From Golubevia sp. BC0850 (taxonomy: Eukaryota > Basidiomycota > Exobasidiomycetes > Golubeviales > Golubeviaceae): 64,000 nt of DNA. The stretch lies in the NCBI GenBank assembly GCA_012976225.1, contig JAAVVG010000001.1, positions 1,054,001 to 1,118,000 of the forward strand, given 5' to 3'. Position 1 is the first letter of the stretch. Every line of letters starts with the position of its first letter. The translations under genes and the position numbers were made by a program. Shown here one piece after another: positions 1 to 64,000 of the stretch. The notes under the pieces are model-generated. The model had not been told where the DNA came from. It did not search any database and saw only the letters and a list, made by a program, of their open reading frames with translations.

Positions 1-155
1 AGTGGCTACAGGGCTTAAAGACTCACCTTGAGATACAAGGTATAATCAGCTCCTTTATCATGGGCTTGTCCATGAAGAACCAGCTTTCTACAGACTCTGA
101 CTAGAGATTCTTGAGGCTGCTGTGCAGGGAAGCTGCTACCGATTAGAGGGACCAT
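1..155 (-). CDS. First coding exon of an unidentified gene (partial, leaves window at left)
   Basis: On the minus strand an ATG at 155 opens a 43-codon exon that ends at 27 in a clean GTGAGT donor (plus-strand actcac at 21-26), in phase 0. The translation begins MVPLIGSSFPAQQPQ and continues with a mixed charged and hydrophobic stretch (SLVRVCRKLVLHGQAHDKG) that reads as coding. I do not recognise the family. The remainder lies left of the window, so neither length nor function can be given. The exon may also be internal. It is head-to-head with the mitoribosomal gene that starts at 380. Support is one open exon plus a consensus donor, so confidence is moderate. Confidence 0.45.
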
Positions 156-379
156 AGATTGCCTCTCTTCTCAGGAAAGACCCAAGGTTTACCAGAGAGT
201 CGATAGAGTAAAATCAATCTCTGAAGTGGAACAACTTTTGAGTAGTCTTTGATTCAGTCAGTGATGGTCTGGGTCCTGGGAGAGCAACACGGTGTGGGCT
301 TGGACTCTGCGAGAGTACGCGACTTTCTCACTTCCTCCCTCTCCTTCCCTCCTTCTTCTTCTCTTCTTCTTCCAAAACG
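156..379. promoter_or_regulatory. Divergent promoter region, left-edge gene / MRPS35-Bot1p
   Basis: This 224-bp space separates two head-to-head starts. Its right part carries a long pyrimidine tract (cttcttctt repeats at about 345-372) directly before the ATG at 380, typical of the 5' leaders in this window. No specific binding site was recognised. Confidence 0.4.
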
Positions 380-2000
380 ATGACTACTTCAAACATTACG
401 AGGTCGGCTGGTCGATCGATATCTTCAGCCTCTTCTCTTCTATCATCCACAAACTCTATCGCTTTATCCTCTTCCTCTTCCTCTTCTTCACCATGTCGTT
501 GCTTTTCTTCCACTTCCTCATCCAAAGCCTCAACTCCAGGTTCAATGCCAGAAGTCAGGTCCTCTAGATCTGACTCCGCTAGAACTTCTGCTGGAAACCC
601 TAATGACTCTGCAGCTGGCGGTAGAAGGCGAACAGCAGGAGGCCCTGGAGGTAGAGGTGGTTCTTCCCGTCCTGCTCGTAGAACAGCAGCCCTTCCACCT
701 TACGAGGAATGGATCAAAGGTCAAGGAGCTGATCTCTACAAGAATCCACCTCCTGGAAAGGGTCCCCATTGGATTTCTGATACAGTAAGTTTCGGCTCTA
801 CACCGCTCTTTCACTCTTTCAAATCAGTCTTTACCAGTTGCTGACTGAAATTTGCTTCTTCCTTTCTTCTTACACCTCCCGCCCTCCTCTTCTCCTCTCC
901 CTCAGCCATTCCCTCTCAATCCATCCTTCTTACCGCCTGCTCCTTTGTCACAGAAAGGTCGAGATGAACTCTGGAATCAGCACACCTCAAATTCAAAGCA
1001 GAATGGAGTCAAGGAACTTTCGAGAAAGTTTAGCATCAGTCCAGCTAGGATTGAAGCGATACTGAGACTCAAAGCACTGGAGACTGAATGGCAACAGCAG
1101 GTGAGTTCTTGAAACTGAAAGCAGCGGTGAGAGTGAGCGGAAGAGCTGCGGCAGGAAGGGGAGGGTTATGTCGAAGGATGGAGGAAGGCCATCTCTTTGG
1201 AAAATGATCTTGATCGCAATGATGATCAACCAATCGATTAGTCTTGCAGACCTTTACATGGTGATTCAAACCCATTCAAGTCACTGAGCTTTCAAGATCG
1301 ACCAAAGAAGAGAGAGCAGAGGAAAGCAAGGTTCACCGTCTACGTGCTTCTAGGTTCAAAAAGATCGACTAACACCTTGGCTCTTGCCTTTTCTCCTTCC
1401 TCCTGTTCTTCTCTCACACTTGATTCATTTCGATCAAAGGGTAAACCACTCCAGACGGAATTCACCAAGAACATGGACCGACTCTTGGGATCACCGTCTC
1501 TACCTCACGCTATCGATCCCAAATCACCGTCCAACCTGGTCTCAACTACTCCGGAAACGAACGAAGCCATCTCACCAAGAGGTTCTATTATCGAAGAATT
1601 TCCAGAATCAGGCAGCGAGGCTTCAGTCTTGGAACCTGCGATGATGGAGGCTCAAGAAAAGCAGAAGCAGAGGGTGAAAGATCTTCCTACGGGAGGACCT
1701 AGCGTCGAAGCTGCCAAATCAGCAGAGCAGCAGACTACAAAGATTTCCTCCAGAGTAGCTTTGAATCCAAAGAACATCGAAAGACCCACCCTTGTGGTTT
1801 CGAATCTTTCCGTTGGTTTGACTAGGACGCAAGCACGAGCCGAGGGTAGACCTGAAGTCAGATCTTATGAAGGAGCTGGTAGACTGGCTAGGAATGAGAG
1901 AAGAGCGGAAAAGAGAAAGACGGATAAGAAGAGGAGTCCGAGTGAGAAGCTGGATCCTGTCGAAGCTCACAGTCGAGCCGAGATGGAGAGCTCGGGTTGA
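380..2000 (+). CDS. Mitochondrial small-subunit ribosomal protein, Bot1p/MRPS35 family
   Basis: Exons 380-784, 906-1100 and 1440-2000, all joined in phase 0, give 386 residues. The N-terminus is rich in Ser/Arg and poor in acidic residues, as expected of a mitochondrial presequence. The family signature is a block ending PPGKGPHWISDT (about 124-135), then ELSRKFSISPARIEAILRLK (172-191) and GKPLQTEFTKNMDRLLG at the start of exon 3. This pattern belongs to the fungal 'eukaryotic mitochondrial regulator protein' family (Bot1p; yeast Mrps35), a mitochondrial ribosomal subunit needed for mitochondrial translation. The basic C-terminus (about 350-386) probably contacts rRNA. Intron 2 is long (339 nt), but exons 2 and 3 join exactly where the family is continuous, so I see no need for another exon. 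Confidence 0.82.
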
Positions 2001-2279
2001 GCCAGAGTTTCTTTGTAATTGTTTCGCCTTCTGTATTATTATCCAATCTGTCAATCATTCACTTGTTCTTTCAAATACCAAATCAACCAACTTTCTACGA
2101 CCTGAACTAGTGACAAATGGAAGGCTTCCGACTGGCCCGAAGCGTGGGGGAGACAAAAAGCAGTCAGACCTTCTTGTTCCCCAAAGTTAACGTCTCTTTC
2201 ACCTTCTGTTCTACAGATTCACAGACGAAGCTCAAGCATTATTCCGAATTCAATTTAATCCTCTTTCTAATCAAGCATC

Positions 2280-5200
2280 ATGGCTCCAGGAGAGGTATCG
2301 ATCCAATCAACCAGAACAGTCTCTGGAAATGGCTCTAGCACCAATGTCATTCTCAACAAGCATTCCAAAGCAGTGACTCAGGATCCGAGCCGTGGAGGTT
2401 AGTATATCGAATGGAGATGCAATTGACCGCTTCAAGGAACAGTTTTTGAACCATCTTCTCTTGTCATTTCAAAGGAGCTCAGGCGATGCTCCATGCTGCT
2501 GGTTTGACTGTGGAGGACTTGGAGAAAGTGAGTGAAGAAGAGAGAAGCAGAATTTAATTTAACAAATCATTTTAAGCGGGAAGGAGAGTTGAACAGAACA
2601 GATGAATTTAGAGAGAGGGAGAAGAAGGTTAGACGGAACTCATGGAGGTGGGGGAGAGATAGAGAAGTACCCCGGAGGATACAGAGATCATTTCGCTCTG
2701 GGTTCCTAAACAAGATATTTCTATGAATTTTAAATCCACCTCAGTCTATCAAAGGACACGAGAAGAGCTCCCTCGGTGCTCCATTTCGATCTCTAATTAC
2801 CTTGTGACTTGTCCTCCACCCTCCCACTCTTCTTTCCACGCAACAGCCTCAGATTGGAGTCTCTTCCGTCTGGTGGGAAGGTAACCCTTGCAACATGTGG
2901 GTTTTGGACTTTAAATCCACGAGTTTCCCAAGCGCCAAGGTGTCTCCTCGACGCAGACCACTCGAAGAAGCTCACTGTCCTTCAATTTCTGATTTCTTTC
3001 AGGCATCTTCTCGAGTTCGGAAAACAGATCAAAAAGAGCGTCATCGATGCAGGAATGGTAGGATTTCAATTCAATACGATTGGGATTTCAGACGTAAGCA
3101 ATGAAAGAGGCTGAAATGAAGGACGATCTACTTCTCTATTAACTCTCAGCTCTCTCTTTCTTCTCCCCCTCGGCAGGCTATCACGATGGGCGGAGATCAA
3201 ATGAGATACAGTCTTCCATCTAGAGATTTGATTGCTGATTCTATCGAAGCTGTGACAGTCGGTGAGAAGCAGCTCTGAGCAAGCCAACATGGCGACCGGT
3301 CTGCGATATCTGTTCTCACCCATTCTTCCTTCTTTCCTCTGTTGGGATTAGGTCAATGTCACGACGCTAACATCTCCATTCCTGGATGTGACAAGAACAG
3401 TCAGTTTCGAATAAAGAATTCTTTCTGTCTCGAGCCGCCTAGACGCTGATTAGTCTTCGCCAAACCCTTATCTCTCCCCTTCCTGGTACTTCTACTCTCT
3501 TATCAAACAGTGCCCGGATGCTTGATCGCTGCGATGAGACACAACAGGCCTACTGTAAGCTTAAATTGTGTTAATTTGTTCTCAATCTCTCTCTGTCGGC
3601 GCCTCTTACTGATGTTTCTTCCACCTCTCGCCAATTCTCTAACAGATCGTCGTGTATGGAGGAACTATCTCTCCTGGTACTCACACGATGGATGTTCCTG
3701 GAATGTCACGCAAGAAAGGTGATCACACGAATATTGCTGATAACTTCGAGGCCATAGGAGCCTTCGAAGCAGGCTTGATTACTGACGATGAAAGGGCCTC
3801 TATCGTGAGAGACTCCTGCCCAGGACCCGTGAGTCTAGATAAGAAGGACTTCAAGTTTTTCCAATTATGCTGAAGCTCCTAGAGAACGAACCATCAGAGA
3901 GATAGCTGTTGCTCTTTTCTATCCGCCCTCTGCCCCCTCCTGCTCCCCTTTCTGAACTTACCTCCTCCTCTCTTTGAACTCCAGGGCGCCTGCGGTGGAC
4001 TATACACAGCAAAGTGAGTGCAATTCCAGTATGTAACGTAAAAGAAAGGGAAGAATGAAATGAGACCGTAAACGAATTCGAACGGTCCAGACGATAAGAA
4101 TTGACACTGTTTTCCTCACCTCCCAGCACCATGTCTTCTATACTGGAAACAATGGGAATGTCGTTGCCAAGAGGAGCTTCCATTCCTGCGACCTCGCCAG
4201 AGAAAGTACAGGAGTGCTCCAGAATGGGAAACGCGATCAAGGTCTTGCTCGAAAAAGACATCAAGCCTAGAGACGTCATGACTCGCAAAGCTTTCGAGAA
4301 CGCCATTACAATCACTCAAGTACTCGGAGGATCGACGAATGCATGTCTACATCTCTTAGCGATCGCGAGGGCTGGTGACGTCCAGCTGTCCATCGACGAC
4401 TTCGAGATCATCAGGAGGAAGACGCCTCTTCTAGGAGACATGAAGCCAGTGGGTAGCGTTTAGGTCTGAAGATGCTTCGAGAAGGCCAAAAGCTGATGCT
4501 GACTCTCTCTTCTTTCTCTCAGTCGGGAAAGTATCTGATGGAAGATCTGCACAAGATTGGCGGACTCCCACCAGTTCTCAGGTACCTCCTCGACAATGGT
4601 ATGCTTCATGGAGATACTATGACCTGCACTGGTCAAACTCTTCAAGAGCAACTAGCTGGAGTCACTCTTTTAAGCTTTGAAGACCAAGACATCATCAGAC
4701 CTTTGGAGAACCCAATCAAAGCTACTGGTCATCTAACTGTCATGAGAGGAACTCTCTGCCCTGGTTCAGCAGTCTCGAAATTGACCGGGAAAGAAGGTCT
4801 CTTCTTTGAAGGGCCAGCTAGAGTCTACGACGAGGAATCAGAGGTGATGGAAGCCATCAAGAATGGAGAGATCACTCACGGAAACGTAGTCGTGGTTCGC
4901 TACTGTGGTCCCCGTGGAGCGCCGGGAATGCCAGAGATGTTGAGTCCTACCGCTGCTATCATGGGAGCAGGTCTGGGAAAGACTACGGCTCTGATCACCG
5001 ACGGTAGATTCAGTGGAGGTTAGTCAGATCATTCGCGGTTTCTCTTCCTCGATCTCAACTCTCTTGCTGACATCTTTTCTCTCTCTCGCTTTCCTGTCTG
5101 AATAGCCTCCCATGGGTAGGTCTCCTGGCTCTTCATACAACCTCAAATCACTCCTCGCCAATTACTGACTCATGTTACTCATCCCTCTCTCTCTCTCCTC

Positions 5201-5475
5201 GCCTCTCAAGATTCTGCACCGGTCACGTCGTTCCAGAAGCAATTCTTGGAGGACCTATCGCCCTAGTCGAGAACAACGACAAGATAACCATCTCTGCAGA
5301 AACCAACGAGATCAATCTCCATGTCCCGGAAGCCGAAATGCTGGAGAGAAGAAAGAAATGGGAGAAGAGCGGGAAGAATCAACTGAAAGTCAAGAGAGGA
5401 GTTCTTCATCGTTTTGCTAGGGACGTTCAGAGTGCTCAACATGGCTGTGTCACTGATCAAGTCCTCGAAGATTGA
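2280..5475 (+). CDS. ILV3: Dihydroxy-acid dehydratase (valine/isoleucine synthesis)
   Basis: Thirteen exons: 2280-2397, 2475-2527, 2847-2896, 3003-3093, 3177-3261, 3352-3399, 3511-3554, 3646-3828, 3985-4013, 4127-4448, 4523-5018, 5106-5115, 5211-5475; 597 residues. The enzyme dehydrates 2,3-dihydroxy acids to 2-oxo acids, the third common step of branched-chain amino acid synthesis. Conserved Fe-S cysteines are visible at Cys72 ([12 protein letters not shown]), Cys145 (IPGCDKNMPG) and Cys227 ([12 protein letters not shown]). Other family blocks are [17 protein letters not shown] and GRFSGASHGFCTGHV. Exon 12 is only 10 nt and supplies the SHG of that last block. The N-terminus ([14 protein letters not shown]) is not a convincing mitochondrial presequence, so the compartment is uncertain; fungi often carry several ILV3 paralogues. 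Length matches the family. Confidence 0.96.
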
Positions 5476-5656
5476 TGGAAATTGAGGAAGAGAAAGTGGG
5501 AGGGAAGTTCGAACGAGAATGAAATCATCTGTCAAGTGTTTAAATAAGAATCGAAGTCACGAAGTTTTGGTGAATCGATTTGACTGATCTTGAAAGCCGC
5601 TTTGAAGATAGAGTGCATGTACTACAAATCGAACTCGACAAGGAGATGATCTGAAA

Positions 5657-7502
5657 TCAATTGAAAGGCCCAAACAAGACTTTTCTCAGACCTTCGCCAC
5701 CCCTCCCTGGTCCCTTCCTGGCCTCACTCGGATCCGTCGTATCTATGGACCACCTGCTCCTTATGACTTCCTCTTGATCCAACTCTGAAGCTTCTATGAA
5801 AGTGAAGGTCTCCGAATCTCGTCGACTCCTATCGTCTGAAGCAGAATTCGTCCATTTCCTTCTTAGATTGTTTTCTGAAATCGCTCCTCTCAATTTTCTC
5901 AAAGGGGGCGAGAAACTTCTCTCTGAGCCTGAAGCTGTTGGAGTTTGCTTAAACTTCGTTTGCACTTGCTTGACAGTCGATATGAGAGTTGCTTTTGTGC
6001 TTTGTTGTGTCCCGCGAGTCGGTGGCACGAGAGAAACGACGCCGGATAGGTCTTCTCTTTCTTCCGTCAATGGAGGAGGAGCTGCGAATAGATCCAGGAC
6101 CTCCCTGAGGTCGTCTTGAGTCATTTCTTGAGAGCCGTCGTCGAATCCATTCAGAAATACCGTCCAGTCCTGAACGTCAGAGGATGTTCCACTGGAAATC
6201 GAGGTGTCTAGGGAAGCTCTGAAGGCTTTCATGAGGTGGACTCGAACGGCTAAAGATGTGAGAGATGGAAGAGGATGACACGAAGTCAGAGATCACTTTT
6301 CCTTCGACACTCAAAGTACTCAAATCGCCCAACTTCAACCGCTCACCTTCTCTGTCATCTCTCTCCCGCCCTTCCACCAAGGTATCCGATTCAGCCAGGA
6401 AACTGTTTCTACCTCTTCCCCAAGAGCTGATACTAGCAAGAAGGGAGCTTGATCTCCCTCTGTTGAAGTTGATGGAGAAGGGGCGTGGACTTGAGATGGC
6501 CTTGTCGCTTTCCTCTCCTCCTGGCTCTGATAGATTGAGCGCCTTTTCTAGAGCCATGTTTAGCCACCCGTTCATCGTGTCGACGTTGTTTTGCATGACT
6601 CCTTTCTCCGCGTCTTCTTCCAATCTCAGCATGACTTGACCCCTGCTTGTTTTGACGCCCGAGTCTGATGATTCCACCGAGCTGGAGCTCCTAGAGTGAA
6701 GAGACCGCCCTAGCCTGACACCTCTTGAGGTAGAAGCCGAGCGAAACCGGTTGGCTGCTAAGGCGAAAGGGTTTGTGATGGCGTCTTTGGAAAAGGTTTC
6801 AGGTGCGGTTGAAAGGCGTCTTGAATCCATTGACTGAAGGTCAGAACTCTCGTACGTTGATCCATCCACGAAAGCAGATGACTCCCCTTCTTCTTCGTAG
6901 TCGACAGAGTAGCTTGCGGATTGAGGCACGTAGTCAAGTGTCGAATCTCTTGGTAGGTCGACAGGCTCTTGAACTTTTTGAACTTCTTTGTCAGTTGCGT
7001 CCCAGTTGGGGAAGGACATGATTACGTGATCTAAGTCTGAAAGCTTCTCGTGTCTGGTATCTTGAAAGGGTAGAGGAGGTAAAGGTGCGGTAGGTGGTGG
7101 AAGAGGAGCGGATCGATCTACTGTTCGAATTTGACGAGGAGTGGCAGGAGGAGATGAGGTTGACTTGAAGCTAGTCTCCATCGCGAGTCTCCAATCTACC
7201 ATTTGAGTCGGTGGACCTGAATGAGAAGTGAAAGCGAAGGGATGGTAGGAGCTTGAAGGAGTCTTGAGATCTTGCGAGTGAGGATTCAGGGGAGAGGGTC
7301 TTTTAGGAGTGTGCTTCAAGTTCGAGTTGCTTCCCACTAGAACGTCCAAAGAATGACTTTTTGAAGGAAATCTTGAGGATCGTTGAGGATTTGAGTTCGC
7401 TTGAGAGGATGGAGGAGGAGATAAAGTGAAGGGTATAGGTGGAGGAGGTAATGGTTTGGTCGTGAGTCGCTGCTTGGTTGGAGGCTGGCTTGATTCGGCC
7501 AT
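5657..7502 (-). CDS. Unidentified Ser/Pro-rich protein
   Basis: Two exons on the minus strand (7502-6320 and 6249-5657) give 591 residues. The join at GDL/TVRVHLMKAFRAS uses a GTACTT donor and a CTTTAG acceptor; it keeps the frame and yields a plausible helical segment. The first 150 residues are proline/serine-rich with PLPPPPIP-type stretches that could bind SH3 or WW domains. Short helical islands follow (for example MQNNVDTMNGWLNMALEKALNL, about 300-320, and DDLREVLDLF near 455). Many RSxS motifs suggest phosphorylation. I recognise no catalytic domain and cannot assign a function. It is convergent with ILV3 and head-to-head with MED21. Confidence 0.65.
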
Positions 7503-7982
7503 GCTTGGTACGACAATGTAAGTGCCTCTAGGCTTGTCCGGTTCGAAAGGGACACTGATAGAAGAGTTGCAGAGCGAGAGAAGAGCAAGGAAAGAAACTA
7601 TTACACTTCTCTCCTTTTATCCTTGACGGCGCCAACGACTCGGTCCGTTCTGAACTTAGCGACCTAACAGACTTCACGAACCTCCTTGAAGAGGTCAATA
7701 CAACCAGCAAAAGCTGAGGCGATTCGTGTTCAGAACGAAAAGGGGCAAAACAGACCTCGGTGTCAACAAATCATCGAGAGGGGATCTGACCACTCCCTCA
7801 CCAGATCTTAGCCGCCACCATTTGGTGTTGGAATTCCTCTTCTTAGCCGAATCCAAACTAGGGAGATCCTTGAGTCTCGATTGGAGTGGAAGGTTGGGTA
7901 GGAGGAGATGAGCGGACAATCCAGATCGATTTCTCTTTTTCTCCTCTCCACCAACATCACTTCTTCTTCATCCAACAAAACA
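7503..7982. promoter_or_regulatory. Divergent promoter region, Ser/Pro-rich gene / MED21
   Basis: A 480-bp space between head-to-head starts. The right end is pyrimidine-rich (tttctctttttctcctctcc at about 7930-7949), consistent with a 5' leader for the ATG at 7983. No recognised operator. Confidence 0.35.
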
Positions 7983-8921
7983 ATGGAGGCTGGACCTTCT
8001 ACGCCAGGATTGAGCAACTCTAATCTTAACGCAATTCAAGCACAAGTTCAGGATGTAGGCTCATCAACTTCTGCCTATCACCAACTCACTCTCAATTCAA
8101 CCTCATCCTCTTCGCTTCCAGCCGATCCGCTTTCTGCATTAGAAGATCTTCTAGACATGCTACTAAAGATCTCAGCAGCTTCGTACTCCTTCATATCACG
8201 CAAGTCTTCTCACAAACAGATCAATCCTCAAGTGCCGATCTGGATCCAAGGTCAAGCCAAAGAATCAAGCTCAGAGGCTGCTAGGTTGAAGTTAGGTCTT
8301 CTCGATGATCAAGGAATGCAAGAAAACATAGATGAACTCGTCGCTGATTTGATAGAGAACAGTAAAGAGGCTGAGAGAATCATAAAGAACCTTCCTGATG
8401 GATTGGTTGGAGGTGGAGAGGAAGGAGAGGAGAAGCATGTGAGTAGGATTCGAAGGAGAGGTGGTCTGGCGCAGTGAGAGTAGGACGGATGATTGACCGA
8501 ATTGATTGATTGATTGCCCGCAGGAGGAAGAGCTCAAAGGACTGGAAGCTGAGGTCAGGGAAGCGAATCAAGAGTACAGAGAAGCTCTGCAAGAGGCAAG
8601 TGAGTAGCTACTTCCGAGCATCTGCTGACCCAAGGCCGCAATCTTTTCTTCTGATCTGATGTTGGAGATACAGATTAATTAGGCCTCAATCGAGCACCAT
8701 TGAAGTGAGACTGACCCGCCCTCGTCTCTGCTTATCCTCCCAAAGAGGAACTACAATCTCAAGTCGCATCCCTCTTGAGGGAAGTCACCTCTCATCAACA
8801 GGTCATGAGAACTCAACTAGCTGCCGAATATCCGTCGCCGGAAACTACTTCTCGATCTGGAAGCTCTAAGCAGCAGACAGGTACGAATTCTAGAGCCAGC
8901 AAACGAATCCGGGGCAGCTGA
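7983..8921 (+). CDS. MED21: Mediator complex subunit 21
   Basis: Exons 7983-8438, 8524-8599 and 8746-8921 give 235 residues. MED21 forms a four-helix heterodimer with MED7 in the Mediator middle module, which links activators to RNA polymerase II. The family pattern is visible: an N-terminal helix in LSALEDLLDMLLKISAASYSF, a linker, then the helical block ENIDELVADLIENSKEAERIIKNLP and a coiled coil (EEELKGLEAEVREANQEYREAL). An in-frame ATG at 7908 would add 25 residues with a hydrophobic patch, which is unlikely for a nuclear protein, so 7983 is preferred. An alternative 3' end exists: a weak GTACGA donor at 8881 joined to 8970-9053 and 9154-9359 also stays in frame and would replace the short tail by a longer low-complexity one. 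Confidence 0.8.
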
Positions 8922-9720
8922 GAAACTCATCTCTCGTTTCCTCTGAACATTATGGACCTGGTACTCAAGAAGCGACATTGTCTCTCTTATCCATCAGAGT
9001 GGTCTCCGACAATTCGGAACCCTTGCCTACACCTGGCATCTTCGTGTCTTCAAGTCAGCTTTTCTCCTTTCCCTCAGCTCTCTTTCCTCATTCTCTAGCC
9101 CCTCTCTCCACCTTCATCTGTATTTTTAAAGCCTCAATCACATTAGTTCGCAGTTCCTTCTTTGGTCTTCGAAGCCTGCTCGGAGGATCTAACTCTGCAC
9201 CTTGCGACTCCTCCCAGTTTACCTCGTTCCAGCAATCTCTTAACTTCCGAGAAAAGCGGCAACGTTGCAAAGAATCAAACCAAACAAGTTCAATGTAGAA
9301 GTAAACAGAATTCATTGAAAAGCGAACAAAGAGGGACTCAAAAGCAAGAAAGGATTTAGAAAGAATTGGTTCTTTAGGAACTTGGTTTTTCTTTATTTAT
9401 TTATTGTGTTTTTCAAGAATCAGAAACGATGAGAAGGGAGGTGGGTTATGGTTGTGACTATGATACACTTTCGCTTGCTAAATTCTTAAAGAGGAGGGTC
9501 GAGAAGAGAGGGAGAAGTGAGAAAAGGGAGAGAACTATTTATAGGAATTTGACCTTTGCATTTAGAGGAGAAGAAGAGAAAGATTCGATTAAAAGAGAAA
9601 CAAAACAAAAGGAATAGGAACAGAAGATTTCATCGTTGCGAAATTCCGAGATTTAAAAGATCTTAAATCTTCAAAGCTTTTTGAATTCGACGAGTCTCCT
9701 GTAACCAGAGTTCAACTTGT
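8922..9720. other. Intergenic space between convergent MED21 and SKP1
   Basis: About 800 bp. It holds the possible extra MED21 exons (8970-9053 and 9154-9359) and an A/T-rich stretch (ctttatttatttattgtg near 9390-9408) resembling a 3' UTR. Nothing else is supported. Confidence 0.4.
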
Positions 9721-11128
9721 TTAACGATCCTCTGTTGAACAGTAAATAATGATAAGGGAGTGAGAGAGAAAGCAAGAGAGAAGGAAACTGGGTCAGTGGA
9801 ACCCTCTTCATCACTGCGCTTCCATCGTTGAGTTCGAAGCGTGAGATCTCAAACTTACCAGCCCACTCCTGGAGTCGTCAAAGATCAAAAGAGTAGCAGA
9901 AACAGAGATGAGAAGGAGAAAGGGGGTGTCAGTGGATCGAAATGGCAAGGACAGCATACAGTCAAGTGATGCGAGAAGTGGAAGGTAATGCTCACGTTTT
10001 CCTTCTTGATTTGAGCTTCCTCCTCTGGGGTGAAGTCATTTTGGATGTTGAAGAGCTTACGGATCTCCTCTGGGGTCTTTCCCTTGATCATGTTGGCACT
10101 GAGGGAGGAGAAAGGTGGGAAGGGAAAGGAGGAAGGATGGTGGCGTTAGAATCAGTCTCTGTCTTGACATCGAGATCATGGATTTGTAATCTGATTGTAC
10201 AGAACAGAAAATATATGGCTGTTCTATTTCTATCCCTCTTAGAGAAGTTGCAGAGAGATCAACTCGGACATCCTTCTGCAGGCTTCTTCTCTCTCTCCTT
10301 ATCGTGCTCCCTATCCAATAAATCCGCGATCGAGCATTGACTACTCACACAGTCTTACATCCGACATCTAGAAGAGGCTTGATGTCCAAGTAGTTGGCAG
10401 CGAGGATGATCTCGAAGAGCATCTCTTGGTCAACAGCAATGAACTTGGAGTCCCAGTCAGAGATGTCAGTGGTACGCTTGCGAGACTCCTCAGCATCATC
10501 AGCTGGTGGGGCTGGGTCATCTTTGTGGTGGTCGCAGTACTCCTTCACCTGATAGGATGGATCAGAGATAATGAAGGAGGGGAGAGAGGTTGTATGAAGA
10601 GGAGGTCTATGAGTGGGTGAAGATTAGACTGAGTGGGAGGAAGCATGCTTGCTGCGAGCTGACAACTTTGAGGATCGGATGACCTCTGACTCCATTTCTT
10701 GAGTCCAATGTTCAACTTTCTGATCAGTTTCTCAATTCCATCTGAAGCTTGGGAGGCTGAGTAGAGGGCACTTACCTTTGCGAAGACAGTGGAGGAGACG
10801 TTTGGTAGAGGAATCACCTTGTCGTCAGAATCAGGTAGATCTACGAGCGGGTAGCGAAGGGATTAGAGGGAAAAGTCGGTGAAAGGAATAGAGAATGAAT
10901 ACAATTGATAGAAGTAAGAGTCAGAAGATAGATCCAAGAAGGAGTGGGGGTGAGGAGAGCATCTTCGTTCTAACGAGGTGCATGGCATGGTGGTGGCTCA
11001 ATCCGAATTCTTGCCTATCTCTTTGTGTGTAACTCACCTTCCAACATGTTCTTGATCAATTGAGAACGAAGAGCGGATTTCTCTTCCATCTCGAAGGTTT
11101 CCTTATCAGAAGTTTCGAACTTGACCAT
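9721..11128 (-). CDS. SKP1: SKP1, core subunit of SCF ubiquitin ligases and kinetochore
   Basis: Minus-strand exons 11128-11038, 10840-10776, 10548-10349, 10098-9996, 9868-9859 and 9731-9721 give 159 residues, the family's normal length. SKP1 bridges cullin-1 to F-box proteins. The N-terminal BTB/POZ fold begins [19 protein letters not shown] and includes [15 protein letters not shown] and YCDHHKDD. The C-terminal F-box-binding helices run through [27 protein letters not shown] and [14 protein letters not shown]. Exon 5 is a 10-nt microexon (GAGTGGGCTG) and the last exon contributes only 11 coding bases. Together they restore the near-universal EWAEDR terminus. Without them the protein would end incorrectly after KKEN, which supports both small exons. 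Confidence 0.97.
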
Positions 11129-11308
11129 GTTGAGTGTTGTTTAAAAGTTGGGGGGGGGTGAAGGAGAGAAGGTAACTTGGCTGCACAAAGAAGCTTCTAT
11201 ATCAAAGGTTGAGCTTTGACCACTCTCAATTTCAATACTTGATTCATCATTTAGATCAATTTGGACCTCTGCCCTTCATTCTCAAGAAAATCAAAACATC
11301 AAATCGAC
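11129..11308. promoter_or_regulatory. Divergent promoter region, SKP1 / RGG-rich protein
   Basis: A 180-bp space between head-to-head starts, with a run of about nine G residues near 11150. Specific sites were not recognised. Confidence 0.4.
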
Positions 11309-12643
11309 ATGTCAGACCCTCAACCTTCGACTGCTGTAGAGGAGGCGGCTGCTCTATCTCCAACTTCTCCTTCAACTGCTGCTCTTCAAGTACCACAATC
11401 TCCTGCGGCTCAGTCAGATTCTTCCAAAGCTAAACCAGCTTCAAATCAAAGCAAAGGGGCAGTACCAACTGGACCTGCTGCCAGATCAGGAGAGAGAGGA
11501 GCTAACCAAGGTGAGCTCTAATCAGCTTCTTCTCAATCCCTCCTCTCTCCTTCTGCTCACTTCCTGTCCCCATTCCCCTCTCATTGAATCTCAATCTAAA
11601 GGAGGCTATGTGAATCCCTCTCGTCATCTATCAACCGGTGGACCGCAGAGAACCAAACTGACGCCGGAAGAACTGGAAGCTAAGATGGCGAAGGCCAGGG
11701 AAGCCAACGCTGCTCTGGTACAAAGGCAGGAAGAGATCGACAAGGACAAAGCTGCGTTCAATGAGCTGACTGCTCAAGACAGGAAGGCTAGAGAGGAAGC
11801 TTCGAGGAAGAAGGTGGCTGAGAAGAAGGCCCAAGTGAGTTGTCCAGAGAGATGCTGGTGAGGTCGCTCAGATGGTGCCTCAGCAAGCTTGAGGGGTAAA
11901 AGAGAATTCAAAAGGACCAGAGCTTGAAATCTTGCTGGAAAGCAAGATAACTTCTCTGTTGGAGTGGAAAGCTATAGGCAGACACCTGTGCAAGCGATTC
12001 GGCTTCCGCTTGACTCCCACGAATGTCTGACCCTCTCTGTTGATTGTTCAATTGATCAGAGAAGCATCATGATAGTTCGATCAATTCCCAGTCCGTTTCA
12101 CGAGAGCGTTGGACCTCCTGACGTCTTTCTTCCCGAACCTTCTCCTTCTTCCTCCCTCCCTTTCCCCACACACAGCTCGCCCTAGAAGAAGAAAGAAACA
12201 AAAACAGAGAAAGGAAACTAGAGAAGCAAGAGGGTCGAATGTGGGACGCAGAAAAGCAAGACGAAGGAGGTGCTCTTTGGGAGAAGAACTTCAAGCCATA
12301 CAGTCGTGGATACGATGACTCAAACTCACGAGGTGGTTATGGAGATTCAAGAGGTAGAGGGAGAGCAGGTTACGGAGTTTCAAGAGGCGGTAGAGGCGGA
12401 GCAACTAATTCGAAAGGTCGTGAACTTATCGACACGACCTCGAAATCAGAATTCCCCGCTCTAGGCAACAGTGATAAGAAGATTCCAACTGGTCCCAAAA
12501 GTCAGAACCAAAATTCAAACTCAAGTCCGAAGCCAGGTAAAAATGCTACTCCTCCAACTGGTCCAAGTCAAAAGAAATCGAATCCAAGTAGTCCTTTGAA
12601 AGAGAAGTCTAACCCTACAGAAGGGGCCGAGAAGAAAGATTAA
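11309..12643 (+). CDS. RGG-rich disordered protein, possible RNA-associated factor
   Basis: Exons 11309-11510, 11602-11834 and 12176-12643 give 300 residues. The N-terminus is Ala/Ser/Pro-rich. A charged helical middle (RTKLTPEELEAKMAKAREANA and on through LALEEERNKNRERKLEKQEG, about 87-170) looks like a long single helix or coiled coil. The C-terminal half carries an RGG/RG cluster (SRGGYGDSRGRGRAGYG and RGGRGG, about 195-220), then a Lys/Ser/Pro tail. RGG boxes bind RNA and are arginine-methylated in many proteins; that this one does so is inference. Intron 2 is 341 nt. The specific family is not known to me. Confidence 0.7.
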
Positions 12644-13055
12644 TGAACGTAATGAAGCCACCTCTTCCTTTCTCCTCATCCCTTTGCGCATTCTCACTCT
12701 ATCGAATACCTTCCTGTAGATTCAAAATCAAACTTGACTCTCTGCTTTCGCTCAATCGCTTTTCAATTCCAACTTGCCTGCTTTACTCGCCTCTCACAAC
12801 ATCGCGCTACATTTCACAATCCTACTTTATTTTACTCTTAATCAAATCCAGATACCAAAAAGAAAGGAAAAAAAAGGGAGCCTCTAGCTTTCGCGTTGCC
12901 GTCTGAGGATGATAGATAGTTCTGAGTCTCGTCATTGCAATTGATGTGAGATTAGAGAACATAAATTGATTGCAAGAGTTTGACTACAGTTTGGGAGAAG
13001 CATTACGAATCATTTGATTTACAGAAGAGAATCCGGAGTTGTGACAGAGAAAGCA
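12644..13055. other. Intergenic space between convergent genes
   Basis: About 410 bp between the ends of the RGG protein and the Zn2Cys6 factor. The left part is pyrimidine-rich, with an A-rich run near 12850-12872. No gene or RNA was recognised. Confidence 0.35.
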
Positions 13056-16000
13056 TTATCGAGAATGACTGCGAGAAGAAGGGTTGGAAGATTGAGACGC
13101 ACAGAATAGGAGATCGTCCAGAGACTGCAGAAAGGAGAGGGATGAAATCACATATCAGAATCACAGAAATCGAGACGAATCAACTGAAAGAAAGCTGACT
13201 ACTCACCGCGAAGAAACAGGGTTGTCCAGTACTGAGATTTCTATCTTTCAAAGAAGAGAGTTCTATCAAAAGCCTGTTGGTGAGATTGTAGAGAGTTGTC
13301 CTTTCCGAGTCGTCCAATCCTTTTGAAGGTAGAACCAAACTCGGAGTGTGCCAGGTGGCGACGGCAGATGGACCAACGTTCAGAGATTCGTTCAAAGCTG
13401 AAGAAAGGCTTTCAGCTATGGCGATCCCAGTTGGAGTGGTAGAGGTGCTTGGAGTAGATGGGACAGGGGTAGACTCGATTTGAACCTTTGAAACTAAAGT
13501 CGCTAGACCGTGAGCTTGACGTTCGATTGTGATTCTAGCTCGAAGGATCGAGAAGATCAGAACAGCTCTGCCCAAGATGACGTTTGGTCCAGCAGCATCC
13601 TGTTTGAGAGAAAGGAAACAAAAGAAAAGAGCTGTCAGAAAGGCGGAGGAGAAGATTCAGGGAGATCGAGAAATACCAACGAGGAATGCGTTCAGGACTT
13701 GAACAACGTAATCCAACTCTTCGATGACCTGGAGAGTCTCCTCGTCGTCCCTTCCAGCACAAGTGATCTGGTAGAGAGAGTAAACTACTAGAACACTAGC
13801 CCCGTGACAGAGATGGAAGAGCAGTCCGTGGAACATGGTCCTTCCAGTGATCGATTTGTCGCTTTCTAGACTCCTAGCCAGAGCAACCAAGGAGCGAGCA
13901 GCGTAGATACTAGTTCTGGTCGAGTTCGTGTATCGTGGGTCGAAGTATCCTCTGACCATGAAAGTTCGATGCAGACCTAAGAAGTAGTAGTAAGAGTACT
14001 GCATCAAAGCGATCCTATGAAGTCGAAGGTAGGGTCGTTGTTGATGAAGTCGAACTACCGAGGTCAGGTGCTCTGACGCTCCATCGAGTCTCAACGAAGG
14101 AGGAGTTCTAGCGACCTGCTCTTTGAGTTGCCTGTCCAAGTTGACTGCTGCTTCGTATCCTCCAGAGTGAACCGCAGCGTCCGTAAGCCTGAGAGTGAAG
14201 TCGTTCATGCCCATTCCGATGACGATAGAGACCAGCCTTGATGGAACGTCGGGAGGTAGACAGTGAGGAAGAGGGCTGAAGTCATCTGAAAGACTTTCGT
14301 CGTCGATGTTCAAAGGTGGCGCAGTGGAGTGTCCTGGGTCGTCCGGCATGTTTGAAGAGGCTGGATGCCCCGACAGAGCTGAGAAGAAGCTGTCCATTCG
14401 ACAGAGAACGAGATAAACCCTCCTTCCCGTCTCTCTGAGGACATGTGATCCATCGGCGAAAGGTCTTGCCTGAAGTCTAGCTACTCTAGCTTGGGGAGGA
14501 AGAATTGAAGAATCTCTTTCCAAGTCCAAAGAGGTCACGTCCTTCTCTCCAGACCACCTTCTCTCGTCGTCCAAAGCAGAGCCCAGGCGGTCCAATCCTA
14601 GTGATCGAGCGGCAGTCAAGGCGCTAGCGAGAATGGCTCGATAGAAGGCCTTCCTTCCTCTATTGAGAATGTGTACTCTCATTAGAACGCAAGCTTGAAG
14701 ACCGGCTAGAGTGGGCTTCTCGTAGAAGTCGGCTGCGTTGAGAAGATCGACTGTTGCCATATGATAAAGCTCTGAGATTGTTTTGTGCTGGGTGGTGGAT
14801 CACATGGAAAGAGAAAGGAAAGGCATACATCAGATCTCTGAGCGGAACGAATTTTCGAGAAACTAGAAGCTGTGTCGAGAGATGATCGGATTTTGAACTC
14901 ACCTCTCTCTCGTGCGAACACAGACCAGATTCCACCACCTCTGACGAGGTCAAGTGTTCCATGACGCAACTGAGCGCGCTGAACAAGAAAGCGACGAAGG
15001 TGAGATCGGGTAGATCCGTCTCCGAAATGATCCTGGTTGAGAATCCATCGTGGTGTGAAGACTTCGACGTCGAGCTCTTCTCCCATTTGACAGTAGAGTA
15101 GAACTGATCCAGGTCTTTGAGAACTGTAGGTCTGTGAGTACAGGGAGCAAAGGCTTCCATTCCAGCGTAGAAGAGGTCGACTGTGGCTCTGGTCTGATCT
15201 GGACTTGGAAGGAGGGCTAGATGCCTTTCGATCCTTTCCACGAGGGATTGAGGTGATGGATTGCTTGAAAGGGGTTCTCCAAAGATCGAAGAGCTAGCAT
15301 AGCTTCCGTTAGACAATGGTCGAGGAGTGGCAGAATCTGGAGGGCCGGATTGAGGTTCAAGAGGTTTGACTTGTATGATTGGACTTTCTGTGCTTTCCCT
15401 CCGAACAGTATCCGAGTTCTGATTTATTGAAGTCGTCGACGAGTTCTTCAGAGAGCTCAATTCTTGATTGGCAGTGGATAGTTGGTTCTCTAGCTTTGAT
15501 ATCCTAGCGAGTAAAGCCGACTTGGAGGGATCGACGTGAGGTTGAGCACTACTGCAGGAAAGGAAGGGGAGAGTCTAATTGATCAGGAAATGAGAATTGC
15601 AAACAGTGGGTCCACAGACTTACTTGAAACTGTCTCGCTCGTCTCCAAACCTGATTAGAACAAGAAGGAAAGCGTGAGGCGTGTAATGAGAAGCTGCGGG
15701 GGACTTGGCTCTATCGATCTTGATTTTGCCACTCACTTGCACTTGTGACTAATACCTCGTCGAACACATGCTGAGCAATGTGGTATGTTTCGATCTGTAT
15801 TAGCAGACGAGAACAGTGCGTCAGAGTTAGAGTTCTTCACATGGTGCCGCCCTGCCTTCAAGATGGAAAGACCTCGCGAGATGCTTGGAACAAGAGGTCA
15901 ACTCACCACAGCCTGGTGGGAACGATCAAGAATAAATCGATTGATAGAGAGATGAAACTTGGTTAGTCGTTATGAGTAGTGATCAGAGGTAGAAAGAAAG

Positions 16001-16801
16001 GGGAGCAGAGGATAGATGACCGAAACGGCTTAGCAAACGCATGGTACTCACGAATCTAGAGACCACGAAACAGGAGGGATACAGAAGGGAGAGAAAAGAT
16101 CAGAATCAGTCACTCAATCTTTTCAGCTGCGACATTTGTTGGAGACCAAGACCTTTGAAAGCGCCGGGGGTCCTCCCGATCAGAAGGATCATCGTTCGTG
16201 ATTAAAAAAAGCTGAGCAGTGAGCGTCACGACTTTGACCTTGACCCCTTACTTACCTTTCTCTTTTTGCACTCTGTACAGCTCAATTGAATTCGATGCCT
16301 AACCTTTCTCGGGTTTGAGCTGTCATCGTTTGACACGTCGAGGTCTATCATAGAGGAGCGATCCGAAGGAGAGGAAGGTTCAATGGATCGATCGAACTGA
16401 GGATGTTCTCTTGAACTGGTTGAGCCGGAAGATCCTTCCCCTCTAGGATGATACATTGATCTGGAAGAATGATCGTAGTTACTCATTTCTACGTCCTCTG
16501 AGACCTGGGCTTGTTGCTCGTAGAAGGTGAATGGATGAGCTCTTGAGCTTTGAAGGGAGTGAGCTCTAGGGGCGCCATTGTTGTGATGATAGGAAGGACC
16601 ATTTGATCTGGATCTAGCCCCTACACTCTGACCTGTCAGCTCATAGATGCTGGGTAACGAGAATCCAGTTGGAAGTGGTCTTGAACCGGAGAGAGAGCTT
16701 TGACTGAAGGATGGAGAACCACCACTTGATCGGCTTGAGGAGAATGCTCGTTGCTGAGTTGGTTTTGATGAGGATGCTTGTTGAGATGAAGCCCCATTCA
16801 T
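13056..16801 (-). CDS. Zn2Cys6 fungal transcription factor with Fungal_trans domain
   Basis: Nine minus-strand exons: 16801-16256, 16055-16052, 15912-15907, 15794-15737, 15650-15624, 15551-14903, 14769-13681, 13599-13207, 13124-13056; 946 residues. The zinc cluster is SCTECKKRK (Cys175, Cys178), then IRCDRNIPHC (Cys185, Cys192) and SACVRRGISHKC (Cys195, Cys204). That is C-x2-C-x6-C-x6-C-x2-C-x8-C, within the family rule. Residues 183-186 come from 4-nt and 6-nt exons. A short coiled coil follows (SKSALLARISKLENQLSTANQELSSLK), then the middle homology region with LQACVLMRVHILNRGRKAFYRAILASAL and SLGLDRLG. The first 170 residues are Ser-rich and disordered. The target genes cannot be inferred. 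If the last intron is retained, the protein ends instead at 13180 with an eight-residue tail; the spliced tail SLDDLLFCASQSS looks more natural. Confidence 0.88.
15907..15912 (-). other. 6-nt microexon (GCTGTG) of the Zn2Cys6 factor
   Basis: Flanked on the minus strand by CCACCAG and GTGAGT. It finishes Arg184, supplies Cys185 (third zinc ligand) and the first base of Asp186. Confidence 0.82.
16052..16055 (-). other. 4-nt microexon (ATTC) of the Zn2Cys6 factor
   Basis: Read on the minus strand, TCTAG precedes the four bases and GTGAGT follows. It contributes Ile183 and the first base of Arg184. Confidence 0.8.
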
Positions 16802-17287
16802 GATTCTGTAGATCTTGGAATGAGATGGGGGGAGAGACAAGACTGGGTAGAATGTTGATCGTTCCTTTTGAGTAACAAGGAAATGTCGAACCGCTCTGAT
16901 CCTCTCCGACGGCTAGTGTCCAATGACCACCTTCCGTCCTGGTTGGAAGAAGCGAAGTCTTTTTTTGTCTTTCTAAGCGTTCCTACGGGGGTTACGTACG
17001 AGGCGAGTGAGCGGATGATTTCAAGAAGGAGATAAGGAGAAAGGAGAGAGGAAAGAGAGAGATTTTCAGCGAACAAGAGTCATTAGATCGAGAGAAGGCA
17101 GCTAGGCAGGTCCATTGGATAGCTCCCTGAAACGTTGTTCCCTGAAAGATTAGAGATCCTGGAAAGTGTGAACTTTGTGTGAATGTGCTTCTGAAGAGGA
17201 GGTGTGGTGCGTATTCAGCTTGAGATTCTTTTGAAGTTGAGAACTTTTCGAGGAAGGACAACAAGGTCAATTGGACACCACCTCGGA
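16802..17287. promoter_or_regulatory. Divergent promoter region, Zn2Cys6 factor / MPP6
   Basis: A 486-bp space. An open frame continues upstream of the factor's ATG to a TTG at 16840, but there is no in-frame ATG, so 16801 is the start. No sites were recognised. Confidence 0.35.
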
Positions 17288-18463
17288 ATGAGTTCAAGCC
17301 TACCATCTTCATCTAATTCAAGATCGAGTACAGTTCAATCTTTGTCTGGTAAGACTCAGGGTCTCAAGTTCATGCAAAGAGCTGGCTTGAAGAAGAACCC
17401 AGATTCACCTTCCACTTCTAAGATCGAAACCAGCTCGACCAACAACGACGATTTTCTAGCCAACACTAGCGTTCAAAGCAATTCTTCATACTCAACTCCT
17501 GGTAGTGATGCCTCTGAGCAGTGGTCCATTCCTTCCAACAAAGCTCAACCTCTAAATCAAAAGAGCAGATTCCAACCTGAACAAGCTTGGGATTCATGGC
17601 ATCTCAGTTCTCACAACCATGAGGATGAAGATAGCGATGAGGATAACATCAAAGGCGAAGATGGTGCAACCTCTGAGAAGGCTCAGACGGAGAACGGATT
17701 CGATTTCGTATCAGACAATTACAGACCTTCGATTGGAAAGAGGAGGAAGAGGTATGGAGATTGGGCAGTTCAGAGGAAGAAGAAAGCAAGAAAATCGGAT
17801 GGAGATGAAGATGATGATGAAGATAGTGGATTGGATGAGAGTAGGGTACCCAAGCTAGACGAGGGTGAGGATGAAGAGAGGGAAAGGAAGAGTGGTAAGA
17901 AGAACAAGAAAGAGGTGAGTTTACCATGAAACCAGTTACCTAGAGTCGAAAAGAAACTAGAGATATGTTGAAAAGGCATCTCCCAGAAATCGAATCTCGA
18001 CTTGGGAATCAGAGGTTTTGGTTGGAGCGAGACTCGAGGATGGTCAGAGCCTTTGGTAAAGCTGAATGTATGCCCTGCGATTTCTGGCAGTCTCTGACTT
18101 CTTCCCTCTTTTCATACCCCTCTTCTGTAGTCTAAGAATCTTCAATCATCTTCCAAAAAGTTCCTGAAGCCAGGAGGATCAGAGAATGGCATCAAGAAGA
18201 AGTCATCGAAGGATCTACTTTCCTCTGGAGCTCGGAAATCCAAGTCCAAGTCCCAATCTAAAATCTCTTCCTCTTCCTCTATGGGAGAGTTTGAGGCTCA
18301 GCAAATTGAAAGAAATTCGGTTCGAGACCAGAAGAGAGAGAAGCTATCAAAGGGCAAGCAAGCAGCAGCCAGGCGAAGTGAAGGTTTCAGAGTTCCAGAC
18401 ATGCGAGAGCAGGACGACGACGATCACTACGAAAGTAGAAAGCTGGATAGCGGAGGACTTTGA
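17288..18463 (+). CDS. MPP6: M-phase phosphoprotein 6 homologue, nuclear exosome cofactor
   Basis: Exons 17288-17914 and 18131-18463 give 319 residues. The diagnostic motif LSGKTQGLKFMQRA lies at 19-32. In yeast and human the N-terminal part of MPP6 binds the exosome core and helps recruit the Mtr4 helicase for nuclear RNA decay and 5.8S rRNA maturation. The rest is acidic and basic low-complexity sequence: DEDSDEDN and a KRRKRYGDWAVQRKKKARK nuclear-localisation-like cluster in exon 1, then Lys/Ser stretches and a conserved-looking FRVPDMREQDDDDHY end. It is longer than yeast Mpp6 (about 190 residues) because of these linkers. The family assignment rests mainly on the N-terminal motif. Confidence 0.75.
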
Positions 18464-18680
18464 GTGGGGTTTAACATGTGAGATGAGTTCATTCCTAGAG
18501 TTTCCACATTGTAATTCTACTCGTAGCGTCAAGCTACTTTCAATCGCAGTTTAATTTGAACTCTCAGATCTTAAGAATTAGATGGTAGACGGACTGAAAG
18601 ACGGTGACATTATGGGGACCAGTAGAGTGAGAAAGATAGAAATACTAAAGAGGAGGAAGTGCGAACGATAAATCAGTCGG

Positions 18681-19301
18681 TCAACGAGTGGAGAATTTTA
18701 AAGCATCGACCGCAAATTCCTCGTAAAGGTAATCCTCCTCCACCCTTTCCCACCCTTGTTTCCTCTTATCATCTTCCTCATCCACCTGCGGTAATGCCTT
18801 CTTTCTCTGAATTGGCGTTGGAGCTATCTTCGAGGGGTCGTCCTTTCCCCAATTCCAACCTCCCGAAAGACTCGTTTCTCCCGTCAAAGGGGATGCTCGT
18901 AAGCTCGGAGTGTCTTGACTAGAAGTTAGTAATGAGAGTGGACTGAGGTAGGTTGAGAATGTGGTCTTGTCCTCCGCCATGGAATCCGACGAGCTTTGCC
19001 TGGAAGATTCAGAACTTTCTGGTTTCTCCTCCTGATTTCCTTGGCTGTGCTGTAGAAGCTTTTTCCAGTTCCAATCTACCGGCGAAGCTAAAATCACCTC
19101 TAGAGGAATCCCGCTTTGGACAGCTAGAAGAGCCGTAGAACGATCAGTCGTCGTGGCAGTTGGAGAGCTCGACCTCCTTCGTCGTGGAGATTGACTTGGC
19201 AGATTTCTGGAGTCCTCCTTCGATGCTTCATCGAGCTGAGATAGCAACCATCTTGGATCCATAGTAGGCGAGTAGAAAGCTCTCGTCCTTGAATCTTCCA
19301 T
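18681..19301 (-). CDS. Unidentified 206-residue protein
   Basis: A single minus-strand open frame of 206 codons begins at an ATG (19301) preceded in frame by a stop 24 bases upstream, which fixes the start if the leader is unspliced. The N-terminus MEDSRTRAFYSPTMDPRWLLSQLDE is followed by an Arg/Ser stretch (SPRRRRSSSP), a hydrophobic patch (LLAVQSGIPLEVILASPVDW) and an acidic-aromatic end (WERVEEDYLYEEFAVDALKF). No domain was recognised. A GTGAGT donor near 19471 and a CTTTAG acceptor near 19362 suggest an intron in the 5' leader. It is convergent with MPP6, only 217 bp away. Confidence 0.55.
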   Translation of the reverse strand: MEDSRTRAFYSPTMDPRWLLSQLDEASKEDSRNLPSQSPRRRRSSSPTATTTDRSTALLAVQSGIPLEVILASPVDWNWKKLLQHSQGNQEEKPESSESSRQSSSDSMAEDKTTFSTYLSPLSLLTSSQDTPSLRASPLTGETSLSGGWNWGKDDPSKIAPTPIQRKKALPQVDEEDDKRKQGWERVEEDYLYEEFAVDALKFSTR

Positions 19302-20032
19302 TGGGCTTGGAGGATGCTTAGCTGCCTACTCCAGAAGTTGGGCTCGAGGTTTGGTGATCTGGCTAAAGGGAATAGAACAAAGGAAGTGAGTTTGATGAAA
19401 TGTAAAGAGGCAAGGAGAGGAGAGATGAAAACAAGAAGGTAAAGGATTCGGTGGCAAAGTCTTCAACTCACGAGATAGCAAGGTAGAGCGGAGCTTCTCT
19501 TGTGGACGTTTGAAGGTACCAGGTAAGAGTGCGGGACACTGTGAGGGAACCCAGCCCTTTAAATGAAGTGGAAACAGTCTTCGGGGATGAAGGGATTCTC
19601 ATCCTTGTTGAGTATGCGTCGGAGAGGTGAATGGAAATTCTTCTGGTGGACGGAAGCTAGGTCCGCGACAACCCGAATTGCGACGGACGAAAAAGATCTT
19701 CATCCTTCATCGGGCCTTAGGTCCTATGAAAGCACTTTGACGTAAGAATCTTTGAAAGTGATCTAGAAGGACTTAAGGAGATAGCGGAGGGAGAGATGGC
19801 CCGATGATGTCAAACTTTGTTTCTCTAGGTGGAGAGAACGAAGTTCGGCACAAAGCATGCACTTCAGAGTGAGGTTATACTGGCAGAGTGAGATTACTAA
19901 AGATGCTTGGATTATGTGAATACAAAAATGCGACTGGGTGGAAAACGAAAAGAATCCAACGAAAAATAGCAGGACACCTGAAAGGAATAAATTAGAGAGA
20001 AGAAAAGAATTCTTTCTCGCACCTCTCAAAAT
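19302..20032. other. Upstream region of the 206-residue gene / HEM3 3' flank
   Basis: About 730 bp containing the likely 5' leader intron (about 19363-19471, minus strand) and the HEM3 downstream region. A 60-codon plus-strand frame at 19563 has no support. Confidence 0.35.
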
Positions 20033-22699
20033 CTAAACCTCCCAAGCCTTAGGTTGACCATCATCTCTTTCTTTCCCTCTTCTATCAACTTCCAAAGAAT
20101 CAATCTGTTTCAACTGCTGTTCATCATCTCTACCAATCCTATCCAAAACCTCTTTAGATCTAAAGCTTTCCTTAATTTCCTGTTTAGTACCATCGATAGC
20201 GAAAACGCATTTATCAACTTCCAAATCGAAATTGTTCATATCAATTTCAGGATGATCAGGAGGCAACATTCCTTTTGCTTGTTTAGCAGCCATTTCAGCC
20301 GCTCTATTAGCTCTAGCTTCTCTCCTTCTTCTCTCATCAGCTTCTTCAGCTAGAGCTCTATGTCTTTCAACTTCTTCCAGAATCGATTTGGCACCTCCTT
20401 TTGCGTCTTGATGATCTGGATCTACTTCTTTTCCATCGATTTCTACTGCTCCTCCACCTGCTAGAAGGACGTCTGCCACTTGAAAACCTAAAGATTCGGC
20501 ATCTGTTGTTGTTTGACAGAGTTTTGATGAAGCGTAGGAGACTGATCTTCTACCATCTAGAGAGACTACTATGGCTCTTAGATGTAAAATTCTTCCAGTT
20601 GAAGGTGGAATCGATCGGATCTCTGCCATTAATGGATCGATTGCGAAAGGTGAAGTTGGAGTTAAAGTTGGAACACTTGAAGGAGGTCCTGAAGGAACTA
20701 GATAACCGTTGGTGAAAGTTTGATTTCCATTAGTGAAATGAGTGTCTGGAATGGCTCTAGGACCTGTTGAACTTGTGAAGGTCGTCGTTGAAGTTGTGGC
20801 ATCCTGCATTCCAGTTGCTAATCTCTCCAAAGTATCAGGTCTTGAAGGAGCAGTACTTCCATTAACACCTCCAGCTCCAGTAGGAGCCGCTTCTTTAGAT
20901 TTCCCAACTCTAAACTTGACAGGAATAGTATGTCCCAAAGTTTTCTTAGGTTCTCCATTGATCGTGATGATTTGATTTTCATTCCCATCTTTGTTTGGTC
21001 CCATGACTGGACAAGCTCCCTTTCCAGTTTCATTCCTTCTACCTTCTTCAAGTTGATGATCTTCAAACCAACTTTCCACTCCCACTGGAATAGAGCATCC
21101 TCCTTCTAATTTGTGTAGCAAACCTCTTTCACAAGATCCTCTGAATGAAGATCTCCAATCTGAAATCGAATGAATCATCTCTTTGATTCTAGCATCTCGA
21201 TTTGTCAAAGGGGAAGCTCCTGGAGGCGGAGATCTGACTTCTATCGTTAAAGCTCCTTGTCCTACTGAATGGAGAAGTACTGGTGAGGAGAGATAGGCTG
21301 TGATTCTAGAAGACAGGTTTAAACGAGTTAGACCTGCTGCTGCTAGAACTAGAGCTGTGTAGGGTCCGGTTGGGGAATCTAGTTTTGCGATTCTGGTGTT
21401 GAGATTACCTCGCTGAGAAAGGAAAGGGAAGAAGAAAGAGTCAGTTTCGAGAGGTGGAGTCGGCGGTAACTCAGAGAGAGAATGAGGGAGAAGAGACTCA
21501 CGACATCACTGTAGACCAATTGAGGATACCTTCTTCTGAGCTGAGCTACTCTTCGGACACTAGAAGTTCCGACTACTGATCCAGGAGGTAGCTCATCGAG
21601 AGTCTAAAGGGAGGAGAGAAGGAATGAGAATTAGTAATTCGCAAGGTCTCAAGGCAGCTCCTGCGATCCCACAAGCAATTGCCAAGTGTATTGTTTTCTC
21701 TCAATTCCATTCTTGAAGCCTGTCATCATCTATCCCTTGTCGGAACAGCTGCCTCTCCCCTTCCTTCGAGGAGATCATTCCCCGCTACGCTACGCTGGCT
21801 TGCCCATCCCTTCGTAAACTTGCTCTTAGACTCACCTGATAAGGAAGACCATCCTTGACGACTAAAACATCTCTAGGATCCTCTCTCTCCAAGACAGCAG
21901 CCAATTCCAAGCCTTTAGGTAAAGTGGTAGGAACATCTTTCAAGCAATGAACGATAGCATCTACAGCCCCAGCCGCCAAAGCCACTTCCAATTCCTTTGT
22001 CCAAATGGCCTTTCCCTCACCACCAATAACGTATAATGGAGATTTCTGATTGTTGTCACCAACAGTAGACATACTAGTGATGGGAAAGGAAAGAGGACCT
22101 ATTCCAGGAGATTCCTTAGAAGAAGTGACTAAACCTATTGAAACGGCTCTTGATCTGAAATGAGATAAAACTTCTTCTTGATATTCTGATAATGGAACTG
22201 GTTTGATTTTAGACTGGAAATCATTCGTTGTAGTTGGTGGTGGAATTGCAATTCCACCTAAACTGACTTGATCCGATTCATTTGGGAAAGAAGGAGAAAA
22301 TCTACCATAATTGGCATGTAACATTGCAGAAACTTGTGAAGATTGAACTAGAGCTAATTGTGAATTTCGAGAAGCTAGAACTAAAGTAGTATCTGGATTC
22401 AAATCTGCAACTTCTTTACCTGAAGGTAATGGGTTAATGTTGGCTGCTGCTTTCAGATCTAGAGCTGATGCACCTGAGAAAGATGCTTGCCTTGAAATTG
22501 GTGGAGTGAAATCTGGATCAGTATCTGTTCTGAAAAACACACATCTTGGATCTGGAGGAGGTTGTAAATTTGATGCTGGTAGATTAGAAGAAGTTGGTGG
22601 ATGACCTGGAGGTAAAGGTGAATTGGAAGCGTGAGGTACTGGACATTGTGATATCGAGGACGAGGATGAAGATACTGGTGGTGCTGAAATGTGTTCCAT
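20033..22699 (-). CDS. HEM3: Porphobilinogen deaminase (hydroxymethylbilane synthase), enlarged
   Basis: Minus-strand exons 22699-21836, 21603-21502 and 21412-20033 give 781 residues, about twice the usual 330-370. The enzyme joins four porphobilinogens into hydroxymethylbilane in heme synthesis. Conserved parts are present: [15 protein letters not shown] (107-121), [13 protein letters not shown] (226-238), [11 protein letters not shown] with catalytic Asp255 (251-261), [16 protein letters not shown] and [12 protein letters not shown] (from 323), and [11 protein letters not shown] with the dipyrromethane cofactor Cys428. Additions are an N-terminal extension of about 105 residues rich in Ser/Pro, roughly 70 extra residues at 130-205, about 180 residues after 440 inside domain 3, and a charged helical tail of about 100 residues. 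Key residues are intact, so it is probably active. Head-to-head with SDHAF2. Confidence 0.93.
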
Positions 22700-23188
22700 T
22701 TGGGATGGGAGAATATAGAAGGGGTTGATGGAGGATAGGAGAGAGGGGAGGATAAGAAGGATGTCAGCTTGTCAGGCGAGCTTCCAATTTCAGAAGCCCA
22801 TTGGCCAATCAGCATCAAGCTATTGGAGAGATACGACCGACGAGGTGAGGAAGCCTCCTTGTATCATCATTCCAGTCTCTAGAATATCTATAATCTGACT
22901 AGAAGGCTCATCAGTCAGAGCCGCAAGGAGCACAAGTCCTTAGGGCAGACTCAGGCTCAGGCTGGGTCATGGGTGGCAAAAGGAAGCCCCAGAGAAATGG
23001 GCGCTGCCTCTCTCTTCTCGAACTATTCATACCAGCAAAAGGTTGGAAATCAAAGATGAACAAGCCAATCTCGGGGATGTTTGAAGAACCAGGGGGTAAA
23101 AAAGGGAGACGGCGTCGCATAGGACCTTCTCCATATCTACTGCTTTGGCTAATCACTTCTTCCTTCGAACTTCCAATAACGTCCAAAG
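22700..23188. promoter_or_regulatory. Divergent promoter region, HEM3 / SDHAF2
   Basis: A 489-bp space between two genes whose products both serve mitochondrial metabolism. I saw no clear binding site; shared control is only a possibility. Confidence 0.35.
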
Positions 23189-24056
23189 ATGGGTTTCAGT
23201 CAAATCGTCTTACCAACTTTAAGCAAAGGAATTCGAATTCAATCTTCTCAATTCTACAAATCGATTCCCTCAGCGTCAAGCTATCTTCATTCACGATCTC
23301 TACATTCAACTTGTCGTAACTTGTCAAAAGCATCTCCCAATGATGCTTCAACTGGAGTTGATCCAGCCTACAAAGCACCTTCAACTACTAAAGAACCAGC
23401 AAAAGAGTATCCGCCTTCTTCATCAACAGATCCATTCCCGTTACCTTTCTCACATCAAGTCACTCAACATCATGCTACAGCTCAAGGCGTGGATCTAAAT
23501 TCTAAACATCAGTCAGATGGTTTGGATCAACTTTCAGTGCCTCTTAGAGTTCCTGGAAGAGAGAATGAAGAAAGAGAAACTATGATTGCCAGATTGATTT
23601 ATCAATGTAGGAAAAGAGGTACTTTGGAAACCGATTTGATTTTGGCTACTTTCGCAAAGAAGGAATTGAAGGAGATGGATGATCTTGGATTGAAGGAATT
23701 CGATGCTGTGAGTTAAAACGGATAGGTTTATAAAGAGATTGAATTACGCTTTCTCTTATTCCACAAGCTGCCAGATCACAAAGCAGTAGAGAGAAAAGAT
23801 TGGAGGATCAGAGGACAGGATTAGCTGACCAAACCCTCTCACTCTCACTTTCAACCTCTCTTCCTCTTTCACCTATCTTCCAACTTGACAGCTACTTGAT
23901 GAACCAGATTGGGATATTTTCTATTGGTGTACAGATCGTAAACCTGTACCAGAGAGATGGGCAGAGAGCTTCAAGACTGAAGGTAGATTGGGTCACAGAT
24001 TGAAGATACACACTAGAAACGACGAGAAGGCTGTCAGATGGATGCCCGAGCTGTAG
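23189..24056 (+). CDS. SDH5: Succinate dehydrogenase assembly factor 2 (flavinylation factor)
   Basis: Exons 23189-23707 and 23892-24056 give 227 residues. SDHAF2/Sdh5 (Emi5) promotes covalent FAD attachment to the succinate dehydrogenase flavoprotein in the mitochondrial matrix. The start has an Arg/Ser-rich, acid-free presequence (MGFSQIVLPTLSKGIRIQSS). The core contains RLIYQCRKRGTLETDLILATFAKKEL followed across the splice by [31 protein letters not shown], the canonical family sequence (compare YQSRKRG and DWDIYYW). A Ser/Pro-rich linker (about 45-115) separates presequence and core and makes the protein longer than usual. The 184-nt intron is flanked by GTGAGT and TTGACAG. Confidence 0.95.
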
Positions 24057-24526
24057 ATTGGCTTGGTAGCTGCTCAAGGAGTCGTTTCTTCGTTCTCAAG
24101 TCGGGAACAAGAGCATTTGGGTAGAGATCAGAGAGGAGGCAGGGAAGGAACAACCTCGACATTCTTATAGATTTGCATTCAACCTTTATTTCCTGTAATA
24201 CTTCTTCTCTTCGAGGAATCAAAATGTTTATTGTTTCTCCATTCTTTCCACATTTCTTGGTCACTTGTCTCTGTGACGACTTTCCAAATTTGGAGAAAAA
24301 AGTTACGCTTGAACGTTCTCTCTCTCCACCTAAACAACTTCTTCATCAATCGTTTTCAAGCAACTTGCACTTCCCCTTTCAAAGGAGCAATAATTTCAAG
24401 CCAGTCGATCTTTCTTTCTATCAGAAGATCAGACTCTTGATCAGAAGCTGAAACTGCAGCGATCGTCAGCTCGAAACTCTCTTCAGTTCTAGAAATCTTT
24501 CTGTAGGGTATTGATTGACATCAGAG
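24057..24526. other. Intergenic space between SDHAF2 and the JmjC gene
   Basis: About 470 bp between two tandem plus-strand genes. It is pyrimidine-rich toward the right and should hold the JmjC promoter. No other feature was seen. Confidence 0.35.
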
Positions 24527-27500
24527 ATGAGTACGGATAATTTGAACTTTGAGACAGGCGCCATAGAGGATTATGCAGGTGAGTTGCAACAAGATCCTTG
24601 GATCACAAGAGCAGGGAAAGGATGGAAAGTGTCGTTTGAGAGGGAAGGGGGGGGGGAGGGGGATGCAAGGATGAGGTCGCAACCTATAAAGCTCCTGAGT
24701 CTCAAGCAATTGAGTGACTGGAGAATGAGAAGATTCGGCTAAGCTCCTTTAGATGAGCTCCTACTGTATGCCATCCAGTCTTCAAGGAAGAGAGATCCGT
24801 TTCCTCCTGGCTGCATCAAGAATAGCTAACCAAGCTTTCTACCTTCTTTCCTTCAGGTTGGGAGCCAATTCCAGGAAAGCCACTCGCTCGTTGCATTGGA
24901 AGTGTCAATTCCGATCAATTCTATAAGGCCTTCGTTTCGAAGAGAAGGCCCTGCGTCATTGAGAATACTACAAGTTTAGGTCCAGATTGGAAGGCTGATA
25001 AGTGGGTGAGTACTTCCAGCTTCAAGCTGCTCTAGAACCTTCGTTTGGCTTTTGGAGATATCTTGTTGAATTCAGGAGCTAATCTTGGAAGATGGAAGAA
25101 GTCGGAATCAGGCAGGCGAGACTGTCAGTTGTCTATCTTCTAAGTTCTAACCTCGATTGATTCTCTCGACTCACTCAGACTTCGATGGCACATCTGAGAG
25201 CTCTGGCGGGTTCTTCGACTGTCAAGATTGAACCTATTGGTCAAGCTGGATCTTTCGGAACTTCAGCTCCCAGAAAATCAACAAGTTTTGCTAGTTATCT
25301 AGATCTAATGAAGAACAAGGAGGAAAGTGAGAAGTGGTATTTGACTACTCAATACGAAGAAGAACAAGATGAAGAAGGAGAAGAATCAGGAGAAGAATTG
25401 GACGAAGAAATAGAGAACGGAGATTTAGAAGATAAGATTATTCAAGATTCAGACGAAGAGGAAGAAGCCTTGCAGAGAATGCTAGATCAAGAAACTTCAA
25501 AGAACAACTCCAAATCGAATTCAACACTTCAAATTCAGAACTCGGATGAGGTCATGGAGGACGGAGATGGAAGTTCGGAGGAGGATGAAGAGGAGGACGA
25601 GAACGAGGAAGCTCCACCTTTAGATCCTCTACTCCCAAGCCCTACAGATGCTCTCATCTCAGAATTCCCTCCTCAACCTGAGCTTCTGGGATCTCTGGTT
25701 CTATCGCAGTGCAATCTATGGCTAGGAGGTTGTAAAGACGGAAAGAGCAGTGGTCTGCATCACGACTTTCATGACAACCTTTACGTTTTGGTGAGTCAAA
25801 TTTCCGAAACAGATGGCTTCATGTTGAATTCGCAGAGACTTAACTTTTGCCTTTTGATTTCCTCTCTCTTCTCCTTCAGCTCTCTGGACACAAACGATTT
25901 CTCTTGTTCCCACCTTCAGCTTACAAGTATCTTCATCCCAGAGGAGAAACCGAACACGTTCATCCAAACGGTTTAATCACCTACACCCCTCCAGATACTC
26001 TACCCTATTATTATCCTCAATCTACCTACTCTGGAATTAGAGCAGATGGCCTACCACCTCTAGAAGCAGCCCTTTGGAGACTTTCAGCTAGACGAAGAAC
26101 TCTACAGGAAGCAGAAGACAATGCTGCTAGGCTGAATGGAGAAGAACATAGGGTTAAAAAGCAAAGGAAAGGGAAAGGGAAAATGACTAGTGAGATGGAG
26201 GAAGCTTTGAAAGGAGTTAGGCTGGCGGAGAACGAGCTTAGGTTATTCAGGCTTCAAGAAGATGGATCAGCAGAATTCGGAGTAGGAGGTGAAGAAACTG
26301 ATGAAGAAGAATCGGAAGAAGAAGAGGAAGAGGAGGAGGATGAAGAAGAGGAAGGAGAACCTCAAGAAACTGAAGTCGATTACGAAGCAAGTGATGAAGA
26401 AGAAACAAAGAACTCCTCGATTCCAGCCGATCAAGACGACGAGTCCTCCGACCATTCATCAGTTTCAATTGATTATGCTGAAATGCAAGAGAAAATCGAC
26501 GAATTTCCCCCTGATATTCTAGCTTTGATTTACAAGTTTCATGAATTGGACGATGACGATCAAGCAGGAAAGGACGAGATCAGTGACCTTCTCAAGCCTT
26601 ACATGGATGCAGCTAGGCTAGAGATTACTACCGCTAAAACTCAAAAGAAGCTTGCTTGTGAGACTTCAAGGGGATTCAAGACTCTGGAACAGCTTCATAC
26701 TGCCGGAATCGACTTGGATATTCTACAGTCAATGATTGACGTCGCTGGAGGAGAAATCAATGCAGACGTTCTGGAAGCTATGATGGAGGCTCAGGCTCAG
26801 AAGGGAGGCCGAACGTCTTCAGCTGAGGAGAATAACGAGGAGGCGGAAACCGAAAATCTAGAAGGTGAAGATGACGGAGAAGTCGAAGAAGGCGAAAGTG
26901 GAGAGGAAGAAGATACTGAAGGAGCTGAAAGTGCAGAGGAAGGTGACATCGAAGGAGGTGAAAGTGGAGAGGAGGAGGAAGACGATGAGGGCTGGAGATT
27001 CTTCGATGAAATCGAAAAGGAAAGGATGAGAGAAGAGGACAGAGAGGCTGGAATGAAAGAAGGAAATTACGACACTGGTGACAGTCTAGAGGTCTCAGAT
27101 GATGATGAAGAAGACGAAGCATCGGAACCTGAGATGACTTCTGGGAACGGAAAGAGGAAGCGTGGAGCCAATGGTCATCAAGGTCAAGCTATCAAGGCAA
27201 AGAAAGGAAACAAGAAATCAAAAACTCAAAAGAACCCTTCTCCTGAAGAGGAAGTCAAATCAGACTCATCGATTCCGGTAGATAGCTCTTCGGACGAAAC
27301 CTCGGATTCTGAACCTCTGTTTCCTCCTGGAGATGCTGGCGATGAAGAAAACGAAGAAGACGAAGAAGAAGGAATTGACTGGAAGCTGGTCGAGGAGGGA
27401 GAGGCTTTAGTGAGAATGTTGGGAAACGGATCAGAAGAGAAGGAGAAGCTCAAGGACGAAAAGCAAGAAGAGAAAAATGAGCCTCAAAGTTTCTCCAAGA

Positions 27501-28471
27501 TCAAACCTGAAATTTTACATGCTTTCTTCAATATTCCCAACAATTCGGAACCGGAAATTGAAGTGGAAGAGGAAGAAGCTCCCCTTACCAAAACAGAGAA
27601 ACGTAAACTAAAGAAGCAGAGGAAACAAGAAGCTAGGAAGGCCAGGAGAGGTCAAAAGGAGAAATCGAAAGTTCAAAACGTCAAGGAAGAGAAAGTGACC
27701 GAGAATGTGCCCTTACGTCCTCTCAAAGGTTGTCCAGAGCCTCTAGTAGTAGACCTCAAACCTGGGGAGATGCTCTATCTTCCAGCCTCTTGGTACCACG
27801 AAGTCACTTCATCAGCTGCTCCTTCCGACCCTCAAGACGATGACGATGACAGAGATTCCAACGTCCACATGGCTTTCAACTATTGGATGCACCCTCCAGA
27901 CGCACTTTACTATTACGAAATTGAACCTCTACCACCTGCAGAAGATCTCAAGAAAGGCAAGAAAGGCAAGAAGGTTGCTGAGAACTCTAAAGCTGTCGAG
28001 GCTTCTGCTCCAACACTTCCTGACTTACCAGCAGGTGCTCCTCTCAGATTTGCTCATCGAACTGGATGTCGAGAGTCACCTTATAGAGATGTCGAAGTTT
28101 GGAATGAGATTAGAACAAGGGTTCAAGAAGAGATTGAGAGTTGTAAAAGAAGAGACGTTCTCAGGAGACAAGTCGAAGGATCGCTACTGGCGGCCAAGTC
28201 AAATGGAAAGCAGAAAGGAAGTGGGGATGGAGAGGAAGAAGGGGAGGAAGAAACTGAAAGCTTGGAGGATAGAATTATGGAGAGGTTGGGAGGCTTGAAG
28301 AATGGTCAAGCTCAAGGGAAGAAAAGGGAACGAGATGAGGATCCTCAAGTTGAAGAAGAAGATAGTGAAGAAGAGAAAGCTTTGGAGGAGATACTTCAGA
28401 AGGAGATGGCTAGGAATCGAGGTCATAAAAGTAACGGAGAGAAGAGAAAGAACAACAAGAAGAAAACCTAA
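24527..28471 (+). CDS. JmjC/cupin-8 oxygenase with a very large acidic insertion
   Basis: Exons 24527-24578, 24857-25005, 25179-25790 and 25880-28471 give 1,134 residues. The N-terminal part (GWEPIPGKPLARCIGS, then RRPCVIENTTSLGPDWKADKW) and the Fe(II) motif LHHDFHDNLYVL (His261-x-Asp263) match JmjC proteins of the JMJD7/cupin-8 type, which hydroxylate or otherwise modify proteins using 2-oxoglutarate. Strand LSGHKRFLLFPPSAYKYLHP follows. The third ligand, YLPASWYHEVTSS with His911, appears only about 650 residues later. The gap holds acidic repeats (EEEEDEEEEGEP type), a helical segment (PPDILALIYKFHELDDDDQ to GGEINADVLEAMMEAQ) and Lys-rich stretches. A second acidic insert lies at 130-220. 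The final exon ends in a Lys/Arg tail. Substrate unknown. The first bases upstream (TTG 24515) are not an ATG start. Confidence 0.85.
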
Positions 28472-29451
28472 ATGCCTTTTCATGCCCTTTATCTCCATGC
28501 TCTCTTGCTCAAAACAAATCTGTGTTCCTGTGAATCTATCATTCTCTCTCTCCACAGCTGTTTAACGGTGCTGATCTTTACTTATTCTCTTTTGTTCGTA
28601 CTCACTCACATCGGCTCCGTCAGCTTGTTCTGCTCCTTCATCTACAACTGCAATCAAATTTCAAAGAGGTACATACTTCGTCCTTTTGACGGCTCAACAA
28701 CCTTGTGAATAGAAAGAAACAAATTCTCTTCTTTGATTGGAGATGCGCCGATTTCTGAACATAAAGGTATTACAAATGAGCTTATTACAAATGAGCTTTT
28801 AATCTTTCTTGACTGGTAAAACACTCGTTCAGTCCAGGCACGAATGATCGAACGTCTGAAAAAGATTTGGAAAGTGAGCGTTGCATGCGTGTCTTTAAAC
28901 CAACAAAACAAAGAGAAGGGAGAAATCTATGAAATGAGTGTGAGAGGGCAGAAGCAAAATGAGTATGGAGATATATGAACAAGAAATCGAACGTTGGGGA
29001 TTTGATACATTTCAGAGAAAAGAAAGAGAGGATGCTGAAGAGAAACGAAAGGGAACAAAATGAGGAGAAAGGCTTAAAGTTTCCGCAGAGATCCAAACCA
29101 AAAGAAGAATGAGACGAAAGAAATGAAAGAAATGAATATGCAAGAACCGGAGGGGAGGACAAGCTCGAATGAATCGCGGAGGTTGAAAAATCGAAGTGAG
29201 AGCTGACACGAGTAGAGGGGAGAAAAAGCCTTGCAGGTGTGGCTTGAGGTTTAGAAGACTATTTGCCAAGGAGAAAAGTTAAACCATGTAGTTCTGAGAC
29301 ACAAGGGTGACTTTTGGAGGTTAAGGGTGAAAAGACTTGTAGATTGGTTCTTAGATGGCTCTTTGTGAAAAATTCAAGATGGAGAGTTGAGATGTTGAAG
29401 CACTTTGAAACTCCTAATCAAAAACCTTGTTTTGAAGAGCAATGAATCAAT
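28472..29451. other. Intergenic space between convergent genes
   Basis: About 980 bp between the JmjC gene and the single-TM gene, the longest gene-free stretch here. It is purine-rich on the plus strand in its right half. Long minus-strand open frames here are Ser/Phe/Leu-rich shadows of that bias. It holds one short tandem duplication (28769-28798). No RNA gene was recognised. Confidence 0.35.
28769..28798. repeat. Perfect 15-bp tandem duplication
   Basis: The unit ATTACAAATGAGCTT occurs twice in direct succession (28769-28783 and 28784-28798) in intergenic DNA. It looks like a simple replication-slippage event. Confidence 0.85.
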
Positions 29452-30957
29452 CTAGGGAGAATCATCGAACGTTTCCTTGAATCTAGATCCAGCAACCCCA
29501 ATAGAAGTAGCTCTCTTTAAATCAGCCCCATTCTTGATTCCCTTAGGCAACGGTAAATTCGGATTAGAGCTGCTGTTCAAATAGCTCAACCCCAAAGGAT
29601 TTGGATCTTTGCTCAAATAATCTCTGTCCAAACTTCTCTTAGGTCTCCATTCCTGAGCTTTTGACACATAAGTCCATTCACTTCCACCAACTGGATTGGG
29701 TTCAGGGCTGTGAGTTCCAGCATCTACAGAATAAGATCTAATAGGAGAAGCAACCATGTTGGTAGTCGAAGGATTTCCAATCATTTGAGTAGTCAAAGAA
29801 CCTTTGGATCTGTTTGAAGAAGTTGAAGTTCGAGCTAGAGAAATTGATAAACCAGTTTGCTCAGGTTGAGATTGAGTACCATCACTTCCAGTTTTTGAAT
29901 TTGCTTTGACACCAAACGTATCAGTAGAGACTTTGGTAGTCGGGCTGATTCGATTTCCTGCATCTCCAGAACTTGCATTTGAAGAAACGTTTGTACTGTT
30001 AGTAGAACGTGGAGGAACCGGAGATCTCAATCTAACAACTTCACTTAATTTCCTTCCTAAACCAGTTTTGACGATCGGAGGACTTGGCAAAGGAGGAGCA
30101 GGAGTTAAAACTGCATTGGTAAAGTTGGTTGGAGATTCAGTGCGACCATTTGAACTTGCCGGAGGACTTGCGAAAGGATTGCTATTACTTGTTGCAGTAG
30201 TTGGACTTGAGAATGGATCGTTCGTTGAATTGGAACCCTTTCCTGATTTTAAAGGTGTTGAAGAGGTTGCTGCGACCACGCTCCCTGTCGAATCCTCTCC
30301 TTCTCCCCCTTCTCCTGTAAGCTGATTGAGATTTGATTTTTGAGGAATTGAAGATTGAGAAGAAAAAGTTTGATCTCCAACACCTTCTTGACTTTGACGA
30401 TTGAAACCAGCAGTTGAGATTCTACTTGAATTTTCACCACTTTCTCCAATTACACTCAACATTTCTCTTCTTCTATTTGAATTGTCATTGATGTAATCTT
30501 GATTCACCAAATTCAAATCCCTATTCTCAATCATGATAATTTCTTCTCCCTCTGCATCAGCCAAACCTTTCTCTCTGTCTTCTCTATCCTGCAGCTGTTC
30601 ACTTAAAGCTCTACTCCTCCTGCTCCTACTTCCATCTGAAAGACTATTGACATTGGTGACAGCTCTCAATCTTCTATGTTCTCTCTCTAAATCTCTACCA
30701 ACAGCACTTCTTGAATAAGTAGATTTTACAGAAGTCATTCTAGTTATGCTTGACCTTGTACTTCCCATTCTACTCAATCTCTCTTGTTTCTGTTTAACTT
30801 TTTCATCTTCTTCTAAAACCAAAGTCACATTCCTTAAAGTTGATCTTCGAGATTTCAAGGTCCTTCTTCGTTTATGGAAGTAGTAGAGGATCGTAGGGAT
30901 TGAGATTCCTAGAATGGCAATCGGGATGAAGAACAGGTACCAAAGATTGGATGCCAT
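29452..30957 (-). CDS. Unidentified single-pass membrane protein with long disordered tail
   Basis: One minus-strand exon of 501 residues from ATG 30957 to the stop at 29452. The N-terminus MASNLWYLFFIPIAILGISIPTILYYFHKRRRTLKSRR has one transmembrane helix (about 4-27) followed at once by a strongly basic cluster, so the tail should be cytosolic. The tail is Ser/Thr/Asn-rich with RSxS and NPF motifs (DPFSSP, NPFASPP), which can bind EH-domain endocytic proteins; that role is inference. The open frame continues upstream of the ATG, but this part is pyrimidine-rich leader-like sequence and overlaps the opposite-strand gene, so I start at 30957. Family not recognised. Confidence 0.65.
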   Translation of the reverse strand: MASNLWYLFFIPIAILGISIPTILYYFHKRRRTLKSRRSTLRNVTLVLEEDEKVKQKQERLSRMGSTRSSITRMTSVKSTYSRSAVGRDLEREHRRLRAVTNVNSLSDGSRSRRSRALSEQLQDREDREKGLADAEGEEIIMIENRDLNLVNQDYINDNSNRRREMLSVIGESGENSSRISTAGFNRQSQEGVGDQTFSSQSSIPQKSNLNQLTGEGGEGEDSTGSVVAATSSTPLKSGKGSNSTNDPFSSPTTATSNSNPFASPPASSNGRTESPTNFTNAVLTPAPPLPSPPIVKTGLGRKLSEVVRLRSPVPPRSTNSTNVSSNASSGDAGNRISPTTKVSTDTFGVKANSKTGSDGTQSQPEQTGLSISLARTSTSSNRSKGSLTTQMIGNPSTTNMVASPIRSYSVDAGTHSPEPNPVGGSEWTYVSKAQEWRPKRSLDRDYLSKDPNPLGLSYLNSSSNPNLPLPKGIKNGADLKRATSIGVAGSRFKETFDDSP

Positions 30958-31173
30958 TGGCGGGAGAGGAAATAGCGACCGATCAGCTGATGGAGAGGAA
31001 GAGAATTTTGAAGGAGACTTGTACAGAGAGGATGAATCGATAGATGATGGAATATGAAGTTGTGAAAAGAAGAAGAGGAGAGTTGCGGTCCACCTTCTTC
31101 TCTTGTTCCTGGCTGCTCGATCCAATCCAACCCAGCTCCAGCCTCCACTCAACATTTCATCGAGTTCTCTCAC
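30958..31173. promoter_or_regulatory. Divergent promoter region, single-TM protein / small cysteine-rich protein
   Basis: A 216-bp space. On the minus strand it is rich in C/T just upstream of ATG 30957, as are other leaders in the window. Confidence 0.3.
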
Positions 31174-31738
31174 ATGGAAGAAGTCTTCGGTTGTTATTGC
31201 TGCCTCGTGGCTTCCGAGAGCTGCTTCGAAGCGATCCAGTTCAGCTGTTTCGGGAGGTGTGAGTCCATAGTCCTCATGGCCTCATCCCTCTGCTGCATCA
31301 TGACCTCCCAATCTCGAGTGCTGAACGTTTCTACTCTTCTTCCTGCCCAGATCAACATAGTCCACCTCTCTGGTTCCTCGATTGGATTTGTAGGTGTGAA
31401 TGTTGTTGCGAGGGAGAAGAATATGAGACAGATGAACAAGCTATAGAAAGAACTTCGTTGTTGATTCAATCCAGAATTCAAACTGAAGCACAACGAGATA
31501 CCTCAAACCCAACCATTCAAACTGAATATCGGTCTACAGATCAAATGAAAGTAGCTCAAACTGCCAAACAACAAGATTCCCAAGCAGGTAAAGGATGACG
31601 TTGGTATCTACCTCTTCTCTTCTCCATAAGCCTTTGTACGACTACCCTTGACATTCAAATCTAACAATACCCATTTCTCCATCTATAGTATGTCGAACTC
31701 TCGTCGCTTCCATTCGACAAACACCAAGCAGGAGATAG
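31174..31738 (+). CDS. Small protein with cysteine-rich N-terminus
   Basis: Exons 31174-31256, 31394-31587 and 31689-31738 give 108 residues in frame. The N-terminus is cysteine-dense (GCYCC at 7-11, then CFGRCECCCEGEE across the first splice), followed by a hydrophilic Gln/Thr-rich part (TDEQAIERTSLLIQSRIQTEAQ) and a basic end (CRTLVASIRQTPSRR). The cysteine cluster without a signal peptide suggests S-acylation and membrane tethering, somewhat as in LAMTOR1/Ego1-like adaptors, but there is no MGC start and the resemblance is weak. Exon 2 has good codon character and exon 3 ends cleanly; exon 1 is the least certain. A competing minus-strand frame (31493-31194) lacks an ATG start. Confidence 0.45.
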
Positions 31739-31913
31739 ACAATTCATGTAATGCAAATCAATTCTTGACATTTCAATTCAAACCGGAACTTATTCTACGA
31801 CAGGACAATAGTGTTTCTTTTCTCTCTCCTTTCCTTCTTTCCAATCCACCAAATCAATCCTCAATTCCCACAACACGTATCCGTTCTTGCTGCCCTCCCC
31901 TTCCACCCTTCCA

Positions 31914-34900
31914 CTAGCGACCAGTGACAATGTAATCGAGAGCACGCAAGCTTCTGAGCAAAACAGCTTGAGCGTTCGATGGACTTGCTAAAGCACTGAG
32001 AGCTGGACTTTGGATTCTACTCTGCTGCTGTTGAGCTTGAGTCTGAGCTGCACCAACGGGTGCTCTCTGAACTTGACCATCCGTCTGCATCTCATTGTCC
32101 TCTCCAGTCGAAGCACCAGCGTTCTTGTTCTTACTATCCTCTTCTGCTTCGTCCAAGGCAGCGCTAGGCATTGGAAGGCTCTCCAAGAGTCTGTCCAAAT
32201 CCGAGGCCAGAGATCTGAAAGCTTCCTCAGCTTCGCGACAAAGAGCGTCAGAGATGATGTCTCTACCTCCTGGAATGGTCGAAAGTTGAGCTGCTACCGA
32301 CAAGGTGTTCTGGAATCCTTTCGAAGAGATGGCAGTCGAAAGAGGGCGAACGACGGCAGCTAGACGCTCAGCTGAGATGTGAGGAGCAACAGTGAGACCG
32401 ACGCTGTCGGCAGCTACAGCTGGAGTCAAAGCTGGCGCTGGCTTGTTCTCATTGGAGGCAGTAGCTCCTCCAGCGACAGAAGACCCGCTTGCTTCTCCTG
32501 TCTGTCCGTGGCTGCTCGAGAGCGGCTCGCCGACAGAAGAGCTGGGAGGCTGCGAACTTTCTGCGGCCTTCTTCTTGTCCTCCTCAGATTCAGCGGCCGG
32601 AGCAGGAATGCTGGTGAGAGGCTTCGTCACTATGTTGAGACTGAACGGGTTTGAGAGAGAGTCAAACAGGAAGGGGGTAAGCAACGGCTTTTCTAAAGAG
32701 ACAGCCTCTGGAGGTTTCGGGATCATTTTCACTTACAGAGCAAGGAGAGCATCGACGAGCTGGGAGTTGGCTAGGATGGAATCCTTTCCGAGAAGAGCCA
32801 AGAGGACATTGACTGGAGCATTGGATTTGTCTACCTTCTCTTTGCCTTTGCCCTTCACTTTCTTCTCTGGACGGACGTCCTCTCGAAGGAAGTATTGAGC
32901 CGCCTGCTCGTTTCCGTGGGTAAGAGAATGTAAACATTCGATACTACGAGAGGCGATCAAGAAGGGAGCTTCGTCTCCAGCTCTTGAAAGAGGAGCACGA
33001 TCGAGAGTGGCGCTGGCTGCTCCGAGATCTTGACGAATTCCTGGAGTAGAGTTGTTGCGTTTCGGCGTAGGGCGAGTTGGAGTGTTAGCAGAACTTCCTG
33101 AAGCACCAATCAGCTTGCTAGCGCGCAAGCTCATGGAGGCGTACGACTTGTCTACTGCGTTGGCGTCAGTGATTCCATCCGAGAGGATCATGAGCAGCAG
33201 ACTGAGCAGCTCTCCTCTGGTCTTGCTGTTCTCTGAAAGATTCCCGAGAACTTTATGGAGTCCAGTTTGCTTGCTGTTCATCTGGGGGAAGAAGAGCAGG
33301 CGAACCAAAGTGGCGACTCCTGACTTGTCCAGGAGCTGGATAGCATCACGAGCTGGCAGCTTTTTGGCTGCATTGGCTGAGCTCTCCGCTTGTTGAGCAC
33401 CTGAGCCTCCAGCACGTGGCGCTGAGGAAGATCCACCGTTCGCTTGCTGGCGACGACGAGCTTCCTCTGTGCGACGTTGCTGTCGACGTTGATCTCGGAT
33501 TTCGTCGGCGTAACTTCCAGGTAGACCTTCCAGGAACCCGTCGTCTTGATCCATCAAGACAGCGTCGCGCAAAGCAGGTTCGAGAGAAGCGATGAAGCTT
33601 GCAGGGTCCATCTCTTCGGCTTGAGCTGGCTGGGCTGCTGGAGCTGTTCCTGTTCCTGTTCCACCGCTTCCATTGGCGTTTGCAGAATTCGCTGCAGCGT
33701 CTCTTCCTTCTGCTCTAGCTCGAGTAATTTCTTCCTGACGTTGGCGACGTTGAGCCTCGGCCTGCTCCTGTTGAAGAACCTCAGCTCTGATCTCGGGTGG
33801 GAGAGCATCTAGGAACTCTGGTTCAATGTTGGTCTCAGATGGAGCTGGAGCAGGAGCGGCAGCGGATTGACGTTTCTCTCGGAAGTGTTGGTTGAGCACC
33901 TCTTCTCTCATATCGTCTGGGAGAGCCTCCAAGAACTCTGGATCGATGCCAGTGTCGGTGATGTCAACCTGGTTGCCATTGATCGTGGTCATGATCCTGG
34001 GGGCAGCCGTCTGAGCAGGTGCCTCCGAAGATCCAGATGCTTCATTGGAGTTGGAAGCGGGAGTCGAGCTAGATCCTGAAGGCTCGTCGAGGTTGGCAAT
34101 TCCTTGTTGAAGTGATTCGAGCTCGATGTTTGGCTGAGAGTCGCCAGTAGAAGAGGGATCCGCAGAGGGAGCATCGACGTTCTCTTGAGCGTCGGACATC
34201 TCCACGTCTTCGTCAGATGACTGTTGAGGTCCTTGAGTAGACTCTGAAGTTACTTGAGGAGCCTGAGCAGCAGCAGAAGCAGCTTCTTCTTCTTCTTCTG
34301 CTCGCTTCTTTTGGGCGGCCTGTGCTTCCTCTAGTTGTTGTCTGAAGGAACTCTCCTCCTTCCTGGCTTCCTGGAGAAGTATCTCTGATTCCTTGAGCTT
34401 TCTCTCGGCCTCCTCCCTCTGTTTGAGAGCCTCATCCAGCTTCTTCTTCGTCTCAGCCTTCTCCTTCTCCTTCTTCTCTGCAGCAATTCGATCGGCTTCT
34501 TGTTTGCGCTTTAAGGAAGGGAGGAGAGCGTTGACTAGATGGTGGCGAAGCCTAGTGGCACGCTCGGTGACCAGAGCCCCGTGGACGACTCTGGACTCTT
34601 CGGCCCAGCGAGTGGAAGTCGACATCGGAATGAACTCCTGGACAGCGGCGACGGGGTCGCTTCGAGCTGCTTGTTGACGTTCCATTGGCTCGCGACGACT
34701 GTTCCTTCTTGACATTCCAGGGAGTCTCCCGCCTTCAAGAAGACGATTGAGTTGGACAGGAGCTCCATCTTGACCTTGAGCGGTCAATTCAATACGGAAG
34801 TCTCCTTGATTGGCAGCCGGTCCTCCTCCGCCTGGTCTGCCTAGAAGCTGTTCTAAGAACTGCATAGCTCCACCACCGACCAAGTCTTCGATCGACTGAA

Positions 34901-37900
34901 CCCACTCTTGATACGAGTTTCCTCCAGGTCCACGACGAGACCTATTGACAGAGCGAGGATCTCCTCCGTGACCGGCTCCTTGGCTTTGATCGACGAGAAG
35001 TGGGTGAGAGGGAATGTCCTCGGTGACAACAGCTGATTGACGACGAGGAGCACTGGCAAACATGAAGTTCCCATCAGGATCGACAAGGCGATGGCGTCTT
35101 GCTGCGCCTGCTTGAACCGGTTCTCCTGCAGGCGATCCGAAGAAGAAGCTGGGTGGCATGCCTCCTCCAATCGAACCTCTGGGAAGCGGGGCATCACCAG
35201 CTCCACGAGCAGTCCATCCCCAGTTGGCTCCGAATCGATCTTCAGGTTGATTCCCTCCGGCGACGAGCTGATCCTCTGCAAGCTCGAGCTGAGCGAGCTC
35301 TTCGTTTTCGTAGAATCCAGCTTCGTCTTCGGATCCTTGATCGTCATCCTGATCGTCTCCCTCGTCATCCTCATCTTCAGAGGCTAGAACGTGCATGGCG
35401 TGTTCACCATCTTCGTCCAATCCAGCTTCGACAAGACCATCGATCATGTCTTGAGGAGGATCTCCATCTCCGAGGACAAAGTCGAGAGCTTCGATGTCTC
35501 CGGCGCTTCCTTCATCGTCCTCGTCATCCTGGAAAGCGAGAAAGACAGAAGGGTGAGTTGAAAGAAAGGAAACCTGTCTCAAGAGAGACCGAAACACCTA
35601 CCTCGTCGAACCATTCCGCCTCTGGGTCGTCATCGTCCATGTCCTCATCTTCGATTCCGTCCATATCCTCATCTTCATCGTCTCCATCTTCATCATCCTC
35701 GTCGTTCTCATCAATCACTTCGACGACACTCATTCCTTCGGTCGAAGACTCATCACTATCGAAAATTTGAGGAGAGAGAGAAAGGGTCAGCCTCGCCTCA
35801 AGATCGCACGCATCTCTCTCTCACGGCTACCACCCATCGACGAGACTCACCTAGCGTCACTTCGATCCGAACCACTGGAATACTCTTCCATCTCTACATC
35901 ATCTTCATCCTCATCCATGTCATCGTCAGAGTCATCAGGATCGTGAATAGATTCCATCTCTCCAGTGTGCATTCCAAGACTTGAATTCCTGTAGAAGTCA
36001 GGAGTGGCTTCTCTTCCGGTTCCGGCGATGTTTCCGTCTTCGTCCAACTCCTCTTCATCATCCATGGAGCCGTAGTCGGTAGATTCATCGTCCTCATCGG
36101 AGAAGTCGAGAGGGTGGTGAGCTCCTCTGCTACTGAGAGCAGCTTTGGCTTTGTCCGCGACTCTTTCCGCCTTTCCCATCTTGATAGCGACTTTGGTCAG
36201 ATGCTCGAGAGGTCTCAAGATTCCATCCAGAAGTGTCTTGACTGAGGGTAGGTTCAGATCCACGTCAGCTAGAGCTCCAGTCAAGATGGTGACGAAGTTC
36301 TTCTCGAGCATCGTTTTGGCCATGTGAAGAGTAAGATCCTCGACCTGCTTGGCAGAACCAGAACCTCCATTGGGACGGGCAGTCAAGAGACGGTAGCAGA
36401 GATCAGCCAAAGCGTAGAGCCTTCCGTAACGAATCTCGATCGGCTCAGAGGCAGTAGAAGCGTCTTTGATGGCTTTAGCGATGCCGTCCAAAACGAAGCG
36501 TCTGACGTTGGCCAACTCTGGAGCCACCTCCTTGATGTCAGTGTGGATAGTGACGTCTGCGCTCAGCGCTACGATGACTGACATGGCCCAATTGGACTGA
36601 GCCATTCTCTTGCGAAGCTCTGCCTGTTCGTAGGACTGAAGGAAGCCCATTGGGACCAACTCTGCGAGGAAGAATCCGAGAACCCCAGATCCTCTCGGCT
36701 TGACGGGAGTGGCAGCAGAGAAGTCCTTGACGTTTCCAAAGAGACGCTTACGAGTGAAGCTGGTGAAGGAAGACTTGCAACAGGAGTAGGAAGAAAGAAG
36801 CTCGGTCAAGCACTGCATGATGAAGGAGGTGTAGAGGTAAGCTCCGTCTCCATCTCCGCTGCTCTTCTCTTTCTCCTTCTCTTCAGCTGTCATTGATGCT
36901 GCTTCTCCTGACTTGGGAGCTTCCGTGGCGTTTCCTTCTACCTTGGATCCCTGATCTGGTTCAGAAGAGGTTGGGTTCGTCTCGGTTGAAGAAGTAGCCT
37001 TCTTGAGAGCTGCAGCTGCTTCGGATTCCTTGGAGACTCTGAGCAGCTCAGTGAGCAGGAATTGCATGACTGTGTCGAGAGTCTCGGACGTAGCAGCAGC
37101 TGGCTTGGTCGCGTCTGCCATGTGAGAGTCAAGTTCTTGAGGAGCGGTAGAGAACGTGACCTTGGTTGGAGAAGCTGGCATCTCCATCGTCTCGTCACCG
37201 ACATCAGCTGCAGGAGCTGGATGTTTGATAGAGCCTTCTTTGGAATTGATATCCCCCTCTGTGGAAGACTGGATGGCTCTGACCAGACCGGAGCCCGTGA
37301 TGCTGTTGTAATCGAACATCTCCATCTCAGCAGCGGAAGCCTTCAAGAAAGCGTTCGGGTTCCTGAGAGATGTTTGCTGGAGAGAGCGAATGACAGTGGA
37401 CGTATCGATCTTGGAGCGAGGATTGGCAGCTGAATTCAGCCAGCTCTTGACCTCTTGATTCATTGTGAGCTGTAGATTCTCCTTGTCCTCGATGACGTGA
37501 CGTAGGATGAGAATCACGTAGACCTGACAACCAGCGACGTCCTTTGGAGAATCGGTCAAGAAGGGCTTGAACATGGCTGGAATGCCTCCATCCTTGACGA
37601 ACTTCTCAGCGCAGACAGGTCTACGAGTGGTGAGCATGACGAGTCGGTAGAGAGCCAAGAGCGAGTCACGTTCTAGAGGCGAATCTGCAACCTTCTTCAA
37701 CCACTCGAGAGACTGAGATTGCAGAGCGTTGGTCTCCCATCCTAGATAGGAAGTCTTGGTCGCCGATGGTTCGGCCTCTTCAGAAGCTGATGGGTCTTCC
37801 TTGGACTTGGCCTTGACCTCTGTCGTGTCTTCCTCCAGCCCAAGGACGGCAGAGGCGACCAAGAGCGTAGAAGAGAACCAGCGGGAGGGTTGAGACTTGT

Positions 37901-40900
37901 CCCAGAGTCCTGGAAGAAGATGAGTGACCGCTGAAGCGATGGCAGTGATGGTCTCCTGATCCATGTGCTTGAGGACGTTGGCGTCGTTGTCGTGAAGCAG
38001 CAAAGCGAGAAGACGCAGGCGAACGCAGAGAATCGATTCTGCTTTGCTTTCGACGTGAGGCAGCGAAGGGACGGCTAGGGTCGAGGCCCCTTCCCTTGGA
38101 TAGGCAGCACGAAGTTGCTCGATCAGAGAGAGAATTCCAACTTTGGTCTTCTGAGAATCGGTTGAGACCAAAGCGAAGGCAGCACGAGCGTCGAAGACGA
38201 GGTCCTCGTGGAAGTCGGCTAGTTCGAGTGTTCTCTTGGTGAGATTCTCACGAATCTTCTCTCTTCCTTGGTCCAGAGCGGCCTTCTTGGCTGCGTCTGC
38301 CTCCTCCTTTGACTTTCCGTCAGCTGCTGGTGGAGAAGGTGAAACTGTCGTCGTTTCCACGTTCTCGGCAGCTGCTTCAGCATTCGTCAATCCAGTAGCG
38401 TCCTCCATGTTGACGTCAGCTCCAGAAGAGGCGACGACGGGAGCCTCAGAAGAAGAACCTTCAGCGTTGGCGTTGGAGCTCGATCCTTCTCCACCGCCAG
38501 ATCCTGAAGCATTGGTCTCAGCTGGAGTGCTGGAGGCATTTGAAGCAGCGTTGCCAGTGTCGTATTCAGCGACAACTTGGGGATTCTGAGACGAAGAGAA
38601 AGACAGAAAAAGAGAAATGAGAAATCAGAAGTCGGTAGACTGAACAGCTTTCAAGAGTCCATCGCCACTCGAACAATCTCAAGAAAACTCACAGTGAGTA
38701 GGAACTCAGCAGCAGCACTTGTATTGTTAGCAGTCCTCCTCAAAGCGAAGGTGGAGGGACCTCGAGGGAATCCCATTTCCATAAGCTGGGTGATCCTCTC
38801 TTCGTCGGGTTGAGTAGGCGCTCTAGGAGCCCTCGCTCCAGGCGGACCAGCAGCAAGGGGACCTGCAAGGGAAGAGAAGAGACTTCCAAGCCCTGCTCCA
38901 GCGCCGCTTCCACCAACTCCAAGTCCGAAAGGACCCATCGAGGCTGAAGCAGGTTGAGGCTTCTTCTTGACGATTTCAGGGTCGGCGTTGAGAATCTGCA
39001 GGACCGTTTGAATGGCAGAGCGATTGACCGAGAGAGGAAGACCAGGTAACCAGCTCGATTCCCAAGTCTCTTTCAAAACTGGGAAGACCAGACTCCTGAT
39101 GTGAACCAAGTAGGAATGTGGCTCGAACGTCGTCTCAGGATTCTGGTTGGCGGAGTCTTCAGGATTCGTCAAATGGTTGAGATACGAAGATCCAAAGTAG
39201 CCAGTGGAAGTGACCAGGTTCTGCAACAGGTTCAGAGCCACCTTCAATCCACCGCAGGCATGACCCAAGAGCAGACGATCTGAGGGATCCTTAGGAGAGG
39301 AGACGACGGTAGTTCCATCCGAGTGTTTGGAGACCTCTTCGCTATAGTTCCTGTAGACTGAGAAGAGGAGATCCAATCCTCCTTTCTTCTCGAAGGGAAG
39401 CAAGATCAGAAGGTTCAGATGAGAAACCCCAGAGCTTCTCTCATCCCAGAGCAGACTCATCGCTCTACCAATCATGATGGTAGCGTAGGCGAAGTTGTGA
39501 GCTTGTACAGCGGAGCCTTTCCATTCCAGACTCTTGCAAAGCATCGAAGCCAAAGATTCGGAAGTCTGTGACGACGCTTTCTTGTGAGCTGTGTCTGTAG
39601 TCCTGCGACCTATGAGGATCTTAGAAGTCTCTTGAAAGAACATGTTAAGAGAGGATGGGATGGAGGAGATGATGTGACGAAGAAGCTGTCGATTCTGGTC
39701 TTGAGGTCCTGCTGCTCTATTCGAGATCGGAGTAGAGTTTTCTTGAGCATCGACCTGTCCAGAAGGTGTGCTTGCATCTGGTAGAGATTCTAGAATGTCT
39801 GCGGGGGTTCCAGGACCAACTGAAAGAGAAGAGTCGTGTAACGAAGCAGGATCACTTGATGGGGGCTGCTGCTGAGCTCCTGCTCCAACGTCGTCAGCTC
39901 TTCCCTTGCCTTTGACGTCGCCTGTAGGAGCGGAAGGGGCAGCCGGCTCAGCAGCCTTGAGGAGAATCTTCTCCCAGACGCAGGCTCTGTGGACCTCTCC
40001 CAGCTCCTCGACAGTAACAGTGGCTGCTGCAGTGGTGCTGCTGCTTCCATTCAAAGTCTGAAGGAAGGTGGTCGGCATCTTGGTTCCAACGTATGCGAAC
40101 GTCTGACAGATGTCAGCCAATACCTGAGTACGACTTCTAAGACTGATGAGCCTACTCAGGATCTTGTTCCCTTTCTCCAGGTCCTCGTCAGAGGTCGGCG
40201 TGATGAGATGAAGAAGTTGAGAGTTTGGAGATGGCGCGTCCCAATCCCAGACGCTCTTCGTCTCAGCTACCGACTCCTTCAAGTCGACGAGCATGGCGGT
40301 GATTACGCTCTGAGAACTGACTTCGGTCATTAACCTGATGAGAGTGGCCAAAGAGTCGGCAGCCATCGAGTTGGAGAAGTTGTAAGGGAGACATGGAAGG
40401 GAGTAGAACTTAAGGAGCTTCGTGAGACCATCGGCTTTGAGGAAATCCTTCCAGTGAGAAGTGGTTTGGAACAGACCTTCCAAGAAGCGAGCGGTGATGT
40501 CCATGAAGGCTACTACCGGGTTGTCTGCGATGACTGGCGGCTTGCGTGAGTTCTCCACCTCGTCCGTGATCACGTCGGCAATTGGAACAGGCTCTTGAGC
40601 TCGATTGTCACCAGCAGCAGCAGAAGATCCACTGACATCGGTCATGACCGCATCTCCAGTGGAAGTGGAAGTGGAAGTAGTAGGAGCGACTGAAGCTTGG
40701 TCGGCAGATGGAGTTAGCTCAGTCAGCTTGAGACGGTAATTCTTTTCCTCGTCCTGAGTGGGCTTGAACTCCTCTCCAGCCTTCTTGATCTTCTCCATAG
40801 TGACAAAGATCTGATCCATAACGCTCTGCTTCATAGAAGGCTGATGTCTGATGAGCTCGTCGATCGACTGACCGATCATGCTAGCGTTGTCTCTGTCTTG

Positions 40901-43433
40901 CAAGACTTTGATGTGACGTTCAGAAGTGAAGAGGTCGAACAACTTCGGATAGAGAGGCTTTGAGTTGACCAGGTCGAGCCCTGCTTGATTGAGACACAGA
41001 GCACCGATGGCGTTTGGAATTGCGATGATGACTTCGTAGTTGGATTCGATGTCGCACTCTACCAGGTCGAAAAAGGTTTCCGGAAGCTTAAGTTCTTGGA
41101 TGATCGTAAGGGCAGTTGGCTCGTTGTGGATGAAGGTAGCCATGATATTGATCGACAAGGCTACGATTTGAGGACCAAAGACTCTTCGATTCTCCATCAT
41201 CTTCTGGACCGACTTGGGCAGAGAACCGTCGATGAGATTCCTCAATCCTTCCGAGGTTCCAGTAGAAGACATCATGTGAGAGATTGATTTCAACATGTTC
41301 CTCAGAAGGGAAGCTCTTCCGAAGGCTAGCTTTCCGTAGAGATTGTCTGCTGAGGGTTGTCCTGAATCTTCCATCTGCTCCTGAGCATCTTTAATGTCTC
41401 TATTGACCTCCTCTTCGATTCTTCCGACCAAGATGTCTAGTCCTTTGGCGTTACAGAAGAGACTGAAAGAGGTTGGGAAGGCGTACAAGACGCTGTCGAC
41501 CAATCCGATAGCTCTGGAGATGGTTCTCTGGACCATGTAGGTGTCAGGTTTTCCAATCTCTAGCACTTGAACCAGCAGAGGAATCAAGCCAGCGTTGACG
41601 ATCATGGAACTTCCGGTAGCAGTGGAGGTGATGAAAGCGATAAACCCGAACAATGCGTCGACGAGGTGATCTCCAGACTGGGGCGAGTCGGTGGCTAGAT
41701 CGTCGATCACGTTCTTGAGGAAGTGAAGTAGGATTCCATGATTGACAGAGGCGTTGACTGAGTTCAGGACTTCAGTCAGCTTGGACCTGTACCTCCCCAA
41801 TCCGTCTAGAGCGTAGAAGGCAGCGCTTTGGATTGGCTCGTTGAGCTTCTTGGAAGGATCCGCCAACGAAGCTGTGCGTTGAACGACATCTGGTTCGTAC
41901 AGGAAGAGCTGTGTGTTGGCTAACGATTCAGGGACAACATGGGCTATAAAGGAGAGAGAACGAGAGAAAGACAGAGACATGCAAGCAATTAAAATCAGCA
42001 CCTTCATCCTGTGATTTTGACGCTCAACGATCTTCCGGAAGAACCACAAGCTCAACACTGTTCGATCACTCACAGTAACAAGCTACAGCTAGCAATCTAA
42101 CCACTAGAAGTTGCTTCCTCGTCTGAGGGTCACTCAAACCCATAGCGATTCTGATCTTCTGAAATAGCTCGAATTGATCTTCTTTTGGGATTGAGTGTTG
42201 TTCGATTGCATCGGCCAAGATGTCTACAGAAGACTTCCCCAGTTCCGAGACGTTTCCAAGCTCAATTGTCGTGATTCCCTCTTGCTGATTCGAGGTGGAA
42301 GTCGAAGCGTTTGGATTGGAGGAGCCAGCGAGCGGAGTGTTGAGATTAGAAGCAGAAGAAGAAGTTTCGATTACATTAGATCTTCCATCCCTTCCTCTTG
42401 GCCTGACAGGAGTGTTGAAGCTAGAAGGATTGCCACCTTCCTCAACTGCGCTTCCGCTTGGGACAGCAGCATCAGTTTCCGCTCCAGAAGCTCCTGATCC
42501 AGATCCTGCTCTTCTGTAGAATTGAAACCTGACACTCTTCAGCTCATTTGGGACCACCAAGTCTGGGTTGGCGACATCAGTTAGAGTGGTGCCGTGTTCT
42601 CTGGGCGGCCAAGTGACTGCTAGAGTTGAAAGTCTATCGTTGGAGATACGCCACTCGTGACGAGAGGAGGATCCGGAAGAGTAATTCTGAGCTGGTCTCA
42701 AGATCAAACGAAGTGCAGCCTCGAGGACATCTAGGTCTCTGGTGAACAGTAGATCGTTGAGATGCTGCGAGAGGGAGGAGGGAGGGGCGGGAGATTAGAA
42801 TAGCTCTACCTCCAAATTGCATCTTGTACCCTTGACCTTTTCAACTGAATTACCATTCCCACTTTCTGAGGTTCCTGATCACAGCACTCTACTCACCTCG
42901 TATGAGGAATACAGCTTCCTGTTGGTGCAATTCTCGATCAGCAGCCTGCTGAACCTCAAAACAGAAACCAGTAACCTCTTTCTGTTGGGAGTAAATTCAT
43001 TGATTTGGATTGAAGAGAATGCAGTTCCATTTGCAGTGACTGGAGGATTGGAAGAAGAGTCCTTTAATTGATAGTCTTTACACGTCTCTTCTAAGATGGA
43101 ATCGAATCTGTTCAAGGTCTGAGTCCAGTAGTGAAGATCTCCTCTGGGCCAACACCATTCAGAGATGGAGTCTAGCACAAGTGGAAGTTCATCATCTGAA
43201 GATGAGGCAACCTTTTCCAATAATCTGTCTACTTCTGGAGCCTGTGAGCGAGCGGAAGGAGGGAAGGTTAGAGAGGAAGAGGAGGAGGGTTAGATGCTTG
43301 CTGCTGCTGCTTGCTGCTACAAGACTCTCTTTGCATCCCTCTCACCAGCCCAAAATCGAATAGAGAAAACATGTATTAGACCTGTTCTACTCACGGCTGG
43401 AAGTAGCTTCTTTGGAGTCTTTGTGATTTTCAT
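31914..43433 (-). CDS. TOM1/HUWE1-like giant protein lacking the HECT domain
   Basis: Eight minus-strand exons: 43433-43395, 43241-42897, 42764-42074, 41943-38693, 38585-35851, 35755-35602, 35528-32737, 32640-31914; 3,577 residues. The start MKITKTPKKLLPAAPEVDRLL and the block NRKRLLVSVLRFSRLLIENCTNRKLYSSYE match the DUF908 end of TOM1. DUF913-type armadillo sequence follows through exon 4, then a UBA domain (ERITQLMEMGFPRGPS, about 1400-1440), and acidic linkers in exons 5-7. UBM-type motifs (FLEALPDDMREEVL and FLDALPPEIRAEVL) and the block LLDKSGVATLVRLLFFPQ correspond to the DUF4414 region. Tom1 and HUWE1 normally continue for several hundred residues to a catalytic C-terminal HECT domain. 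Here the frame stops at 31914 after SLRALDYIVTGR with no good donor. Promoter shared with CUL4. Confidence 0.9.
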
Positions 43434-43768
43434 GGCGCTCCAAGCGCAAAGGGTTTTGAAAGTGGAGCCCGGTGAGAGCTGTCTTTAAAGGTCTTGAGGA
43501 AGTAAGGTTGGGTGATGTTACTGAAGTAATGTTAGATGTCAAAGCTTCTTGATTCTTGATCCAGCTTTCCCTCTTCTATGAGATTTAAGAGGGAATGGGA
43601 TTGGGAAGAGAAGGGAAATGAGAATAGACGCGTACCAATGAACTCGCTGGGTGACGATGCTGATGACATTCTCTTCTCTTTCCCTTTTCACTATTTGCAT
43701 AAAAGCTTGAAAAGTCGAAGAGAATTCTTATCTAGAGAAGCAACTCACACCTCAGCGACAGAGAAAGA
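43434..43768. promoter_or_regulatory. Divergent promoter region, TOM1-like / CUL4
   Basis: A 335-bp space between two ubiquitin-ligase genes transcribed outward. No specific motif was recognised. Confidence 0.4.
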
Positions 43769-46615
43769 ATGTTCTCTACAACCAGATCCGCCAACCCTCT
43801 CTCCTCTTGGTCATCTCACCCTCAACCCGTCACTTCCCCATCTTCTTCTTCTTCAACACCTACTAGTGGTCTAGCTTCTCTTTTACTTCAATCTCGACAG
43901 TTCAATTCTCTTTCAAAGTCAAGCTCTACCTCCAAAGGCAAACCAGCTCACTTTCAAGTTCAAGTTCAAGTCTCTGATTCATCTTCCACCTCTCCTTTGA
44001 TTCAACCTTCTGATGCCAACTTGGTCAGATCGATCAGGGTTCTTTTGAATTCCCCAACTTCCAAATCACCTTCTCAACTCACTGGGTCTCTTCAATCTTT
44101 GATCAATGATACTCAGCAAATCGTCCAATCTTCATCCCCGAACCCTAACTCCGCTGTTCGTTGCTCCGGGCTCTATGACAAAGTTCAGATGGAGATGGAG
44201 AAGGCAATTGGTCAACTTTTCAGATCTCTAGAATCAGATGCTTCTTCTTCTGGTCCAGAGGCTGCAGGCGGTAGGAACTGGCTCGAACAGCTGAACACAG
44301 GCTGGTTGGAATGGTGCGATCGCTGTGTGAGTATGGGTCCCCTTTTGACGCTGCTTTCTCTCAGAGTTCTCTGCTGAACTTGCGGTCGTTTCTTTGTCTA
44401 TGCAGTCTCTCGTGTGCTCGGTTCTGCTACCTTTGGACAGGCAATACATTTTACCTAGAGCTCCTCGTCTCCTCTCTCTTTGGGACCTATCCTTGGATCT
44501 GTTCAAGCACAAGATTCTTCTCTCGGATAGCCTTCAAGCAAAGCTGTTTGACCGTGTTCTCTCATCTGTCAATGCTCAGAGAAACGCCAACTCGATCGAC
44601 TCGACACACTATAAGTCCCTCCACCTATCTTTGCTCTCCATGATTCAAACCCTCAACTTCTATCAACCTTTAAAGGAGAGAATCTTGAAATCAACCAAAG
44701 ACTTCTACGAGATTGAATCCAAGAAATCTATCGAAGATTTGGAAGTCGATGGATACTTGACCAAAGCCTGGGAGAGAATTCAGCAAGAACAGGCCATGTC
44801 GAAGTGGATCTTTCTCAGCGGATCGAGTCAAGATGCAATCAAGAAAAATGGTGAAGAGGAGAATGACAAGATTGTTTACACCGAGCTCATCGGTAAACAT
44901 ACTGAAGTGCTAGGGAAAGGTGAGTGTGGAACCCACTCCACTCCGCCACTTTTCTCTCGATCTGACCTGGCTCTTCCTTTCGTGTTTCAGGTCTACCTAA
45001 ACTTCTCTCTTCATCACTCCGCGAATCCCTTTCCCTGATGTTCACTCTGTTCTCCAAGGTCAACGCTCTACCTGGACTCAGAGCTGTCTTCTCAACCTAC
45101 ATTCGTAGCACCGGAGAGCTGATCGTGAAAGACAAGGAAAGAGACGAGGAAATGATTCAAAGATTGTTGGACTACAAGACTTCAATCGACTCAATTGTCT
45201 CTGAATGCTTTTCCAGTCATGCAGATTTCCAGTACACTATGAAAGAATCTTTTGAGAAGATCATCAATCTAAGAGATGCAAAGGTTTCAGAACTCATCGC
45301 AAAGTACTTGGACGTCAAATTGAAATCTGGAAACAAGAGTATGACAGATCAAGAATTGGAGAAGGTTCTTAATGAAGCTCTGATTCTCTTCAGATACACC
45401 AAGTCTAAAGATATGTTTGAAGAGTTCTACAAGAGACATTTCGCAAAGAGGTTACTACTTAACAAGAGTGCAAGTTCAGATGCAGAACAAAGTATGCTGT
45501 TAAAGTTGAGAGAAGAATGTGGTTTCCCTTTCACCCAGAAGTTGGAAACTATGTTGAAGGACATTTCGCTATCCGAAGATATCATGAAGTCATTCGAATT
45601 GTCAAGTGAATTTAAGAATAGTCAAACCGAATTCGATCTAGGTGTAAACGTCTTGACGTTGGCTCACTGGCCAACTACCTACTCTACTTCCAATGCTAAC
45701 TCAAAGTCAACTACCTCGACCGAAGGAAACATCATCATTCCAAGTGACATGGCTATGGCTGTTGATTCCTTCGAAAGCTTCTACAAGAATAGGAACTCGG
45801 GTAGAAGACTTCAATGGCAGCACTCTTTGGGACATTTGACTCTCAAAGCTCATTTCCCAAAGGTCGGGGAGAAGGAACTCTTCGTATCGACCTATCAAGC
45901 TATCATCTTGATGCTCTTCAATGAGGAATTGGACGACGTTGACTCGAAGGGCAGTGGAAAGAAGTTGAGCTACAAGGACATCGAGGAACAAACTGGTCTT
46001 GGTAAGTTCATTCCTCACAAGACTTCTCCATGCGGAACCGATCCTCACTTCCATCCCTCATCTCTTTTCTCTTCCAAAGACCCAGTTGACTTGAAGAGGA
46101 ACCTTCAATCTTTGGCATGCGGTCAAATTCCAACTCGAGTCTTGCGTAAGAATCCGCAAGGAAAAGAAGTCGAAGAAACCGACGAATTTACCTTCAACGA
46201 GGGCTTCAAGAATGATAGGCATAGAATCAGAATCAATCAGATCCAAATGAAAGAGACTGTGAGTTCGGATTCGATTTTCATGTTTACGAGTTCGACCCGA
46301 TCTGAGATCTGACTTTTGTCCCTTATCCCTCTCTCTGCTCACTTCCACCTTCTTCACCAGGCCGAGGAACAAAAAGCAACAGAAGAGAGAGTCTTGATAG
46401 ATCGTGAGCTAGTTCTTCAAGCTGCTGCTGTCAGAGTCTTGAAAGCAAAGAAGAAAATCAAACACACCGATCTCATCAACGAAGTCGTGGATGCTATTAA
46501 GTCAAGATTCCAACTGGATGTTGCAGAGATCAAGAAGACCTTCGAGATTTTGATTGACAAGGAGTACATGGAGAGAGTAGACGGAGAGAGAGGTGTTTAT
46601 CAATATTTGGCTTAG
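43769..46615 (+). CDS. CUL4: Cullin-4 type scaffold of CRL4 ubiquitin ligases
   Basis: Exons 43769-44326, 44406-44919, 44991-46001, 46080-46258 and 46361-46615 give 838 residues. Cullins hold the RING protein RBX1 at the C-terminus and a substrate adaptor (DDB1 for CUL4) at the N-terminus. Cullin repeats are visible in exons 2-3 (LPLDRQYILPRAPRLLSLWDLSLDLF). The cullin homology domain contains GRRLQWQHSLGHLTLKAHFP, LQSLACGQIPTRVL and FKNDRHRIRINQIQMKET, which are closest to CUL4 rather than CUL1 or CUL3. The neddylation site lies in AVRVLKAKKKIKHTDL (Lys782), and the protein ends with the classic winged helix and YQYLA. The Ser-rich first 60 residues are an extension. Adjacent and divergent to a TOM1-like gene. 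Confidence 0.93.
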
Positions 46616-47102
46616 GCTTTCCTTTGTTTTTTGTCGTTTCGATACATCGTTTCATGTTTGTCTTCCTAAAACTTTGTTTCATTTCCAATCCTTAATCCCG
46701 AGCTCCCAAATTATGGGGGATATCTAGGCGATAATTCCATGGAATCATGAAAACCCGTCGACTAGTAAAACGCGATCTCGTCAAGACCTCCTTCGTCGTC
46801 GGCCTTCCGGCGGGGATTGTAGTAAGGGCTTGAGCAAGACTATTTCTGATTTGCAAGCTATTGAAAGTTGGTTGTTATTCCAAAAGGAAAGACCTTTTCG
46901 CAATCTCGATGGGCCGCCCTTCATTATCTTCCTTCAGTATCACAAAATTGCGTCGTGAGATGACAAGTTGTTTTTTTGGTAGTGATCCTAGGTAAATAAT
47001 GTAATTTCTCCTTTCAAATTCTTTCCTTCTTTCTCACCCACTTATAATTCTTCTACGAAATCAAGATCGTCTCGAGCTGCATCCTTCAAGCACGACGACG
47101 AA
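46616..47102. other. Intergenic space between CUL4 and KRE6/SKN1
   Basis: About 490 bp between tandem plus-strand genes. It holds the CUL4 3' flank and the KRE6 promoter. I found no gene, tRNA or repeat. Confidence 0.35.
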
Positions 47103-50100
47103 ATGAACTCACGCACTCGAAATCATCAATCAGAAGGAGAAGCAGAACCATTCTTCTCTTTTCCGCCTTCTCCCTCGGAAGGCTGGGCAGATACATCGAA
47201 GGGACTGGAACAAGATCCAACTAGAGAAGCTGGCGCAATCGTAAACTCCGGTCAAAGGTTGACGGATTATGGAGGCGTCGTTTCTCTGTACGACCGTCCA
47301 ACAACACATCAAGGAGAAGACACCTGGAAGTCTTCCACAAAAAACAAGGGGACGGGTGGAAGTTTCAAAAGCTCAACTTTATCTTCAAATCTCACCTCTC
47401 TCAGTGAATCTCAACACATCAGGTCTACCTCAGTCTCCAACCCTCTTCCTGCAAGTCACAAGATAAACTCCGGATTTCCTGCCCATGATAGTTCAATCAA
47501 GAACAAGAACGGTTTGGACGCTTCAGTAGGCGGTCATGCAAGCTCTTATAGCCATGTTAGCGACGGAATCTCATGGAAGAGTAGGGAAGAAGGTTGGGAA
47601 CACGAAGATGATGACGATTTCCACAATCCAAAGATGAACATCAAGTGAGTTGATTCCAATTCAAAGAGTGTTCTAGACCTAGAGTTGAAAGTTTCTTATG
47701 CTCGCCCCTTTCTTTTAGAACTAGATCTCCTTTCCTTTCTGCAAGAGTGTGGCAAGACACGTTCGCCCTGTTCGCTCTGGCAGCAGGTTTAGTAGCTCTC
47801 TTCTTACTTTGGCCCGTTCTGAGAGCAAATGGAGTTGTAAGCTCTACTTTGAACGGCGCAGCCACAATCGAAGTCTCGCAAGAGGAAGGGTGGGGAGGGT
47901 TCGCTCTAATCGATCCAGACACCCCTACTTCAGCCTACACCGAGATCTCTCCAAACACTGGAGAAGAGTATCAGCTCGTCTTCTCAGACGAATTTGAGAC
48001 AGAAGGCCGAAGCTTCTATCCTGGTGACGACCCCTTCTGGGAGGCGGTAGATCTCAACGTGAGTTTCTTCCCTTCTTCTTTCTTTTTCCTTCGGTTTCTA
48101 GATTTTGAACATATCATTTCGTCCTCCTCTTTGCTGTTTCCTCTACCTTCTCCAAACTTATAGTATTGGGTGAGTTGCTAATCTGCTACTGAGGGGACCA
48201 ATCGGTCGACGTCTCCCTCTGCTCCTCCGAGCTAATCATCCCTCTCTTCCATCTACTCAGCAAACCGGAAACTACGAATGGTATTCTCCAGATGCTATCA
48301 CCACCGCAAATGGCTCTCTTCAAATCACCTTAAATGAGATGCCGATCCAGTGAATAGTTCAGAAGATCTCCCGTTGACTTTGTGGACTTGCTCTGACCTC
48401 TCTCTCTACCTCTCTTCTTCTTCCCAAAACCAATTGAAAAGTAATTTGAACTTTCGCGGTGAGTGGGAAAGAAAAAAGGACCTGAGGCTAAGGATCTCAT
48501 TTTCACGTTCTCATTCTCACTCCCGTGTCGCTCTTTTTCTCATCCAAACTTTCTTCGTTCGTAGGTGGTCTACTTTCGTCTTGGAATAAGTTCTGCTTTA
48601 TCGGTGGATACGTTGCTGCTTCTGTTAGACTCCCAGGCCATAAGGATGCTGCCGGTATGCAAAGCGGTGGAGCGCGAAGAGGGGAAAGAGATAAGGGAGA
48701 AGGATGGTTCCAAGGGTAATCACTTGACAAGGGTAAACTGATAGTTTTCTTACACCTTTCCATGTTACACTCTCCTGTTTGTTTCTCCAAGGTCTCTGGC
48801 CAGGTGAGTTCTAGCTTCAAAAGGGATGTCGACGACTCTCCTAACCCCTGAATTCTGACACCTCTCTTTCTCCGACTCACCTTTCTGGTTCAGCTATCTG
48901 GATGATGGGAAACCTCGATAGAGCTGGTTTCGGAGGCTCCTTAGAGGGAACTTGGCCGTGAGTAGACAAATCGGTGAAGAGTAGAGGTTGAACGAATGAC
49001 ATCCTAATACCCACACTTCCCCCACTCCCTCCTCTGATAGCTACTCCTACGATAGCTGCGACGTAGGTACTCTCCAGAATCAAACCGACTGGACTGGATA
49101 TCCCGCAGCGGCGGCAGAAGCCGGCAACGTACCATTCAATCGACAATATAACACAAAAGCAGTCAGGTAAGCTGCTCCGAGTGACGCTGAGTAAAAGATC
49201 AAGTTCTAACTATTCGATCTTCTCTTTATCCCTCCTCCTTTTTCGCAGCTGGGCTACGGGTCAACGGTAAGTAGAAAAAGAGAGAGAATCCCAATGTCAA
49301 AGTCTACGTCTGTCCTCTCTCTTACCTCATTCTTTTCTTTCCAGGTTGTCGGCCTGTACTTGCCCTTCCGATTATGAGAACAATCTCCACCCCGGTCCAA
49401 AACTTCCTGATGGTACTCTACGGTACGTGAAGAAGAAGTTACCAGCAGCATCTGACTTGTCTACTCCCTGACTTTCAACTTCTTTTATCCACTTTCCTTT
49501 ATTATCCTGTATCCTCTCAAAGTGGAAGATCAGCGCCTGAGATCGACATGTTTGAGGCACAATCCGATGGAACCAGAATGCAACTGTCACAGTCGCTTCA
49601 AATGGCTCCTTTCAATGCCAACTACACCTCCTCAAACTCCACTGGCCCAGCCTACCTCTATCATTCGGAAAGTGTGAAAAAGAATTCCTACTCTGGCGCA
49701 GTCCTCCAACAGGCTTTCTCCTTCATCAGTGACGTTCTGGATGAGAATTCGACCCAGTACGATGGAAATCGTAAGTAGCGAACGTCAAAACGGGTACGGA
49801 GAGGTTCTTTTCTCATCCCCTCTTGATTTTTATTTTTTTTCAACAGACTTCAGTGTTCATGGAGTCGACGTGAGTGGAGGTTGGAAATGGATAAGTACGG
49901 AGACCTCTTCTTGCTGACTATTGTCCCCTTTCTTTCCATCAGTACACGCCCGGTATGAACGGATCTCTGACTTGGATCAACAGCGGAGAGCCCTCTGTCA
50001 CGCTCACTAATCATGCTTTGGAGGAAGATTCTATCGTCAAGATCTCGCGTCGTCCAGTTTCGAACGAGCCGTGAGTGAACAAAAGTGATCGACTCTCGTG

Positions 50101-50890
50101 GCGACGGAACTCACCCCACTCTTCTGATCCCTCGCCCTTCTCTTCTGATGTCTTCTTTCCTTTCAGCATGTACCTGATAATGAATCTCGGGATCAGTCAA
50201 TCTTTTGGAACCCCGTCATGGGAGAAGCTAGTAAGCAAAACAGAGTCCCCTGACGAGGAAAAGGGGGGAGAGACTCACCTCGCTCTTAACTTTGTCCCCT
50301 CTTTGTTTCTGAACAGGAATGGCCGAATGTTAGTATTGCCACTCGGAGAAGTACAACCTGAAGAATCTCAAGAGAGAGAGAATATAAAGAAGTTCTCATC
50401 TTCTCTCCGTCTCTCCCCCCCCCCTCTTATCTGGATTTGTTGATAGGTAATGGAAGTTGACTGGATTCGAGTCTATCAGCCTAAAGATGCCATCAACATT
50501 GGATGTGATCCAAAGGGTGAGTCGTTGTTGACGATCAGTCTCCTCATGGGCTTCGTTAATTCATACGCTGCATCCCTTTCCCCCGTACCACTTTTCTCGA
50601 AAAGACTACCCCACTCACGATTTCATTCAGACACACATGGATGCCTACACCAATAAAGACTACACCCAATGGGGCAAAGGAGGCTATGGCCATGATTGGT
50701 AAGTCTTGTCTTCGGAAATCCATCTTGTATCTGGCGCTTCGATCCCCTGACCCGCCTCTCTTCTCACCTTAGGCCAAGAAACCGTCTCGCTCCAGATGGC
50801 TGCAGCGCAACCGTTACGGACTCAGTACCATCCAAATCCAAAGCAGTCTACTTCGCATCTTCAGAAGTTGCTATCGGGCAAAGTTGGTAG
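47103..50890 (+). CDS. KRE6/SKN1-type beta-1,6-glucan synthesis protein (GH16 fold)
   Basis: Nineteen exons: 47103-47644, 47719-48058, 48164-48169, 48261-48349, 48442-48458, 48565-48654, 48792-48803, 48894-48957, 49041-49166, 49249-49266, 49345-49422, 49523-49770, 49847-49869, 49943-50070, 50167-50230, 50317-50328, 50447-50516, 50605-50698, 50773-50890; 712 residues. A Ser-rich cytosolic N-terminus (1-190) precedes a signal anchor (ALFALAAGLVALFLLWPVL, about 197-215), giving a type II membrane protein of the secretory pathway. The luminal SKN1/GH16 domain shows WNKFCFIGGY, LWPAIWMMGNLDRAG, YSYDSCDVGT and the catalytic-type motif APEIDMFEA (Glu467, Asp469, Glu472). Kre6/Skn1 are needed for cell-wall beta-1,6-glucan. 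Several exons are 6-23 nt; each is required to keep conserved family sequence. Confidence 0.94.
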
Positions 50891-51590
50891 CGCTTCTGCG
50901 AATTTCTGTGTTGACGGTCCCTTTCTTGATGATCTAAAAGTTTTTCATTCCCATGAGACTCTTGAACCTCCCCCTTCTCCCTCTTCTATAGAATCGCAGC
51001 TCGTATTTCCCCAAGAACAATAGAACAGAATAATGAACTAGAACAATGAACGATTGCTCCAGCTTTGAGTCTCTCACCGATCTACGCAACATCACAACAT
51101 CTTCCCTTTCTTAGATATAAGTCTGTTTAGCTCCTCGGCTCTCAATTGAATGCACACATCTCTCTGTCTGTCCGAAGTGATTTGGATCTCTTTTTGGCGC
51201 AAGCTGGAACTAATGAGAATTATGTAGTGCCTAGCTCGGACGCTTGGATACCGTCCCTCATCCAGTGGGACCAAGATTCTCATTTTTCTTCTTCTCAAAA
51301 CGGAAAACCATCCATCCCTCTCTTTGGAAGAATTAAACTCGAGCCATTTCATAGAGAATTTGGGGAACAGTGTCCGTGAGGTATTTGAGATTGACAGAGA
51401 ACTCAAGTATATCTAAACAAGAAGAACGAGCAACAATGGAGAAGAAAATGTACACATTGAGAGAGAGGGAGAGAGGGACAAATTGAAAGTTGTGTTGAGG
51501 TAGATCCATGAGGGAACAGACGAAGCAAATGCCGAAAATGGACGAGAACAATTAGAAAGAACAAAAAATAGAGAAGGCTAAATGAAATTT
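50891..51590. other. Intergenic space between convergent KRE6 and four-TM gene
   Basis: About 700 bp. A 104-codon minus-strand frame (51406-51092) starts with TTG, not ATG, and resembles nothing known, so I leave it out. No other signal. Confidence 0.35.
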
Positions 51591-53744
51591 TTACATCGGA
51601 GGTTTGGGAGATTTCTTGGAAATCTTGAGATCTTGAGCATCGAAATAAACAGCTATCAGAGCTAGAACCGCTCCTAAGACAGAAGAAGCAATAGCACCAT
51701 TATAAAGATCGCACCAACCTTTGCTTGAACCAGGAGGACAAGTTTTGCCAACCGCCAAAGTAAGAATAGCAGCAGCTCCCCAAATTAAGAAAAGCACTGT
51801 GTCCCAAACCGTAATAACTTTGACGAATTTCCTAGCCATTTGCCATCTAGCTTGAAGTCTCATATTCTCCATCATACCGAGACCTTTCGATTTTCTCTTC
51901 TTCTTCTTTTTCCTTCCTTCTCCCGGTAGTAATTCGTCTTCGTCTTCATCAGAGGATTCTTCTTTTTTACCTCCCAACATACTTGGATCTACAATCAAGT
52001 TGACAGTCGTTCCACCTCCCATCATCATTCCTTTCCCTTTCTTTCCTTTCTTTCCTTTCTTGTTGGGTTTCCCACCGTTTGCTCCTCCTAGAACGGGAAT
52101 CACCATTCCAGCTAGAGGATTGTCGGCTCCTCCAGGTCCTGCTTTGTTGAGTCGCTTCATTGGATCGCAACAGCAGGGTCTGAAGACGAAGAGGTAGAGA
52201 CTAATGAGGAGAGCTACGACTGAGACGGCGTAGAGGACGTAAGCTGGCATGGTTCCAGAGGCAGCTGCTTTGTCGGCTCCAGTAGGCTTGATCAGCTGTT
52301 AGGACGAAAAGAAGAAGAGAGTTAAGGTTAAAGACGAAGTAGACAGGCATTCGAGCGTCGAGAGAAGGCACTCACGAGAACTCCTCCCAGACCGCAACAA
52401 ACCGCCACCAGAGAGATGAGACCTTGACACCATCGAATAGCTTTCCTCGTCTTCGGTCTTGGAGTTACAAGTCTTCCATTCTGATCTACACTACCGATGA
52501 CCAACTCTTCTGGCTCCTCTTCCTCCTCGTCTTCTTCGTCTTCCCCTTTCCCGTTGTGCTTGATCTTGGGTCCGAATTCCTTCTCTAGCATCTTCATTCG
52601 TTCTTCCTTGACGTAATCGGTGATTCCTTCTTCTCCAGGCGTTCGACCGTAGTGATAGCCTCTGTGTCCACCACCTCCTCCTGAATGTGTTAGAGTCTCG
52701 GATTCCCAGCCCGACTGACCTCCTGACGGCGGTGGGACTTGAGTATAGGCATGACCATCTGCAGATAGATGACCTCCATACCTATCAGCACCATGAGAGA
52801 AGAGGTAGGAAGGGAATGGGATGAATTGCTGCGTGGATTTCTAGTTCACTCCTCATATGCTTCCCTTGAGCCACCATTCTCCAGCATTTTGTACTCCAAA
52901 CCAAGCAGCCCATACCCCTTATGTACTATTCCAAGACAACTCACCAAGTTCTAGACCAAGAAGGAAAGGTTGGTAAAGGATCTCCATACATGTCATTGGC
53001 TTCACCTCCATTCCAGTAAGGATGCGGATCCCGAGGTCCACCTGCCCCAAGCGATCTTTTGTTCCCAGGAGAATGATGAGAAGCATTTACATCGAAGAAG
53101 CGCGGAGGAGCTTCATCTCTTGAGGAGTAAGGAGGTTGAGAGGAGGGCCTCCTTGGATTGCCTCCAGGACCCGATCCAAGAGTTCTACCAGAGGAAGCGA
53201 TTGAAGCTGGGCCTGGCATAGGACCACCACCATAATAGTATTCGGCTGAAGGTTGAAGAGGTTCTGAATAATATCCATAGACTGAACCAACTTCTAGAGA
53301 GTCACGAGGAGCAGGAGAGGAGTAGGAGGATCTTGGAGGAGGAGCGTAGACCGGATGAGAAGCTTGACCCCACTCGTTTGTTTGAGGTTGATAATTGTAA
53401 TGAGAACCATCTTCTCGATAAGGAACTCCAGCTTCGGGACCTTGTCTCCATTCCCTCTCTTGCCTTGCCTGAATCTCATTTGAAATCTCCCCCAAATCCC
53501 TCTCCACATAATCGGCCTCTGACCTTGCTATCGAAGCTGGTGCTTCTCCATATTGAAGCTCTGGATAAGCGCCATTTTGATTTGAGTAATCTAAAGCAGG
53601 AGAAGATTGTCTGTAGTTGCCTTGTTGATAGAAGTGAGCACCTGGAGATAGAGGTGGTCTGTTGTCATCTCTTCTGCCATAACCATTTCCATTCCCACCA
53701 GCTGAGCTTGGTCTTGAATGAGGTCTGTAACCTCTATTTGACAT
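51591..53744 (-). CDS. Unidentified four-TM membrane protein with disordered N-terminus
   Basis: Minus-strand exons 53744-52945, 52781-52376 and 52295-51591 give 636 residues. Residues 1-330 are Gly/Pro/Tyr/Ser-rich and disordered (repeated YG, PPP and SS stretches). TM1 lies at about 385-403 (CQGLISLVAVCCGLGGVL), TM2 at about 419-438, followed directly by FRPCCCD, a likely palmitoylation site. A Lys/Gly-rich linker (KKGKKGKKGKG) and an acidic patch (SSDEDEDELLPGEG) separate these from TM3 (about 563-585) and TM4 (about 603-620), and the C-terminus is basic. The loop between TM3 and TM4 has two cysteines (TCPPGSSKGWC) that could form a disulfide. The topology resembles MARVEL-like proteins, but no family match is certain. 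Confidence 0.7.
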
Positions 53745-54209
53745 CTATCTTCACTTGACAGAATGATGCTGAAGGTGGAAGCTGAAGTGATTTGAACGTG
53801 TAGGTGCTTAATAGGGGGTAACTTTCGAGAATTGGGTAGGACTGTCTCTTGAAGATTGAGTGTTGTTGCGTTGCTGTGTTGATATTCGTGAATTAGTTTC
53901 GTTAAAGCTGAATAATTGAAGTGGTCGTTATTGATGCGTAGTTGTTTCGTTAGAGAATCGTAAAATTGGATGGGATGATGATGGGGAGGACAAGAGTTAT
54001 TTTGACATGTTCCGTTGGTGTCTCTCTCGCAGCTTTCGGATCCCTCACTGTGAAAGTCTGTGTAGCAAACAAATTGAAAAGCAAGTAAACGAGATCTATA
54101 CATTTTATATTAAAAGCAATGATCGATATCCTTCTTCAAGAAGTGACTACTGAATCCCTACCGGCATCTTCCCTCTCCCAACTCATCTCCTTCAAACTCC
54201 TCCAACCCT
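53745..54209. other. Intergenic space upstream of the four-TM gene
   Basis: About 465 bp between two tandem minus-strand genes. An open minus-strand frame crosses it into the four-TM gene in another frame; composition suggests leader or promoter rather than a gene. Confidence 0.35.
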
Positions 54210-56422
54210 CTACCAGTTAGGTTTCCACTCTCGGACTGGATCTTTCTCCGTTTTGTACCACTGAGGAATACAAGAGTAATCTACATTCGTGAAACTCTCC
54301 GCAGGATCACAAGAGCATCTTCCAGTGTCTTGATACTTCGATTCGGTTGGGCAATGTCCCCAAGGATTCTAGAAGATGCAGAGACAAAGAGAGGGTCAGT
54401 AAGCAAGCAGAAAGTTCTTTGACTCTAAATTGAAACTTACATGGAAGTACCCAATATCATTGAAGTGACTGAGAGGATGTTACCAGCGGAGAGAAAAGTA
54501 AATGTCAGTAGTCTCTCCTTTCGTCTCATGAGGGTGTTCCTCTGCAACTCACTGAAGGCGAGATTTGTCTAAGAACAAGATAGCAGCAATAGAATGGACT
54601 GGCGCGTCTCCCCATCGCTCGTAGAAAAACTGCAGAGAGAGAGAGAAGGGTTAGTTAAGAGATTCGAAAGACGTTTGTTGGGAGTTCAACTAACCCCTCC
54701 TGCCTGGTCCAAGTGATTGAAGTAATCTGTATAAGCTTGAGATCTCCAGAACCTGAAATCGAAAAGAAAGAGTCGAAAATTCTTTCAGAATCTGAACAAA
54801 CTTCCAAAGCTCCCCAAAGTTCTAGTCCGGGGATTCGGTTTCTCACTCACCTCAAGTCTCCAATTTCGAAATTGCTCCAGAAATGACAAAGATTGTAACC
54901 TGGATCCATGAACTTCTCCGGTTCATCAGTCATGAAATGAATTCCATTATCTTTGGCAACATATTGAGGATTCTGTTTGACGAAATTCTTGGTAGTACTC
55001 CAAAGAGTTGGAATGGTATCAACGTACTCATGAAGGGCCATTGTGAATCCGTAAGTCTTGTTGTTCATTTGCATGAATAAGAATGGATCGTAATCGACAT
55101 CACAGTAGAGTTTGATACCTGGTTCGACTCTCCAGTAATATTCTAGATCTAGAGTTAAGGGGTGTTTGAAGAAGAAGCCAGACTGCGGAAAGAGTGATGG
55201 GAAGGGAAAAGCGGGAGAGTTAGGGGGCGTTCCAGAGGGGAGGAGTGTTTCAAGTGGACGGAAGACTAGATTCTAGAAGACTCACCTGGAATCTACACAT
55301 GTGACGGTATGATTCATTGTCTCCATAGATGATGTCCTGTTCGGGAAACAAGTGTTAAAAGAAAGAAACAACATCTAGTAAGCAAAAAATAACCCAAAGC
55401 TCTTCCTTCGAAAGACCGAAATCAAGGAAACTGACCTTCATCTTGACTCTAGTCTCTGCGGCTTTCTCTTGACTGATCCATTCTGGATAACCCCAATGCT
55501 CTTTTGGGACTAGACCGAATCTACACTCTGCTCTGGTCATAGAACGAACCCCCTTCTTGAATTCCTCAGAGAATTCTTCGTCTGATTGGAGATAGGTGAG
55601 AAGAGAGGAACGAGACGGAAAGATGAGGCACTCAAGTCAAAATCTGATCAGGTTGTAAGAATGATTGGCTATATAAATGATGACTCACTATTGAGGAAGA
55701 TCCATGGGTATCCATACTTTCGGTTGAAACGATCTTCGACTGAGAAGGGAAAGGATAGGTCGAGGGTCAGTGCTAGCCTAATCTCTTGCTCCCTCAAAAT
55801 CCGGTCACACTCTCATGCATTCCGATCTTGTCAGAATGAGAAAGGTTCCGATTCAACAAACGACTCCATCTGGCGACAGCTGGCAATGCAGCTTTCGACA
55901 ATCATTCTCCAGCTTTCAACATTCCTCTGATCTTGCACTCCATTTCCCACTCCATCTCTCATCTTTACTTCTTGTATACTAACCTTGTCTCATACTCTCC
56001 TTCATGGATTCCAATTCACCATTCCTAACAAGCACGATAAAACCAGCTTTAGCTCTTGGAGCTTTGTTAGCTAACTGAGGAACGAAATTTGGAGGATAAA
56101 GGTTGCCATCTTCACCCTTTTGAGCCCATTTAGTTAATTCTTCGATTGAATTGGCGGAACCTGGATTGAAAGTGTAAGCATCTGATAGACTGGTTGGAGG
56201 AGCAGCAGAAGGAGAAGCCAGAGTGATTGGATCTGTAGCAGAAGGCGAATTTGCCCAAGGTCTACCAATTGGCGGTAATCTTCCCCAACCTTCTTTTAAA
56301 GTATCTGAACCAGTTGATGAGAAAGATAACCAAGTTGTGAAGGATAGAATTAGAAGACAGAGAGTGGCTAGGATGATTAATCTTTGAGGTCTACGTGTTA
56401 ATCCTTCTAGGAAGGAAACCAT
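54210..56422 (-). CDS. KTR/KRE2-family alpha-1,2-mannosyltransferase (GT15)
   Basis: Minus-strand exons 56422-55984, 55739-55689, 55581-55436, 55336-55286, 55182-54851, 54752-54695, 54629-54553, 54468-54441 and 54368-54210 give 446 residues, the normal length. These Golgi type II enzymes add mannose from GDP-mannose to N- and O-glycans. A short cytosolic end (MVSFLEGLTRRPQR) is followed by a signal anchor (about 15-34) and a stem. The catalytic domain contains AGFIVLVRNGELESMKESM, RFNRKYGYPWIFLNNEEF, YGDNESYRHMCRFQSGFFF, the GT15 core YYWRVEPGIKLYCDVDYDPF, FEIGDLRFWRSQAYTDYF and GRCSCDP near the end. Exon 8 is only 28 nt (HFNDIGYFH region). Specific KTR paralogue not resolved. Confidence 0.95.
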
Positions 56423-56759
56423 CTTGATGCAATTCAATTTGCTGGCTCAAAGTTGAGATCAATCCTTTGAGGTCTTCGCTTCTACTTTCAGTTGAAGGGT
56501 TGTTCGCTTGAACTCTTTGGATTCGACGAAAGGAAGATGGTTAGTTGAAGAACTGAATTGCAGGTCTGGACCGGATCGAAATTCCAGTGATGCGTCGAAG
56601 AACTCAAAAAGTTTCACCTTCCCCATCTTTTTGCTTTCAGAAAAAATAGCTATGTTATTACCACTTCGAAAGCCTCAATTGACAAAATAAGAAGTAGAAG
56701 ATAATACCATTTCTCCTTCCCCAACATGTCCAACCCCTGCCCTCTTCCATCTTGTCCTC
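56423..56759. other. Intergenic space, KTR promoter and HEM15 3' flank
   Basis: About 340 bp between tandem minus-strand genes. Nothing beyond expected flanks was recognised. Confidence 0.35.
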
Positions 56760-58496
56760 TCATCTCATCAAATCCTCTCCGACTTTCATCTCTCCCCCAC
56801 CAAAGAACCTCTTAGCATCCCCACAAGTTTGATTAACACAACCTGGACATCTCAATTGCATTTGTCTTGAAGTTGGACCTTGACACCAAACGTGTTTGCC
56901 CTTTTCAGAAGATGGAGTCTCGATCGAATTTGCATCAGAGAAAGAAGAGAGATGAGAAGAAGCTAGATCTGCCAAAGCTCTTAAGAAAAGAGGTTCATCG
57001 TTTAAAGATTCGGCTCTTCTGAGATTCATTCCATGCTGGAGGAAAAACGAGAGAGAGAGGGAGGGAGAGGTTGGTTAGTCAGAACGAAAGCAAAGAGATA
57101 CATGGGTTCATGAAAACCGCCCCATTGATCTTAAGAATAAAAATCCTAAAGATCTTCCATAAATCCCATACTAACCTCCTCAGCCTCCTCTTTCAACTCA
57201 ATATCCAATTCATAAAGCGTTTCAATATGATCTTGAGTGAAAGCGATAGGAACCACCACTGCATCTTTATAACCAGCTTTAGCCCAACCCTTAACAGTAT
57301 CTGAAGTTTGAGGTCCCAACCAGGCTGAAGGTCCAACTTGAGATTGCCAAGTCACTCTATAAGGATTTGACCAACCTAACTTGGTCATGACTGCAGCTAC
57401 AGTTGCGGCCACTTCAGCTGGATAAGGATCTCCACGTTGAGAAACGATTTGCATGGGTAAGGAATGAGCAGAGAACATGATTGGAATTGAGGAACGTTTG
57501 TCTTCTGGGTAATGAGAGAGAGCTGCTTGGAGACGGGAGGCGAAGGCCTAAGGGAAGAGGTGGGGTAGTGGGAGAGAAGGAAACTCAGCATCTCGTCTTG
57601 GATTGCAAGTTTTTGGAAAGATCATGATGATATCTGAACAGGAAGAACACCTCATTCATTAAAGACGGCATTCCATGAATAGAGTCTTCGACCTTTGATG
57701 TGGTAAGCCCTTCAATAGCCACTTCCCCTACCCTTTCCCTATCCACTCTGTAACTCACATTAACCAGACCCTCGTGAGTAGGCCATCTATCAATCAAACT
57801 CCATTGAATCTCTCCTTCCGGAGCTCCTCTTTGCTTCCTCTTCTGAATCTCTCTATAAAGCTCATTAATGGAACTTCCAGTAGTACTACAACTATACTGA
57901 GGGTATTGAGTGAATCCAACAGCTCTAGTGACACCATCTTTTGCCATTTCATCCAAAGCTTCTTCAGTTAAAGGTCTTGCATATCTGAAAGCAGTATAAG
58001 CTTTATGAGGTGCTGTGGAAGGATGTAATTCATCTAACATTTTACACATTGCCTCACCTTGAGTTTTGGTCCAACGTAAGATTGGTGAACCACCTCCAAT
58101 CTTTGCGTATTGTTCTTTAATCTTTGGTGTTCTACGAGCTGCTATTAAGGGAGCTAATCTGGATTGCCAGGGTAATTGAATTAACTCTCGATCATGGAAA
58201 AGTCTGGATAGGAAATCACCAACTTCATCCAAGGTTGATGGTCCTCCCATGTTCATCATTAGAATCGCTGTAGGTCCAGAAGAGGTAGAGGTAGAAGAGA
58301 CTGTTGCCAAGTTACGACTGGTTGAAGGTGTTGCATTCTTTGTGGATGAAGATGGGCTGATGGTTGAAGTTGAAGTGGAGATGAATCGAACTGAGTTAGA
58401 GTTACTCCTTGAGATTGAAGAACTGATTGAGGATGGAATTGAGGTCGATTTGGATGAAAGGAATCCAATCCCTCTACTTCTCATTACGTTTGACAT
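56760..58496 (-). CDS. HEM15: Ferrochelatase (heme synthase)
   Basis: Minus-strand exons 58496-57759, 57547-57176 and 57035-56760 give 461 residues. The enzyme inserts Fe2+ into protoporphyrin IX on the matrix side of the mitochondrial inner membrane. A long Ser/Arg-rich N-terminus (about 1-72) is a presequence plus linker. The core shows [67 protein letters not shown], the active-site block [11 protein letters not shown], and [16 protein letters not shown]. The C-terminus carries the [2Fe-2S] motif [17 protein letters not shown] with Cys433, Cys436 and Cys441, as in animal and many fungal enzymes. The codon before the ATG is GTG, so 58496 is the start. Head-to-head with SLX4. Confidence 0.97.
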
Positions 58497-58696
58497 CACT
58501 GCTCGATAGGAATAGAGTAGAACAGAGCTTTGATTAGTGGGAAGTGTCTGGAGAAGTAGGATCGATCATCTGCTGCCCAACCACAAGCCACCCAATTCTC
58601 ATCACCTCTTTTAAACTTCAAGAAATTGATATGCTTTGGAGAATCTACGTTTCAACAAACTTACATCAATCTTTTACCAGCTCTTGCCTCCGAACG
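58497..58696. promoter_or_regulatory. Divergent promoter region, HEM15 / SLX4
   Basis: Only 200 bp separate the two starts. An upstream in-frame ATG at 58631 for SLX4 lies within it. Confidence 0.4.
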
Positions 58697-59964
58697 ATGG
58701 CCATGGCCTCTTCCACTTCCTCGTCATCCACTTTCTCATTCTTGAATCAACTCGACGCTCACTTAGCTGCAACTTCTTCTTCTTCTTCTTCTACAACTTC
58801 AAATCCCAAAAGACTTGCATCTACAGCTTCTACAACTCTGAATCAGATCAGACCCTTTCAAACATCTTCCACTCCAGCAGTCAAACGATCAAGAGACAAG
58901 GCACCTCAGAAGAAGAACGTCGAATCAGATTCTGACGATGACATTCCTCTACCTTCACTCAAAAAGAAAGGTAAAGCAAAAGATAACATTCAGCACATCT
59001 TCAATCATGATTCTGATAGCGACATAGAAGAAATCTCGGCTCCACTTCCGACCAAGTCTTCCAACGCAAAGGGAAAGGGAAAAGCCAAGGAGGTTCCTAC
59101 TTCAAATCTTGAATCGGAAGATGAAGTGGATGAAAGGAGACCTGATTACGATTCTTGGACGCTTACTAAGTTACAGGTGAGTGATGATCGTCTACGTCCT
59201 TCAAGTTTGACGCTTGCGTAATGAGTTGTCTGATCCTTCTCCCTTCCTTTCTCCCTTCCTTTCTCCCTTCCTTTCTCCCTTCCTTTCTCCCTTCCTTTCT
59301 CCCTTCCTTTCCCTCTCTCTTTACCTTTGGTTTGCAGAAAGAGGCTGCTCTTCATGGACTCAAGAAGTTAAGGTCCAAGCCAAAGGTCGTGCAGCAGCTG
59401 ACTGAATTCAGGGAAGGGATCTGGAGAGAAGCTGCAGCCACTTCCAAATCCAAGTCAAAGACGAAGTTCAATCTTATACTCGAAGATCAAAGCTCAGATA
59501 GATCTGAATCTGATGTAAACAGAGGTACTTTTGGAGGATCAGATGAAGAAATGGGAGATCTTACAGCTACTTTACTAAGAGAAGCTCGATCAGATGAAGA
59601 TCATCAAGATGGAGATTTGACCTTACAACTATTGAGGGAAGCTGAAGAAGGATCTGAAAACGAACGAATCAACGAAGAAGAAGAGGAAGAAGATGGAGAT
59701 GATGAAGAAGAAGAAATAGAAGAAATGAGTACCTCAACCTTACCATTCTCAGTTTCTTCTCATCTTCAAAAATCAATTCTCAAAGATGAACAACTTTACA
59801 AGAGGATCTTGTTATTTGAACCTATTGCTTTGGATGAGATCATGTCAGTTGCTAGGAAAAATCAAGTGAAAGTCAAGGATAGAATTCAAGTTAGAAGTTG
59901 GTTGGACGAAATGGGGATCACGAATTATAGTGAGGATTTGTCTGGGAGTAGAAGAAGACATTGA
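58697..59964 (+). CDS. SLX4: SLX4 structure-specific endonuclease scaffold
   Basis: Exons 58697-59176 and 59338-59964 give 368 residues. SLX4 binds and activates the SLX1 nuclease in resolving branched DNA. The C-terminal conserved domain that contacts SLX1 is visible: LQKSILKDEQLYKRILLFEPIALDEIMSVARKN, then RIQVRSWLDEMGITNY. A second conserved block spans the splice (WTLTKLQ, then KEAALHGLKKLRSKPKVVQQLTEF). Acidic stretches and Ser-Asp clusters between them are typical of the family. The protein is short compared with ascomycete Slx4. ATG 58697 sits in a good context (acgATGGCC); an in-frame ATG at 58631 would add 22 residues. The intron contains a polypyrimidine tandem repeat. Confidence 0.82.
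59235..59309. repeat. Tandem 12-bp polypyrimidine repeat in the SLX4 intron
   Basis: The unit CCTTTCTCCCTT is present in five perfect consecutive copies (59246-59305), flanked by a degenerate copy on each side. It lies inside the intron 59177-59337, upstream of its acceptor. Confidence 0.9.
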
Positions 59965-60223
59965 TTTTGAGAAAGCATATAATCAAATTCTTTGTCCCTA
60001 GAAATCCGTCGGAAGTAAGTATGACTTGAGTGATAACTTAGGATAATTCCTAGACTAAAGGGAAGGTCAGAAATTCCAGAGGTTCTGATCTTTGGAATCG
60101 AACCCCTTGCTTCAGTCCAGGATTTTTGTATAAAGAGTCCGGCAAATCTCATCACCTCGACCTCTTTTCCCTCTATAAGGTTTCCTTACTGTTTATCATC
60201 CTCTCATCCTTTTTCTTCCACTG

Positions 60224-62346
60224 ATGGATCATCAACAGCCACAATCACCTTCTTTTCAAATCTCCTCTATCGATAACACCAAACCTCCTACACATCAGAT
60301 TCTAACCCAACGTTCGACTTCCAAAAAATCCAAAATCGTCAATTACCAATGGAACGAGGAAGCGGGAACCAGTTCGGAGGCACCTCCTTGGATGGGCTGG
60401 GGTTTGCCACAAGCTCTCACAGATCCTGGGACCGGAATCACAAAACCTATTACCGAGCCTAAGATCATTCATCTATTGATTGAACGCTTCTACAGAGAGC
60501 CTAGTCATAATGCTATCATTGCTTGGAGGACCGAGGTCAGTGAGCTAATCTCCAATCTTTCATCACGACCCAGACACCTTCTGAATCATTCTTTCTCCCC
60601 TTCCAGGTTCTCTCAAGACTTCAACATGCTCAACCCTCTCCCCTTCCGGATTATCTACTACATTCCGTCTGTGTCTGTGGGGCAGCCGATTCTCCAGAAT
60701 TGGAGCTGAAGATTTGGAAGGCCCAGGGGTGGAGAGCCGCTATGGAATCCGTTCACTCAAGACTCAATTCTACCACACCTCTGGAGATAGAACTGATTCA
60801 GACTCTCCTTTTACTTGGCTCAAATTGGCTTGGAGAACCAGACGGTTTACTAAGGAGTCAAACATTCGAGCTAGCCTTCAGATTAGTCCTGACTCTTAAT
60901 CTCCAATCAGATGCATTCAACCAAGGGACGATGGATGACTACTTAAGATCAAGACGTCGAACTATCTTTTGGACAGCTTACGTAGCAGATAAGTTGGTAG
61001 CAGTAGCAGCCGGAAGAACAGGTTTGATTTCAAATGGAGATCATGACATTCCTGGATTGATTATAGATGATATCAGAGGAATTGGGTCTATGGGAGGTTT
61101 GATCTGTTCTGAAGATGACTTGAGCTTAATTCATCTCTTAGTAGTCGCTTTTATCTCTTTAACTCAAATCTTAGATCAAGCTCAACAACTTCTTTATCCA
61201 CTTCAAGCGAAGAGATTTCAATCATTAGGTCAAGTTCATGCAGTCATCAGACCTATTGAAACATCTCTTGAGAAATGGTGTAGAGAACACAAGGATTTGT
61301 TAAGTGAAACTAGTGGTCAGGGTGGAATTAAGAGATCGCTTTGCGTGGCTTTAATCACTCTCCTTTATCTCACTCAACTTCAAATTTATCAGCCCGCTTT
61401 GAGATGGGAACATTTTCACTCAGGTCAACAAGTCATAGCTTTTGGAATCGTCAACTCTACAGCTTTGACTGGTTCGATAGAAGCCGCTTGGCATCTTACA
61501 CATCTTGGTGTTGTCGAACATGAGAATCAACGCCCTCAGCTCAGCTTCGAAAGCTTCGCAGTGAGTATTGATGCCTTCTCTTTCGGAGAGAGACGTTCGT
61601 TGTGAGACTGCTTTCGGCTACTCAATCTTCCTTGCCTTTTTGTGAATTTTCATTCTCCCTACTTCTCAGGTCATGAGGGCTACAAACTTTCTCAAATTCC
61701 TTAGCAGTAGCTGGTCTGGATGGCAAGAAGGGGCAGGCTTACTTCAGGTGAATCACATCTCTTTCGAGTCCTTCTCTCTTCGGCTTTCGACTGACACTTT
61801 CTTTGTTCCTTTGGTCGACGGCAGTGGGTACCTCTCGCTTCTCCATTCAACTCAAACTCGAACTCCAACCCAGTATCGAATTCTGGCTCTCCATATCCAG
61901 ATCCAAGTACGACGGAAATGAAGAGCGAGTCTGGGTACGATTCAGGAGAAGCCTTCTCAAGCCGTCGTCCGTCGATGTTCTCTAGAAGGAAGACAGCTCC
62001 AGCTCCTCTAGATTTCACCTCTACTTCCAATGTAGCCAACGACTCCTCTGAAGATGGACCACTTCCGACCAGCTTTTATCGACTTGACGCGGCTACTATC
62101 GAATCTTTCGCCCTCCCTACTCCTGCAAGAGCTTTGTTCGAAGGTTCAGGAATCAATCATAACGATCCTCTAGGGTCTTTGATGACTCCACTCAGACCGG
62201 ATCACCAAGGTGGTATCGACGTCAACATCAACTTTAGTCCAAACCCAGCTTCAGAAAGACAGGCTGCTGAGGCTGCTTCAGGACCCAGTCCTTGGCTTCA
62301 CTATCCTCCTGCAAGCGGAGGCGGGCAACGCGATCATCAAGACTAG
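60224..62346 (+). CDS. Fungal transcription-factor domain protein without zinc cluster
   Basis: Exons 60224-60535, 60607-61560, 61670-61747 and 61825-62346 give 621 residues. The middle (about 105-420) has the Fungal_trans pattern: ELKIWKAQGWRAAMESV, IELIQTLLLLGSNWLGEPDGLL, FELAFRLVLTLNLQSD and the hallmark RRRTIFWTAYVADKLVA. This region usually follows an N-terminal Zn2Cys6 cluster in regulators. Here the first 104 residues contain no cysteine cluster, and 260 bp upstream offer no zinc-cluster exon. The C-terminal 200 residues are Ser/Pro/Asn-rich and may be an activation region. It could be a regulator acting through a partner, or could have lost its DNA-binding part. A TATA-like tctataagg lies about 50 bp upstream of the ATG. 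Confidence 0.75.
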
Positions 62347-62887
62347 TTGCTGGTAAATCTTCACTTCCGGATTCTGCTGATCAAAGGTAGCAAGTAGCGG
62401 GCTCTTTGCTCTCTTCACCCCCCTATACCTCTTTTTCTCCTCTGTTCGTCGCCTTCCCCAACTGAGCCGTTTTTTTAGACTCCTTTTCCGATGTACTAGT
62501 ATGTTTCTCATTCACATTAGTTCTTTTGCTACTCCTATCTCTTCACATTAATCGAAACTATAGATCAGCTCATCTCCTTTGTTTTGCGCGTCGTTTTTCA
62601 CCCTCCCTTCCCTGAAAGTTTTTGATTTATCGCGCAATCTTGCCTCCTCCCTTTTGCAATTCTTTGAATCGATTTGGTGTATGATTACAATGCGTTGAGA
62701 AAGGGAATAAAAGTACAGGGATATACGATAACAATGAGACAGTACAAAAGTATTCAACTCAATTCGGTGAAGATCCCGAGTTGACAAGAGAAAGAGAGCC
62801 AAAAGTATTAGAAGCGATGTAAAAGAGAAAGCAGCTGATTCGGAGGTTAAGAAAAATAGATTCTAATGGTAATTCCATCTGTCATTT
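62347..62887. other. Intergenic space between convergent genes
   Basis: About 540 bp between the transcription-factor domain gene and the BRCT gene. Low-complexity T/C-rich sequence; no gene or RNA was recognised. Confidence 0.35.
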
Positions 62888-64000
62888 CTATTTCTTCGTC
62901 ATCATCTCTAAAAGACTTCTCTGAGTTTTCTTCCCTTTTATCCCTCTAGATTCAGGTCTAATCTCAAGAATAGGATTTTCAACTCCTTCAAAAAAATTCC
63001 CTTTAACTCCATCTTCAAATCCAGCAGCTCCAGCCTTAGGTTGAAAATCTCCTTCCCAAAGTTTTCTACCTTTTTCCAACGACTCTGTAATCCATTCAGG
63101 TTTGACCAAATATTTCCTTCCAGTGACCTTTCCTCTTTTCAGATTCTCATGAGTTTTCTTTGCAGACAATGGAGAAGCAGAGATGGTATGAGTAGCTCTT
63201 GATGAAGGGACTGGTAAAACTTGAGCTCCATTCTCTTGTAGAAGTCTAGTTAAGACTGTATTTCTGTGATTTCCTGTGTAGCCTGTTATGTGAGCTATGA
63301 TTCCCTTGAAAAGATCGGTTTCCTGTAAAAATGGATAGAAGGAAAGTGAGAATAAAGAACTGAAGCGAAAGTGGCAAACCTTTCGAGAGAAGACTCACCT
63401 TTTTTGCAGCTTGCTTTTGGAGCTTTGAATAACGAGCCTGTAAATAGATATCTTCTGCAGACACTCCTACTTTGTTAGCTTGCTGATGACCTGTAGATGA
63501 AGAGCTGTAAGAGAACAAGAGGTCAATTAGTAGTTGGTTCATAATGGTCCACAGACCCAATTTAAACAGCTCCCTCTACTCTGATATGGCAACTTGACTT
63601 GCTCAAAAGCAAACATAGTGCTCTTGAGCAAATATAGTACTCTTTGATATCATTGGTAATCATGGGAGGACTTCTTGCTCTCCCAGGAGAGCGAACAAGG
63701 GGTTCTACCTCAATGTTTGCTCATCATCCCTCTTCGATCTTGCCTTCTCCAAGTCCCTTTCCGACTCCGTCTTCCTTCGTGACTAAGCAACCACTTCTTT
63801 CAATCCATACTCACGTATAATGCTGAGTGTTCTGACCAAGCCTAGAGTTTGTGATAGGGTTGTCTTTTGACTTTAAAGCCTGTTTGGAGGTTAGAGCTGA
63901 TAGAGCTCTGGCTGACTTGTCAGAGAAAAGAGGTACGTCAGGTAGTAAACATGTCTTTGAAGTTGGAGTAGAGCTGTTCGACTTTCGATGTTTAGGATTG
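62888..64000 (-). CDS. BRCT-domain protein (C-terminal part, leaves window at right)
   Basis: Minus-strand exons, from the right edge: 64000-63815 (continues beyond the window), 63504-63399 and 63322-62888. The joined frame reads QNTQHYTSSSTGHQQ and AAKKETDLFKGIIAHITG across the splices. A BRCT domain fills the last exon: LFKGIIAHITGYTGNHRN, TRLLQENGAQVLPVPSSRATH, and YLVKPEWITESLEKGRKL with the conserved Trp. BRCT domains bind phosphoproteins or DNA ends in repair and checkpoint pathways. The sequence resembles the REV1 BRCT, but REV1 carries it at the N-terminus, while here it is followed by only about 60 residues. The end QRSLLEMMTKK vaguely resembles a PCNA-binding motif. Intron 63505-63814 is unusually long. 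Confidence 0.78.

What the first reader, a model, noticed from the sequence alone, without database searches (positions are those of the whole stretch)
31914..43433. TOM1/HUWE1-type giant protein that ends before the HECT catalytic domain
All upstream TOM1 hallmarks are present in one 3,577-residue frame (DUF908, DUF913, UBA, UBM motifs, DUF4414 region). The frame then stops at LRALDYIVTGR. In Tom1 and HUWE1 this point is followed by several hundred residues and the HECT ligase domain. The next 950 bp downstream on the same strand contain no HECT-like sequence before an unrelated gene, and a different gene lies on the opposite strand. The protein would therefore be a ubiquitin-binding scaffold without E3 chemistry, or the HECT half has become a separate gene elsewhere (gene fission). 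The frame is otherwise intact over 10.7 kb of coding sequence, which argues against decay.
Basis: partly seen in the sequence, partly recalled or inferred. Interest (0 to 1): 0.8.

Follow-up and report, generated by a model that had tools for sequence, protein, structure and literature searches.

The report
Giant Tom1-type protein missing its HECT
A fungal stretch of DNA carries a giant protein of the Tom1/HUWE1 kind with its substrate- and ubiquitin-binding parts but without the catalytic end that makes such proteins ubiquitin ligases; whether that end is now a separate gene, was lost, or was cut off by the assembly cannot be settled from this sequence alone.

Summary
An eight-exon minus-strand gene (43433-31914) encodes 3,577 residues with DUF908, DUF913, a UBA domain and three UBM stretches and ends in one TAG. 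Its last ~150 residues run co-linear with human HUWE1 3577 to about 3738 (Z 4.9, 0 of 1000 shuffles as good; not significant in phmmer by itself). About 636 residues, with the whole HECT domain, are therefore missing.

No HECT was found in the 64 kb on either strand. The best of 1,585 ORFs of 25 aa or more scores 5.7 bits, and the best tblastn hit 24.3 bits against 65.5 for a control. Full-length HECT domains in the 60 rows shown score 182 bits or more. Coding signal ends at the stop, and no GTRNGT donor lies in exon 8. A nonsense mutation, one frameshift or an ordinary overlooked intron cannot explain this: the DNA is not in the window.

Why is open: no genome, reads or relatives were available. 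I favour a split Tom1 with a relocated HECT gene (0.42) over an assembly misjoin (0.33) and real HECT loss (0.2). Kluyveromyces split-Doa10 is a proven precedent for a split fungal ubiquitin ligase, but its halves stay adjacent.

The parts
31914..43433 (-). Tom1/HUWE1-like gene, eight exons (43433-43395, 43241-42897, 42764-42074, 41943-38693, 38585-35851, 35755-35602, 35528-32737, 32640-31914), 3,577 aa
   Evidence: Spliced model with seven GT-AG introns, one terminal stop; phmmer to HUWE1 and TOM1
41705..42770 (-). DUF908 (interrupted by intron 42073-41944)
   Evidence: Pfam PF06012, 135.4 bits and 77.9 bits in two exon frames
40379..41518 (-). DUF913
   Evidence: Pfam PF06025, 341 bits
38696..38806 (-). 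UBA domain
   Evidence: Pfam PF22562 29.4 bits and PF00627 24.1 bits, both above cut-off
35244..36011 (-). Acidic stretch, residues about 2301-2500, up to 66% Asp+Glu in a 50-residue window (contains two introns)
   Evidence: Composition count; position comparable to the acidic loop of Tom1/HUWE1 described in PMC13196369 (passages)
33492..33944 (-). Three UBM (ubiquitin-binding) stretches, starting near residues 2934, 2976 and 3050
   Evidence: Pfam PF14377, 102 bits, 3 stretches; motif positions; aligned with TOM1 and HUWE1
31917..32411 (-). Last 165 residues, of which about 153 are co-linear with HUWE1 3577 to about 3738
   Evidence: Semi-global alignment, Z 4.9, 0 of 1000 shuffles as good; the same block is only -2.5 bits in phmmer
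31914..31916 (-). TAG stop; in-frame coding score falls from about +0.1 to +0.5 upstream to about -0.76 just behind it
   Evidence: Codon log-odds in 30-codon windows; no GTRNGT donor in exon 8 or the 59 nt behind it
29455..31281 (-). Next long ORF downstream on the same strand: unrelated protein, no Pfam family above cut-off, hydrophobic segment near 30950
   Evidence: Pfam scan; translation

Best explanation
The gene is the N-terminal part of a split TOM1. A break in the disordered loop that in HUWE1 follows residue ~3738 separated the solenoid and ubiquitin-binding part (kept here, 3,577 aa) from the last helical repeats plus HECT (about 636 residues in HUWE1), which would be a separate gene elsewhere in the genome. 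The two chains would work as one ligase: this chain closes the substrate-binding ring and offers UBA, UBM and acidic loop to substrate and ubiquitin, the other docks on its end and carries out E2-to-cysteine-to-lysine transfer. Shown: gene structure, domains, place of the break, absence of HECT from the window. Inferred: that the second gene exists, that the chains associate, that the pair is active.
For: Intact 3,577-residue frame with all upstream Tom1 domains. The break lies after a helical block and before a Ser/Gln/Glu-rich stretch of HUWE1 (3730-3853 as verified), a place that would leave two foldable pieces (inference). A TOM1-type HECT gene is listed in 34 of the 35 fungal rows shown of Marin's Table 1, so outright loss would be unusual (PMC5913265, section 6). 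Precedent: DOA10, another fungal ubiquitin ligase, is split in Kluyveromyces, and both fragments are needed and sufficient for activity (PMC3464245, abstract and sections 7 and 9). HECT surveys start from the HECT domain (Marin's Methods), so a HECT-less half would not be seen by them.
Against: The second gene was not seen: it is not in the 64 kb and the genome could not be searched. In the Doa10 precedent the halves lie 303-512 bp apart, whereas here nothing HECT-like follows for 31.9 kb, so a relocation must be assumed as well. No relative with the same end was found. The match of the last block to HUWE1 is weak by itself (-2.5 bits).
Confidence: 0.42

Rival explanations
1. Assembly artefact: the contig is misjoined or has lost at least 1.9 kb close behind 31.9 kb, and the organism has an ordinary full-length TOM1.
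For: TOM1 with HECT is nearly universal in the fungi tabulated. Marin treats HECT proteins with missing domains as mostly wrong annotations or truncations and counts 33 of 204 'full-length' TOM1 sequences as potentially truncated or with doubled domains. A join to anonymous DNA would stop within 4 codons in 20% and within 8 codons in 32% of 98,960 start points of this window, so the short tail is unremarkable. No reads could be checked.
Against: GC and codon position 3 show no step between left and right genes: GC3 0.255-0.521 in six left ORFs, 0.288-0.500 in five right ORFs, 0.475-0.567 in the gene, though a join inside one genome would show none. No repeat of 16 nt or more that spans the junction. 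Coding signal ends at the stop and not some way before or behind it.
Confidence: 0.33
2. True loss: a deletion or rearrangement removed the HECT end, and the remaining 3,577-residue protein acts as a ubiquitin- and substrate-binding scaffold, or competes with other ligases, without E3 chemistry.
For: HECT was not found in the window while the ubiquitin-binding modules are kept. One fungal row of 35 shown in Marin's table has no TOM1 HECT at all.
Against: The HECT-linked function is very conserved in fungi; no kept role for a HECT-less TOM1 was met in the searches made (listings only).
Confidence: 0.2
3. A strain-level defect: a recently broken allele, not typical of the species.
For: A recent break would leave the upstream frame intact, as seen.
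Against: Nothing specific; only one sequence is available.
Confidence: 0.05

Closest known systems
Fungal TOM1 / animal HUWE1 (HECT E3 ligases)
   Same: DUF908, DUF913, UBA and UBM in this order; the order of 37 of 204 fungal TOM1 proteins in Marin 2018 apart from HECT, taking DUF4414 as the older name of UBM (recalled); acidic stretch and helical end block
   Different: Ends about 636 residues before the end of human HUWE1; no HECT, so no catalytic cysteine
Kluyveromyces split-Doa10
   Same: A large fungal ubiquitin ligase gene broken into pieces, with the break between folded parts (abstract and sections 7 and 9 of PMC3464245)
   Different: Doa10 is a RING-CH membrane protein; its two ORFs stay side by side with a 303-512 bp insert (values given for three species) and both were shown to be expressed and to associate. 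Here only one half is known

Membership tests
TOM1/HUWE1 family (by descent) | DUF908 followed by DUF913 at the N-terminus | tested here: met
   Pfam 135/78 bits and 341 bits; start aligned with HUWE1 residue 1
TOM1/HUWE1 family (by descent) | UBM (ubiquitin-binding) repeats in the C-terminal half | tested here: met
   Three stretches, 102 bits; aligned with TOM1 2331-2399 and HUWE1 2966-3047
TOM1/HUWE1 family (by descent) | Helical blocks between UBM and HECT | tested here: met
   Two blocks aligned with TOM1 2433-2525 (27.6 bits) and 2539-2640 (9.3 bits); last block only by shuffle test
HECT E3 ligase | C-terminal HECT domain with catalytic cysteine | tested here: not met
   Pfam none in the protein; tblastn best 24.3 bits, phmmer best 5.7 bits over the window
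Split (two-gene) ubiquitin ligase of the split-Doa10 kind | Second gene with the missing half in the same genome | not testable with these tools
   No genome held; not within the 64 kb
Split (two-gene) ubiquitin ligase of the split-Doa10 kind | Halves adjacent, separated by a short insert with a promoter | tested here: not met
   No HECT in the 31.9 kb downstream
Split (two-gene) ubiquitin ligase of the split-Doa10 kind | The two chains associate and are active together | not testable with these tools
   Needs an experiment

The most novel reading that the evidence does not exclude
A lineage of fungi runs TOM1/HUWE1 as a two-chain ligase: a 3.6-thousand-residue ring without catalysis and a separately encoded HECT arm. 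The HECT arm could then be supplied in varying amounts or be shared, and a one-chain giant E3 would have become one with an exchangeable catalytic subunit, as in cullin-RING ligases.
Probability: 0.3. Interest if true: 0.75.

Novelty: new variant of a known kind. Interest (0 to 1): 0.45.

Why it matters
TOM1/HUWE1 is treated as one chain in which ring and catalytic arm are joined, and the review seen reports that the contact closing the ring is needed for activity (PMC13196369, passages). A natural split would show that the covalent link is dispensable and would mark the loop before the last repeats as a usable cut point. It would also show a blind spot: family surveys that begin with the HECT domain cannot see such halves (Methods of PMC5913265). 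If it is an assembly fault, it is of no biological interest.

Tried and rejected
Rejected: a nonsense mutation or single frameshift near the end. HECT was not found in any frame downstream, and the three frames behind the stop close within 20, 41 and 17 codons.

Rejected within the window: an overlooked intron leading to HECT. No GTRNGT donor lies in exon 8 or the 59 nt behind the stop, while all seven introns of the model have one; weaker donors were not scored, but no HECT acceptor exon was found.

Considered and dropped: the ORF 31502-31197 in the Tom1 frame, where one 30-codon window scored +0.24 at 31319 (against my picture of a clean non-coding end). It has no Pfam match and follows in-frame stops.

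Led nowhere: relatives in genome contigs (2 scans) and viral contigs (2 scans): 4, 196, 2 and 101 pattern stretches, none confirmed. These collections are prokaryotic and viral, so this says little. The fold of exon 8 from a single sequence: mean pLDDT 47.8, not usable. Repeats, Rfam (none), tRNA (none), bacterial promoter/terminator patterns (not applicable to a fungus). A regular expression for the HECT active-site region in six frames found nothing (motif recalled). Papers: searches showed no report of a split or HECT-less TOM1/HUWE1; only listings were seen apart from the papers named in the report. PMC11353290 was a false lead (it only excludes proteins without HECT).

Full report
What is there. 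On the minus strand, 43433-31914, eight exons with seven GT-AG introns give a 3,577-residue protein with one terminal stop. Its start aligns with residue 1 of human HUWE1. Pfam finds DUF908, DUF913, UBA and three UBM stretches. An acidic stretch (residues about 2301-2500, up to 66% Asp+Glu in 50 residues) lies before the UBM stretches; PMC13196369 describes an acidic loop of Tom1/HUWE1 that recruits histones (passages). By phmmer the best solved relatives are HUWE1 (E 2.5e-61) and yeast TOM1 (E 8.9e-60). Descent from TOM1/HUWE1 is not in doubt.

Where it stops. After the UBM stretches, two helical blocks align with yeast TOM1 2433-2525 (27.6 bits) and 2539-2640 (9.3 bits) of a 3,276-residue chain whose HECT match is 2852-3268. 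In HUWE1 the last block of our protein is co-linear with 3577 to about 3738. phmmer gives this block -2.5 bits, so it is not significant there; a semi-global alignment of the last 165 residues scores 54 against 20.2 +/- 6.9 for shuffles (Z 4.9, 0 of 1000). HUWE1 ends at 4374 and the HECT query used here begins at 3954. About 636 residues of the HUWE1 plan are therefore missing.

The missing part is not nearby. tblastn with the HUWE1 HECT region over both strands of the 64 kb gives at best 24.3 bits, E 0.41, for 35 residues; a 100-residue HUWE1 DUF913 control finds this gene at 65.5 bits. phmmer without filters over all 1,585 ORFs of 25 aa or more gives at best 5.7 bits, E 0.6. With the same query, chains that hold a full HECT domain score 182 bits or more in the 60 rows shown of 77, and fragments with only the C-terminal lobe 112-261 bits. 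HUWE1 3730-3953 gives at best 20.4 bits, but that stretch is poorly conserved and its absence proves little. Pfam on 36 ORFs (30 of the 85 of 120 aa or more, six shorter ones near the 3' end) found no HECT.

The end looks like a true gene end. The codon score in the gene's frame is between +0.12 and +0.55 in the 30-codon windows that lie within exon 8, about 0 in the one across the stop and -0.76 in the next. One later window in the same frame reaches +0.24 (31319), in an ORF without Pfam match. No GTRNGT donor lies in exon 8 or the 59 nt behind it. So the stop is not a point mutation or frameshift in front of a surviving HECT; DNA for at least 1.9 kb of coding sequence is elsewhere or gone.

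What cannot be told. No genome is held for this window; scans of prokaryotic and viral contigs found no relative. Composition does not point to a foreign join: the gene is richer in G+C than both flanks, and left and right genes overlap in GC3; but a misjoin within one genome would not show. For 98,960 start points outside the gene region a reading frame meets a stop within 4 codons in 20% and within 8 in 32%, so the short tail behind the last helix is only slight evidence for a natural end.

Reading. Marin's table of fungi lists a TOM1-type HECT gene in 34 of the 35 fungal rows shown (the text speaks of 38 species; PMC5913265, section 6). If the sequence is right, the HECT half more probably exists as a second gene than not at all. 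Kluyveromyces DOA10 is a precedent: a fungal ubiquitin ligase split in two, with both fragments required for activity (PMC3464245, abstract, sections 7 and 9). There the halves lie 303-512 bp apart in the three species with stated values; here they would have to be far apart, which makes a rearrangement, or a misjoin, the likelier cause. The proposed mechanism, ring chain plus HECT chain, is inference. For the one-chain enzyme the review reports that the contact closing the ring is needed for activity and that a hinge lies next to HECT (PMC13196369, passages).

Prior knowledge. Marin collected sequences with HECT-domain queries (Methods), so a HECT-less half would have been missed; of 204 'full-length' TOM1 proteins, 134 and 37 had the two main orders and 33 were potentially truncated or had doubled domains. 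I met no report of a split or HECT-less TOM1/HUWE1 in ten paper searches; subscription journals and preprints are not in that library.

Verdict. Real in the sequence as given, unusual, and undecided between a split ligase, an artefact and a loss. New variant of a known kind if real.

Noticed in passing
43736-46309 +: A cullin gene, closest to CUL4A/CUL4B among solved structures (ORF 44966-46309), lies head-to-head with the Tom1-like gene: a second ubiquitin-ligase scaffold next door.
   Followed up: partly
20036-22771 - and 57588-58565 -: Two haem-synthesis genes, porphobilinogen deaminase and ferrochelatase, lie within the same 64 kb.
   Followed up: no
58538-59961 +: An ORF with an Slx4 domain on the opposite strand next to ferrochelatase; the two long ORFs overlap by about 28 nt at their 5' ends.
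   Followed up: no
25161-28468 +: Two overlapping plus-strand ORFs both match Cupin_8 (JmjC-like), probably exons of one gene.
   Followed up: no
31197-31502 -: A 102-residue ORF in the Tom1 frame behind the stop with one window of positive coding score and no Pfam match.
   Followed up: partly
32736-42082 -: The Tom1-like gene has higher G+C (0.51-0.55 in the exon frames) than most other long ORFs measured on either side (0.41-0.51).
   Followed up: no
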